From Actinomycetota bacterium (GTDB lineage Bacteria; Actinomycetota; Actinomycetes; Actinomycetales; Kineosporiaceae), in the NCBI GenBank assembly GCA_030837505.1, contig JAUPKJ010000309.1:1-43263 (forward strand): DNA of 43,263 nt, given 5' to 3'. Below the pieces are notes generated by a model that saw nothing but the letters and a program-made list of their open reading frames with translations, searched no databases and was not told where the DNA came from. Position 1 is the stretch's first letter; each line of letters opens with the position of its first letter. Below are positions 1 through 43,263 of this stretch, piece by piece. The position numbers were made by a program, and so were the translations under genes.

Positions 1-83
1 CCGGTCGAACCGACCGACCGGTCGGGCCGCACACCCGCACCGCTGTCCCCGAGCCGCACACCGAGCCGCCGGTGTCGGTTCGG

Positions 84-848
84 TCAGCTGTCGGGTTCCA
101 GACAGTCGGTCGTGGCCTGGGCCAGGAGACTGGTGTTCTCGGTGAGGCTCACCGAGGCCGTCACACAGCCCTTGCCCGCCATCAGCATCACGTCCGTCAC
201 GGGCCCGGCGCCGAAGGCGACCGAGGCCGGCGACCGGGTTCCCTCCTGGAGCCGTCGTGTTCTCACCGAGACGAGCATGGTCCTGGGGGCGGCGAAACCG
301 CTCGCGGGCGTGAACCGGGCCCAGGAGGTGTTGCACTTGCGGGAGTGACGCAGTTCGATCCGGCCCAGGACCTTTCCGGTGGGGAGGGCCAGATCCCGGT
401 GGGCGAGGGTGGACACTTCCACGTCGCAGTTGGCCCTCTGCGGGTCGGCGCCGTCGCCGACGGCCTGCGGTGGCATGTCGGGCCACGAGGACCCGGTGGG
501 CAGGGCATCGGTCGGGGCGTGCGAGGCCGGAGCCGGGTGTTGTTTCTCGGGCGCGGTGCGCAACGGACGGTGCCATCCCCCGTCGGAGAGCACCCAGAAA
601 ACCACAGCCCCGAGCAACAACAACAGGACGAGCGCATTGGCCAGAGGCACGACCCACCACCGCTGCGATCGAAGATCTTGTTCGGAACCGTCCCCTGTGG
701 AGGAGGCGGCCTCCGTGGTGAGATCCGTGTCCCCGGGGTCGTCGGGCCGGGTCGCGGGGGCGTCCTCGGCCTCCGGGCCGGGGGATCCCGGGACGAGCGC
801 GGAAGAGGAATCGGGGGAGGGTGTGTCGGCTGTACCCACAGGGACCAT
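84..848 (-). CDS. DUF2690-type membrane-anchored protein
   Basis: Predicted 254-residue protein. The first 60 residues are acidic and proline-rich, then a single membrane segment lies at about residues 67-87 (PLANALVLLLLLGAVVFWVL). The outer part carries a conserved pattern of the DUF2690 family: an NCDVEVSTLAH stretch, a LGRIELRHSRKCNTSWARF core, and a second pair of cysteines near the C-terminus (GCVTASV, TDCLEP). The family is common in actinobacteria and its function is not established. It is the last gene of a possible three-gene run with the HTH regulator (115 bases upstream) and the DUF2975 protein. The ATG at 848 has only a distant purine run upstream. An N-in, C-out single-pass topology is inference. 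Confidence 0.75.
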   Translation of the reverse strand: MVPVGTADTPSPDSSSALVPGSPGPEAEDAPATRPDDPGDTDLTTEAASSTGDGSEQDLRSQRWWVVPLANALVLLLLLGAVVFWVLSDGGWHRPLRTAPEKQHPAPASHAPTDALPTGSSWPDMPPQAVGDGADPQRANCDVEVSTLAHRDLALPTGKVLGRIELRHSRKCNTSWARFTPASGFAAPRTMLVSVRTRRLQEGTRSPASVAFGAGPVTDVMLMAGKGCVTASVSLTENTSLLAQATTDCLEPDS

Positions 849-963
849 CTTGGGGGACGCCCTCCCCGCGCCGGTGGAGGGGTCGTCCGGTGTTCCTCAC
901 GATGCCGGAGCGTCCTACCGACGGTGCCGCTTCGCCTCCCGGTCGATCTTGTCCCTGCCACGT

Positions 964-1215
964 TCACTCCGTTCGAGTCCGGACCGTGTCCGGGCCGTTC
1001 GTATCCACTCGAAGGAGATCCCCCGGCTGACAGGAGAGGGAGTCGCACAGGGCGGTCAGGGTACTGAAACGGATGGCCTTGGCTCGGCCGTTCTTGAGGA
1101 TCGAGAGATTCGCCAGGGTGACGCCGACCCGTTCGGAGAGCTCCGTAAGGGTCATGTTCCGCTCAGCGAGGACCTCGTCCAACAGGATTCGGACCCTGCG
1201 CTCCTCTGGCGCCAT
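964..1215 (-). CDS. Small XRE/YozG-type HTH transcriptional regulator
   Basis: An 83-residue protein starting MAPEERRVRI. Residues about 9-66 form a Cro/C1-type helix-turn-helix (LLDEVLAERNMTLTELSERV, then LANLSILKNGRAKAI) followed by the typical LCDSLSCQPGDLL tail of the YozG family. The start at 1215 is chosen because its ATG overlaps the stop codon of the upstream DUF2975 gene by one base (TGATG), a sign of translational coupling; longer in-frame starts would run deep into that gene. DUF2975 proteins are often encoded with such a regulator. It probably controls its own promoter; a palindrome at 1931-1942 is the candidate operator. That last point is inference. Confidence 0.88.
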   Translation of the reverse strand: MAPEERRVRILLDEVLAERNMTLTELSERVGVTLANLSILKNGRAKAIRFSTLTALCDSLSCQPGDLLRVDTNGPDTVRTRTE

Positions 1216-1910
1216 CAGACGACCTCGTCGAGTTCTGCCTTCAGCCCGCTGCCGGCGCGCACGATCTCCCCGAGAACCATGCACCCCGTGCCCAACAGTA
1301 TCCAGATTCCCAGGGGGAGCATGGTCATGGAGGCGCTCCACCCCTCAGTGCTGAGAACATCGCTCAGTGCCGCCTGCGCGCAGAACTGGATCAGTTGGGC
1401 CAGAGCCCCGCCGACGATCACCACCTGGCCCAGACGGGTCAGGCTGTCGGCGATCTGCGGGGTGAAGGCTCCGTCCCGCAGAGCCCGGCGCCCCAGGCGC
1501 AGCAACCAGCACAGAAGGGTGGCCACGAGAAAGGTGGTGGGGAGCTGCCCCAGAGCCGCCAACAGGGACTGCAACAGGGTGGGGTCCGGCACCTCGACCT
1601 CGAGCGTTCCCTCCGGCAGGAGGCGAGTTCCCTCCTCCAGGCGGGTGCCTGCGGCGAGGGGATCGACCGCCAGGTCCGCCATGACGGGAACCGTGACAGG
1701 GCCCCTCAGAGCGCTCACGAGAAAGAAGAGAACACCCAGGAACACGGCGGTGATCTCAACCCCCAGGACCGAGCAGGCCAGGACGAGCCGGGTGGGCCCC
1801 CGGGACGTTCCGGGCACGGGAGCGGACGGAGAGGGGACGATCAAAAGGGCTTCCTCCCGGCCCGCCGCAGGGAGCGGGGTGGAGGGGCGGACGGGGTCCG
1901 GAGCATCCAT
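1215..1910 (-). CDS. DUF2975 family four-helix membrane protein
   Basis: A 231-residue integral membrane protein with four hydrophobic segments: LVLACSVLGVEITAVFLGVL, LPTTFLVATLLCWLLRL, LGQVVIVGGALAQLIQFCA and LGIWILLGTGCMVLGEIV. The layout and the GRRALRDGAFTPQIADSL linker fit the DUF2975 family. The ATG at 1910 is chosen because GGAGG lies seven to eight bases upstream; a longer in-frame reading would cross the promoter. It is translationally coupled to the HTH regulator downstream. The function of the family is unknown; a membrane-sensor role with the regulator is a frequent suggestion only. The pair is divergent from the SAM methyltransferase at 2054. Confidence 0.85.
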   Translation of the reverse strand: MDAPDPVRPSTPLPAAGREEALLIVPSPSAPVPGTSRGPTRLVLACSVLGVEITAVFLGVLFFLVSALRGPVTVPVMADLAVDPLAAGTRLEEGTRLLPEGTLEVEVPDPTLLQSLLAALGQLPTTFLVATLLCWLLRLGRRALRDGAFTPQIADSLTRLGQVVIVGGALAQLIQFCAQAALSDVLSTEGWSASMTMLPLGIWILLGTGCMVLGEIVRAGSGLKAELDEVV

Positions 1911-1921
1911 GGGCACCTCCT

Positions 1922-1947
1922 TATTGATAGTCAATATATTGATAGTC
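1922..1947. promoter_or_regulatory. AT-rich operator candidate: palindrome inside two direct repeats
   Basis: In a very GC-rich background this spot is AT-rich. It holds the perfect 12-base palindrome TCAATATATTGA (1931-1942) and two exact copies of TATTGATAGTC at 1922-1932 and 1937-1947 (period 15). It sits directly upstream of the DUF2975 ribosome-binding site and in the divergent gap to the methyltransferase gene. It is a plausible binding site for the HTH protein encoded two genes away. Binding is inference. Confidence 0.6.
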
Positions 1948-2053
1948 GATAAGGTTGTAGGTGTCAACCGGTGAGAAGGGCACAGACACCCCCGCGGGAC
2001 GTCTGCGGAAGGGCAGGGGGCCGGGCATAGGAGCGAAGGGGAAGAAGTCCTCG

Positions 2054-2992
2054 ATGTCCCCTTCATTCGAAGGTGTGTTATGCGATCATGGAAGGGTGAC
2101 GGTTGGCGCACCGGCAAGTGGGGGAGACCGGGAGGCCGCGGAACAGGACGTCGGCGGGAGCGGTGCCGCGGAGCGCTCGGATGGGCGTTCCGGTCACCGC
2201 TGGTGGACCGGGGGACGGCCCCGGAGCCGGTGGACGGTCCTGCTCGTGTTCGCCTTCTGCGCGGTCACTCTCGTGGCGGTCCTGTGCGTCGTCCTGGGCG
2301 ACCTGCCCGTGTGGCTCCTGCCGGCCCTACTGCCCTCCGCGATCCTGTGCCTCCTGGCGGGGATGTCAACCCTCGCAGCCCATCGACTGGGTCCCTCCGG
2401 GGGCGGGTACGCCGGCCGTATCCACGAACTGTTGATCCGAACCCTCGCCCCTCGGCCCGGCTGGCGGGTCCTGGACATCGGTTCGGGCGATCCCGCCCTG
2501 GCCGGACTCCTCGACCGTGAACACGGGGTGTTCGTCGTCCGTGTGAACATCCGTCGCACGCGGGGACGTCGTTCCTTCCCGTGGCGCACCCGCGTGCCTC
2601 GGACGGTTCCCGATGCCGGGCCGCGTCCCCCGCTGCCGGCGGACCCCGGTCGGCTGCCCTTCGCCGACGGATCGTTCGATGCTGTCGTCAGCTGTTTCGC
2701 CCTCCACGACGGGCAGGGGGCTGAGGAGATCGGGCAGTGCCTCGGTGAGATGCTGCGGATCCTGCGGGAGGGCGGGCGTTTCGCACTGCTGGACCTGTTC
2801 GTGGACTCCCCGCGGCGACCGTCCGTTCCCTGGACGGAAGACGTGATCAAAGAGGCGGGGGGAAGGATCAGCTGTCGGGAGGGACTCGGGGAGAGGATCG
2901 ATCTCCCGCTGAGCCTTGGCAATCGTCTGGTGCTCGGCCGGGCAACCCTGCTCGTGGGGGAGAAGGACACCCGATCCCGATCGGGGTCCTGA
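2054..2992 (+). CDS. Membrane-anchored class I SAM-dependent methyltransferase
   Basis: A 312-residue protein from the ATG at 2054. Two adjoining hydrophobic stretches at about residues 61-110 form a hairpin membrane anchor, and a Rossmann methyltransferase domain fills the rest. Motif I is VLDIGSGDP (about 139-147). The post-core segment DGSFDAVVSCFALHD followed by LGEMLRILREGGRFALLDLF is the usual motif IV/V pattern of small-molecule or lipid methyltransferases. The substrate is not predictable. The start is uncertain: an in-frame GTG at 1961 would extend it by 31 residues but would overlap the divergent promoter; GTG codons at 2075 and 2096 also exist. No close partner gene follows in the same direction. 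Confidence 0.75.
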   Translation: MSPSFEGVLCDHGRVTVGAPASGGDREAAEQDVGGSGAAERSDGRSGHRWWTGGRPRSRWTVLLVFAFCAVTLVAVLCVVLGDLPVWLLPALLPSAILCLLAGMSTLAAHRLGPSGGGYAGRIHELLIRTLAPRPGWRVLDIGSGDPALAGLLDREHGVFVVRVNIRRTRGRRSFPWRTRVPRTVPDAGPRPPLPADPGRLPFADGSFDAVVSCFALHDGQGAEEIGQCLGEMLRILREGGRFALLDLFVDSPRRPSVPWTEDVIKEAGGRISCREGLGERIDLPLSLGNRLVLGRATLLVGEKDTRSRSGS

Positions 2993-3048
2993 CCAGCCCA
3001 CATCGTGGCGAGCACGAGCACCTTGTTCGGGCGCCTCCCGGCCCGGGC

Positions 3049-5208
3049 TCACCTCCCGGTTCGGAAGGCCCTGTGTTGCCTGATTCTGAAGGCGGCTCTG
3101 GTGGCGGCTCTGCGGACCTGTCCCCGGGGGTGCCCGGAACCGATCGCGTCGAGGACCTCCAGGATCTGTGGATGCCGGCACTGGCTGATGGTGTCCAGCT
3201 GCGCGGTCTGCTCTGCGGCCGTCCACGCGTCCTCTGGCAGATCCTCGTAGCTCACCCCGGGACCGACGCCGTCGAGCATTCCGGCGATGGTCTCCACCGC
3301 GAGCCATTGCACTTGCTCGTCGGTGAAGTCCGCCAGTCCTTCCCCGGCCCGGTGGGCCAGCCAGCTGCGGGCGTGCAGACCGAGCAACGGGTCGTCGACG
3401 AGGGAACGCAGCACAGGGGCCACGTGTTCGGGCAGGTGTTCGTCGAGAACGGACAGGCAAGCCAGACGGATCATGGCTGATCCGGCGCGGGCCGCCTCCA
3501 ACAAGGCGTCCACAGCCTCCTGGGGATCCCGCACCGCGATCCACTCGCCCACGGCCGGTTCGGAGTCCGAGGCCGCCAACCGCGACACCTGAGTCAGCAT
3601 CGTCAGGGCGTCGGCCCCGCTGATGTCACCGACGGCAGGGGTGTGGAACCCGGCGGACATGAGCAGTTCCCGCATTCCCCACCGGCCCAGCGGCGTCAGC
3701 ACGAGACAGCCCTCCCGCCGGACGGCCGCCCCGAGCTCCTCCAACTGGTCCAGATGCCGACCCAGACGCCGCATGGCGACGGCCTGCACGAGGTCCTGCG
3801 AGCAGCTGGTGAAGTCCCGCAGACGGACCCGGAGGGTCCGGCGGAACTCCCGCATGCTCGTCGGGACGCCGACATACCCCGCCATCAGTGCGTCCACCAC
3901 CGTGTGGTTCACGATGCCCAGGACGTCGGGATCGACAGAACGTTCCAGTCGGTCGTTCGCCTCGGTGTCCAGGCCCCATTCGAGCGCTTCGGTGAACACG
4001 GTGTTCCACACATGCAGGGCGGCGTCGTCATCGCCCTGTTCCCACAGAGTTCGTGCACGGCCGGGGCACGCGATGGCCTGAATCACGACGAGCCAGTCGG
4101 TCTCCAGCGCCAGCTCCCACAACCGATGCAGCTCGGAGAGATCGTGGGCGCAACGCACTCCCCGCTCCGCGCCGGGAGAGTGGGGCGCAGGCTCTTCCCC
4201 GGCCCGGGGAGGGCTCTCCGGGGCATCCTCGACGTCCGGCCGTGGCTCGTCGGCGGTCCAGCTCCCGTCGAAGCCCCGTCCCTCGTCGATCCCCCAGCTC
4301 CCGTCGAAGCCCCAGCTCCCATCGATCCCCCAGCTTCCGCCGAGGCCACAGCCCCCCTCGATGACCTTGAGACGGACCCTCTGCCCCGGTGGGTTCTCCA
4401 CAGGGGCGCGCAGGTCGCTCCGCCACCCCGGGACCTGCGGCAGACCCAGGACCCGACAGACCTCCACGGCCTCGGCGGGGCGCAGTACTCCCCGGGAGGT
4501 CAGATGCTGTCGCGGATCGACCCACCGGGCCAGATTGTCCAGAGCGCGCAGCAGCGAGGCCCTGCGGGCGGCCCGGGCCAGGTCGGACAGGGGTTGGAGG
4601 CGGATCGGCGGCATGGTCGGCCTGTCGTGCACCCGAGGGGGAGGCTGGACGGGCAGGAAGGGCAGCCCCGGGCCGACCGGCTGCGGATCCGGGGAGAGGA
4701 AACCGTCCTCCGACAGGGGCTCCGGGTCGGGGACCACAGCCGGCAGCAGCCGCAACTGTTCCTCCGGGCACGTGCCGAGCGAGGTCCAGAATCCCTGCCG
4801 GGTACCGAGATCGAACGCATCGACGGCGCGGAAAGCGGCCCGGTTCAGGGCGAGCCCCTCGGGATCCTTGCAGGCTCCGAGGAACGCCGATTCCAGGGAA
4901 TCGAGTTCGGCCCGAAGGGTGTCGGGCGAACAACCGTCACAGCACAGCAGGCCCCGGTCCTGGAGGAACTCCAGGTAGAGCCGGGCAGTGGGCACCGCCG
5001 CCGCGAGCCATTCCCTGTCGGTGACGACCTTTCGGGGAAACAGCTCGACCAACAGCGAGGTCAGATCGCCCTCCGACCAGTGCGCCGGGTCGGGGTCCTG
5101 CAGATGATCTTTCTTGAGTTCAACGAGCGTGTCGACTACTTCCGGCACGATCCCGGACCTGCCGTCCGCGAACCGCCGGAATTCCCTCGGAGTGGAAGGT
5201 CGAGCCAC
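3049..5208 (-). CDS. Large hypothetical protein with glycine/tryptophan repeat and helical-repeat C-terminus
   Basis: A 719-residue protein I do not recognise. There is no signal peptide and no membrane segment. The N-terminal 170 residues are mixed alpha/beta, with a cysteine pair (LLCCDGC). Residues about 290-330 hold a degenerate six-residue repeat (GSWGID, GSWGFD, GSWGID, GRGFDG, SW) followed by an acidic proline-rich linker. The C-terminal half has an LTPLGRWGMRELL element and short alpha-helical repeats (AVDALLEAARAGSAMIRLAC, HVAPVLRSLVDDPLLGLHA) resembling HEAT-like repeats; LTPLGRW-type segments also occur in other large actinobacterial hypothetical proteins. The start is the GTG at 5208 with AGGA seven bases upstream. 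It stands alone between a methyltransferase (convergent) and the RNase gene (divergent). It is probably cytoplasmic; no function is proposed. Confidence 0.7.
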   Translation of the reverse strand: MARPSTPREFRRFADGRSGIVPEVVDTLVELKKDHLQDPDPAHWSEGDLTSLLVELFPRKVVTDREWLAAAVPTARLYLEFLQDRGLLCCDGCSPDTLRAELDSLESAFLGACKDPEGLALNRAAFRAVDAFDLGTRQGFWTSLGTCPEEQLRLLPAVVPDPEPLSEDGFLSPDPQPVGPGLPFLPVQPPPRVHDRPTMPPIRLQPLSDLARAARRASLLRALDNLARWVDPRQHLTSRGVLRPAEAVEVCRVLGLPQVPGWRSDLRAPVENPPGQRVRLKVIEGGCGLGGSWGIDGSWGFDGSWGIDEGRGFDGSWTADEPRPDVEDAPESPPRAGEEPAPHSPGAERGVRCAHDLSELHRLWELALETDWLVVIQAIACPGRARTLWEQGDDDAALHVWNTVFTEALEWGLDTEANDRLERSVDPDVLGIVNHTVVDALMAGYVGVPTSMREFRRTLRVRLRDFTSCSQDLVQAVAMRRLGRHLDQLEELGAAVRREGCLVLTPLGRWGMRELLMSAGFHTPAVGDISGADALTMLTQVSRLAASDSEPAVGEWIAVRDPQEAVDALLEAARAGSAMIRLACLSVLDEHLPEHVAPVLRSLVDDPLLGLHARSWLAHRAGEGLADFTDEQVQWLAVETIAGMLDGVGPGVSYEDLPEDAWTAAEQTAQLDTISQCRHPQILEVLDAIGSGHPRGQVRRAATRAAFRIRQHRAFRTGR
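4255..4341. repeat. 18-base in-frame tandem repeat inside the 719-residue gene
   Basis: Degenerate copies of an 18-base unit with cores CCCCAGCTCCC and CGTCGAAGC or CATCGATCC encode the GSWGID/GSWGFD repeat on the minus strand. The copies keep the reading frame. Length variation between strains is likely. Confidence 0.75.
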
Positions 5209-5566
5209 ACCCGTATCCTGACAGCGGTGGAAGTCCTGTGACGAATTGTCAGGTCACAGGGCTGTGATTGTTCATGTACGGGCGGGTACGCGCGGGTAGG
5301 CGCTGGGAATCCTCTGTGAAAGGTCCCGCCGCTCTTGCGCGTGCCCCCGGTACGGGCAGGAGGATGATTTCACCGGGCACCTCGGGGAACCAGCCCCGTC
5401 GAGGCTCGTCACCAGCATCCGCCGGACGGCGGACGAACGGGCGGGCGTCGGCCGTGCCGGAAGACCGGCACTCCTGCGGGGTCTGCTCCGTTGGGTGGGT
5501 ATCGGACCGGTGAATCCCTTCCCGATGCCCGCCGTCCGCGTTGCCCGCAGATCTCAGGAGTCCCAC
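5209..5566. other. Divergent intergenic region with an inverted repeat
   Basis: These 358 bases separate the minus-strand 719-residue gene from the RNase gene. The only clear structure is the inverted repeat at 5235-5260. Open frames here lack ribosome-binding sites and look like chance frames in GC-rich DNA. Confidence 0.5.
5235..5260. promoter_or_regulatory. Inverted repeat CCTGTGAC-N10-GTCACAGG
   Basis: Perfect 8-base arms (5235-5242 and 5253-5260) with a 10-base spacer lie 27 bases upstream of the GTG start of the minus-strand 719-residue gene. The position suits an operator overlapping its promoter. The TGTGA/TCACA halves recall Crp-family sites, but the spacing is not the Crp spacing. 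Confidence 0.45.
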
Positions 5567-6331
5567 GTGTTCGACACCGACGGCCCCCGACCGAAGCCCG
5601 CCCCACCGCCGTCGAGGCCTGTCCTGGTGGTGCCGCGCCCCCATCCACCCCGCCGTGGCCGCAGCCTGCGTATGGTCACCGCCGGTCTGGTGCTGGCTGC
5701 GGGGACCTTGATCAGCCCCGCCGTCGCCCTGGCCCGCTCAGCTCCGGAACACCTCAGCGCCTCGCTGCCCTCGGACACGGCGGACGCGGCGGAGGACGGG
5801 GTGGTAGCACTGCAGTTCTGGCGCTGCCTCGGTTTCCCCCGGACCCGCGATTGGTACACCTGGCAGATTTCTGCCCCCGGGGTCGGCACGGTGCGGACCA
5901 AGGCCGCGACCGACCGGCGGGGACCGAACACGGCCCGGGGGCCGGCCTCGATCCGGTCCCTGCCCGTGGGGCAGGAGCCTCGTCTCACCGGGCAGCGGGA
6001 CGCCGGCCGACGGGACGCCGGCCGACGGGACGCCGGGCGACCTGTCGCCCGGGCGAGCGCCGTCGGACCGGCAGCTCTCGGCTCGGTGGGCGTCGCCTCG
6101 TCGAGGACGTCGGCCATGGTGCGCAGTATCGAAGGGGTGTATGCCTTCGCCGGGGGCAGATACCGCAATCACGAGGCACGACTGCCCCTGGGGACCATGT
6201 ACTACGAGTACGACGTGTACCCCAGGAACCGCGGAACGGCCCGGGACGGGTACCGCCTCGTGGTTGACACCGCAGGGGAAACGGCATGGTTCACCCCGAA
6301 CCACTACCTCGACTTCTACCGCGTGGCCTGA
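5567..6331 (+). CDS. Secreted guanyl-specific ribonuclease, RNase Sa/T1 family
   Basis: A 254-residue preprotein. The start is the GTG at 5567, with GGAG six bases upstream. A long basic, proline-rich n-region is followed by a hydrophobic export segment at residues 36-56 ending in VALA, so secretion is likely. The last 70 residues match the microbial ribonuclease fold: SIEGVYAFAGGRYRNHEARL, then YYEYDV (Glu214), GYRLVV (Arg230) and NHYLDFYRV (His246). These correspond to the catalytic Glu, Arg and His of RNase Sa. Between export signal and catalytic domain lies a roughly 120-residue spacer with three DAGRR-type repeats. Secreted enzymes of this family cleave RNA 3' to guanine. No barstar-like inhibitor gene is in the window. 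The gene ends at a strong terminator. Confidence 0.85.
   Translation: MFDTDGPRPKPAPPPSRPVLVVPRPHPPRRGRSLRMVTAGLVLAAGTLISPAVALARSAPEHLSASLPSDTADAAEDGVVALQFWRCLGFPRTRDWYTWQISAPGVGTVRTKAATDRRGPNTARGPASIRSLPVGQEPRLTGQRDAGRRDAGRRDAGRPVARASAVGPAALGSVGVASSRTSAMVRSIEGVYAFAGGRYRNHEARLPLGTMYYEYDVYPRNRGTARDGYRLVVDTAGETAWFTPNHYLDFYRVA
5996..6040. repeat. Three 15-base tandem repeats in the RNase spacer
   Basis: Three copies of CGGGACGCCGGCCGA (the third with one change) are in frame and encode the (R)DAGR repeat of the RNase linker. Confidence 0.85.
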
Positions 6332-6369
6332 GGCGGGCCCGAGGAGAAGCCGGTCGCTCGTAGAACGAC

Positions 6370-6410
6370 CGGATCAGGCCCCGGTGACTCGTTCACCGGG
6401 GCCTGATCCG
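6370..6410. terminator. Bidirectional terminator between RNase and hsp20
   Basis: A perfect 18-base-pair stem with a 5-base loop: the left arm CGGATCAGGCCCCGGTGA pairs with 6393-6410. It lies in the 106-base gap between the convergent RNase and hsp20 genes. There is no long U tract, as is usual in actinobacteria. Confidence 0.85.
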
Positions 6411-6437
6411 TCGATCTGTCGGGTGTCGCCGCTGTTC

Positions 6438-6875
6438 TCAGTCACCCGCGCTCAGGGCCTGGGACTCGGTGCTGTGCGTGACCGGGATCCTGCGGGGCTT
6501 GGCCTCTTCTGCCATCGGCAGGGTCAGGGTGAGCACGCCGTCCGTGTACGTGGCCTCGATGCGCTCCAGATCGAGGTTGTTGCTGAGGGTGAACTGGCGC
6601 GCGTAGGTGCCGGAGGCGCGCTCCTGGGTGAGCCACTCCACCTGGTCGGTACGAAGGGAACGCTGTGCCCGGATGGTCAGCACCCGACCGTCCACGCCCA
6701 GGTCGAGGGAACCGGGGTCGATACCGGGAAGATCGCATTGGAGCACGTAGCTCTCCCCGGAGCGGTACAGGTCGACGGGCATGGCGCGGGAGGCCTGGCC
6801 CATGTCCGCGGCCACAGTGAACATTCGTTCGGCCAACCGGTCCAGGTCCTGGAACGGGTCGAATCGCATCGTCAT
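6438..6875 (-). CDS. Hsp20 / alpha-crystallin small heat-shock protein
   Basis: A 145-residue ATP-independent holdase chaperone. It starts MTMRFDPFQDLDRLAERMF, the usual Hsp20 N-terminus. The alpha-crystallin domain runs from about residue 35 (MPVDLYRSGESYVLQCDLPG) to the conserved ATYTDGVLTLTLP near residue 125, followed by the short C-terminal tail PRRIPV that holds the I/V-x-I/V docking motif. The ATG at 6875 is chosen for AGGAGG eight bases upstream; the reading frame stays open further upstream, but that part is the 5' untranslated region. A CIRCE element lies about 105 bases upstream, so HrcA repression and heat induction are expected. It ends at the shared terminator. Confidence 0.93.
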   Translation of the reverse strand: MTMRFDPFQDLDRLAERMFTVAADMGQASRAMPVDLYRSGESYVLQCDLPGIDPGSLDLGVDGRVLTIRAQRSLRTDQVEWLTQERASGTYARQFTLSNNLDLERIEATYTDGVLTLTLPMAEEAKPRRIPVTHSTESQALSAGD

Positions 6876-6979
6876 CACAACCACCTCCTCGGACGGGTCC
6901 GCCCGGCCGGTGGGGCCGGCGGGCCGAGCACGGACCGGGCGGACCAAGCCGCTGAGAGCCGTGCTCGACACCTCCATTT

Positions 6980-7006
6980 TTAGCACTCTCGATCTGAGAG
7001 TGCTAG
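6980..7006 (-). promoter_or_regulatory. CIRCE element (HrcA operator) for hsp20
   Basis: TTAGCACTC-N9-GAGTGCTAG matches the CIRCE consensus TTAGCACTC-N9-GAGTGCTAA at all but the last base. It lies upstream of hsp20 and overlaps the stop codon (7003-7005) of the PTS EIIA gene. HrcA is the known CIRCE repressor; hrcA itself is not in the window. Confidence 0.93.
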
Positions 7007-7470
7007 TTCTCTGGTCCGACGGTGAACAGGGGCGAACCGGACGCGATCTCGGTCCCCTCGGTGGTGATGTTCCGTACGAGTTCTGCGGGGGTGTCCAGGA
7101 CGACGACCGGGCAGATCGGGTCCCGCCCGCCCGCTGCGACGGCCGCGGGGTCCCAGCTGATGATGGCCTGGCCCGCCTTCACCTCCTCGCCCTGCGCCAC
7201 GTGGGGAACGAAGCCCTCCCCGTTCAACTTCACCGTGTCGATCCCCAGGTGGACGAGCACCCCCCGGCCGCAGGGCGTTCGGATCACGAAGGCGTGGGAA
7301 TGCAACTTCACCAGGCGACCATCGACGGGCGCCACGGCGTCGATCGGTTCGGGCAGCGGGGCGACGGCCACACCCGGGCCGACGAGCCCCTGCGCGAACA
7401 CGCTGTCGGGAACCCGCCCCAGGGGCGTGCACACTCCGGGAACGGGCGACAGCACGTGCAGGGTCTTCAC
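7003..7470 (-). CDS. PTS glucose-family EIIA component
   Basis: A 155-residue soluble phosphocarrier that takes phosphate from HPr and passes it to EIIB. It begins MKTLHVLSPVPGVC and shows the EIIA-Glc signature: VAPVDGRLVKLHSHAFVIRT with His59, and VLVHLGIDTVKLNGEGF with the phosphorylated His74. The C-terminal PVVVLD and a final LFTV strand are also typical. The start at GTG 7470 has GAGGAG six bases upstream. An alternative GTG at 7500 overlaps the EIIB stop codon (GTGA) and would add ten residues. It follows EIIB by 26 bases and is probably co-transcribed with it. Its stop codon lies inside the CIRCE element of hsp20. Confidence 0.92.
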   Translation of the reverse strand: MKTLHVLSPVPGVCTPLGRVPDSVFAQGLVGPGVAVAPLPEPIDAVAPVDGRLVKLHSHAFVIRTPCGRGVLVHLGIDTVKLNGEGFVPHVAQGEEVKAGQAIISWDPAAVAAGGRDPICPVVVLDTPAELVRNITTEGTEIASGSPLFTVGPEN

Positions 7471-7496
7471 GACGTTCTCCTCGGTACTCTCCTCGG

Positions 7497-7730
7497 TCAC
7501 AACAGGTCTTCGATGTCCTCGGCCAGGGTGTCGGCCTCCGGCCCCACGACCACCTGGATGACGGTTCCCGAACACAGAACCCCGTGGGCTCCTGCCGCCC
7601 TCAACGCCGCCTGGTCGACAAGGGAAGCGTCCTTGACCTCCGTCCGCAGACGGGTGATGCAAGCCTCCATCTCCACCAGGTTCTCCGCTCCGCCGAGTCC
7701 GGCGAGGATCCGCTCCGCCTTGTCGCCCAT
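7497..7730 (-). CDS. PTS EIIB component, GlcNAc/glucose family
   Basis: A 77-residue EIIB domain on its own. LVEMEACITRLRTEV contains the phosphocysteine (Cys24) in the context typical of glucose-superfamily EIIB, and the C-terminal GVLCSGTVIQVVVGPEA matches the family. GGAG stands six bases before the ATG at 7730. With the EIIA downstream and the EIIC at 10208 it completes one sugar permease split into three polypeptides, similar to the separate NagE2/NagF arrangement for N-acetylglucosamine in Streptomyces. Substrate assignment to GlcNAc rests on the nagA and DasR-like neighbours. Confidence 0.92.
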   Translation of the reverse strand: MGDKAERILAGLGGAENLVEMEACITRLRTEVKDASLVDQAALRAAGAHGVLCSGTVIQVVVGPEADTLAEDIEDLL

Positions 7731-7766
7731 GGGGTTCTCCTTCTCCAACGGTTCGTACACATCAGG

Positions 7767-7796
7767 TCGGCCACATCGAGTTCGGCCACATCGAGT
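7767..7796. repeat. Two 15-base tandem repeats upstream of EIIB
   Basis: Two exact copies of TCGGCCACATCGAGT are followed by degenerate copies rich in CACAACGGG up to about 7865. They lie in the 207-base gap between nagA and the EIIB gene. No protein is supported here. Confidence 0.7.
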
Positions 7797-7937
7797 TCGC
7801 ACACGACGGGCTCGGGCCCGTCAGCCACAACGGGATCGGGCACAACGGGTGTCACGGGTCGGCCGCAGTGTCGGTCCTCGACCGGGGAATCGAACCCACG
7901 GTGGCTGATCCACAGCAGGCCGTCCACTGCGCCTCGT

Positions 7938-9242
7938 TCACGGCAAGTCGTCCGGAACGCACCCCCTCCCGTGCTCCGCCTTACGCACCGCCTCACGTTC
8001 TGCCTCACGTTCTGCCTGACGTTCTGCCTGACGCTCCGCCCCGGGCGCCGGTCCGGGCCCGACGGCCGGGGGAACCCGCTGCGCGCCCTGGACCAGTTCC
8101 CCAGCCCTCCACGTGGCGCGCGCCCGTACGGGCAGGTCGCCCTCGGGAGCCAGCCACACCAGGTCGGCGACGAGCCCCGGAGCGATCAGACCGGCCTCCC
8201 GCGCTCCCAGCGCGCGGGCCGGGACCCGCGTCGCCGCCTCGACGGCCTCCCGCAGATCGACCCCGGCCCGGACGGCCAGGGCTATTGCCTCGTCGAGTCG
8301 GCCGGCCCCACCGGCTATCGCACCGTCGTCGCGCATCGGCACCTGGCCGGGGCTGACGGTGAAACCCTGCCCTCCGAGCACGTACCGACCCGGGGGCATT
8401 CCGAAGGCCGCCACGGCATCGGTGACCAGCATGATCCGTCCGGGAGCAGCCCGGAAGGCGATCCTGACGGCCGACGGCGACACGTGGTGCCCGTCCACGA
8501 TCAACCCGCAGGTCACCCTGTCGTCGGCCAGGGCCGTTCCCACGACGCCCCCCGTGCGGTGGTGCAGGGGACTCTGGGCGTTGTACAGGTGCGTGATCAG
8601 GTCTGCCCCGGCGTCCAGGGCCCGCAGGGTCTGCTCGCCCGTGGCGTCGGAGTGCCCCACCGACACCTGTACCCCCGCCTCGACCAGGCGTGAAACCGCC
8701 TGCGGGCCTCCGGAGCGCTCGGGGGCCAGCGTCAGGTAGCGCAGGGTCCCGGGGCCCGCGGCCTCCAGCAGGGCGTCGATCTCCCGGGGCGCGGGGTCGC
8801 GCAGGCAGCACTCGCGGTGGGCACCGCGGCGGCGCGCGGACAGGAACGGGCCCTCCACATGGACCCCCAGCGACCGGGCAGCCCGGGGCAGGGACTGCAG
8901 GTGTTCGTGGCGGCCGGTGTAGGAGCGCAGGAAGGCCACGAGGTCCTCGACGGGGGCCGTGATGACAGTGGGGACGAAGGCCGTGACCCCGCCGGCGAGC
9001 AGTCCCCGAGCGACTTTCTCCCAGCCGGCGTCGTCGGCGTCGGCGAGGTCGATTCCGAAGGCGCCGTTGACCTGCGCGTCGATGAGGCCGGGGGCGAGCA
9101 GCCCCTCGGTCAGGTGCACCGTGGGGCCCGCCGGGGCGGGTCCCCGGCCGCAGGCCGTGACGGTTCCCGAGGAGATCGTGACCCATCCGGGGGAGAGATC
9201 GGCCTCTCCGGTCAGGATCCGGGGCGCGCTGAGGGTCAGCAC
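7938..9242 (-). CDS. nagA: N-acetylglucosamine-6-phosphate deacetylase
   Basis: A 434-residue amidohydrolase that converts GlcNAc-6-phosphate to glucosamine-6-phosphate and acetate. Landmarks in order are LLAPGLIDAQVNGAFGIDL (about 48-66), HVEGPFL with the metal-ligand Glu130, VGHSDA (His197), ITHLYNA (His218), DGHHVSP, and LVTDAVAA with the catalytic Asp near 275. After the domain end there is an unusual C-terminal tail of about 35 residues with ERQAERQAEREAEREA repeats. The GTG at 9242 is preferred because GAGG lies eight bases upstream; an ATG at 9275 is possible. It is divergent from gntR, with a dre-like site between them. nagB is not in the window. Confidence 0.93.
   Translation of the reverse strand: MLTLSAPRILTGEADLSPGWVTISSGTVTACGRGPAPAGPTVHLTEGLLAPGLIDAQVNGAFGIDLADADDAGWEKVARGLLAGGVTAFVPTVITAPVEDLVAFLRSYTGRHEHLQSLPRAARSLGVHVEGPFLSARRRGAHRECCLRDPAPREIDALLEAAGPGTLRYLTLAPERSGGPQAVSRLVEAGVQVSVGHSDATGEQTLRALDAGADLITHLYNAQSPLHHRTGGVVGTALADDRVTCGLIVDGHHVSPSAVRIAFRAAPGRIMLVTDAVAAFGMPPGRYVLGGQGFTVSPGQVPMRDDGAIAGGAGRLDEAIALAVRAGVDLREAVEAATRVPARALGAREAGLIAPGLVADLVWLAPEGDLPVRARATWRAGELVQGAQRVPPAVGPGPAPGAERQAERQAEREAEREAVRKAEHGRGCVPDDLP
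7991..8038. repeat. Four 12-base tandem repeats in the nagA tail
   Basis: Four copies of CCT(C/G)ACGTTCTG, the last with two changes, encode the E-R-Q/E-A repeats of the NagA C-terminal tail on the minus strand. Confidence 0.85.
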
Positions 9243-9307
9243 ATCGACTTCCTCTCCGGCGTTGACAAGAACCATCCGTGTCGCCCATTCTTTCGGGCCA
9301 CGAGGAC

Positions 9308-9327
9308 CGTACCAGTACGTACCAGTG
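9308..9327. repeat. Direct repeat CGTACCAGT in the nagA-gntR promoter region
   Basis: CGTACCAGTA and CGTACCAGTG lie head to tail, immediately before the dre-like site. They may be part of a second, degenerate regulator site. Confidence 0.5.
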
Positions 9328-9333
9328 TGGAAA

Positions 9334-9349
9334 AGTGGTCTGGTCCACA
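9334..9349. promoter_or_regulatory. dre-like operator for the DasR-type regulator
   Basis: AGTGGTCTGGTCCACA closely resembles the DasR responsive element ACTGGTCTAGACCACT of Streptomyces. It is a near-palindrome placed in the divergent gap between nagA and gntR, where DasR-family proteins usually bind. The expected ligand is a phosphorylated amino sugar. Confidence 0.8.
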
Positions 9350-9408
9350 GGGACGGCAGATACCTTCCCTCTGCCGTGACCGTCGTACGACACAGACCAG
9401 GAGCACAC

Positions 9409-10152
9409 GTGAGCACCGAAGGCGCCACAGCCCGCATCCCCGAAGGCCCCCTGTCCAAACAGGATCGGCTCCGGGAGATCCTGCTGGAGGCCATCGACGA
9501 AGGACTGTTCCCGGACACCCCGATCCCCTCCGAACGCGATCTCATGGTCCGGTACGGCGTCAGCCGGGCCACCGTGCGCGCAGCGATCGGCATGCTCGTC
9601 AGCGAGGGCCGCCTGTACCGGATCCACGGCAGGGGCACCTTCGTCGGCCGCGGCCGTGTGGAGTCCCAGCTGCACCTGGCCTCCTTCACCGACGACATGC
9701 GACGTCGCGGCCTGGACCCCGCGACCCTCGTCGAGAAGGTCGGTCTGGAGATCCCGCCCACCCACGCCAGGGCTGCCCTCGGCCTGGAGGCCGGCGAGAA
9801 CGCCTGGCGGGTGGAGAGACTGCGACTGGCCGGCGGCGCCCCCATGGCCCTGGAGACCGGTTGGCTCGTGGCCTCCCTCCTGCCCGGCCTGGACCGGCAG
9901 GACCTCACGCATTCCCTGTACGACCTGCTGGCCGCGGAATACGGCCTCGTCCTGGACGCCGGGGAACAGACCGTGTGGGCCGAGGTCGCAGACCCGGTCC
10001 TCGCCCAGCGACTGGAAGTCCCTCGCGGAACACCCCTCATGGTCTTCCGACGCACCTCGACGGCCTCGGGGAAGGCTGTCGAACACGTCACGTCCTGGTA
10101 CCGCGGAGATCGGTACCAGGTGCACATGACCCTCGAACGCCAACCCCGGTAG
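9409..10152 (+). CDS. GntR/HutC-family regulator, DasR/NagR-like
   Basis: A 247-residue regulator. Residues about 17-78 form the winged helix (IPSERDLMVRYGVSRATVRA, then EGRLYRIHGRGTFVG). Residues about 95-240 form a UTRA ligand domain (SFTDDMRRRGLDPATLV, WRVERLRLAGGAPMALETGW, EHVTSWYRGDRYQVHM). These follow S. coelicolor DasR closely in order and wording (SYTEDMRAQGLEP, YRGDRYKF). The GTG at 9409 has GGAG five bases upstream. It is followed after 55 bases by the EIIC gene, so both are likely co-transcribed from the promoter with the dre-like site. It probably represses GlcNAc uptake and nagA until GlcNAc-6-P or GlcN-6-P accumulates. Ligand is inference from the family. Confidence 0.92.
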   Translation: MSTEGATARIPEGPLSKQDRLREILLEAIDEGLFPDTPIPSERDLMVRYGVSRATVRAAIGMLVSEGRLYRIHGRGTFVGRGRVESQLHLASFTDDMRRRGLDPATLVEKVGLEIPPTHARAALGLEAGENAWRVERLRLAGGAPMALETGWLVASLLPGLDRQDLTHSLYDLLAAEYGLVLDAGEQTVWAEVADPVLAQRLEVPRGTPLMVFRRTSTASGKAVEHVTSWYRGDRYQVHMTLERQPR

Positions 10153-10207
10153 GGCAGGACCCCACCGGAGAAGGCAGAACCCCTTTCCAATGGCCAGGAG
10201 GACAATG

Positions 10208-11440
10208 ATGACCGCAGATACTGCGACAGCCGGCCGACGCCGGCTGCCGGGACTGGCGTACTTGCAGAGAATCGGACGCAGCCTGATGCTGCCCATCGCG
10301 GCCCTGCCCGCGGCGGGACTGCTGCTGCGCGTGGGGCAACCCGACATGCTGGGCGAGCTGCCGGGTATGGCGGACACCGCCACGATCGTCGCTGCGGCCG
10401 GTGGCTCCCTGTTCGACCACCTGCCCCTGTTGTTCGCCGTCGGGGTCGCCGTCGGCCTGGCCAAGAAGGCCGACGGCTCCACTGCCCTCGCCGCTGTCGT
10501 GGGCTACCTGGTCTTCAACGGCGTGACCGACGCCATGTCCCCGATCATCCTGGGCGAGCCCGCGGAAGGGGCCGAACAGGAACTCATCAACTACAGCGTC
10601 CTCGGCGGGATCGTCATCGGGATCACCGCTGCTCTGCTGTGGCAGCGGTACTACCGGATCAAACTGCCCAGTTATCTGGCGTTCTTCGGTGGAAGGCGTT
10701 TCGTCCCGATCGTGACGGCCTTCGCAGCGATCTTCTGGGGGGTCGCGCTCTCCTTCATCTACCGCGGATTCGACACCCTGCTCACCGATTTCGGCGAGGC
10801 CGTCACCGGCTCGACCATTCTGGGAGGATTCCTGTACGGGACCCTCAACCGGCTGCTCATCCCCCTGGGCCTGCACCACATCCTGAACTCCGTGGTCTGG
10901 TTCGTCGTGGGTGATTTCGACGGCAAGACCGGCGACCTCAACCGCTTCTTCGCGGGCGACCCCTCGGCAGGGGCGTTCATGACCGGTTTCTTCCCGATCA
11001 TGATGTTCGCCCTGCCCGCGGCGGCCCTGGCGATCTGGCACGAGGCCAAGGTGTCCCAGAGGAAGGTGATCGGCGGCATCATGCTCTCCGGAGCGCTCAC
11101 GAGCTTCCTGACGGGAGTCACCGAGCCGCTGGAGTTCTCCTTCATGTTCGTGGCGTTCCCCCTGTACGCGCTGCACGCCGTCCTCACGGGGACCTCCCTG
11201 GCCCTCGTCAACGCCCTGGGGATCAAGGACGGCTTCAGCTTCAGCGCGGGGTTGATCGACTATCTGCTCAACTTCAGCATCGCCACGAAACCGCTGTGGT
11301 TGATCCCCATCGGACTGGCGTACGCCGCCATCTACTACGTCCTGTTCCGAGCAGTGATCAGACGTTGGAACCTGCGGACCCCCGGCCGCGAGGACGACGA
11401 CATCGATGTCGGCGAGGAAAAGGCGGGCACCACGGTCTGA
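10208..11440 (+). CDS. PTS EIIC permease, N-acetylglucosamine type
   Basis: A 410-residue integral membrane transporter. The N-terminus LAYLQRIGRSLMLPIAALPA and the loops GLHHILNSVVWF and GVTEPLEFSFMFVAFPLY are signature segments of the glucose-family EIIC; the HHILNS form is typical of GlcNAc permeases. About eight to ten hydrophobic segments are visible. No EIIB or EIIA domain is fused; they are encoded separately at 7497-7730 and 7003-7470. The ATG at 10208 is chosen for AGGAGG six bases upstream; ATG codons at 10205 and 10190 are in frame. It ends at a strong terminator. Confidence 0.93.
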   Translation: MTADTATAGRRRLPGLAYLQRIGRSLMLPIAALPAAGLLLRVGQPDMLGELPGMADTATIVAAAGGSLFDHLPLLFAVGVAVGLAKKADGSTALAAVVGYLVFNGVTDAMSPIILGEPAEGAEQELINYSVLGGIVIGITAALLWQRYYRIKLPSYLAFFGGRRFVPIVTAFAAIFWGVALSFIYRGFDTLLTDFGEAVTGSTILGGFLYGTLNRLLIPLGLHHILNSVVWFVVGDFDGKTGDLNRFFAGDPSAGAFMTGFFPIMMFALPAAALAIWHEAKVSQRKVIGGIMLSGALTSFLTGVTEPLEFSFMFVAFPLYALHAVLTGTSLALVNALGIKDGFSFSAGLIDYLLNFSIATKPLWLIPIGLAYAAIYYVLFRAVIRRWNLRTPGREDDDIDVGEEKAGTTV

Positions 11441-11467
11441 GGACCTCGGGACCCTCCGGGTCGCGCC

Positions 11468-11511
11468 GCGCCGACGTCCTCCGCCGTTCCCTCGGCGGAG
11501 GACGTCGGCGC
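11468..11511. terminator. Bidirectional terminator between EIIC and the CPBP gene
   Basis: A perfect 19-base-pair stem, left arm GCGCCGACGTCCTCCGCCG, loop TTCCCT, right arm 11493-11511. It sits between two convergent genes. Confidence 0.88.
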
Positions 11512-11517
11512 TGTCGT

Positions 11518-12756
11518 TCAGCTCTCCCGACCGGGGCTCGGAGCGCCGCTGGAACCATGCGCAGGGGCGCCGGCCACATCGGGGGACACGGCGTCGTCGG
11601 GGGCGGCCCAAGGGCTCGACCCCGGGAGGGTCCATCCTCCCTGGGACACGGCCGAGGGGAGGGGCACGGCCTCCTCGACCGGTCCGGCGGGTTCTGGGAG
11701 TTCGGCGGGTTCTGGGGGTTCGGCGGGTTCTGGGGGTTCGGCGAGTTCTGGGAGCTCTGGGAGCGTGAGGGGCCGGGCGCCGGGCGTGCCTGCGGTCGGA
11801 GCGGGGCAGAATGCCCTGCCGGTCGCGTGCGAGGCCCGGGCGCCGCGGACTTCGGCGGGCTCGCCGGTGCGTTCCAGGTTCCGGCGGGTGGCCAGGCGCA
11901 GGACGGCGACGGCGAAGAGCGTCAGGACGATCGCGTCGACGGCGGCCATCTGCCAGGAGGAGTCTGCGGCCGTCTCCTGCGAGCCCAGTTCACCGAAGGC
12001 TGCGGACATGACGAAGCCGACCAGGTTGTTGACGAAGTGCAGGGCCAGGGCCGCCTCCAGCCCTCCCGTTCGGATCGTCAACCAGCCTGTGAACAGACCG
12101 AACATCATCAGATCGATGACGCCCCAGACCGTTCCGAACCCGTGCAGGGACGTGAAGACGACGGCCTGTAACAGGAGAGCAGGCCAGATTCCCCGGTACA
12201 GGGATCCCATGGCCTGCAGGAGCCACCCTCGACAAATGAACTCCTCTGCGCTGGTCTGCAGGGGCAGCACCGGCAGGATCAGCGCCATCGCCAGGGCGAA
12301 CTCCCCCCAGGAGACCACATCGCCGTTCTCCTCCGCGCCGGAGCCCCCGGTGAGGGCCACGATCACGGCCATCAGGACCAGGGAACCGAACAACGCCCCC
12401 AGCGAGACCAGCAGACAGGTTCCCAACCAGCGCCACCGAAGGCTTCCCGTGACCGAGACGAGCGTCCCCGGACGACGGCACTGGATCGCCCACGCCGCGA
12501 ACAGGACCACGGGGATCCCCATTCCCAGCATGGCCAGACTCAGGGCAGTGTCCCCTGCATCGCCGAAACTCGGCAGGCCGTCCGGGCCCTCCGGGCGTCC
12601 GGCGGCGAGGCCGACCCCCCAGACCACGACGCTGAGGACCAGCATCCCTGCGAACCAGGTGAAGAAGACGAAGAATGTTCCCAGGACGGGTCGCCACCAG
12701 TGGTGACCCGGCGTTCGGGACAGGCGATGATAGGGGACGGCACCCGGAGCGCTCAT
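11518..12756 (-). CDS. CPBP-family intramembrane metalloprotease
   Basis: A 412-residue membrane protein with about eight hydrophobic segments. The CPBP (Abi/Rce1-like) motifs are present: EEFICRG (motif 1, EExxxR) followed by VVFTSLHGF (motif 2, FxxxH) and LALHFVNN (motif 3, HxxxN). Such enzymes cleave substrates within the membrane; the substrate here is unknown. The last 120 residues are a soluble proline/glutamate tail with a six-residue repeat (EPPEPA, ELPEPA), unusual for the family. The ATG at 12756 is preferred; a GTG at 12792 would add 12 residues. The stop is seven bases from the shared terminator. Confidence 0.88.
   Translation of the reverse strand: MSAPGAVPYHRLSRTPGHHWWRPVLGTFFVFFTWFAGMLVLSVVVWGVGLAAGRPEGPDGLPSFGDAGDTALSLAMLGMGIPVVLFAAWAIQCRRPGTLVSVTGSLRWRWLGTCLLVSLGALFGSLVLMAVIVALTGGSGAEENGDVVSWGEFALAMALILPVLPLQTSAEEFICRGWLLQAMGSLYRGIWPALLLQAVVFTSLHGFGTVWGVIDLMMFGLFTGWLTIRTGGLEAALALHFVNNLVGFVMSAAFGELGSQETAADSSWQMAAVDAIVLTLFAVAVLRLATRRNLERTGEPAEVRGARASHATGRAFCPAPTAGTPGARPLTLPELPELAEPPEPAEPPEPAELPEPAGPVEEAVPLPSAVSQGGWTLPGSSPWAAPDDAVSPDVAGAPAHGSSGAPSPGRES
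11691..11763. repeat. 18-base tandem repeat in the CPBP tail
   Basis: Three near-identical copies of GTTCTGGGGGTTCGGCGG run from 11691 to 11744 with a partial fourth. They encode the P-E-P-A-E-x repeats on the minus strand and keep the frame. Confidence 0.85.
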
Positions 12757-13029
12757 CCCCCTAGGATCACGGGTCCCGCCCCCGCCGCGCACAGCGGTAC
12801 ACCAATGGCGTTCGGAACAGGACTCGCCCGTTCTGCCCGGAGTCGAACGAACAGAGTTGCGGTGGCGAGATCACATTCCTAATGTCGAGTAGTCCGCCAT
12901 GTCGTCCGGGGTGAGGTCACCACGGACCTGCGAGGGAGCGACGTCATGGACTCATAGCTCGCTGTTCGGTCCCCGCCGGGCTGTCCGCTCCTGTCTGGCC
13001 GTCCGGTCCCTGTCGAGCGAGGAGGCACC

Positions 13030-13164
13030 ATGTCGAAGGACAAGCCGCGTCGAGAAGCACGCAAACCCAAGAAACAGCAGAAGAACCCCGCAACCCGGAC
13101 CACGGAGCAGCCCCGGTCGCAGATCCAGCGCGCGACCTCCTCCGAGAAACACGGTCGTACCTGA
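13030..13164 (+). CDS. Small basic 44-residue hypothetical protein
   Basis: MSKDKPRREARKPKKQQKNP opens a 44-residue, lysine/arginine-rich protein ending in EKHGRT. GGAGG stands four bases before the ATG. The start MSKDKPRREA(K/R)KPKK resembles a short, conserved actinobacterial hypothetical protein family as I recall it. There is no membrane segment or recognised fold; it is probably disordered and could bind nucleic acid, which is inference. It stands alone and is followed by a strong hairpin at 13286. Confidence 0.72.
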   Translation: MSKDKPRREARKPKKQQKNPATRTTEQPRSQIQRATSSEKHGRT

Positions 13165-13285
13165 CCCGAGAACACCAGTTCGGATCGCTCCGGTCCGGTC
13201 GTGGCCTCCGGTCCGGTTGTGACAGCCGGTCCGGTCTGACAGCGGCCGGCCCGGCTGCGAGCGCGCCGTGGTCCCCAGGCGCCGT

Positions 13286-13325
13286 GGTCCCCGGTGGGCC
13301 GGGATTCCCCGGTCCGCCGGGGACC
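13286..13325. terminator. Bidirectional terminator between the small protein and hydrolase 1
   Basis: 18-base arms (13286-13303 and 13308-13325) pair with two G-U or mismatched positions around a 4-base loop; the outer part GGTCCCCGG/CCGGGGACC is perfect. It separates convergent genes. Confidence 0.75.
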
Positions 13326-13349
13326 AGGCCTTCCGGTCGCCTGCGACGG

Positions 13350-15968
13350 TCACCCGGGCGGGAACCCCTCGGAGTCCTCCGCCGGTTCGTTTCGTACGGT
13401 AAGTCCGCCGTGGACCGAACCGCCGACGATCCCGCGCATCCCCAGGCCGATCACCTCGTACCGGAGGGGATCGTCCGTGGGACCGGCCGGTTCCTCGATG
13501 GGAACGTGAAGGTCGAACACTGTGGTGCCCGGTGCGATGCTTGCTGTCGTCAGGGACCTGACCGTGCCGTCCGGTTCGGTCAGGGCGAACCAGACGGTCG
13601 AGGTCTCCCGTACCTCCCCGGTGATCCGGACCGGCAGATTCACGGTTCCCCCGCTCTCCCGACCGGCGACGGTGAGATCGTCGACGTCGAACCGGGGCAG
13701 GCGGACGGGCCCGTCCCGAACAGGACCGGGCTGGTAGGTCCAGGCGTCCAGCAACCACAACCGGCCCGCGGCCGACTCCGGGAGGATCTCCAACCGGGTC
13801 AGGCGATCCGGGTCGGCGCCCACCGCCCGGAGGGCCTCGCGCGACACGGCCAGACGGACTTCCTGGGCCCAGTACCTGCCCACGGTCCCCGTGCGCGTCG
13901 ATCGGGACGGGAGCCCGTCCAGGTCGACCGACCCGACCCGGGCCACCTGGCCGTCGGCGTCCACCAGCCGCACGGCGAAACGCGTGTCCCTGGCTGCGGG
14001 CGGCACGGCGACCCGCAACGCCAGGGCCGTCGTCCCGGCTTCGAGAAGACCGCCCTGCGGGGTCCCGGCCTGCGGGGGGCCGGCCTGCGAGGGCCCCGGG
14101 CGAAGGACCGCACCGGCCACTGCGCCCGGTTCCGTCCAGGCGACCCGCAGCGCCGTGCGGGTGGGCTCGTCCTGTGCCCAGGTGAAAGGCCCGAAGCTCG
14201 GGGTCTTCCAGCTGAAGTCGTCGGGGACGCAGGAGTCGTCCCCGGAGTCCCTCGCGGTCGCGCAGCGATCGATCGAGGTGCCCGGGCCGGCCTGCACGGT
14301 GGTGTCGGGGGTCGGGACGAGCAGGGGCCTGCGGTTGCCGCCCAGGGCGTGGGTGAGCACCCGCACCGGGCCGGCGCTCGCCGCCCGTACCGGTGTTCCG
14401 TCCAACAGCGGCGCCACCTCGGCCCGGTCCAGGACGAAGACTTGCCCGGCCGCCGCCGTGTAGACCGCTCCGACGGTGCTCTGGGCCGCTCCGCTCAGCC
14501 GTGAGGTCGATCGGAACCCGCACGCCGGATCGGACGGGTCGACGTCGTTCCACCAGTCGTCGTAGGCCGGTCCCTGCGAGGTGCCGGGCGTCCATTCGGT
14601 GTTGAAGTAGTTGTGGTTGGCGCCCTCGACGAAGACGGCGGAGCGCAGGACCCGGTCGGGGGCGACGTCGCGCGCGGCGTCCAGGTAGTACTGACCCTCC
14701 AGGTCCGAGACGTCGCCGTCGCAGGCCGGAAGGATCACTGCGGTGGGCACCCCGGGGGCCGGGTTGCGGCCCCTGGCGGTCGGGGCGATCAGGACCTGGC
14801 CACGAATGTTCCAGGGCACCGACTGCAGGGTCGTGCTGTCCAGGGCCGCACGGTTCGCCCCCTCCCCGCCGCGGGAGTGCCCCACCAGCAGCACCCGCTC
14901 CAGGTCGGCCCGGGGACCGGTCCGGACGATCTTGGGGGACTGCGCCCACAGCGCCTCGGAGGACGACCAGGCGGCCCACCGGCCCAGATGGGCCAGGAGG
15001 AGCTCGGAGCGGGCGGCAGCGCCGCCGTCGGGGAGATTGTCCTGGGCGCTGATGCCGTTGGCGCTGACGGACACCGTGATCCAGCCCTGGGAGGCCAGCA
15101 GCTCCTGCGCCCGGGCGAAGCCGTGGTAGCTGGGGATGGGCAGGTGGCCCTGCGGGCAGGGCCAGACGAAGAAGGACGAGCGGTCCGCGGGCGAGGCCGG
15201 GTTGTGGCAGGTGAAGTGACGTCCGTGCAGGAACAGGGCCACCGGACGGCGCCCCGTCGCCCCCACGGGGCTGACCACCTGTGCCAGCATCTCCACGGGC
15301 GACTGCAGGTCCGGGATCGGTAGGTCGGCCAGGCGGTACTCGCCCGTGCGAGTCGTGTAAGGCCCTGGTCTTCCGGGGTCCGATTCCTCGGGCAGGGTCG
15401 GTTGATCCGGCTCGGACCCGGCCATCGTGCCGCTGGTCGTGCCGCTGAGCGTGCCGGTGGCTGTGCCGGGAGCGGGAGCGTCGGCGATGGTGCCGGCCGT
15501 CCTCCGGGCGGGGCGCTCCGGGCGGTCCGCCGGCCGGCTCGGAGTGTCCAGACGGCGGCCGCCCGCCACGGCCCGCAGGGTCGAGGGGTCCTCGATCCCG
15601 GTTCCGGCGAGGTCGGCGCTCACGCTGCGCAGGTCGGAGGAGACCTCTGTCCTCGGCAGGACTCTGCCGTCGGCGTGGAGTTCGATCCGCGCGCCGAACA
15701 CCGTGAGCGGGCGGGAGGATCGCCAGGCCAGACGATCACCTTCGGCGGAAAGGCTCCACCCCGGGGGAAGGCCCGAACCGTTCGCGGTTTGTACGAACGT
15801 TCGTCCGGTCCGGGCTCGGGCCTCCCCGGCCGAAGCCTGTGTTTGTCCGCCCAACGGCTGGAACAGAACCAACGCCGTCGCGAAGGCCCCGAAGACAGCC
15901 CTCACCGGGCGGCGCCCGGAGACCGGCGGTCTCCGGCAGTGCACCTTTCGGTCAGGAACGGATGTCAT
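13350..15968 (-). CDS. Secreted alpha/beta hydrolase, paralogue 1
   Basis: An 872-residue preprotein. The arginine-rich n-region and hydrophobic stretch AVFGAFATALVLFQPLGG (about 24-41) form a signal peptide. A beta-rich region and a disordered linker (about 140-205) precede the alpha/beta hydrolase domain: RRPVALFLHGR (oxyanion strand), LLVGHSRGGEGAN with nucleophile Ser365, LPACDGDVSDLEGQYYLD (likely acid) and VEGANHNYFNTEW (likely His). After it come beta domains and a single Calx-beta-like segment near the C-terminus (VDDLTVAGRESGGTVNLPV). It probably acts on an ester outside the cell; the substrate is unknown. It is clearly paralogous to 18470-21313, but lacks that protein's second C-terminal beta domain. 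Confidence 0.8.
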   Translation of the reverse strand: MTSVPDRKVHCRRPPVSGRRPVRAVFGAFATALVLFQPLGGQTQASAGEARARTGRTFVQTANGSGLPPGWSLSAEGDRLAWRSSRPLTVFGARIELHADGRVLPRTEVSSDLRSVSADLAGTGIEDPSTLRAVAGGRRLDTPSRPADRPERPARRTAGTIADAPAPGTATGTLSGTTSGTMAGSEPDQPTLPEESDPGRPGPYTTRTGEYRLADLPIPDLQSPVEMLAQVVSPVGATGRRPVALFLHGRHFTCHNPASPADRSSFFVWPCPQGHLPIPSYHGFARAQELLASQGWITVSVSANGISAQDNLPDGGAAARSELLLAHLGRWAAWSSSEALWAQSPKIVRTGPRADLERVLLVGHSRGGEGANRAALDSTTLQSVPWNIRGQVLIAPTARGRNPAPGVPTAVILPACDGDVSDLEGQYYLDAARDVAPDRVLRSAVFVEGANHNYFNTEWTPGTSQGPAYDDWWNDVDPSDPACGFRSTSRLSGAAQSTVGAVYTAAAGQVFVLDRAEVAPLLDGTPVRAASAGPVRVLTHALGGNRRPLLVPTPDTTVQAGPGTSIDRCATARDSGDDSCVPDDFSWKTPSFGPFTWAQDEPTRTALRVAWTEPGAVAGAVLRPGPSQAGPPQAGTPQGGLLEAGTTALALRVAVPPAARDTRFAVRLVDADGQVARVGSVDLDGLPSRSTRTGTVGRYWAQEVRLAVSREALRAVGADPDRLTRLEILPESAAGRLWLLDAWTYQPGPVRDGPVRLPRFDVDDLTVAGRESGGTVNLPVRITGEVRETSTVWFALTEPDGTVRSLTTASIAPGTTVFDLHVPIEEPAGPTDDPLRYEVIGLGMRGIVGGSVHGGLTVRNEPAEDSEGFPPG

Positions 15969-16076
15969 GGGGCAATGTTCCCCGGACCGGGCAGCGTTCG
16001 TGGCCCTGTTCCGACATCCTGAGGTGGTCCACTACGGAACGCAGTTCCCGGGGATGCGGGCCGCCGGGTCCGGGGG

Positions 16077-17000
16077 TCAGCGCTGTCGCCTCCCGACCAG
16101 GCCCCACAGCGAGGCCCATTGCTCGGCGTCCAGGTCCCTCGGCAGACACGACGGTGCCAAACACAGCTCCCGCAGACGATCCCGAGCCGCTTTCCTGGAC
16201 AACCCCGTGGCCCGGGGGATGATCTCACCGAGGCCGCGACCGGGCCCGGTGAACATTCGGGAGAGGAATTGCTGGTAGTCCCGGCCCTCTGCGGACGCAG
16301 CCGTCCCGACGACCAGCGGCACCGCCCTGCGATCGATCCGCAGCAGCCCGCCGTCGACCCCGGGCACGGGGCGGAAGGCCCCTGCGGGAATCCGTCCGTG
16401 GACGGAGAACTCGTACCAGGGCCACCAGGACGCCGTCAGGAGAGTGGCGCCACCGATTCCCGCGCGTCGCCGAGCCACCTCCCACTGGACCAGCAGGATT
16501 GCCGTCGTCCAGCTGGACGCGGGAAAAATGCGTCTCAGCACGGCCGTCGTCAGATGAAAGGGAATGTTCCCCACCAGGACATGGGGGTGATCGGGGAACG
16601 GATGTCGCAGGAAGTCCCCCTGGACCACGGTGACGCTCCGGTCGCCCAGCCTGCGGTGCAGCCTGCGGGCACGACGGGGATCCAGTTCCACGGCGGTGAT
16701 CTCGCGGCCGGAGGCGCTCAAGGGAACGGTGAGCGCACCGTCCCCCGGACCGAACTCGACGACCGGACCGGGCACCCGGGCGACGAGCCTGCCGACAGTG
16801 GCGATCACCTTCCGGTCGACGAGGAAGTTCTGGCCCAGTTCGTGCCCTCCGCCGGGCAGGGACCACGCCCGGTGAGGCGGCCGGAGGACCGGCGGGGAGG
16901 GGACCTCGCGCGGATCGGGCGCGTGGGAGGGGACGGAAGGGGCAGGGGCAGCGTTGGATCCGCGAAGGGAACCAGGGGTGGATCGGGGATTGCGTGGCAT
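16077..17000 (-). CDS. erm: Erm-type 23S rRNA adenine N6-methyltransferase (MLS-B resistance)
   Basis: A 307-residue protein. After a 45-residue proline-rich extension come the Erm/KsgA motifs: GGHELGQNFLVDRKVI (51-66), SAM motif I VEFGPGDGAL (81-90), AVELDP (103-108), GDFLRHPFP (128-136), catalytic GNIPF (144-148) and FRPVPGVD (209-216). LTASWWPWYEFSVHGRIPAG and VQWEVARRRAGIGG are typical of the actinobacterial Erm(38)/Erm(X) group, not of KsgA. Enzymes of this group methylate A2058 of 23S rRNA and block macrolides, lincosamides and streptogramin B. GGAG lies seven bases before the ATG at 17000 but is buried in a predicted stem. Expression appears controlled by the leader peptide at 17105-17146. 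The allele class is not decided. Confidence 0.9.
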   Translation of the reverse strand: MPRNPRSTPGSLRGSNAAPAPSVPSHAPDPREVPSPPVLRPPHRAWSLPGGGHELGQNFLVDRKVIATVGRLVARVPGPVVEFGPGDGALTVPLSASGREITAVELDPRRARRLHRRLGDRSVTVVQGDFLRHPFPDHPHVLVGNIPFHLTTAVLRRIFPASSWTTAILLVQWEVARRRAGIGGATLLTASWWPWYEFSVHGRIPAGAFRPVPGVDGGLLRIDRRAVPLVVGTAASAEGRDYQQFLSRMFTGPGRGLGEIIPRATGLSRKAARDRLRELCLAPSCLPRDLDAEQWASLWGLVGRRQR

Positions 17001-17006
17001 GGAAAT

Positions 17007-17116
17007 GCTCCGCCGGCTGTGGTATCGGACAGCCGGGCGGCAAGAATCGCCGCACCGGCAGGACCGGGACGCGGCGGAGCCTCAAGAGGTGAGTCGGTCC
17101 GCCGCTACGGGCGGCG
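17007..17116 (-). promoter_or_regulatory. Four-segment translational attenuator of erm
   Basis: On the minus-strand RNA, segment 1 (17116-17111, CGCCGC) pairs with segment 2 (17105-17100, GCGGCG) around loop CCGUA. Segment 3 (17080-17072, GCTCCGCCG) pairs perfectly with segment 4 (17015-17007, CGGCGGAGC), which contains the erm GGAG. The alternative pairing of segment 2 (17105-17098, GCGGCGGA) with segment 3 (17078-17071, TCCGCCGC) is also perfect over 8 bases. Segment 1 is within the leader codons. This is the classical Erm attenuator arrangement. Confidence 0.8.
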
Positions 17117-17146
17117 CAACCTCATGCTCATGGTGATTCGACACAT
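17105..17146 (-). CDS. Erm leader peptide with Arg-Leu-Arg arrest motif
   Basis: A 13-codon ORF, MCRITMSMRLRRP, ends 104 bases before the erm start. Internal ATG codons at 17131 and 17125 give MSMRLRRP and MRLRRP. The core MRLR equals that of the B. licheniformis ErmD leader (MTHSMRLRFPTLNQ), at which macrolide-bound ribosomes stall (+X+ arrest motif). Stalling at Leu10/Arg11 would cover attenuator segment 1. No ribosome-binding site precedes the ATG at 17146, but a TAAGCT -10 hexamer ends 7 bases before it, suggesting leaderless initiation. Confidence 0.8.
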   Translation of the reverse strand: MCRITMSMRLRRP

Positions 17147-17153
17147 GGGTCGG

Positions 17154-17159
17154 AGCTTA
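17154..17159 (-). promoter_or_regulatory. Probable -10 element of the erm leader transcript
   Basis: TAAGCT fits TANNNT and lies 7 bases upstream of the leader ATG, so transcription would start at or near that A. An AAATT run about 27 bases further upstream could be the AT-rich element seen next to the -35 of WhiB7-dependent promoters; that is speculative. Confidence 0.5.
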
Positions 17160-17214
17160 GCGACAACCCGCCGGGAACACCTCGGAATTTCCGGTGGGGC
17201 GTCGTCGGTCCGGC

Positions 17215-18267
17215 TCAGCCGACGTCCCGGCGGCGTCGCAGTCCCAGGCCGGCGGCTGTCAGGAGCCCGGCCCCCAGGAACAGCAGGACGAGGGCTGCCG
17301 CGCGCAGACCGTCCGTGAGCTCCAGGACGAGTTCCGGTATCACGATCGACAGCCCGGCGATCCCGACCACGAGCAGGACGCCCGCGCGTTCCACGCGGTA
17401 GAGGATCAGAGTGCCCAGGGCCACGGCCGCAGTGAGCAGGTAGGCCCACCACCTCCATTCCTGGCGCGACAGACAGTGCTGCCCGCCCAGGAGCGCGATG
17501 GCGGCCCCGAGCCCGAGGGCCGGGTCCCGCTGCCGGAGGACGCCGGACCGGCCGAGGAACATCCAGAGCCCTCCGAGGGACAGGACAGCGAACCCGGTCA
17601 GGGGCACGGCGGTGGTGAGGTCCTCGAACTGGGAATTCGTGTTCAGCACGGACAAAAGGCTCAGAGCTGTACACGCGAGCATCGTGGGGAACGTTCTCAG
17701 GCAGGCGTGTCCCGCCGCTGCGACGACGGTCCCGAGCGCGAAGGGCAACCAGTACTGCTCCTGCCCCGGATCCTCTCCGAGCACGACCGACAGACAAATC
17801 GTCGCCCCGACCGCCGCCAGGGCGAGCAGGACGCCCGCGACCCTGCGACGGGCTCCCGAGGCCAGGACCCTCGTGCCCTTCCTCAGCGGCTCCGGACCGC
17901 CGATCAGCACCTGACCCGTTGCGAACAGCACGAGGGCGACGACGCCCGCCACGCCCGCCCAGAATCCCCGGCCGTGATGCCCCCACGACAGGGCCAGGAC
18001 CGCCCCCAAGCCCGCGATCACGAGCAGACCCCCGACGTAGCCGAGGGCCTCGGAGATCCAGGCCTCGTGTCGACCGGGGACGAGGGACGCGGCCCTCGAC
18101 ATCGCCCTGTACTGGGCCGGGGAGACCACTCCGCTGTCGACCAGTTCCCGCAGAGCACGGTCCAGTTGCGTTGGTCGGTCGATCCGTCCCTCCGCGCCGT
18201 TCGGAACCGGTGGGTTCGGAACAGAGCCGTCCGAGGGCTGCTCCGGGTGCTCTTCGCAGGAGACCAT
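17215..18267 (-). CDS. DUF2157 multi-pass membrane protein
   Basis: A 350-residue protein. Residues about 25-60 form a soluble helical start (LDRALRELVDSGVVSPAQYRAM), which with the following EALGYVGGLLVIAGLGAVLAL segment is the DUF2157 pattern. About ten hydrophobic segments follow, ending in GAGLLTAAGLGLRRRRDVG. The function of the family is unknown. The ATG at 18267 has GGGAG five bases upstream; longer in-frame starts lack one. It lies upstream of the erm leader in the same direction, with 68 bases between its stop and the leader start; the erm promoter appears to be separate. Confidence 0.82.
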   Translation of the reverse strand: MVSCEEHPEQPSDGSVPNPPVPNGAEGRIDRPTQLDRALRELVDSGVVSPAQYRAMSRAASLVPGRHEAWISEALGYVGGLLVIAGLGAVLALSWGHHGRGFWAGVAGVVALVLFATGQVLIGGPEPLRKGTRVLASGARRRVAGVLLALAAVGATICLSVVLGEDPGQEQYWLPFALGTVVAAAGHACLRTFPTMLACTALSLLSVLNTNSQFEDLTTAVPLTGFAVLSLGGLWMFLGRSGVLRQRDPALGLGAAIALLGGQHCLSRQEWRWWAYLLTAAVALGTLILYRVERAGVLLVVGIAGLSIVIPELVLELTDGLRAAALVLLFLGAGLLTAAGLGLRRRRDVG

Positions 18268-18385
18268 GGCCACTCCCTGAAAGATGGGTGACTCCATCAC
18301 CTCACGGGCCTCTGCCCCGCACATCAGTAGTGGTACTCATCCTGAGGACCTGCCCGCCCCCGTACCCTCCCGAGAACACATGACG

Positions 18386-18433
18386 CGGGGGGAAGGGTGG
18401 CCAGGCACCTGCGCCTGACCACCCTTCCCCCCG
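18386..18433 (-). terminator. Terminator of hydrolase paralogue 2
   Basis: A long hairpin: CGGGGGGAAGGGTGG pairs with CCACCCTTCCCCCCG, then after one mismatch CAGGC pairs with GCCTG around a 6-base loop. It lies 37 bases beyond the hydrolase stop codon and upstream of the DUF2157 gene. Confidence 0.85.
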
Positions 18434-18469
18434 GTCACCTCACATCACGTCACGTCGAGATCCGACCGG

Positions 18470-21313
18470 TCAGGAGGCGTCCTTGACGGTACCGACGAGC
18501 GTTGCGCCCCCGGGCAGGCCCGGGATCGGGTCGAACTCCTCCGGCGGCAACTCCTTCTCGCCCGGAACGCGCAGCCGGACGTTCTCCAGGCCCTCCTTGA
18601 TCTTGTCCTTGCGGATGGGCAGGCGAAGGGTGAGGACCCGGGCCCCCGACTCCTCCTGGGAGTAGATGGCGATCCCGCTGCGGGAGAGGGGAACACCCAG
18701 AGAGCCGACGTAGCCGCTTTCGGCGACCCATTGCGGTGAGAGGTCGCCGACGGTCAGTTCCTTCGCACCGTCCTTGGGCGCCTGGAAGTGCGCCATGATG
18801 AAGATGGGCGTCTCGCTGGGGGCACTCCGGGTGAAGGTCCACTTCAGGGTGCCTCCCTCCGTGGTCGTCGCGGTGGCACCGACGGTCAGGGGAGGGGAGG
18901 GATCGTCGTCGTGGACCTCAACATATCCCTCCACCGTGCTCGCGACGATCTGTCCGGTACCGATTCCCACAGCCTTGTAGAACACCCGGTCGGAGCTGTC
19001 GATGGCATTGCCCTTGATCTTCACGGGCACGGTGAACCGGGTCGTGCCGGGGGCTACCGTGATGGTGCGCGAGGTCTGGTCCTCGGATTGGTTCATCAGG
19101 CCGATGCGCATCGTCGCCGTCCTGTGGATCGTCCCCCGCACCGTGACCGGTAGGTCCACGGTCCTGTTCGCATCGCCTTCGTCCACGGTGATAATTCCCA
19201 TGTCGAACACGGGAAGGACGACAGGGTCGCCGGCAGCCTGCCCCGAGCGGTAGGACCAGGCGTCCAGGAGCCACAGGTCACCGCTGCGGGAACGGGACAC
19301 GAACTGCAGTCGCTTGATCCGGGTCAGGTCCACCTTTGCCTTCCGGGCCGCAGCCCGGTCCAGCGGGAGCCGGACCTCCTGCGCCCAGTAGGACCCCATG
19401 TAGGCGCCTGCCGGCGCCGCCGAGGGCAGACCGCTCAAGGTCCTGCTGCCCAGGGACAGACTGTGCCCGGCCGTGTCCGTGAGCCGGACCTCGAACTGGG
19501 TGTTGCGCGCCGCGGGCGGTACGGCGATCCTCATCGCCAAGGCGGTCGATTCATCGGGGATCGCCGGAGACGTGACGGCGATCGCAGAGGCCCCGCCGCT
19601 CTTCCTCCATTTCATCGTGACGACCGTGCGGGTCGGCTCGTCCTTCAACGCGGTGAAAGGACCGAAACTCGGGGTGTTCCCCTGGGAACCGGGCGGTAGA
19701 CAGGCGCTGGTCTCCCCGGCGGCCCTGGCCGTCAGACAGCGCGACCCCGTCGTGCCCAGCCCCGAGACCACCGAGGTGCTGCCGGTGGGCACGAGCAGAG
19801 GCTTGCGGTGACCGCCCAGGGCATGGGTGTGGATCTTCGCGGGGGTCACGCTGCGGGGCCGCAGCGCAGACCCGTCGAGGACGGGCAGAAGATTCGTCTC
19901 GCCCAGCACGAGGGCCCTGGCCGCGGTCGCGGTGTAGACGGCTCCGACGGTCCGCTGCTGCTGGGCCGTCAGCCTCGGAGCGGCTTTCGACCCGCACCGC
20001 GACTCGGGAACCGACGGATCGCCCCACCAGTCGTTGTCCGCCGGCGCCTTGGCCAGCCCCGGGGTCCACTCGGTGTTGAAGAAGTTGTGATTGGTGCCCT
20101 CCACGTAGACGGCCGAACGCAGGGCCGGGTCGGTGGTGACGTCGCGCGCGGCGTCCAGGTAGTACTGGCCCTCCAGGTCCGAGACGTCCCCGTCGCACGC
20201 CGGCAGCAGGACCACCGTCGGCACACCGGGAGCGGGATTGCGCGAGAAGGCCGTGGGAGCGATGAGCAGCTGACCGCGGACGCGCCAGGGCGCGGCCTCA
20301 TCGACGGAACTGTCCAGGGCCGCGTGGTTCACCCCCTCCCCTCCCCGGGAGTGACCCACGAGCAGGACGTGCGAAAGATCCGGCCGGGGACCGGCGCGGA
20401 CGGCCGAGGGAGCCTGTGCCCACGCGGCGTCCGAGGCGCTCCAGGCCGCCCAACGGGACAGGTGTTCCCGGACCAGTGCCGAACGGGCCACGGCCCCGCC
20501 GTCGAGGACCTGGTCCTGGGCGTTGATGCCGTTCGCGCTGATGGACAGCGTGATCCAGCCCTGCGAGGCCAACAGATCCTGCGCCAGGGTGTAACCGCGG
20601 TAACTGGGCGCAGGTTCCCAACCCCGCGGACACGGCCAGGCCAGGTAGGCGTCGGTGTCCTGCTTGTCCGACGTGTTGTAGCAGCTCACGTGTCGGCCGT
20701 GCAGGAACAGCGCCACGGGGCGCGGCCCCGTGGCGCCGAGGGGCACCACCACTTGGGCCTGCATCTCGACCGGGACCTCGAAGCCCTCGATCTTCAGGCT
20801 GCCCACGGTGTACTCGCCTCTGTGGGTCCTGTGGGCACCACGCTTGCCGGGGTCCCAGGCCGGCAGCTCCGAGGGACTCGGGGCCGACGCGGCGGAGGGA
20901 ACCGCCGGAGCGGTCGCACGAGCGGAGATCTCGTCCAGCCGACGGGCCCCTGCCATGACCCTCAGGGTCGAGGGGTCCTCGATCGTGAGGTCCGTGGCCT
21001 CGACGCTGACGGTGCGGCCGTCCTCCGACACCTGGGCCCCCGGCAGCACCTGGCCGTCGACCGCGATGTCGATCCGTTCGTCGAGCACCGCAAGGGGCCT
21101 CGGGGCCTCCCAGACCAGCCGGGAGCCGTTCTGTTCAACAGTCCACCGATCCGGAAGGTTCTCGTTCGCAGCGGTGGGGTTCTGTGTCACCACGGGAGGG
21201 TCGGCCGGGGCCGCCCAAGCCTGCAACTGGCCCATCGTGAAGGCACAGACGCCGATTCCCGCAGCGAGGGCGACGGGCCAAGGTCCCCGTCGAATCCTGC
21301 GTCGTCTCAACAT
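18470..21313 (-). CDS. Secreted alpha/beta hydrolase, paralogue 2, with Calx-beta-like C-terminus
   Basis: A 947-residue preprotein. MLRRRRIRRG and a hydrophobic stretch ending QAWA (about 34) form the signal peptide. An N-terminal beta region leads to the hydrolase domain: RPVALFLHGR (198-207), LLVGHSRGGEGVN with Ser322, LPACDGDVSDLEGQYYLD and VEGTNHNFFNTEW, giving a Ser-Asp-His triad. The C-terminal third holds two Calx-beta-like segments (ITVDEGDANRTVDLPV and VGATATTTEGGTLKWTF). The first 720 residues align with paralogue 1 block by block. ATG 21313 is preferred over the GTG at 21352 because it puts the arginines at the N-terminus. Substrate unknown; extracellular esterase or lipase activity is inference. 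Confidence 0.8.
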   Translation of the reverse strand: MLRRRRIRRGPWPVALAAGIGVCAFTMGQLQAWAAPADPPVVTQNPTAANENLPDRWTVEQNGSRLVWEAPRPLAVLDERIDIAVDGQVLPGAQVSEDGRTVSVEATDLTIEDPSTLRVMAGARRLDEISARATAPAVPSAASAPSPSELPAWDPGKRGAHRTHRGEYTVGSLKIEGFEVPVEMQAQVVVPLGATGPRPVALFLHGRHVSCYNTSDKQDTDAYLAWPCPRGWEPAPSYRGYTLAQDLLASQGWITLSISANGINAQDQVLDGGAVARSALVREHLSRWAAWSASDAAWAQAPSAVRAGPRPDLSHVLLVGHSRGGEGVNHAALDSSVDEAAPWRVRGQLLIAPTAFSRNPAPGVPTVVLLPACDGDVSDLEGQYYLDAARDVTTDPALRSAVYVEGTNHNFFNTEWTPGLAKAPADNDWWGDPSVPESRCGSKAAPRLTAQQQRTVGAVYTATAARALVLGETNLLPVLDGSALRPRSVTPAKIHTHALGGHRKPLLVPTGSTSVVSGLGTTGSRCLTARAAGETSACLPPGSQGNTPSFGPFTALKDEPTRTVVTMKWRKSGGASAIAVTSPAIPDESTALAMRIAVPPAARNTQFEVRLTDTAGHSLSLGSRTLSGLPSAAPAGAYMGSYWAQEVRLPLDRAAARKAKVDLTRIKRLQFVSRSRSGDLWLLDAWSYRSGQAAGDPVVLPVFDMGIITVDEGDANRTVDLPVTVRGTIHRTATMRIGLMNQSEDQTSRTITVAPGTTRFTVPVKIKGNAIDSSDRVFYKAVGIGTGQIVASTVEGYVEVHDDDPSPPLTVGATATTTEGGTLKWTFTRSAPSETPIFIMAHFQAPKDGAKELTVGDLSPQWVAESGYVGSLGVPLSRSGIAIYSQEESGARVLTLRLPIRKDKIKEGLENVRLRVPGEKELPPEEFDPIPGLPGGATLVGTVKDAS

Positions 21314-21784
21314 GTCCCCAGCTTGTCCCCGACCGCGCTCCGCCGCCTCCACCCCGGGCAGGAGATCCGACGAGCAGACACCTGTCCCCGGGGACAGCCT
21401 TTCTCATCGGGACGGGGGAGAACAGGAAGGTCCGAGTCGTTCGAAAGGAGGAGGGAAGGAATATTCGGAGCCCGCCGAGGGGCAACACTTCCGAACCGAT
21501 CAAGGGCACTGCGGTCGTGATCGCCTCGAACCGGAAGTTCTTCGCCAACACCACACCACGGACAATTCGGGGTGACCGGAGCGGAACGCTCGGTGGACAA
21601 CATCGGGGTTCGTGTAGGCCCGGGTGCCGAGATCGGTTTATGATTCCTGGCTGTTGCCGCTGGGCTGTTGCCACTGGCACAAGGGGCGAGCCCCGGTCCT
21701 GCACCGGCTCACCTTCCCAGGTCGCAGGTCCCAAGTCGTAAGTTCCAGGTCGCAGGTCCCAGTTCCCAGGTCGGGGAGTCACCC
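21314..21784. other. Divergent intergenic region upstream of the acyltransferase
   Basis: These 471 bases hold the promoters of hydrolase 2 (minus) and the acyltransferase (plus). A TATGAT at 21639-21644 could be a -10 element on the plus strand. Downstream lie short direct repeats: GGCTGTTGCC(G/A)CTGG twice (about 21650-21676) and the pair described at 21717-21761. No gene is supported. Confidence 0.45.
21717..21761. repeat. 17-base direct repeat before the acyltransferase start
   Basis: CCAGGTCGCAGGTCCCA occurs exactly at 21717-21733 and 21745-21761 (period 28), with further partial copies of CCCAGGTC up to 21773. It lies in the presumed 5' untranslated region. Confidence 0.75.
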
Positions 21785-23941
21785 TTGAGCGGAGTTGTCG
21801 GAACGGCCTCCCACGATCAGGTGTCTTCGGCCACCGGAGCCGGCATCGATGTGGTCCGGACGGGCGCGTCCGGTCGTACCGGTCAGGGGTTCCGGGCGGA
21901 CATCGAGGGCCTGCGGGCCCTGGCCGTGCTGCTGGTGGTCGTTTTTCATGCCGGGGTGCCTGCGCTCGCCGGCGGTTTCGTCGGCGTCGATATTTTTTTC
22001 GTGATCTCCGGTTTCTTGATCACCGGACTTCTCGTGGACGAGGCCCGGCACACCGGGTCGATCAATATTCCGAATTTCTATGCCCGGCGGGTCCGGCGGC
22101 TCCTGCCCATGGCCACCCTCGTGCTCCTGGCCACCACGGTCGCCTTCCGTCTCGTGCTCCCCCCGCTGGACTGGGCGGACCTGGGCACAGCTGTCACCGC
22201 AGCCACGTTCTGGGCCGCTAACTGGCACTTCGCTGCCGAGCAGACCGACTACATGGGGGATGCCGACCACAACCCGGTGCTGCATTACTGGTCGTTGAGC
22301 GTCGAGGAACAGTTCTACGTGGTGTGGCCCCTGCTTCTGCTCACGGTGCTGTGGCTGCACCGGCGGATCGGCAAGGGCGACATCACCCGGTGGTTCGCGG
22401 TCGCGTTGGCGGTGCTCGGGGGCGGCTCGTTGGCCCTGTCGATCCTCACCACGCGGGACTCGGGGCCGTGGGCCTACTTCGGCCTGCACACCAGGGCCTG
22501 GGAACTGGCCGCCGGTGCAGCCCTGGCCCTGGCCCGTCCGATGGCGGCCCGTGTCCCCCGGGCGGTCGCCGTCCTGGCCGGAGGGGGAGGGCTCCTTCTC
22601 GTCCTGGGATCAGCGTTCGTCCTGGACCGCGCCACCACCTTTCCCGGCGCCGCGGCCCTGTGGCCAGTGGTAGGAGTCATGATGCTGATCGCTGCCGGCG
22701 CCCGAACGCAGTCGGGGGTGGGGTTCCTGCTCTCCCGGCCCGTCCTGACCTATCTGGGGCGTGTTTCCTATGGCTGGTACCTGTGGCACTGGCCCTGTCT
22801 GCTCCTGGCCGCCGAGATCGGCGGCGGCCCGCAGAGCGCGGCGGAGGCTGCGAACGAGCAGGGGACCGACCCCTCTCCCTGGACGATCGGGTCGGCCGTA
22901 CTGATCTCGTTGCTGCTGGCGATCCTCACGAACCACCTGGTGGAGCAGCCCGTGCGGCGCTGGAAGGCGTTGCTGCGCTCGTCGGGTCGTTCCCTGGCCC
23001 TCGGGGCCTGCCTGCTCCTGACGGCGGCCTCCGGGGCCGGCCTCGTCCTGGGTTCGCCCCTCTCGGTGAGGGACCAGAAGACCGCAGAGACCCTGCGTCA
23101 GACCCCGCAGGAAGCTCGGAAGGACGTCCAGACCCCCGTCAGGTGCTTCGTCCCCTTCGGGTCGGTGGACGTCGACCCGAACTGTCGTTTCGGCGATCCG
23201 AACGGACAGAAGGTCGTCGTGCTCTTCGGGGACTCCCACGCGGCACAGTGGTTCCCCGCCTTGGAGGAAGCGGCCAAGGAACAGCATTGGCAGCTGTACC
23301 TGTGGACGAAGTCCGGCTGCGGGTACTCCGGGACCCGACAGTGGCTCGCGAAGTATCGCAGGGAGTACCGGGAATGTTCCACCTGGCGCGAGTCCGCGCT
23401 GCGGCGGATCGAGGGGCTTTCCCGCGTGGACGCGGTCGTGATCGGGCGGAACGTCTACCAGCTGACGAAATTGGTGGATCAGAACGGCCTCAAGGCCGAC
23501 GAGAAGGCCGCCGTCGGGCTGTGGGCCGAGGGCGCCGACCGGACCTTCCGTCGGCTGCAGGCCCGCTCGCGGAAGGTTGTCCTGCTGCGGGACACCCCGC
23601 GTCCCCTCGACGACCTGCCGGCCTGTGTTTCGGAGAATCTGAGCGCCCCCCAGCGTTGCGACTTCCCCCGGAAGGGGCACGCCGACCTGGACGCACAACT
23701 GTTCAGCACCGAGCGGAAGGCCGTCGCAGCGAACGGAGTCCACGTTCTGCGGACCACCCCGCTGGTCTGTCCCCGGGGTAACTGTCCCGCGCTGTCGCAG
23801 ACGGGCAACCTCACCTACAAGGATGACAACCACCTGACCGGAAGCTATTCCCGGGAGCTGGGCCCCGCCCTCGCCGCCCAGCTGTTTCCTGTGCTCACCC
23901 AGGACGCCGCCGGGATCTCTCGCGACGACCTGCACGAATGA
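21785..23941 (+). CDS. OatA-like O-acyltransferase with SGNH domain
   Basis: A 718-residue membrane enzyme. Residues about 40-400 are an acyltransferase 3 domain with roughly ten membrane segments: FRADIEGLRALAVLLVVVFH, GGFVGVDIFFVISGFLIT, FYARRVRRLLP, YWSLSVEEQFYVVWPLL and WYLWHWP are all signature segments. Residues about 450-715 form an extracytoplasmic SGNH esterase domain with VVLFGDSHAAQW (nucleophile Ser) and KDDNHLTGSYS (catalytic Asp and His). The pair moves an acetyl group across the membrane and attaches it to a cell-surface glycan such as peptidoglycan or a wall polymer; which one is not decided. The TTG at 21785 is chosen for GGGGAG six bases upstream. It is a single-gene unit. 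Confidence 0.9.
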   Translation: MSGVVGTASHDQVSSATGAGIDVVRTGASGRTGQGFRADIEGLRALAVLLVVVFHAGVPALAGGFVGVDIFFVISGFLITGLLVDEARHTGSINIPNFYARRVRRLLPMATLVLLATTVAFRLVLPPLDWADLGTAVTAATFWAANWHFAAEQTDYMGDADHNPVLHYWSLSVEEQFYVVWPLLLLTVLWLHRRIGKGDITRWFAVALAVLGGGSLALSILTTRDSGPWAYFGLHTRAWELAAGAALALARPMAARVPRAVAVLAGGGGLLLVLGSAFVLDRATTFPGAAALWPVVGVMMLIAAGARTQSGVGFLLSRPVLTYLGRVSYGWYLWHWPCLLLAAEIGGGPQSAAEAANEQGTDPSPWTIGSAVLISLLLAILTNHLVEQPVRRWKALLRSSGRSLALGACLLLTAASGAGLVLGSPLSVRDQKTAETLRQTPQEARKDVQTPVRCFVPFGSVDVDPNCRFGDPNGQKVVVLFGDSHAAQWFPALEEAAKEQHWQLYLWTKSGCGYSGTRQWLAKYRREYRECSTWRESALRRIEGLSRVDAVVIGRNVYQLTKLVDQNGLKADEKAAVGLWAEGADRTFRRLQARSRKVVLLRDTPRPLDDLPACVSENLSAPQRCDFPRKGHADLDAQLFSTERKAVAANGVHVLRTTPLVCPRGNCPALSQTGNLTYKDDNHLTGSYSRELGPALAAQLFPVLTQDAAGISRDDLHE

Positions 23942-24243
23942 AACAACCACGGATCCCTCCGGGGGACCGGGAGCGGACCGTGCTCTCCTGCGTACCGCGA
24001 TCAGGGTGTGACCAGCGGGGATCCGGGGACGCTGTCATTACCGGAACCTTGTCAGTTTTTTCACAGTGAAAGTTCTGTTTGCCCTCTGTGCATTTATTAG
24101 TGCTGTATGTGTAGTCATCCGTTCACTCGACGCCCACCGTGTGCCGCAGAGGGCACGGTCGTTCGACACCGCCTCGGCCCTCGCGCCGGTGCCCTCGACG
24201 CCCGTTCCGTGAGGTGCCGGCGGCGACCGAAAGGGGAGACCAG
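23942..24243. other. Intergenic region upstream of the carbohydrate-binding protein
   Basis: 302 bases. The stretch 24045-24115 is AT-rich (TTTTTT, TTTATTAG) and probably holds the promoter. From 24140 to 24240 the RNA could form short GC hairpins (for example GTGCC-N5-GGGCAC), but I do not recognise a riboswitch. GGGGAG precedes the ATG by five bases. Confidence 0.45.
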
Positions 24244-26385
24244 ATGCGCTGGTCGAGAACAGTCGTACCTCTCGCCGTGGTGGGACTCACCGTCGGCGGC
24301 TGGGGAGCCAACGCCCTCGCCGACACCCGCAGCACCGCTGAGGTCGGTGCGACCGGTGGGGCCTCGACCCTCGCCACCGCGCTGACCCCGCAGGAAGCCA
24401 TGGCGAACAACGCCCCGGACCACGACACCCCCGCGGACCGTCAGTGGGACGCCGCGGGGCAGGCCGAGGTCCTCCTCACCGGTTCGAGCGCCACGAGCAG
24501 CAGCCCCGGCGTGACTGTCAGCGGCGGCACCGTGACGATCGGCAGAACCGGGACGTACAGGTTCTCCGGGACCTTGAACAATGGCGCGATCGTGGTGAAC
24601 ACCACACAGACGGGGATGGTCCGCCTCGTGCTCGACGGGGTGAGCGTTTCGAACTCCACGAGCGCTCCGCTGCAGATCCTCGCGGCCGAGGAGGCCATGG
24701 TGGTCCTCGCTGACGGCAGCGAGAACCGGCTGTCGGACGCCTCGCAGTACGCCACGGGCGACCAGGCCGACGCCGCCCTGTTCAGCCGGGCCGACCTCAC
24801 CCTCACCGGCGCGGGGTCCCTGACCGTGACCGGCAACGCCTCCGACGCCATCGGGGTCAAGGCCGGTTTGGTGACCGACGCCGCCTCGCTCACGGTGCAC
24901 GCCGCGGACGATGGGATCCGCGCCAAGGAGTACCTCGTCGTCGACGGGGGGACGACCACCGTGGAAGCGACCGGTGACGGCCTGAAGGCCACCGACGACG
25001 GTGACGCCACGCGTGGCTACGTCTCGGTGGCCTCCGGGACCGTTTCGATCACCAGCGGTCAGGACGCCGCGTCAGCTGCCACCGACGTCGTCCTGTCCGG
25101 TGGCACCCTGACCGCGAAAACCGGAGGGGGCAGCGGTCGAAGCCCGGGCGAGACCTCGATCAAGGGCCTCAAGAGTGACGTGAGCGTTGTCGTCGGAGGC
25201 ACTGCGCAGGTGAACGCGAACTGCTCCGACGACGCGATCAACTCCGCGCAGGTGAGCATCACCGGGGGAACCCTGACCCTGGCCACGAACGACGACGGGA
25301 TCCACGCCGACAACACCCTCGACATCGCGCAGGGAACCGTGACGGTCACGACGTCCTTCGAGGCCCTGGAGTCCCTCAAGATCACGGTCTCGGGCGGGAA
25401 AGTCGATGTCGTGTCCCGGGACGACGCGATCAACGCGGTCGAGGACGGGCTGAACGAGTTCGCCGTGGCCCCCAATGCCGGTATCACGGTCTCCGGGGGC
25501 ACGGTCGTGGTCAACTCGACCGTCGACGGACTGGACTCCAACGGGAAAGTGACCGTCAGCGGCGGCACCGTCGTGGTCAACGGCCCGACGGTCGGCAGCC
25601 CGGGGGAGGGCGCCCTGGACGCCAACGGCGCCCTGTCGTTCACCGGTGGGGTCCTGCTCGCCTCCGGGACCTACGCCTCCACGTCCGCGCCCGCCACGAC
25701 CGGGGGCCAGGGCTGGATCTCGGCGAGCCTGAGTTCGACCCTGGCGGCGGGAACGGTCGTCCACCTGGCGAAGACGGACGGCACCAGGCTCGTCTCGCTG
25801 CGCACCAGCAAGAGCATCAAGGCGATCATTTTCTCGTCGGCCCAGGTCACGCAGGGCCAGACCTACGCGGTACGCACCGGGGGCAGCGTCTCGGGCACGG
25901 CCGTCGGCGGCCTGTACGCCGCCGGTGACCTGTCGGGTTCGACACAGCTCATGACGGTGACGGCTGGCAAGCACTCGGGCGGGATGGGTCCGGTCTGGCC
26001 CCCGGCCCCGACGCCCACCCCGACGCCGACTCCCACCCCGACTCCTACCCCGACCCCGACTCCCACCCCGTCCGTTCCTGGGGACAAGTCCTGCACCGCT
26101 GTCCACACGGTCGTCAACACCTGGTCCGGTGGCTTCCAGGGGCAGGTGGCCGTGACTGCGGGGAGCGTTTCGATCAATGGCTGGACAGTCACCTGGACCT
26201 ACACCGACGGCCGTAAGATCACACAGTCCTGGAACGCCTCGCTCACCACGAGCGGTTCGACGGTGAAGGCCCAGAACGTTTCCCACAACGGAGCCCTCGC
26301 CGCCGGGGCCACGACGTCCTTCGGCTTCACGGGGACCCAGACCGGGACCGATGTTCCCCCCTCGCTGAGCTGCACGGCTTCGTGA
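24244..26385 (+). CDS. Secreted carbohydrate-binding protein: Cthe_2159 domain plus CBM2
   Basis: A 713-residue preprotein. The signal peptide is MRWSRTVVPLAVVGLTVGGW ending ANALA. Residues about 60-560 form a repetitive beta-solenoid of the Cthe_2159 (DUF4353) type: many SGGTVTI, VSGGTVVV and AADDGIRAKE/NDDGIHADN turns with paired aspartates. A TPTP linker of about 25 residues follows, and the last 95 residues form a family 2 carbohydrate-binding module: CTAVHTVVNTWSGGFQGQV, SINGWTVTWTY, a buried ITQSWNA strand and a terminal cysteine (LSCTAS). The protein should bind plant or microbial beta-glycans outside the cell; no hydrolase domain is present. It is a single gene closed by a terminator. 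Confidence 0.9.
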   Translation: MRWSRTVVPLAVVGLTVGGWGANALADTRSTAEVGATGGASTLATALTPQEAMANNAPDHDTPADRQWDAAGQAEVLLTGSSATSSSPGVTVSGGTVTIGRTGTYRFSGTLNNGAIVVNTTQTGMVRLVLDGVSVSNSTSAPLQILAAEEAMVVLADGSENRLSDASQYATGDQADAALFSRADLTLTGAGSLTVTGNASDAIGVKAGLVTDAASLTVHAADDGIRAKEYLVVDGGTTTVEATGDGLKATDDGDATRGYVSVASGTVSITSGQDAASAATDVVLSGGTLTAKTGGGSGRSPGETSIKGLKSDVSVVVGGTAQVNANCSDDAINSAQVSITGGTLTLATNDDGIHADNTLDIAQGTVTVTTSFEALESLKITVSGGKVDVVSRDDAINAVEDGLNEFAVAPNAGITVSGGTVVVNSTVDGLDSNGKVTVSGGTVVVNGPTVGSPGEGALDANGALSFTGGVLLASGTYASTSAPATTGGQGWISASLSSTLAAGTVVHLAKTDGTRLVSLRTSKSIKAIIFSSAQVTQGQTYAVRTGGSVSGTAVGGLYAAGDLSGSTQLMTVTAGKHSGGMGPVWPPAPTPTPTPTPTPTPTPTPTPTPSVPGDKSCTAVHTVVNTWSGGFQGQVAVTAGSVSINGWTVTWTYTDGRKITQSWNASLTTSGSTVKAQNVSHNGALAAGATTSFGFTGTQTGTDVPPSLSCTAS
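26006..26075. repeat. Pro-Thr linker repeat
   Basis: Imperfect 6-base repeats (CCGACN, CCCACN) encode an alternating Pro-Thr linker between the beta-solenoid and the CBM2. Confidence 0.85.
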
Positions 26386-26395
26386 CGTCCCCCTT

Positions 26396-26420
26396 CCGCC
26401 CGGGGCCCTGCCCCGGGCGG
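26396..26420. terminator. Terminator between convergent genes
   Basis: A perfect 10-base-pair stem CCGCCCGGGG/CCCCGGGCGG with loop CCCTG, between the carbohydrate-binding protein and the DJ-1/PfpI gene. Confidence 0.8.
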
Positions 26421-26448
26421 GAGACACGGCCCGGACGGCCCGGACGAC

Positions 26449-27033
26449 TCAGACAGGGGGCTCGGGGTCGTACTGCACGGACAAGCGGATCTCCTTGGCC
26501 CGTTCGGGGCTCGCGAGCCGTTTCACCAGATGCAGGGCCATGTCGATCCCCGCGGACACCCCGGCCGAGGTGATGATGTTCCCGTCGTCGACGAAGCGGT
26601 GTTCGTAACGGACGACGACCGTCGGGTCGACCTCGGTCAGCAGGTCCAGGCTCATCCAGTGAGTCGTCGCGGGTCGGCCCAGGAGCAGCCCGGCCGCTGC
26701 GAACACCAGGGCACCGGTGCACACGCTCGTCATCAGTCCTGTCTGTTCCGAACAGGACCGTAGCCACTCCAGGTGCTCGCGGCTCTTCAGGAGGGGCCGG
26801 ATCCCGCTGCCCCCGGGATGGACGAGGACGTCGAGCGGACCGACGTCGTCCTTGCCGTGCTCGACGAGAAATTGCAGCCCCTTGGCACCCCTGATCGGCC
26901 CCGGACGGTCCGCGAAGGCCACGACCTGGGCCTCCTGCGGGTGCCGGTGGGCCCACATGCCGAGGATCTCCCAAGGACCGACGGCGTCCAGCTCTTCCAC
27001 GCCGTCGAACAGTAGGATTCCGATCCGTGTCAT
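26449..27033 (-). CDS. DJ-1/PfpI family protein, isonitrile hydratase-like
   Basis: A 194-residue single-domain class I glutamine amidotransferase-like protein. It opens MTRIGILLFDGVEELDAVGP, with the conserved Glu (EELD), and has the nucleophile elbow SVCTGALVFAAAGLL (Cys near residue 104) and the following GRPATTHWMSLDLL with the His partner. This set is typical of the isonitrile hydratase / DJ-1 subgroup and lacks the AraC-type HTH of GlxA regulators. The enzymatic activity is not certain. The start is the ATG at 27033; no clear ribosome-binding site is seen, so leaderless translation is possible. It is divergent from the ABC exporter operon with 119 bases between. Confidence 0.88.
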   Translation of the reverse strand: MTRIGILLFDGVEELDAVGPWEILGMWAHRHPQEAQVVAFADRPGPIRGAKGLQFLVEHGKDDVGPLDVLVHPGGSGIRPLLKSREHLEWLRSCSEQTGLMTSVCTGALVFAAAGLLLGRPATTHWMSLDLLTEVDPTVVVRYEHRFVDDGNIITSAGVSAGIDMALHLVKRLASPERAKEIRLSVQYDPEPPV

Positions 27034-27074
27034 GTCGGCGATTCTGTCAAAGCGTGAGGCTCTCTGCCTCCCGT

Positions 27075-27107
27075 GTGTTGTTCCGCCGCTCTTAAGTGTT
27101 GTTCCGC
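27075..27107. repeat. Direct repeat GTGTTGTTCCGC in a divergent promoter region
   Basis: GTGTTGTTCCGC occurs exactly at 27075-27086 and 27096-27107 (period 21, two helical turns) between the DJ-1 gene and the ABC operon. The spacing suits a regulator binding one face of the DNA. The regulator is unknown. Confidence 0.55.
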
Positions 27108-27152
27108 TGTAGTGTCGGCGGGCACCCTTTTACCCGACGGGAGCGAGGAACC

Positions 27153-28139
27153 GTGAGCGACGGGCAGCGGTCCGGCGAGGACGATCCGGCGAGGGCGTCC
27201 GAGGGAGCCGTGCTGCTGGTCGAGGGTTTGGTACGTCGTTTCGGCGACCTGACGGCCGTCGACGGCGTCGGTCTGCGGATCGAGGCCGGACAGACGTATG
27301 GCCTGCTCGGCCCCAACGGTGCTGGGAAGACCACGACGATCTCCATGATCGCCGGGTTGCTGCCGGCGGACGCCGGGACGATCAGCGTGCTCGGACGGCC
27401 CATGGGGCCGCGTGAGGTCGAGGTCAAACACCACATCGGACTGGTTCCGCAGGATCTGGCGATCTACCCGGAACTGACAGCCCGCGAGAACCTCGCCTTC
27501 TTCGGCCGTTTGCAGGGGATGCGCGGTCGGCAGCTGATCGAACGCATCGACGAGGTCCTGGACCTGATTGCCCTGTCGGATCGGGCCGACGATGCCACCA
27601 AGGACTACTCCGGGGGTATGAAACGTCGGCTGAACATCGCCGTCGGGCTCATCCACCGCCCGGCCCTGCTCATTCTCGACGAGCCGACCGTGGGGGTCGA
27701 CCCGCAGTCGCGCAACGCGATCCTCCGTTCCGTGGAGGCCCTCTCCGGCGAGGGGATGGCAGTCCTCTACACGACGCACTACATGGAGGAGGCCGCGCGA
27801 CTCTGCGACCGGATCGGGATCATCGACTCGGGCAGGATCCGGGCCGAGGGCACCCGCAGCGAGCTCATCACCCTCATCGGCGGGGTCGACACCATCCGTC
27901 TGACCGGTGCCGGGCCCGTCGAGGAGTCGGCCGAGGCCCTGAGGCTCCTGGAGGCGGTCGACAAGGTCGGGGTCGAGGGGCGTTGTCTGACCCTGACGGT
28001 GCACGACGCCCCCACGACCGTGGCGCAGGTCGTCACGACCGCGGCTCGTACGGGCCTGGCCCTCGACGAGGTCGAGATCGTACGACCCGATCTGGAATCG
28101 GTTTTCCTGCATCTGACGGGCAAAGCCCTGAGGGACTGA
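27153..28139 (+). CDS. ABC-2 type exporter, ATP-binding protein
   Basis: A 328-residue ATPase of the DrrA/CcmA group. Walker A is LLGPNGAGKTTT, the Q-loop LVPQDLAIYPELTA, the signature YSGGMKRRLNIAVGL, Walker B ALLILDEPTVGVDP and the switch histidine in YTTHYMEEA. A C-terminal domain of about 90 residues ends ESVFLHLTGKALRD, as is usual in drug and polyketide exporters. The start is the GTG at 27153 with GAGG four bases upstream. It heads an operon with two permease genes. The exported substrate cannot be told from sequence. Confidence 0.93.
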   Translation: MSDGQRSGEDDPARASEGAVLLVEGLVRRFGDLTAVDGVGLRIEAGQTYGLLGPNGAGKTTTISMIAGLLPADAGTISVLGRPMGPREVEVKHHIGLVPQDLAIYPELTARENLAFFGRLQGMRGRQLIERIDEVLDLIALSDRADDATKDYSGGMKRRLNIAVGLIHRPALLILDEPTVGVDPQSRNAILRSVEALSGEGMAVLYTTHYMEEAARLCDRIGIIDSGRIRAEGTRSELITLIGGVDTIRLTGAGPVEESAEALRLLEAVDKVGVEGRCLTLTVHDAPTTVAQVVTTAARTGLALDEVEIVRPDLESVFLHLTGKALRD

Positions 28140-28193
28140 ACGAGACAGGGACTGAACGAGACAGGGATTGTCGAACAGGGGCTGTCGAACAGG
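28132..28193. repeat. Tandem duplications spanning the ATPase stop codon
   Basis: GGGACTGAACGAGACA is present twice head to tail (28132-28147, 28148-28163); the TGA at 28137-28139 is inside the first copy. Two looser copies of GG(A/C)TGTCGAACAG follow to 28193. Confidence 0.8.
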
Positions 28194-28237
28194 CGGAACC
28201 GAAGGGCGAGGACGATGGCGAGGACGAGGAGGCCGGT

Positions 28238-29422
28238 GTGAGAGCACTGTGGATCATGACCTTCTCCGACCTGCGGCTGAACCTGCGAAACCGTTCGGTT
28301 CTCCTGTTCGCCCTCGTCATCCCCGCTTCCCTGATGACAGTCCTGTCCATCACCTACAACACGGGCGAGGCCACAGGGCTCACCGGCTCGCAGAGCCTGT
28401 CCCCGGTCTCGGTCGCGGCCGCGGTCCCCGAGGGCGACCGCCTCGGCACGACCCTCCTGACGGCCTTGACCCACCTGAACGACCTCGACATCGACGTCGA
28501 GCTGACCTCGGCGGATCGGGCCCGCGCCCTGGCAGGGTCCGGGGAGGCCGACCTCGCCCTCTTCGTTCCGGAGGGCTTCACCGACGCCGTGCGGGCCGGT
28601 CGGGGGCCGACGGTCAGCACCGTGCGGGCCGACGGGACAGGCGCCGAGGTCGAACTGCTGTTGTCGGTGATCGGCGGAACCCTCGAACAGTTCCACGACG
28701 GTGCCCTCGCCGCGAGGGCTGCCACGGCCGGAGGGGTGCCCGCCGCAGAACTCGACCAGGTAGCCCTGCAGGCGGCCCTGCGGGAACCGTCGGTCGCCTT
28801 CCTCGAGGGCCGGACCTCCTCCGAACAGTTGAGTGCCACCGGTGCCCTGGTGGCCGGTCAGGCGGGCCTGTTCCTCTTCTTCACCGTGGGCTTCGGCGTG
28901 CTGGCACTGGTGTCCGAGAGAGAGACGGGGACCTGGACCCGGTTGTGCTCCCTGCCCCTGAGGCCCTGGACGATCGTGGCTTCCAAGGCCCTGGTCAGTT
29001 ACGTCCTGGGGGTGGCTTCGACAGGGGTGTTGCTGACGGTCGGTATTCTGCTGCTCGACGTGGATTTCGGCGCCCCCCTGCCGATCGCGCTGCTCGTCCT
29101 GTGCGCCGTGGCGGCGGGCACATCGCTCATGTTCGTCGTCGCCCGCCTGGCCCGCACCGCGGAGCAGGCGAATCTGTTCCAGACGGCCCTGGCGATGATT
29201 CTCGGTCTGGCCGGGGGAGCATTCTTCCCCCTGAGCGTTTCCGGACCGCTGGACGCGATCCTTGACCTCAACCCGGTCGCGGCCTTCTCCCGCGGCCTGG
29301 GCATCACGTCCGGGGGCGGAGGCCCGACCGACCTGGGCGCCCCCGTGGCGATCCTGTTGGGGTCCGCCGCCGTGACGGCGGCCCTCTCGCTGCTGCTGCC
29401 CGACCGGGGGAGGGCGACATGA
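28238..29422 (+). CDS. ABC-2 type exporter permease 1
   Basis: A 394-residue membrane protein. An N-terminal membrane segment (VLLFALVIPASLMTVLSI) is followed by a roughly 190-residue extracytoplasmic domain, then five C-terminal segments with the ABC-2 permease pattern (VGFGVLALVSERETGTW, then RLCSLPLRPWTIVASKALVSY, then AMILGLAGGAFFPLSVSGPL). The start at GTG 28238 has GGAGG five bases upstream. The gene overlaps the next permease by four bases (ATGA). Together with permease 2 it should form a heterodimeric pore driven by the ATPase at 27153. Confidence 0.88.
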   Translation: MRALWIMTFSDLRLNLRNRSVLLFALVIPASLMTVLSITYNTGEATGLTGSQSLSPVSVAAAVPEGDRLGTTLLTALTHLNDLDIDVELTSADRARALAGSGEADLALFVPEGFTDAVRAGRGPTVSTVRADGTGAEVELLLSVIGGTLEQFHDGALAARAATAGGVPAAELDQVALQAALREPSVAFLEGRTSSEQLSATGALVAGQAGLFLFFTVGFGVLALVSERETGTWTRLCSLPLRPWTIVASKALVSYVLGVASTGVLLTVGILLLDVDFGAPLPIALLVLCAVAAGTSLMFVVARLARTAEQANLFQTALAMILGLAGGAFFPLSVSGPLDAILDLNPVAAFSRGLGITSGGGGPTDLGAPVAILLGSAAVTAALSLLLPDRGRAT

Positions 29423-30579
29423 GACCGGTCCTGGTGATCGCTGGGGTGGAGCTGCGCCGTCTGCAGCGCGACCGTTCGAACTACTTCTTCGTACTGGTGC
29501 TGCCCCTGCTGCTCGTCCTGGTGATCGGGGCGCAGTTCAGCGACGACAGCAACGGTCGGGTCGCCGTCGCCGGCGGGGAGAGCACCCTGCGCGAGAACCT
29601 CGTGCGTGCCCTGCGGGCGGACGACGTGGAGGTGACCGTGGCCTCCCCGCAGACCGTGCGTGAGAAGGTCGCCCGGGGGCGGGCCGACGTCGGGATCATC
29701 GTGTCGCCGCAAGCGGCCCGGGCCTTCGCAACGCAGGGCGACCTGGAGTTCACCCTCATCCCGGGGGTACGTTCGGATTCCCCGGCGTTGCTGCACCGGG
29801 CACGTTCCGTACTGTCCCGCCTGACGGTGCAGTCCGGGCAACTGGCGGCCTTGACGGACCGGGGAATGTCACGGGAAGCTGCGCGCTCGGCCCTGGCAGA
29901 CGCCGCGCAGTCCCTGCGGCGCCCCACCCTGGAGGTCGTCGACGTCGATGAGAGCGCCCAGGAGTTCTCCGGACTGGGCCAGTTCGACGTCGGTGCCCGA
30001 GGCCAGACCCTGTTGTTCGTCTTCGTCACCGCCCTGTCCGGGGCGTCAGCGCTCATCCGGACCCGGCGGCTGGGGGTCCTGTCCCGAACCCTGACCGCGC
30101 CCGTGAGCGCACGGCAGGTTTTCGCGGGACAGGCCCTGGGCCGGTTCGCGGTCGCGACCTTCCAAGCGGTCTACATCGTGCTGCTCACAGCAGTGCTCTT
30201 CGGGGCCGACTGGGGATCGCCCGGTCCTGTCCTGCTCGTCCTGCTCCTGTTCTCGGCGGTGGCGGCCGGAACGAGCCTGCTCATCGGCACCGTGGCAGAC
30301 TCGGACACCGTGGCCTCCGGCCTGGGGATCGGCCTCGGTCTGGTCCTCGCGGCCCTGGGCGGGGGGATGATCCCCCTGGAACTCTTCGGTTCGACCCTGC
30401 GTTCGGTCGCCCACCTCACCCCGCACGCCTGGGCCTACGACGCCCTCGCCCAGATCCGGGGGCACGGCGCGGGCGTGCTCGACGTCCTGCCCGAGCTGGC
30501 GGTCCTGGCGGTGATGGCCCTGGCCCTGCTGTCCCTGGGCACCTGGACCCTGCGTCGCAGCACAGCCAGGGGCCTGTGA
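29419..30579 (+). CDS. ABC-2 type exporter permease 2
   Basis: A 386-residue membrane protein with the same plan as permease 1: a first membrane segment (YFFVLVLPLLLVLVIGAQF), a large external loop (about residues 40-195), then five segments including LFVFVTALSGASALIRTRR, LSRTLTAPVSARQVFAGQAL and LAALGGGMIPLELFG, and the HLTPHAWAYDAL motif typical of the last loop. It overlaps permease 1 by ATGA, so the two are translationally coupled. The stop lies in an 8-base tandem duplication and only 13 bases from the convergent kinase gene. Confidence 0.9.
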   Translation: MRPVLVIAGVELRRLQRDRSNYFFVLVLPLLLVLVIGAQFSDDSNGRVAVAGGESTLRENLVRALRADDVEVTVASPQTVREKVARGRADVGIIVSPQAARAFATQGDLEFTLIPGVRSDSPALLHRARSVLSRLTVQSGQLAALTDRGMSREAARSALADAAQSLRRPTLEVVDVDESAQEFSGLGQFDVGARGQTLLFVFVTALSGASALIRTRRLGVLSRTLTAPVSARQVFAGQALGRFAVATFQAVYIVLLTAVLFGADWGSPGPVLLVLLLFSAVAAGTSLLIGTVADSDTVASGLGIGLGLVLAALGGGMIPLELFGSTLRSVAHLTPHAWAYDALAQIRGHGAGVLDVLPELAVLAVMALALLSLGTWTLRRSTARGL

Positions 30580-30588
30580 CCCTGTGAC
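30573..30588. repeat. 8-base tandem duplication across the permease 2 stop
   Basis: CCTGTGAC occurs twice head to tail, and the TGA stop at 30577-30579 is inside the first copy. Confidence 0.75.
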
Positions 30589-30592
30589 CCCT

Positions 30593-33500
30593 TCAGCCCA
30601 TGGCCAGTTGGTCGCGGCCGGATCGTTTGGCACGGTACAGGTGCGCGTCGGCCTCCTCCACGAGACGCTCGGGAGCGGAATCCTGCGAAGGGAGGAGTGA
30701 AATTCCTCCGATGCTCACGGTGACGACGCCGAACGGCGACTCCTCGTGGGTCTGTTCCAAAGCGCGTACCGCCCGGCGGATCCGGTGGGCCACCACCTGG
30801 GCCGTGGCCGAGCCGACGTCGGGCAGCAGGACGAGGAACTCCTCCCCGCCGTAGCGGGCCACCAGGTCGGACGACCGCACGCAGTCGGCGATCGCCGCGG
30901 CCACCCGCCGCAGGCACTGGTCCCCGGCCGGGTGCCCGTACCGGTCGTTGTAGAACTTGAAATGATCGATGTCGATCATGAGGGCTGCCAGCGGGGCGTG
31001 GGTCGCGACGGCCGAATGCCACAGACTGTGCAGGATCTCCGTGAGTCGACGACGGTTGGCCAGCCCCGTCAGCGGATCGGTGTGGCTCAGCTCCGCGAGC
31101 CGCTCGTTGGCCAGGCCCAGCGCCTGCGTCCGCTCGGCCACCTTGCGTTCCAGCGAGGTGTTGAGCATCGCGTTGTCCAGGGAGACCGCCAATTGGCTCG
31201 CAATGAGTTGCACGCCGTCGAGCCCCTCGTCGCTGAAGGCCGCCCTGGCCAGCCGGTTCTCCAGGATCAGCACGGCCTTGAGAGCGCCCCGGGCGAGCAC
31301 CGGCACGACGAGAACCGAACAGCGTGCGACCCCGGTGAAGTGCGGGTCCCGCGAGAAACGTGTGTCCCGTACGGCGTCCTCCACGAGGAGGGTCTCGTGT
31401 TTGCGCTCGGCATACCGGAACATCGACAGGGGGATCAGACCCTGCCTGGCAGCCTCCTCGATCGGAACGGTCCCGCCCTCCTGCGTGTCCGAGGAGACGA
31501 ACCACTCCCGGGCCTCCTCGCTCCACAGCAGCAACCGCACGCTCGTCGCCCCGGTCAGGACGCTGAGAATCGTGATCACATTCCCGCGCAGGCGATCCAG
31601 GTCGATCTCCGAGATGATCTCCTGGGAGGCCCGAAGGACCCCCACCAGGTCCAACTGCGCGCCGATCCCACCGCTGTGCGAGGTGTCGGCGGACCGGCTC
31701 ACGTGCAGGCTGCCCGCCGTCGCCAGGCGTCCGGCCGACCTGGAACGAGCAGCCAGACCGGGGAACTCCTGCCGCATCAGTTCGACCTTGCCCGAGGCAC
31801 CCCACCGTTCGTAGGAGCGCAACGCCTCCTCCATCAGGAGCAGCCCCGTCCGTTCGAGCCCCGCCTCCCCCTGCAGCAGGCCCGAACGTTCCAGGAGGAA
31901 GGCCCTGTGCCAGGGACGGCGCCGATCCTCCACGGTGCGCAGCGCGGCATCGTAGATCTGCAGGGCCCGCAGGACGTCCCCTGTCGCGCGGGCCCGCTCG
32001 GCCTCGATGAGATTCTGCAGGTGCAGGAAGTTCTCCGGCTCGTCCTGCGCCCGCTCGGTGAGCCACGCCAAATGCTTGTCCAACTCCGCCAGCAGCTGCT
32101 CCCGGTCAACAGGTTCTTCCGGCGGACCGGATTCTTCCTGCTCCGCGGTCCCGGCCGGCACTTCCGAGCCGACAGCCTCCTCGCCGGAAGCCCCCCCGAT
32201 CTGACGCGCCAGGGCGAGCATGTGCACCAGACGGGTGAGGGTCATGAAGTACGAACCCTGGATGAACGGGACCAGGCGGGCGGCGATCGTCGCGTGCCGC
32301 ACGAGGACACCGTCGTCCCCCATGATCGCAGCGGTCAGCGCCCGCAGGGTGTGGAAGGTCGCGAAAGCGATCGGGTTCGTCCGCCGACTGTCCTGAACAC
32401 ACTCCTCCCGGAAAGAACTGTCGTCGAACCCTCCGGGGGTCTCTGCCATCCCCCGCAGCGCTCGCAGCAGTTGGCGATGAGCGGTGAAGGTCAGGGCGGA
32501 CTGGTCGTTGCCGATCTGTTCGCAGAAGGCCAGGGCCGCTTCGATCTCGACCATCACCTCGTCCAGATCGGGGGCGCAGTCGAACAGCCCGGGAATCGAA
32601 CTGGAATAGGTGTGGCTGGCGAAGTACAGGTCCCCGGACTGGACCAGTCCCTCCCTGGCCCGATGGGCGTGGCGGACGCTTTCCTCCACGGGCTCGAACC
32701 AGGCGGAACTGCTCAGGGAATACATGAAACGGGCCTGAGAGGTGTCCGGTTCGTAGCCCCGGGCCTCTCCCACGGCCAGGATCCGCCGCAGGATCCTGTT
32801 GCCCCTGGCGTGATCGGTGAGCACGGAATAGCTGCCCACCGGCCCCAACAGAGCGGGGGACGGTCCGTGTTCGATCCACAGCTTGACGGCCTGGGTGACC
32901 AGCCAGGCCATGGTCCCCTGGTCGACGAAGAATCCTGCCGGGATGATCCGGTTGATCGTCCTGGCAATGATTCGCAACTCCTGGGAGTCGTACTCGGGCC
33001 GTGCCAGGTCGTCCTCAAGCACCGTCTCGTCGATCCACCGTTCGAAGTCGCGTTTGAGCTCTGCGACCGTCGAAAGAAGCTCGGCCGGATCGGACGGCAT
33101 GGTCAGCCCGAGCCGTGCGAGCAGATCCAGGCCGAGATCTATGGCCTCGCTCGGGCGGTCACGGTTGATCAGACTGCTCACCTGGAGCCACAGGGCCTTG
33201 GCGAAATCGAACGGCTCCTCGGTCAGCTGCCGGAGACGTTCGAACACCATGTCGGCCTCCTCCAGGCGGCCGAGGCTGAACAGGGCGGAGTGCCGATCGG
33301 TCGCCAGCGACGTCACGAGGGCGACGGTCGCCGGATCGGCACCGGGCGGCACGATCAGATCCGGCGCCACGACGTCGATGGCCGCAGCGACGTAGCGCTC
33401 GGCCAGCGAGTGGTCGGCCATGGTCCGGGCCTCGGCCGCAGCGAGGCGGAAGAGGTCGGCAGCCGCCTGCCTCTCCGCAGGGTCGGACACCTCGTCGAAG

Positions 33501-35635
33501 GCGAACAAGTAGTGCTCGGCCGCGAAGTTCTCCAGGCCCGGGGTCGCGGCGAACCTGCGGGCCGCCTGCAGCCGCAGCTGTGCGAGCCGGGACAGGGACA
33601 TCCGTCCGAAGACCGCCTGCTGCACCCGGTCGTGACGGAAACGGACCGTCCCGTCGGGGCGGTCCATGACCAACAGCCCCTCCTCCAGGCACGGGGACAG
33701 CGCCTCCTGCACCTCCTGGACGAGCCGGTCGGCCGCTGCCCCCAGCCGTTCCAACGGCACCTCACCGCTCAGACAAGCCAGCCGCTCCACCATCTCCAGC
33801 GTCGAGGGGGGGAAATCGTCCAGGCGTTTGGTCAGGAGTTCCACGATGTCGCCTCGTCCGGGGTGGCCGTGGATCCCCTCGACGTCCCACTGCCAGCCCT
33901 GGGCCGTACGGGTCAGGGCGCCGTCCCGACGCAACTCGTTGAGCAGCTCCACCGTGTCGAACGGGTTGCCCCCCGTGCGCTCGCCGATCGTTTCCGCCAG
34001 GGGGGCGGCCTCTTCGGGCGCCATGCGCAGCATCTGGGCGAGCAGGTCAGTCAGGTGCTCCGTCGGAAGGTCCTCCAGGTAGATCCTGCTGGGGGCCACC
34101 CCGAGGCTGTCCCATCGACTCAGCATCGCCGTCAACGGGTGCGTCGGGCCGACCTCTGCGGCCCGGTAGGCCCCCACCAGCAGAACACCGGACAGATCCG
34201 GATCCGTCAACAGGCCGTCCAGGAGTTTCAGGGGCATGGGGCCGGCCCACTGCAGATCGTCCACGACCATGATGAGCGGCTGCTGGGGCGAGGCCACGAC
34301 CCGCAGCAGCTCTGCGGCCATCCGCTGCAATCTGGTCTGCAACATGGTTTGGTAGGTCGTGACCGACTCCGGGGCAACCCCCAGCAGGTCCCGTAGATCC
34401 GGATCCAACGCTGCGGCCAACCCGGCGTTCGGCCCCAGACGGATCAGGAGACGCTCGCGCAAGATTTTCAGCGCGCTGTCGCTCTCCGCCAGGAACAGCC
34501 GACTCACCCCGCGGAGCGCCTGGTACACCCCGTCGGACTCCTGTCCCCTGTGGTACTGGTCGAATTTGCCGCTCACGAACAGCCCACCGGCCTCGGTCAC
34601 CAGGGGACGCAGTTCGTCGAGCAGGGCCGTCTTGCCCACGCCCGGGGCACCCGTCACCAGGACGCTGCGCCGCAGTCCCGTCATGACGTCGTTGAACGCC
34701 TCGTCGAGCAGCGCGATCTGCTCGTCCCGTCCGACCAGGCGCGAGGGAGGCCGCAGCCGCAGGGGGAAATCCGTCTCGCCCAGGGGAAAGGCCGACAGCC
34801 GTGCCCCGGAACTCAGTTCCTCGCGCAGTCGGAGCAGATCGTGCGTCAACCCGTCCGCGCTCTGGTACCGCTCGTCGGGCTCCTTCTCCAACAGGCGCAT
34901 GACGATCGCCGACAGGGTCTCGGGGATTTCCGGACGTAGGTTCGACGGCGGGATCGGCACCCGGGCCAGATGGTCGTGGACGAGCTGGAGAGGGTCGTCC
35001 CTTCCGAACGGCGGCCTGCCCGTGAGGAACTCGTAGAGGGTGGCCCCCAGTCCGTAGAGGTCGGCTCGGGTGTCCAGGGGGCGCCCTGTGCGCCCCGTCT
35101 GTTCGGGCGCCATGTACGCCAGGGTTCCGACGATCTCGTTGTGGTGGGTGAACGAGGGACGTTCCTCCGCGAAGGTCGTGGCCAGATCGAAATCGATCAG
35201 TTTCAGTCGTCGCGGGGAAGACACCAGGAGGATGTTGCCGGGTGAGATGTCCTTGTGCATGACCCCGCGCCGGTGCACCGCGGCGAGGGTCTCTGCGAGC
35301 TGCGGGGCCAGGTCGAGGACGTCCTGCACCTCCATGGGCTCGGTCTGGCTCGGTCGGGGCACGGGTTCGGCGCCGTCGTCCTCCAGGAGCAGCCCGATGA
35401 AGGGCTGGGCGATGCGTGACAGCTGCGGGACGCCGTCCAGACCGCTCAGGCGCTCCAGGATCGTACGCTCGTGGGTGATCCTGGTCGAGGCTTCCCGGTC
35501 CAAGGGCTCCTTGAAGATCACATGTCCGCTGCGGTCGGCCAGGGGAATCCGTTGGATCCTGGTCTGAGAGCTTTCGTACAGCAGCTCCGCCTCGTCCTGA
35601 ACGAGCAGCCCCGCGATGTCGGCACTGCTGCCCAT
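30593..35635 (-). CDS. Ser/Thr kinase - AAA ATPase - GAF - GGDEF fusion (diguanylate cyclase)
   Basis: A 1680-residue cytoplasmic signalling protein. Residues 1-285 are a Hanks-type kinase with HKDISPGNILL (catalytic loop), LIDFDLAT (DFD in place of DFG), MAPEQTGRTG and DLYGLGATLYEFLTGRPPF; the glycine-rich loop is degenerate. Residues about 300-560 are an AAA domain (RLVGRDEQIALL; Walker A GAPGVGKTALL; Walker B LIMVVDDLQWAG). A helical region of about 700 residues follows, then a GAF domain (about 1345-1495) and a coiled-coil linker. The C-terminal GGDEF domain has DPLTGLANRRRL, the active site RYGGEEF and an RSSD inhibitory site five residues before it. GGEEF enzymes make c-di-GMP. The same N-terminal module is known fused to histidine kinases (HstK type). 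AGGAGG lies about 14 bases before the ATG. Confidence 0.92.
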   Translation of the reverse strand: MGSSADIAGLLVQDEAELLYESSQTRIQRIPLADRSGHVIFKEPLDREASTRITHERTILERLSGLDGVPQLSRIAQPFIGLLLEDDGAEPVPRPSQTEPMEVQDVLDLAPQLAETLAAVHRRGVMHKDISPGNILLVSSPRRLKLIDFDLATTFAEERPSFTHHNEIVGTLAYMAPEQTGRTGRPLDTRADLYGLGATLYEFLTGRPPFGRDDPLQLVHDHLARVPIPPSNLRPEIPETLSAIVMRLLEKEPDERYQSADGLTHDLLRLREELSSGARLSAFPLGETDFPLRLRPPSRLVGRDEQIALLDEAFNDVMTGLRRSVLVTGAPGVGKTALLDELRPLVTEAGGLFVSGKFDQYHRGQESDGVYQALRGVSRLFLAESDSALKILRERLLIRLGPNAGLAAALDPDLRDLLGVAPESVTTYQTMLQTRLQRMAAELLRVVASPQQPLIMVVDDLQWAGPMPLKLLDGLLTDPDLSGVLLVGAYRAAEVGPTHPLTAMLSRWDSLGVAPSRIYLEDLPTEHLTDLLAQMLRMAPEEAAPLAETIGERTGGNPFDTVELLNELRRDGALTRTAQGWQWDVEGIHGHPGRGDIVELLTKRLDDFPPSTLEMVERLACLSGEVPLERLGAAADRLVQEVQEALSPCLEEGLLVMDRPDGTVRFRHDRVQQAVFGRMSLSRLAQLRLQAARRFAATPGLENFAAEHYLFAFDEVSDPAERQAAADLFRLAAAEARTMADHSLAERYVAAAIDVVAPDLIVPPGADPATVALVTSLATDRHSALFSLGRLEEADMVFERLRQLTEEPFDFAKALWLQVSSLINRDRPSEAIDLGLDLLARLGLTMPSDPAELLSTVAELKRDFERWIDETVLEDDLARPEYDSQELRIIARTINRIIPAGFFVDQGTMAWLVTQAVKLWIEHGPSPALLGPVGSYSVLTDHARGNRILRRILAVGEARGYEPDTSQARFMYSLSSSAWFEPVEESVRHAHRAREGLVQSGDLYFASHTYSSSIPGLFDCAPDLDEVMVEIEAALAFCEQIGNDQSALTFTAHRQLLRALRGMAETPGGFDDSSFREECVQDSRRTNPIAFATFHTLRALTAAIMGDDGVLVRHATIAARLVPFIQGSYFMTLTRLVHMLALARQIGGASGEEAVGSEVPAGTAEQEESGPPEEPVDREQLLAELDKHLAWLTERAQDEPENFLHLQNLIEAERARATGDVLRALQIYDAALRTVEDRRRPWHRAFLLERSGLLQGEAGLERTGLLLMEEALRSYERWGASGKVELMRQEFPGLAARSRSAGRLATAGSLHVSRSADTSHSGGIGAQLDLVGVLRASQEIISEIDLDRLRGNVITILSVLTGATSVRLLLWSEEAREWFVSSDTQEGGTVPIEEAARQGLIPLSMFRYAERKHETLLVEDAVRDTRFSRDPHFTGVARCSVLVVPVLARGALKAVLILENRLARAAFSDEGLDGVQLIASQLAVSLDNAMLNTSLERKVAERTQALGLANERLAELSHTDPLTGLANRRRLTEILHSLWHSAVATHAPLAALMIDIDHFKFYNDRYGHPAGDQCLRRVAAAIADCVRSSDLVARYGGEEFLVLLPDVGSATAQVVAHRIRRAVRALEQTHEESPFGVVTVSIGGISLLPSQDSAPERLVEEADAHLYRAKRSGRDQLAMG

Positions 35636-36093
35636 CGGCGGATTCTCCCTCCTGGCGGTGTTCGGAAGGACGCGGACCGAACACCGTTCGTCCTGCGTTG
35701 TTCACCCTCGACACGAGGCCCCTGACCCCTGTTCTCGGCACGCCCCGGCCCCGACCTGAGGACCGACGACGGGAACACGAGGATTCTGCGGCAAGGCGAA
35801 GAATATGGGGCTATACGGTTTATTTTCTGGAACAGGCTGCTGCGCTGCCGGAAGGACCCGTGTTCGACCCCGACGATTCGGCGTTTGTCGTCTGGGCCAG
35901 ACACCGCTTGTCGTCTGGGCCGAGCACGGTGTCCTGACCCGTTCCGATCGGTCGGTGGGACATGCCGCGGACCGGGGGGAGCACGCCGAGACCGCGGCGA
36001 AGTACGAGTGCCTGGACCTCGCGCCCGGTCCCCGGAGCGGTGAGGCGCCGACCGGCTCCGCCCTCCCGGGAGGGCGCGGGTCGACGGCCGCTC
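35636..36093. other. Intergenic region between pyc and the kinase-cyclase gene
   Basis: 458 bases. The AT-rich stretch 35800-35830, unusual here, probably carries the promoter of the minus-strand kinase gene (CATATT at 35807-35802 or TATAGC just upstream as -10 candidates), leaving a 5' untranslated region of about 160 bases. TTGTCGTCTGGGCC is repeated exactly at 35885 and 35908 (period 23). A short GC hairpin CGCCCTC-CCGG-GAGGGCG near 36060-36078 may end the pyc transcript. No gene is supported. Confidence 0.5.
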
Positions 36094-39000
36094 TCAGTCC
36101 GGCCGGACGACGGCGACGAGGTCCCCGGCCTCCACCTGCCTCACGCCGCTCAACGACGGCTCTGCCACCGTTCCCGCCACAGGGGTCGTCAAGGTTGCCT
36201 CCATCTTCATGGCCTCGATGACCGCGACGGGTCTTCCGGCCTCGACCCTGTCCCCGACCTGCACGGTCATGGTGACCACCCCCGCGTAGGGGGCCGGGAC
36301 CTGACCGGGGTCGCCCGGATCGGCCCGCGGCACCTCGGCAGTCCGCGGGACGACGGACCGGTCCCGGACCTGGACCAGCCGCAGCCTGCCGTCGAGGGTG
36401 CACCAGACGGTGCGCATCCCCCGCTCGTCGGCCGGTCCGACGGCCTCCAACCCCACGGTGTTCCGTTCCCCGGGTCCCGTTTCGATCGTGTGTTCGACAC
36501 CGGGGCGCAGACCGTACAAGTGGTCGAGGGTGTGCAGGACCGTCGGATCGCCGTACCGCTCCCGGTCGGTGAGGAACTCCCCGGTCGGTCCGGGGAACAG
36601 CAGCCGGTTGAGCGCTCGGCGGGGGGCAACCCTCAACTCCGCTTCGTCGTCGGCCGTCAGCTCCACCACCCTCCGCGAGGGAAGAGCGCTCGGGGACTGT
36701 GCTCGTGGCCCCTGCGGGGGAAGGGCCTGCGGGGGAAGGGCCGGAGAGGGCTCGCGGCCGGCCAGGGCCCTGGTCCGGAACGGCTCGGGCCAGCCCCCGA
36801 CCGGGGTACCCAGCTCGCCCCGGAGGAACTCCACGACCGAAGCCGGCAGGTCGAGCCCCTGCGGTCGGCGGGAGAACACCTCGGGATCCGCCCCCACCGC
36901 CACCAGCTGCAGCGCGAGATCCCCCACGACCTTCGACGACGGAGTCACCTTGATCAGACGACCCAGGATCCGGTCCGCCGCCGCGTACATCTCCTCGATC
37001 TGTTCGAAACGATCCTCCAGACCGAGAGCTGTGGCCTGCTGCCGCAGATTCGACAACTGGCCCCCCGGGATCTCATGCCGGTAGACCCTGCCCGTCGGCG
37101 ACGACAACCCCGACTCGAAGGGCGCGTACAACCTGCGAACCGCCTCCCAATAGGGCTCCAGCGAACACACGGCGTCCAGGTCCAGGCCCGTGTCGTGCCG
37201 GGTATGGGCCAAGGCCGCGACCAGGGCCGACAGGGAGGGCTGGCTCGTCGTCCCCGCCAGGGGTGCCGCGGCGACGTCCACGGCGTCCGCGCCCGCCCGC
37301 ACCGCCGCCAGGAGCGTTGCCAACTGCCCCCCGGCCGTGTCATGCGTGTGGACCTGAACCGGGAGATCGAACTCCCGACGCAGCCCGCGGACCAAACGGA
37401 CCGCGGCCTCCGGACGCAGCAGCCCCGCCATGTCCTTGACCGCCAGGACATGGGCCCCGGCCCGCACCGCCTTCTCGGCCGTCCGCAGGTAGTGGTCGAG
37501 CGTGTACAGGTGTTCCCCAGGATCGAGCAGATCACCCGAGTAACACAGCGCGACCTCGGCCACCGCCGTCCCCACAGACCTGACCGCATCGATCGCAGGG
37601 CGCATTCGTTCGACGTCGTTGAAGGCGTCGAAGATCCGGAAGATGTCGATCCCCATGCGAGCAGCCTGTTCGACGAAGACCTCGGTGACCCGCGTGGGGT
37701 ACGGCGTGTACCCCACGGTGTTCCGACCGCGCAGGAGCATCTGCAGACACAGCGACGGCATGGCCTCGCGCAGGGCCGCCAGCCGTTCCCACGGATCCTC
37801 CCCCAGGAAACGCAGACAGACGTCGTAGGTCGCCCCGCCCCAGCACTCCACGCTGAGCAGCCCGGGCAACAACCCCTCCACCCACGGCCCCACCGCAGCC
37901 AGATCCCGGGTCCGCACCCGCGTGGCCAGCAACGACTGGTGGGCGTCCCGGAAAGTCGTGTCCGTGACGGCAGGGACCGGACGATGCCTCAGCGCGTTCG
38001 CGAACCCCGCCGGTCCCAGCTCGCACAGCAGCGACCGCCACCGGACCCCACCGGCCTCTCCTGCCCCCTCGGGGCGGTCCGGAAGCCTGTCACGGGGATC
38101 CGTGCAGGTCACCGGCTGCCCGTTGGGCCGGTTGACCGTAATGTCGGCCAGCCGGGTCAGTAGCCCCCCGGCCCGGTCGAAGCCCTGCGGCGGGGTCAGA
38201 ACCCCCGGATGGTCCTCGATGAACGCCGTGCTGAGCCGTCCCTGTGCGAAATCCTCCTGAGCGAGAACCGCCAGCATGAAGGGGATGTTCGTGGCCACCC
38301 CCGTGATCCGGAACTCGGCCAGGGCACGGCGGGCCCGGATCACGGCCGCCGACAGATCGGCGCCGTGGGCGACGAGTTTGACAAGGAGCGAGTCGAAATG
38401 CGGGTCTACCACGGCCCCCGTGTGGACGTTCCCGCCGTCCAGCCGGATCCCCGCGCCACCGGGCGACCAGTACCCCGAGATCACCCCGCTGTCCGGACGG
38501 AAACCGTCGGCGGGATTCTCCGTGGTGACCCGGCACTGCACGGCCGCCCCGCGCAGACGGATCGTCTCCTGGATCAGACCCAGATCGGCCAGGGTCTGGC
38601 CCGCGGCGATCCTGATCTGGGCCGAGACCAGGTCGACCCCGGTGACCTCCTCGGTCACGGTGTGCTCCACCTGGATCCTCGGGTTCATCTCGATGAACAC
38701 GTGTTCCCCCGCGCGGGGGCCGTCCGTGGCCAGCAGGAACTCGACCGTCCCCGCGTTGACGTATCCGATCTTCCTGGCCAGGGCCACGGCATCCGCGCAC
38801 AGCCGCTCCCGCAGCGCCGGAGCGAGCCCGGGCGCCGGCGCGACCTCCACGACCTTCTGATGCCGCCGTTGCACCGAACAATCCCGCTCGAAAAGGTGCA
38901 CGACTTCCCCCGTGCCGTCCGCCAGGATCTGCACCTCGATGTGCCGGGGCCGCGCCACCGCGCGTTCCACGAACATCGTCGGGTTGCCGAACGCGCCCTC

Positions 39001-39564
39001 CGCCTCGCGCATCGCCGCCCGCAGCGCGGCCGCAGCCCCTTCGACGTCGTCGACCCTGCGCATCCCCCGACCGCCGCCCCCGGCGACCGCCTTGACGAAC
39101 ACGGGCGTTCCGATCCGCCGCACCGCCTCCACCAGTTCCTCGACGTCCCGGGACGGTGCGCTGGACGCCAGCACCGGGACAGCGGCCTCCCGCGCGGCGG
39201 CCAGGGCCCGGACCTTGTCCCCGGCCACGGCCAGGACCTCAGCCCCGGGACCGATCACGGCGATCCCGGCGTCACGGCAGGCCCTGGCCAGCTCCGGGCT
39301 CTCGGACAGGAACCCGTACCCCGGATGGACGGCGTCGGCCCCGCACTCCCGGGCCACCCGGACGATCCGGTCGACGTCCAGGTGCGCGCGGACCGGGTGC
39401 CCGCGCTCGCCGATGAGGTACGCCTCGTCGGCCGTCCACCGGTGGACCCCGTTGCGGTCCTCCCAGCAGTACACCGCCACCGATCGAACACCCAGATCCT
39501 TCAGAGCACGGCACACCCGGACGGCAATCTCACCGCGGTTGGCCACCAGCACTTTTTCGAACAC
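36094..39564 (-). CDS. pyc: Pyruvate carboxylase
   Basis: An 1156-residue, full-length anaplerotic enzyme: pyruvate + HCO3- + ATP to oxaloacetate. Biotin carboxylase spans about 1-450 (KVLVANRGEIAVRVCRA; KAVAGGGGRGMR; HLFERDCSVQRRHQKVVE; EHVFIEMNPRIQVEHTVTEE). The carboxyltransferase domain spans about 530-830 (VTDTTFRDAHQSLLATRVRT; RIFDAFND; AVKDMAGLL; HTHDTAGG). The biotin carrier domain is C-terminal with EAMKMEA (biotinyl Lys). A small proline-rich insert with ALPPQ repeats lies before the carrier part. The GTG at 39564 has GAGGAG six bases upstream. It lies 155 bases behind the AAE transporter gene in the same direction and may be read from the riboswitch-controlled promoter; this is inference. 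Confidence 0.96.
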   Translation of the reverse strand: MFEKVLVANRGEIAVRVCRALKDLGVRSVAVYCWEDRNGVHRWTADEAYLIGERGHPVRAHLDVDRIVRVARECGADAVHPGYGFLSESPELARACRDAGIAVIGPGAEVLAVAGDKVRALAAAREAAVPVLASSAPSRDVEELVEAVRRIGTPVFVKAVAGGGGRGMRRVDDVEGAAAALRAAMREAEGAFGNPTMFVERAVARPRHIEVQILADGTGEVVHLFERDCSVQRRHQKVVEVAPAPGLAPALRERLCADAVALARKIGYVNAGTVEFLLATDGPRAGEHVFIEMNPRIQVEHTVTEEVTGVDLVSAQIRIAAGQTLADLGLIQETIRLRGAAVQCRVTTENPADGFRPDSGVISGYWSPGGAGIRLDGGNVHTGAVVDPHFDSLLVKLVAHGADLSAAVIRARRALAEFRITGVATNIPFMLAVLAQEDFAQGRLSTAFIEDHPGVLTPPQGFDRAGGLLTRLADITVNRPNGQPVTCTDPRDRLPDRPEGAGEAGGVRWRSLLCELGPAGFANALRHRPVPAVTDTTFRDAHQSLLATRVRTRDLAAVGPWVEGLLPGLLSVECWGGATYDVCLRFLGEDPWERLAALREAMPSLCLQMLLRGRNTVGYTPYPTRVTEVFVEQAARMGIDIFRIFDAFNDVERMRPAIDAVRSVGTAVAEVALCYSGDLLDPGEHLYTLDHYLRTAEKAVRAGAHVLAVKDMAGLLRPEAAVRLVRGLRREFDLPVQVHTHDTAGGQLATLLAAVRAGADAVDVAAAPLAGTTSQPSLSALVAALAHTRHDTGLDLDAVCSLEPYWEAVRRLYAPFESGLSSPTGRVYRHEIPGGQLSNLRQQATALGLEDRFEQIEEMYAAADRILGRLIKVTPSSKVVGDLALQLVAVGADPEVFSRRPQGLDLPASVVEFLRGELGTPVGGWPEPFRTRALAGREPSPALPPQALPPQGPRAQSPSALPSRRVVELTADDEAELRVAPRRALNRLLFPGPTGEFLTDRERYGDPTVLHTLDHLYGLRPGVEHTIETGPGERNTVGLEAVGPADERGMRTVWCTLDGRLRLVQVRDRSVVPRTAEVPRADPGDPGQVPAPYAGVVTMTVQVGDRVEAGRPVAVIEAMKMEATLTTPVAGTVAEPSLSGVRQVEAGDLVAVVRPD

Positions 39565-39719
39565 GACGAACTCCTCGACAGGAAAGAAACCGCAAGCCCC
39601 CGCAGGTCCTGGCGACGACGACAGAAGACGAGCGGGGCGAAGACCGAAGACACGGCGAGCACGGCGCGCAGAACGAGGCGCCGGTCGCTCCACGACAGGA
39701 AGGGGCCGACGAGGCCCGC

Positions 39720-41333
39720 TCAGAGGACGACGAGAACCTGCGCCAGAACAATCTTGGTGATCATGGCGATCGGGTAGACGAGCGTGTACCCGAGGGACAC
39801 GCGAGGATCGAACCCCGTACGGGTGTCCGAACAGGCCAGAACCGCCGGTTGGGTCTGGCTCCCCCCGAGAACCCCAGAGAGAGTCACGGGATCGACCCGG
39901 TGGACCTTCCTCTGGACCAGGACCAGCCCCAGGGCAGCCACGGCCGTGGTCACCGCCCCCAACAGGATCATCCGTGGACCCACGGACCCGCTGAGCGCTT
40001 CGGACACCGCCCCGCCGGCCTTCGTGCCGGTGCACGCGAAGAACAACAGGAGCCCCAGCGTGGACAAGGACGAGGCCGCCGTGTGCGACATGCCCGTGGG
40101 GATCCGACCCACTCGACCGATCCGGCCCAGGACCAGACCCATGACGAGCGTCCCCGCGGCACTGCCCACCGTGACGCTCCCCATCGGCAAGGGCACCGGG
40201 ACGAGCCCCAACAACAGGCCCAGGCAGAGCCCGCAGGCCAGACTCAACGGGTTGATGTCGGACAGGCCCCGTGAGGAGTCCCCCAACAGGGCGCCCACCT
40301 CGTCCAACCGCTCCCGGGGCGCGATCACCCGCAGACGGTCCCCCAGCTGGATCACCATCGAGTCATGGGCGAGCAGATCCACGTCCCCGCGGCGGACCCG
40401 GGTGACCGTCGCCTCGTGCCGGGCGTACAGATCCAGGTCTATGAGGGTCCGACCGGCCAACGACCCGTTCGACACGGTGATCCGACGCACGTCCACCTGG
40501 GAACGGTCCAGCACCAGGGAATCGGCCACCGGACGGCCGAGCCGGTCGGCCAGGGCCCTCAGGTCGTCGGCGCTCCCCACCGCCGCGATCAGGTCCCCCG
40601 TCCGCAGCTCCTGATCCGGGCCGGGAACCGTGACACACCCTCCGTCGGGACGCCGCAACCGGGACAGACGCACCAGGCCCTCGCGACAGGCGGGAAGATC
40701 CCCGATCCGGTGGACTCCGCGCTCGCCGATCTGGATGGTCATGGTGCGCAACACGGAACGGCCCGGGGCCGTGGCGGGGCCGCGTGCGGCGTCGTCGCGG
40801 GGAACACCTCGCAGCACGAGCATCGCGGCCACGACCATTCCGATCACCCCGAGGGGGTAGGCCAGGGAGTAACCCACGGTGGCGTCAGCGCCGTTCGGAA
40901 CGAGATCGTCGGCTGCGGCCAGGGCCGGCGTACAGGTGAGCGCTCCGGTGAGGACCCCGGCGATGTGTTGGGAGGACAGGCCGAGGGCGCGGCCGAACAC
41001 CACGCAACCCACGCCGGCCGCCACGAGCGCCCCGGCCGCCGTGAGCATCCGTGGCCAGGCAGAACTGACGGCCCCGAAGAACGACGGCCCGCAGGTCAAC
41101 CCGACGGTGTAGGTGAAGAGGACCAGGCCGAGTGTGGACAGGGCGGTCGGCAGGGCCAGATCGTGCCCCTGGGCGCTGCCGAGGGCCGAGAGGGCCATCG
41201 CCGTGAAGAGCACGGCGACCGGGCCTATCTCGACCCCGGCCACGTGGACCCTGCCGATCAGGGCACCGAAGGCCATGAGGACGAACAGCAGTACCAAGGG
41301 TTCGTCCTGCAAGAAACCGAAAACCGTCTTCAT
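39720..41333 (-). CDS. AAE-family transporter (aspartate:alanine exchanger / YidE-like)
   Basis: A 537-residue membrane transporter with the duplicated AAE plan. The N-terminal half has about five segments including VLFTYTVGLTCGPSFFGAVS and GVLTGALTCTPALAAA. Residues about 200-365 hold two TrkA_C (RCK_C) domains (VLRTMTIQIGERGVHRIGDL; VDVRRITVSNGSLAGRTLIDL). The C-terminal half repeats the fold (GLLLFFACTGTKAGGAV; LSGVLGGSQTQPAVLA; LGYTLVYPIAMITKIVLAQ). Family members exchange amino acids or dicarboxylates; this substrate is unknown. GGAGG lies seven bases before the ATG at 41333. A cobalamin riboswitch begins the transcript, so expression should fall when B12 is plentiful. Confidence 0.9.
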   Translation of the reverse strand: MKTVFGFLQDEPLVLLFVLMAFGALIGRVHVAGVEIGPVAVLFTAMALSALGSAQGHDLALPTALSTLGLVLFTYTVGLTCGPSFFGAVSSAWPRMLTAAGALVAAGVGCVVFGRALGLSSQHIAGVLTGALTCTPALAAADDLVPNGADATVGYSLAYPLGVIGMVVAAMLVLRGVPRDDAARGPATAPGRSVLRTMTIQIGERGVHRIGDLPACREGLVRLSRLRRPDGGCVTVPGPDQELRTGDLIAAVGSADDLRALADRLGRPVADSLVLDRSQVDVRRITVSNGSLAGRTLIDLDLYARHEATVTRVRRGDVDLLAHDSMVIQLGDRLRVIAPRERLDEVGALLGDSSRGLSDINPLSLACGLCLGLLLGLVPVPLPMGSVTVGSAAGTLVMGLVLGRIGRVGRIPTGMSHTAASSLSTLGLLLFFACTGTKAGGAVSEALSGSVGPRMILLGAVTTAVAALGLVLVQRKVHRVDPVTLSGVLGGSQTQPAVLACSDTRTGFDPRVSLGYTLVYPIAMITKIVLAQVLVVL

Positions 41334-41520
41334 GGGAGGACCTCCACGCGCTCTCTCCTCGCGAGCTCGTTGACGGGCGACGGACGCCAGGAGGAAAGCG
41401 GACGGCAGACGGCAACCTCTTCGGGGCGTGGGCCGGTCGGACCCGTGCGTCCCGTCGGGTGGGTGTCCGCCGGCCCTCCCTCGGGACCGTGCACCGACCG
41501 CGCGGGTTCGCGCGGCCCGA

Positions 41521-41750
41521 TCGGCAGGTCTTCGGACTCGTGGGCCTGGGCGCGGACGCGCTCTCCTACTGGCCGTCGCTTCCCGGGCCGTGTCGGCCCA
41601 GTGCTTCGTGACGGCGGTCGTTCCCACTTACCGCTGCGGGGCAGTCCCGGACTTTCACCGGGTTCCCTCTTGCGACGTCCGTCCCGCGAGCCTGTCCGGG
41701 AACGTTCACGACGAACATTCCGGATGGGCGTGCGGGGCGGACGAACCGAT
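41521..41750 (-). ncRNA. Cobalamin riboswitch upstream of the AAE transporter
   Basis: On the minus strand the core reads GGGAACCCGGTGAAAGTCC, GGGACTGCCCCGCAGCGGT, then GGGAACGACCGCC, later GACGGCCAGTAG and finally AGTCCGAAGACCTGCC. These are the B12-box and flanking motifs of the adenosylcobalamin-type aptamer. The 60-base core is nearly identical to the riboswitch at 42584. The 5' boundary is approximate. Confidence 0.93.
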
Positions 41751-41770
41751 CGCAGCGGTCAGCATAGGTG

Positions 41771-41798
41771 GATGGTCCTGCCCCCTCACAGGACCATC
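41771..41798. promoter_or_regulatory. Hairpin of unknown role
   Basis: A perfect 10-base-pair inverted repeat GATGGTCCTG-N8-CAGGACCATC lies just outside the 5' end of the riboswitch, in the divergent gap. It could be an operator or a minor transcription barrier. Confidence 0.4.
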
Positions 41799-41986
41799 GC
41801 CTTACCGGAGGGGATTCACGGGGGAGACGAGACAGAGATCACAGGATTCCGTGAGCGAACGATGGAAGAGTGCCCAGCAAGATGGAGAAAGTGTGTATAA
41901 GTGTGTAGGGTTGGCGTTCTGGGAGTGGCGCCTCGGAACGTGATCCCACGTGCCGGCGCACCCTCTTACCCCTCTGGGAGGTCCCC

Positions 41987-42520
41987 ATGCCGACGCACAT
42001 CGCCATCGTTCGATCCGAACAGGGCAGGTTCAGGGCGAGCGTCCCCGACTACCCGACGATCGTCGTGGAGGGGGACGAACTCGGAACCGTCCTGGAACAG
42101 ACGCGTCAGACCCTCGTTGATCATCTCGCTACGCTCCCTGTCGACGAGCGGGTCGGACACCCCGTCCCTCTGCAGGAGGTCCTGGCGGACCTCGCGGGCC
42201 CTGCCGCCGCCGTCGAGCTCACGGTGCCCTCGCCCCAGGGACCGGCCGTTCGGATCAACATCACCCTTCCCGAGGATCTCCTGCGGGCCGTGGACCGCGC
42301 CGCCGAGGCCCACTCGATGCCCCGCAGCCGCTTTCTGGCTCGGGCGGTCGAGGCCACGATCACCGGGGAACGTCACGGCGGCGTCCGGATCCCCCTGAGC
42401 GAGGAAGTCCTGCGGGCCGTGGACGACGCTGCCCGGGCCCACGACCTGAACCGCCTGCCCTTCCTGGCCCGTCTGATCGAAACGGCCGTGGCCCGGACCC
42501 GGCACTGTCCCGAGTCCTGA
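41987..42520 (+). CDS. Solitary HicB-like protein with two ribbon-helix-helix units
   Basis: A 177-residue protein. Residues 1-50 have the HicB RNase-H-like antitoxin fold pattern (HIAIVRSEQGRFRASVPDYP, then VLEQTRQTLVDHLATL). A linker leads to a ribbon-helix-helix at about 90-127 (RINITLPEDLLRAVDRAAEA, SRFLARAVEATI), which is then repeated at about 135-170 (VRIPLSEEVLRAVDDAARAH, PFLARLIETAVA). HicB proteins usually have one such unit and dimerise. No HicA-like gene lies next to it. GGGAGG is five bases before the ATG. It probably binds DNA as a single-chain pseudo-dimer; that is inference. The gene lies between two inverted cobalamin riboswitches. Confidence 0.82.
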   Translation: MPTHIAIVRSEQGRFRASVPDYPTIVVEGDELGTVLEQTRQTLVDHLATLPVDERVGHPVPLQEVLADLAGPAAAVELTVPSPQGPAVRINITLPEDLLRAVDRAAEAHSMPRSRFLARAVEATITGERHGGVRIPLSEEVLRAVDDAARAHDLNRLPFLARLIETAVARTRHCPES

Positions 42521-42545
42521 GGGGCCCGGAGTCCTGAGGGGCCCG
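42512..42545. repeat. 17-base tandem duplication across the HicB-like stop codon
   Basis: GAGTCCTGAGGGGCCCG is present twice head to tail (42512-42528, 42529-42545); the TGA stop at 42518-42520 is inside the first copy. Confidence 0.85.
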
Positions 42546-42583
42546 GAGAGCCGCGAGTCCCGACTCGTTCGGATACGGTGTTC

Positions 42584-42782
42584 TCGGTATCGGTTCGCCT
42601 CACCCGCCGAGGGTGAAGCGTCGCAAGAGGGAACCCGGTGAGAATCCGGGACTGCCCCGCAGCGGTGAGCGGGAACGACCGCCGTCGAACACACTGACCC
42701 GAACGGGTCGGGAAGTGACGGCCAGTAGGACTGCACGTGGTGTCATGCCCGTGCACGTGCCCGCGAGTCCGAAGACCTGCCG
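42584..42782 (+). ncRNA. Cobalamin riboswitch upstream of metE
   Basis: The core GGGAACCCGGTGAGAATCC, GGGACTGCCCCGCAGCGGT and GGGAACGACCGCC is followed by GACGGCCAGTAGGA and the 3' motif AGTCCGAAGACCTGCCGA. The 5' TCGG near 42584 can close P1 with the terminal CCGA. B12 riboswitches commonly repress metE when cobalamin allows use of MetH. Confidence 0.95.
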
Positions 42783-42786
42783 AACC

Positions 42787-42805
42787 CCGCACGCCTGGCG
42801 TGCGG
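42787..42805 (+). promoter_or_regulatory. Hairpin at the start of the metE expression platform
   Basis: CCGCACGC-CTG-GCGTGCGG follows the aptamer by four bases. There is no U tract. A further stem CGACGG/CCGTCG at about 42887-42906 lies close to the GAGGGAAGG ribosome-binding region, so translational control is possible. The remaining intergenic bases hold no gene. Confidence 0.5.
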
Positions 42806-42932
42806 TGGGCCGTCGACCTCGCGGGAAGGTCGGTCAGGGCGTGGACCGCAGGGTCCGCGCGCTCGTCCGTGTCCCTCCGGTGAAGTCGACGGTCGTCTGC
42901 CGTCGGACCTCGAGGGAAGGACTCCACGCGCC

Positions 42933-43263
42933 ATGACCCCCACTCGACCGCCGCTGGGCACGACCGTGCTCGGTTACCCCCGGATCGGACCGCGACGAGA
43001 ACTCAAGAGGTTTCTGGAACGCTACTGGGCCGGTTACCTCGACCGTGAACTGCTGCTCGACGAGACGGCGATCCTGCGCGCCCGAACCTGGACGACCCTG
43101 CGGGGAGCCGGGCTGCCATCGATCCCGTCGAACACCTTCTCTCTGTACGACCATGTCCTGGACGCCGCCGTGGCAGTGGACGCAGTGCCCGAACGGTACC
43201 GTTCGATGGGCCTGTCGGGACCGGACACCTACTTCGCCATGGCCAGGGGCACCCTGGATGTGC
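42933..43263 (+). CDS. metE: Cobalamin-independent methionine synthase, N-terminal part (cut by window end)
   Basis: The first 110 codons are present. VLGYPRIGPRRELKRFLERYWAG matches the MetE N-terminal motif LGFPRIGxxRELK, and LPSIPSNTFSLYDHVLDAA and YFAMARGT follow as in the family. The complete protein, usually about 760 residues, transfers a methyl group from 5-methyltetrahydrofolate (polyglutamate) to homocysteine without B12. A cobalamin riboswitch precedes it, with 150 bases of expression platform. The start is the ATG at 42933; the purine-rich GAGGGAAGGA lies about 12 bases upstream. Confidence 0.93.
   Translation, partial: MTPTRPPLGTTVLGYPRIGPRRELKRFLERYWAGYLDRELLLDETAILRARTWTTLRGAGLPSIPSNTFSLYDHVLDAAVAVDAVPERYRSMGLSGPDTYFAMARGTLDV

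Follow-up and report, generated by a model that had tools for sequence, protein, structure and literature searches.

Cyanobacterial dual kinases of the HstK or cbSTKIII kind present an N-terminal Ser/Thr kinase, a GAF domain and a C-terminal histidine kinase (PMC2176072), and kinase and GGDEF hybrids with histidine kinases have been mentioned as well (PMC1183210). A C. thermocellum protein of 1826 aa with a kinase, six TPR and a GGDEF domain (gi 23020879) was listed in 2005, and a role in c-di-GMP production was deduced for such kinases (Krupa and Srinivasan 2005, PMC1262709). In a literature search that left most subscription journals outside its scope, apart from the entry in that 2005 list (PMC1262709), we found no work on a kinase-STAND-GAF-GGDEF protein, nor any account of a kinase-competent GGDEF protein and a pseudokinase GGDEF-EAL protein within one clade.

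The gene considered in this work lies in the window (the whole stretch of DNA analysed, 43,263 nucleotides) and consists of one minus-strand ORF from ATG to TGA coding for 1680 aa, with AGGAGG 5' of the ATG. A Pfam search of the whole protein matched Pkinase (residues 98-266, E-value 6e-27), AAA_16 (299-487, 1.3e-28), GAF (1352-1486, 1.2e-7) and GGDEF (1517-1676, 2.6e-50), in the order that the original prediction had proposed for a single chain. The layout was as follows, all features being on the minus strand:

30593-35635 (-): whole gene, kinase / predicted STAND-type ATPase / helical region / GAF / predicted diguanylate cyclase (Pfam and relatives)
34811-35602 (-): Ser/Thr kinase-like domain, residues 12-275 (Pfam and alignment with relatives)
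within 34811-35602 (-): kinase landmarks K42, E56, HKDISPGN (127-134), DFD (148-150) and APE (176-178)
34175-34741 (-): AAA_16 ATPase domain, residues 299-487 (Pfam and motifs)
within the AAA_16 domain (-): Walker A GAPGVGKT (329-336) and Walker B MVVDDLQW (456-463)
33614-33643 (-): RFRHDRVQQA motif, residues 665-674, C-terminal to the ATPase, shared without change by the window protein and its relatives L067 and L068
31616-33565 (-): putative helical, TPR-like region, residues 691-1340 (low-confidence model, pLDDT 43.7)
31175-31615 (-): GAF domain, residues 1341-1487 (Pfam match 1352-1486)
31088-31174 (-): charged stalk between GAF and GGDEF, residues 1488-1516 (alignment)
30608-31087 (-): GGDEF domain, predicted diguanylate cyclase, residues 1517-1676 (Pfam and motifs)
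30836-30850 (-): GGEEF site, residues 1596-1600
30866-30877 (-): I-site RSSD, residues 1587-1590, five residues before GGEEF

By domain content, the window protein belongs with the HstK-like kinase/STAND-type ATPase/GAF proteins, a group whose output domain varies; it has the Pkinase, AAA_16 and GAF domains in this order within a chain of about 1500-2200 aa by which the group was defined here. It is not HstK proper, because its C-terminal output is GGDEF and no histidine kinase, with no match to HisKA or HATPase in Pfam at E 0.01. Assignment of the ATPase to the STAND type is suggested by AAA_16, the Walker motifs and further motifs typical of STAND proteins, the nSTAND models giving no match in the window protein at E 0.01. 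RFRHDRVQQA may be part of a STAND lid/winged-helix region.

The helical region (691-1340) had no Pfam match. Single-sequence structure predictions were of very low confidence, with a pLDDT of 34.7 for the kinase and 43.7 for residues 490-1345, which were mostly helix in a model too weak to define a lid or repeat fold. No transmembrane-like stretch was detected in the protein by a 19-residue hydropathy scan, whose maximum (2.04) was located within GAF. Identities in two relatives were higher for the kinase C-lobe (62 and 60%) than for the AAA (51 and 47%), GAF (53 and 50%) and GGDEF domains (56 and 54%); the stalk alone (29 residues, 72 and 55%) exceeded the C-lobe, and in one relative only.

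GGDEF domains are activated by dimerisation, and STAND proteins switch by oligomerisation. We consider the window protein to be, with fair probability, a soluble, cytosolic diguanylate cyclase that belongs to the HstK-like kinase/STAND-ATPase/GAF proteins and is controlled by a signal, gated by ATP and phosphorylation and switched by oligomerisation. The helical region and GAF would bind a partner or ligand as sensors, the STAND-type ATPase would bind ATP and oligomerise, and phosphorylation by the protein's own atypical kinase would license this ATP-driven switch; the stalk could then bring two GGDEF domains together for c-di-GMP synthesis, which the RxxD site would halt once c-di-GMP accumulates. 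Domains, motifs, collinearity and the lack of a transmembrane-like stretch come directly from the sequence; the switching steps, the signal and the kinase activity are what we infer from them.

The main alternative concerns the kinase, which the original prediction had described as having a degenerate glycine loop and DFD, and as being either a scaffold or an atypical kinase. Both oddities were corroborated: a motif search found no glycine-rich loop (GxG) in the window kinase, and DFD stands at 148-150 where DFG was expected, after the catalytic loop HKDISPGN. In addition, the Pkinase match begins at profile position 92, so the N-lobe goes unrecognised by Pfam; K42 and E56 were placed in it by alignment, both being invariant in the window protein, L067 and L068, and the lobe was weakly conserved (46 and 35% identity in two relatives). 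These features count against the reading given above and would suit a pseudokinase scaffold, binding nucleotide or partners and regulating the ATPase without phosphorylating.

Against a scaffold, the window kinase retains all five catalytic residues scored, the Lys, the Glu, the Asp of HxD, the Asn and the Asp of DFx (K42, E56, D129, N134 and D148), and its plain-GGDEF relatives retain them too. The whole set was intact in 4 of the 10 members of the window clade (the window protein, L067, L068 and the Myxococcota-group L192), in 10 of 12 GGDEF proteins outside this clade and in 44 of 62 non-GGDEF relatives, where 10 of the 18 exceptions were a change of E to Q only and one (L206) was a cut row; the Bacillota-group L231 and L233 and other Bacillota rows were not tabled. 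By a loose regular expression, GxG was absent from 52 of the 61 non-GGDEF relatives whose N-lobe was aligned. DF is followed by G in 43 of the 62, and in the other 19 by S (13), D (3) or a different residue (3). As judged from these alignments, both oddities are common among non-GGDEF relatives, with histidine-kinase or cyclase outputs, and are not peculiar to the window protein; alone they are no proof of a dead kinase. The GGDEF proteins outside the clade mostly had GxG (10/12) and G after DF (11/12), the window clade had D in 8 members, E in one and T in one, and DFD was also found in the distant L231 and L233. Genome G003 has a second gene copy, spread over two contigs (L069, 1102-4470, and L070, 109-1917), and K, E, HRD, N and DFD were read by eye, unaligned, in the N-terminal part of this copy (L069). 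Because its five catalytic residues are intact, an atypical active kinase is favoured over a scaffold in the window protein.

The scaffold better fits the GGDEF-EAL members of the clade, L071-L076, which are proteins of ~2100 aa from the same taxonomic family as the window, sharing its clade on the kinase-ATPase tree and differing in an additional C-terminal EAL. Each of the six has lost at least three of the five kinase catalytic residues. In L071 and L073-L076, K42 is changed to R, E56 to S or A, N134 to V or T and D148 to N; in L072, K42, D129 and N134 are lost, K42 being replaced by E or V depending on the alignment. We regard them as candidate bacterial pseudokinases (L071, for instance, at 6452-12757 on the minus strand). 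The more distant EAL protein L077 also has a degenerate kinase, making 7 of 7 EAL-bearing proteins, which represent two or three lineages rather than seven events. Within L071 and L073-L076 the degenerate C-lobe was 83% identical, about as conserved as GGDEF (85%; helical region, 70%), as one would expect if the pseudokinase still works and is not decaying. L142 (3879-8936, plus strand), a GGDEF protein without EAL from another family of the phylum, has a degenerate kinase as well and no RxxD.

Walker A was found by regular expression in 10 of 10 clade members, and a Walker B of the DDLQW type in 4 of 10; Walker A and DDLQW were both kept in the window protein, L067, L068 and L192, whereas in L071 and L073-L076 DDLQW is replaced in the alignment by DSLQW or DSLHW, and HDRV by HERS, and L072 had DDLHL. 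Of the six EAL-bearing clade members, five therefore have both ATP-handling sites altered, in the kinase and in the ATPase. As the module persists in the GGDEF-EAL members although kinase catalytic residues are lost and Walker B is changed, neither activity need be required for output. For the window protein itself, taking all of this into account, the scaffold appears to us the less likely explanation, with a real chance nevertheless. We would also advance, tentatively, that kinase, STAND and GAF together form a chassis that serves as an exchangeable input platform, in which the cassette sets the roles of the enzymes: in a plain cyclase, a competent DFD kinase and the ATPase would license c-di-GMP synthesis, whereas with GGDEF-EAL, in related species, a conserved pseudokinase and an ATPase lacking one Asp of Walker B might steer allosterically, without ATP use, a potentially bifunctional enzyme that makes or breaks c-di-GMP.

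The main tree was built by a careful method from the kinase, the ATPase and the following region (38 rows, several of them long-branched or of unusual composition). The window clade, including L192, was supported at 100/99; within it, six rows of the window's family (the window, L067, L068 and three EAL members) grouped at 100/100, and the three EAL-bearing rows included at 100/99. On this tree the GGDEF label requires 5 changes, at least 3 of them by starred branches, and 7 changes were needed on a quick 92-row tree. A single clade of all 15 GGDEF rows, a group defined once a first tree was known, was rejected (AU p 2.2e-5). In a GGDEF-only tree of 65 rows, whose comparison rows are biased because 40 of the 46 contig-scan loci were included and had been found through the window's own GGDEF, holding together the plain and EAL-linked GGDEF domains of the clade was also rejected (p 0.0099), which suggests that the output cassette has been exchanged within the window clade; L192 was not firmly placed with the window in this tree. 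Identities agreed with this exchange: the GGDEF of plain members was 50% identical to that of L192 and 38% to the EAL type, the kinase C-lobe being 49% identical in both cases.

As to the output domain, the signature residues of the window GGDEF (GGEEF, DIDHFK, NDRYGH and DPLTGLANRR) are all intact, and the proposed inhibitory site next to GGEEF was verified as RSSD, RxxD being present in 20 of the 23 GGDEF domains tabled. The domain is complete by motif criteria, GG[DE]EF and the metal/GTP residues being present, and should act as a diguanylate cyclase. GGDEF domains with degenerate sites can serve as receptors, and the retained I-site would be compatible with a c-di-GMP sensor or an inactive remnant, the kinase or the ATPase then being the real output; we consider this improbable, given the intact signature and the position of GGDEF among the better conserved domains of the protein.

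Fusion of two genes by frameshift or misassembly, conceivable in a draft genome of 4.5 Mb in 434 contigs, can be dismissed with near certainty, as two proteins from two other genera of the window's family align with it end to end at near-equal length (L002/L067, 1655 aa from the start codon, 49% identity; L003/L068, 1591 aa, 46% identity), GC3 remains at 0.84-0.89 in 12 of 12 blocks of 140 codons along the gene, leaving no frameshift signature, and the domain order is repeated in 24 proteins. The join of domains is thus real and not due to chance.

The gene looks free-standing and self-contained, because no conserved neighbour or operon partner was found beside the loci of nine relatives (9-20 kb) at E 1e-8; cross-matches between neighbours of these loci were discarded, since they came from frames overlapping the gene itself. 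In the window, an ABC ATPase and two ABC-2 permease-like frames occupy 27096-30576 on the opposite (plus) strand, convergent to the gene, and upstream, on the same minus strand, a pyruvate carboxylase-like frame ends at ~36094, 458 bases from it. In this open frame (~36097-40035, minus strand) residue 159 is the first of the biotin carboxylase domain, so the true start of the frame is probably internal. The source genome displayed 23 EAL matches plus further GGDEF frames. It also gave six WhiB matches, five of them above the cut-off; of 14 control genomes, Corynebacterium glutamicum alone was positive, which supports an actinobacterial origin.

With residues 560-1510 as query, matches at E<=1e-10 were obtained in 9 of 13 genomes of the window's family; among 396 genomes of the order the same query matched 9, every one from this family, and among 396 of the phylum it matched 7, counting the window's own genome. 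The 46 loci obtained in a contig scan aligned chiefly at their GGDEF end and included no full-length relative. A 12-sequence profile of the ATPase-to-GAF region was used for a wider search: in the window's phylum it matched 193 of 296 genomes at 1e-15, most of the matches listed covering the ATPase half only, and at 1e-60 it matched 42 of 117 genomes of the cyanobacterial phylum, 55 of 140 of the Myxococcota phylum and 26 of 249 of the Bacillota phylum. Full-length matches in these last three phyla indicated that the region between ATPase and GAF is homologous. Four loci were taken from the phylum profile search and three of them Pfam-scanned, two (L139 and L142) carrying GGDEF. Two relatives of the ATPase-to-GAF region lacked the kinase: L140 (4294-8724, minus strand), with a terminal domain that Pfam assigned to the class III nucleotide cyclases, and L141 (4761-9107, plus strand).

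Outputs were counted in the best loci only (at most 30 per search, with 1500-base flanks, some ending before the output domain). By Pfam, 24 proteins, encoded in 16 genomes of three phylum-level groups, had GGDEF in frame with the kinase and the ATPase. The window's phylum accounted for 20 of them, the Myxococcota group for 2 (L192 and L193; best 30 loci, 28 with kinase) and the Bacillota group for 2 (L231 and L233; best 30 loci). Seven of the 24 carried EAL (L071-L077), and the kinase of L142 and the GAF of L077 scored just under the Pfam cut-off. None of 34 cyanobacterial loci, all with kinase, had a GGDEF output. Among 62 kinase-bearing non-GGDEF relatives, 38 had HATPase_c in the last 520 aa, 33 had HisKA, 15 a class III cyclase and 3 SpoIIE. 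The original prediction, that the module occurs mainly in front of histidine kinases, held for these relatives; GGDEF is no exceptional output, and the possibility that no relative shared the architecture was discarded. The 24 GGDEF proteins, together with the class III cyclases in 15 of the 62, indicated that the module often drives second messengers. With a kinase-TPR-GGDEF protein listed in 2005 (PMC1262709), the architecture is not new.

Compared with the described systems, the window protein shares with C. thermocellum gi 23020879 an N-terminal Ser/Thr kinase, helical repeats, a C-terminal GGDEF and a similar length, and differs from it, by description only, in its ATPase and GAF, neither of which is named for that protein in its PMC1262709 entry. 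The open frames L231 (1817 aa) and L233 (1816 aa) fit that description, have DFD and are presumably kin to gi 23020879; unlike the window protein, they carry a PAS domain in addition, and their place in the tree is on a different branch. NCBIfam TIGR03903, a TOMM system kinase/cyclase fusion whose cyclase we take to be class III, matched residues 300-697 at 1.6e-35 overall, with 122 bits against a cut-off of 705.75, so the window protein is not a member. Cyanobacterial relatives such as L143, which probably correspond to the cbSTKIII of PMC2176072, share Pkinase, AAA_16 and GAF with it, the glycine loop being absent in both, whereas the dual kinases have a histidine kinase output in place of GGDEF. 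Proteins of this kind form a variant of a known sensor family that recurs and has been little studied; they join Ser/Thr phosphorylation and c-di-GMP, usually studied apart, in one chain, here in an actinobacterium with many c-di-GMP proteins; the kinase-competent cyclase and the pseudokinase GGDEF-EAL proteins of a single clade offer a natural comparison for the role of the kinase in giant sensors.
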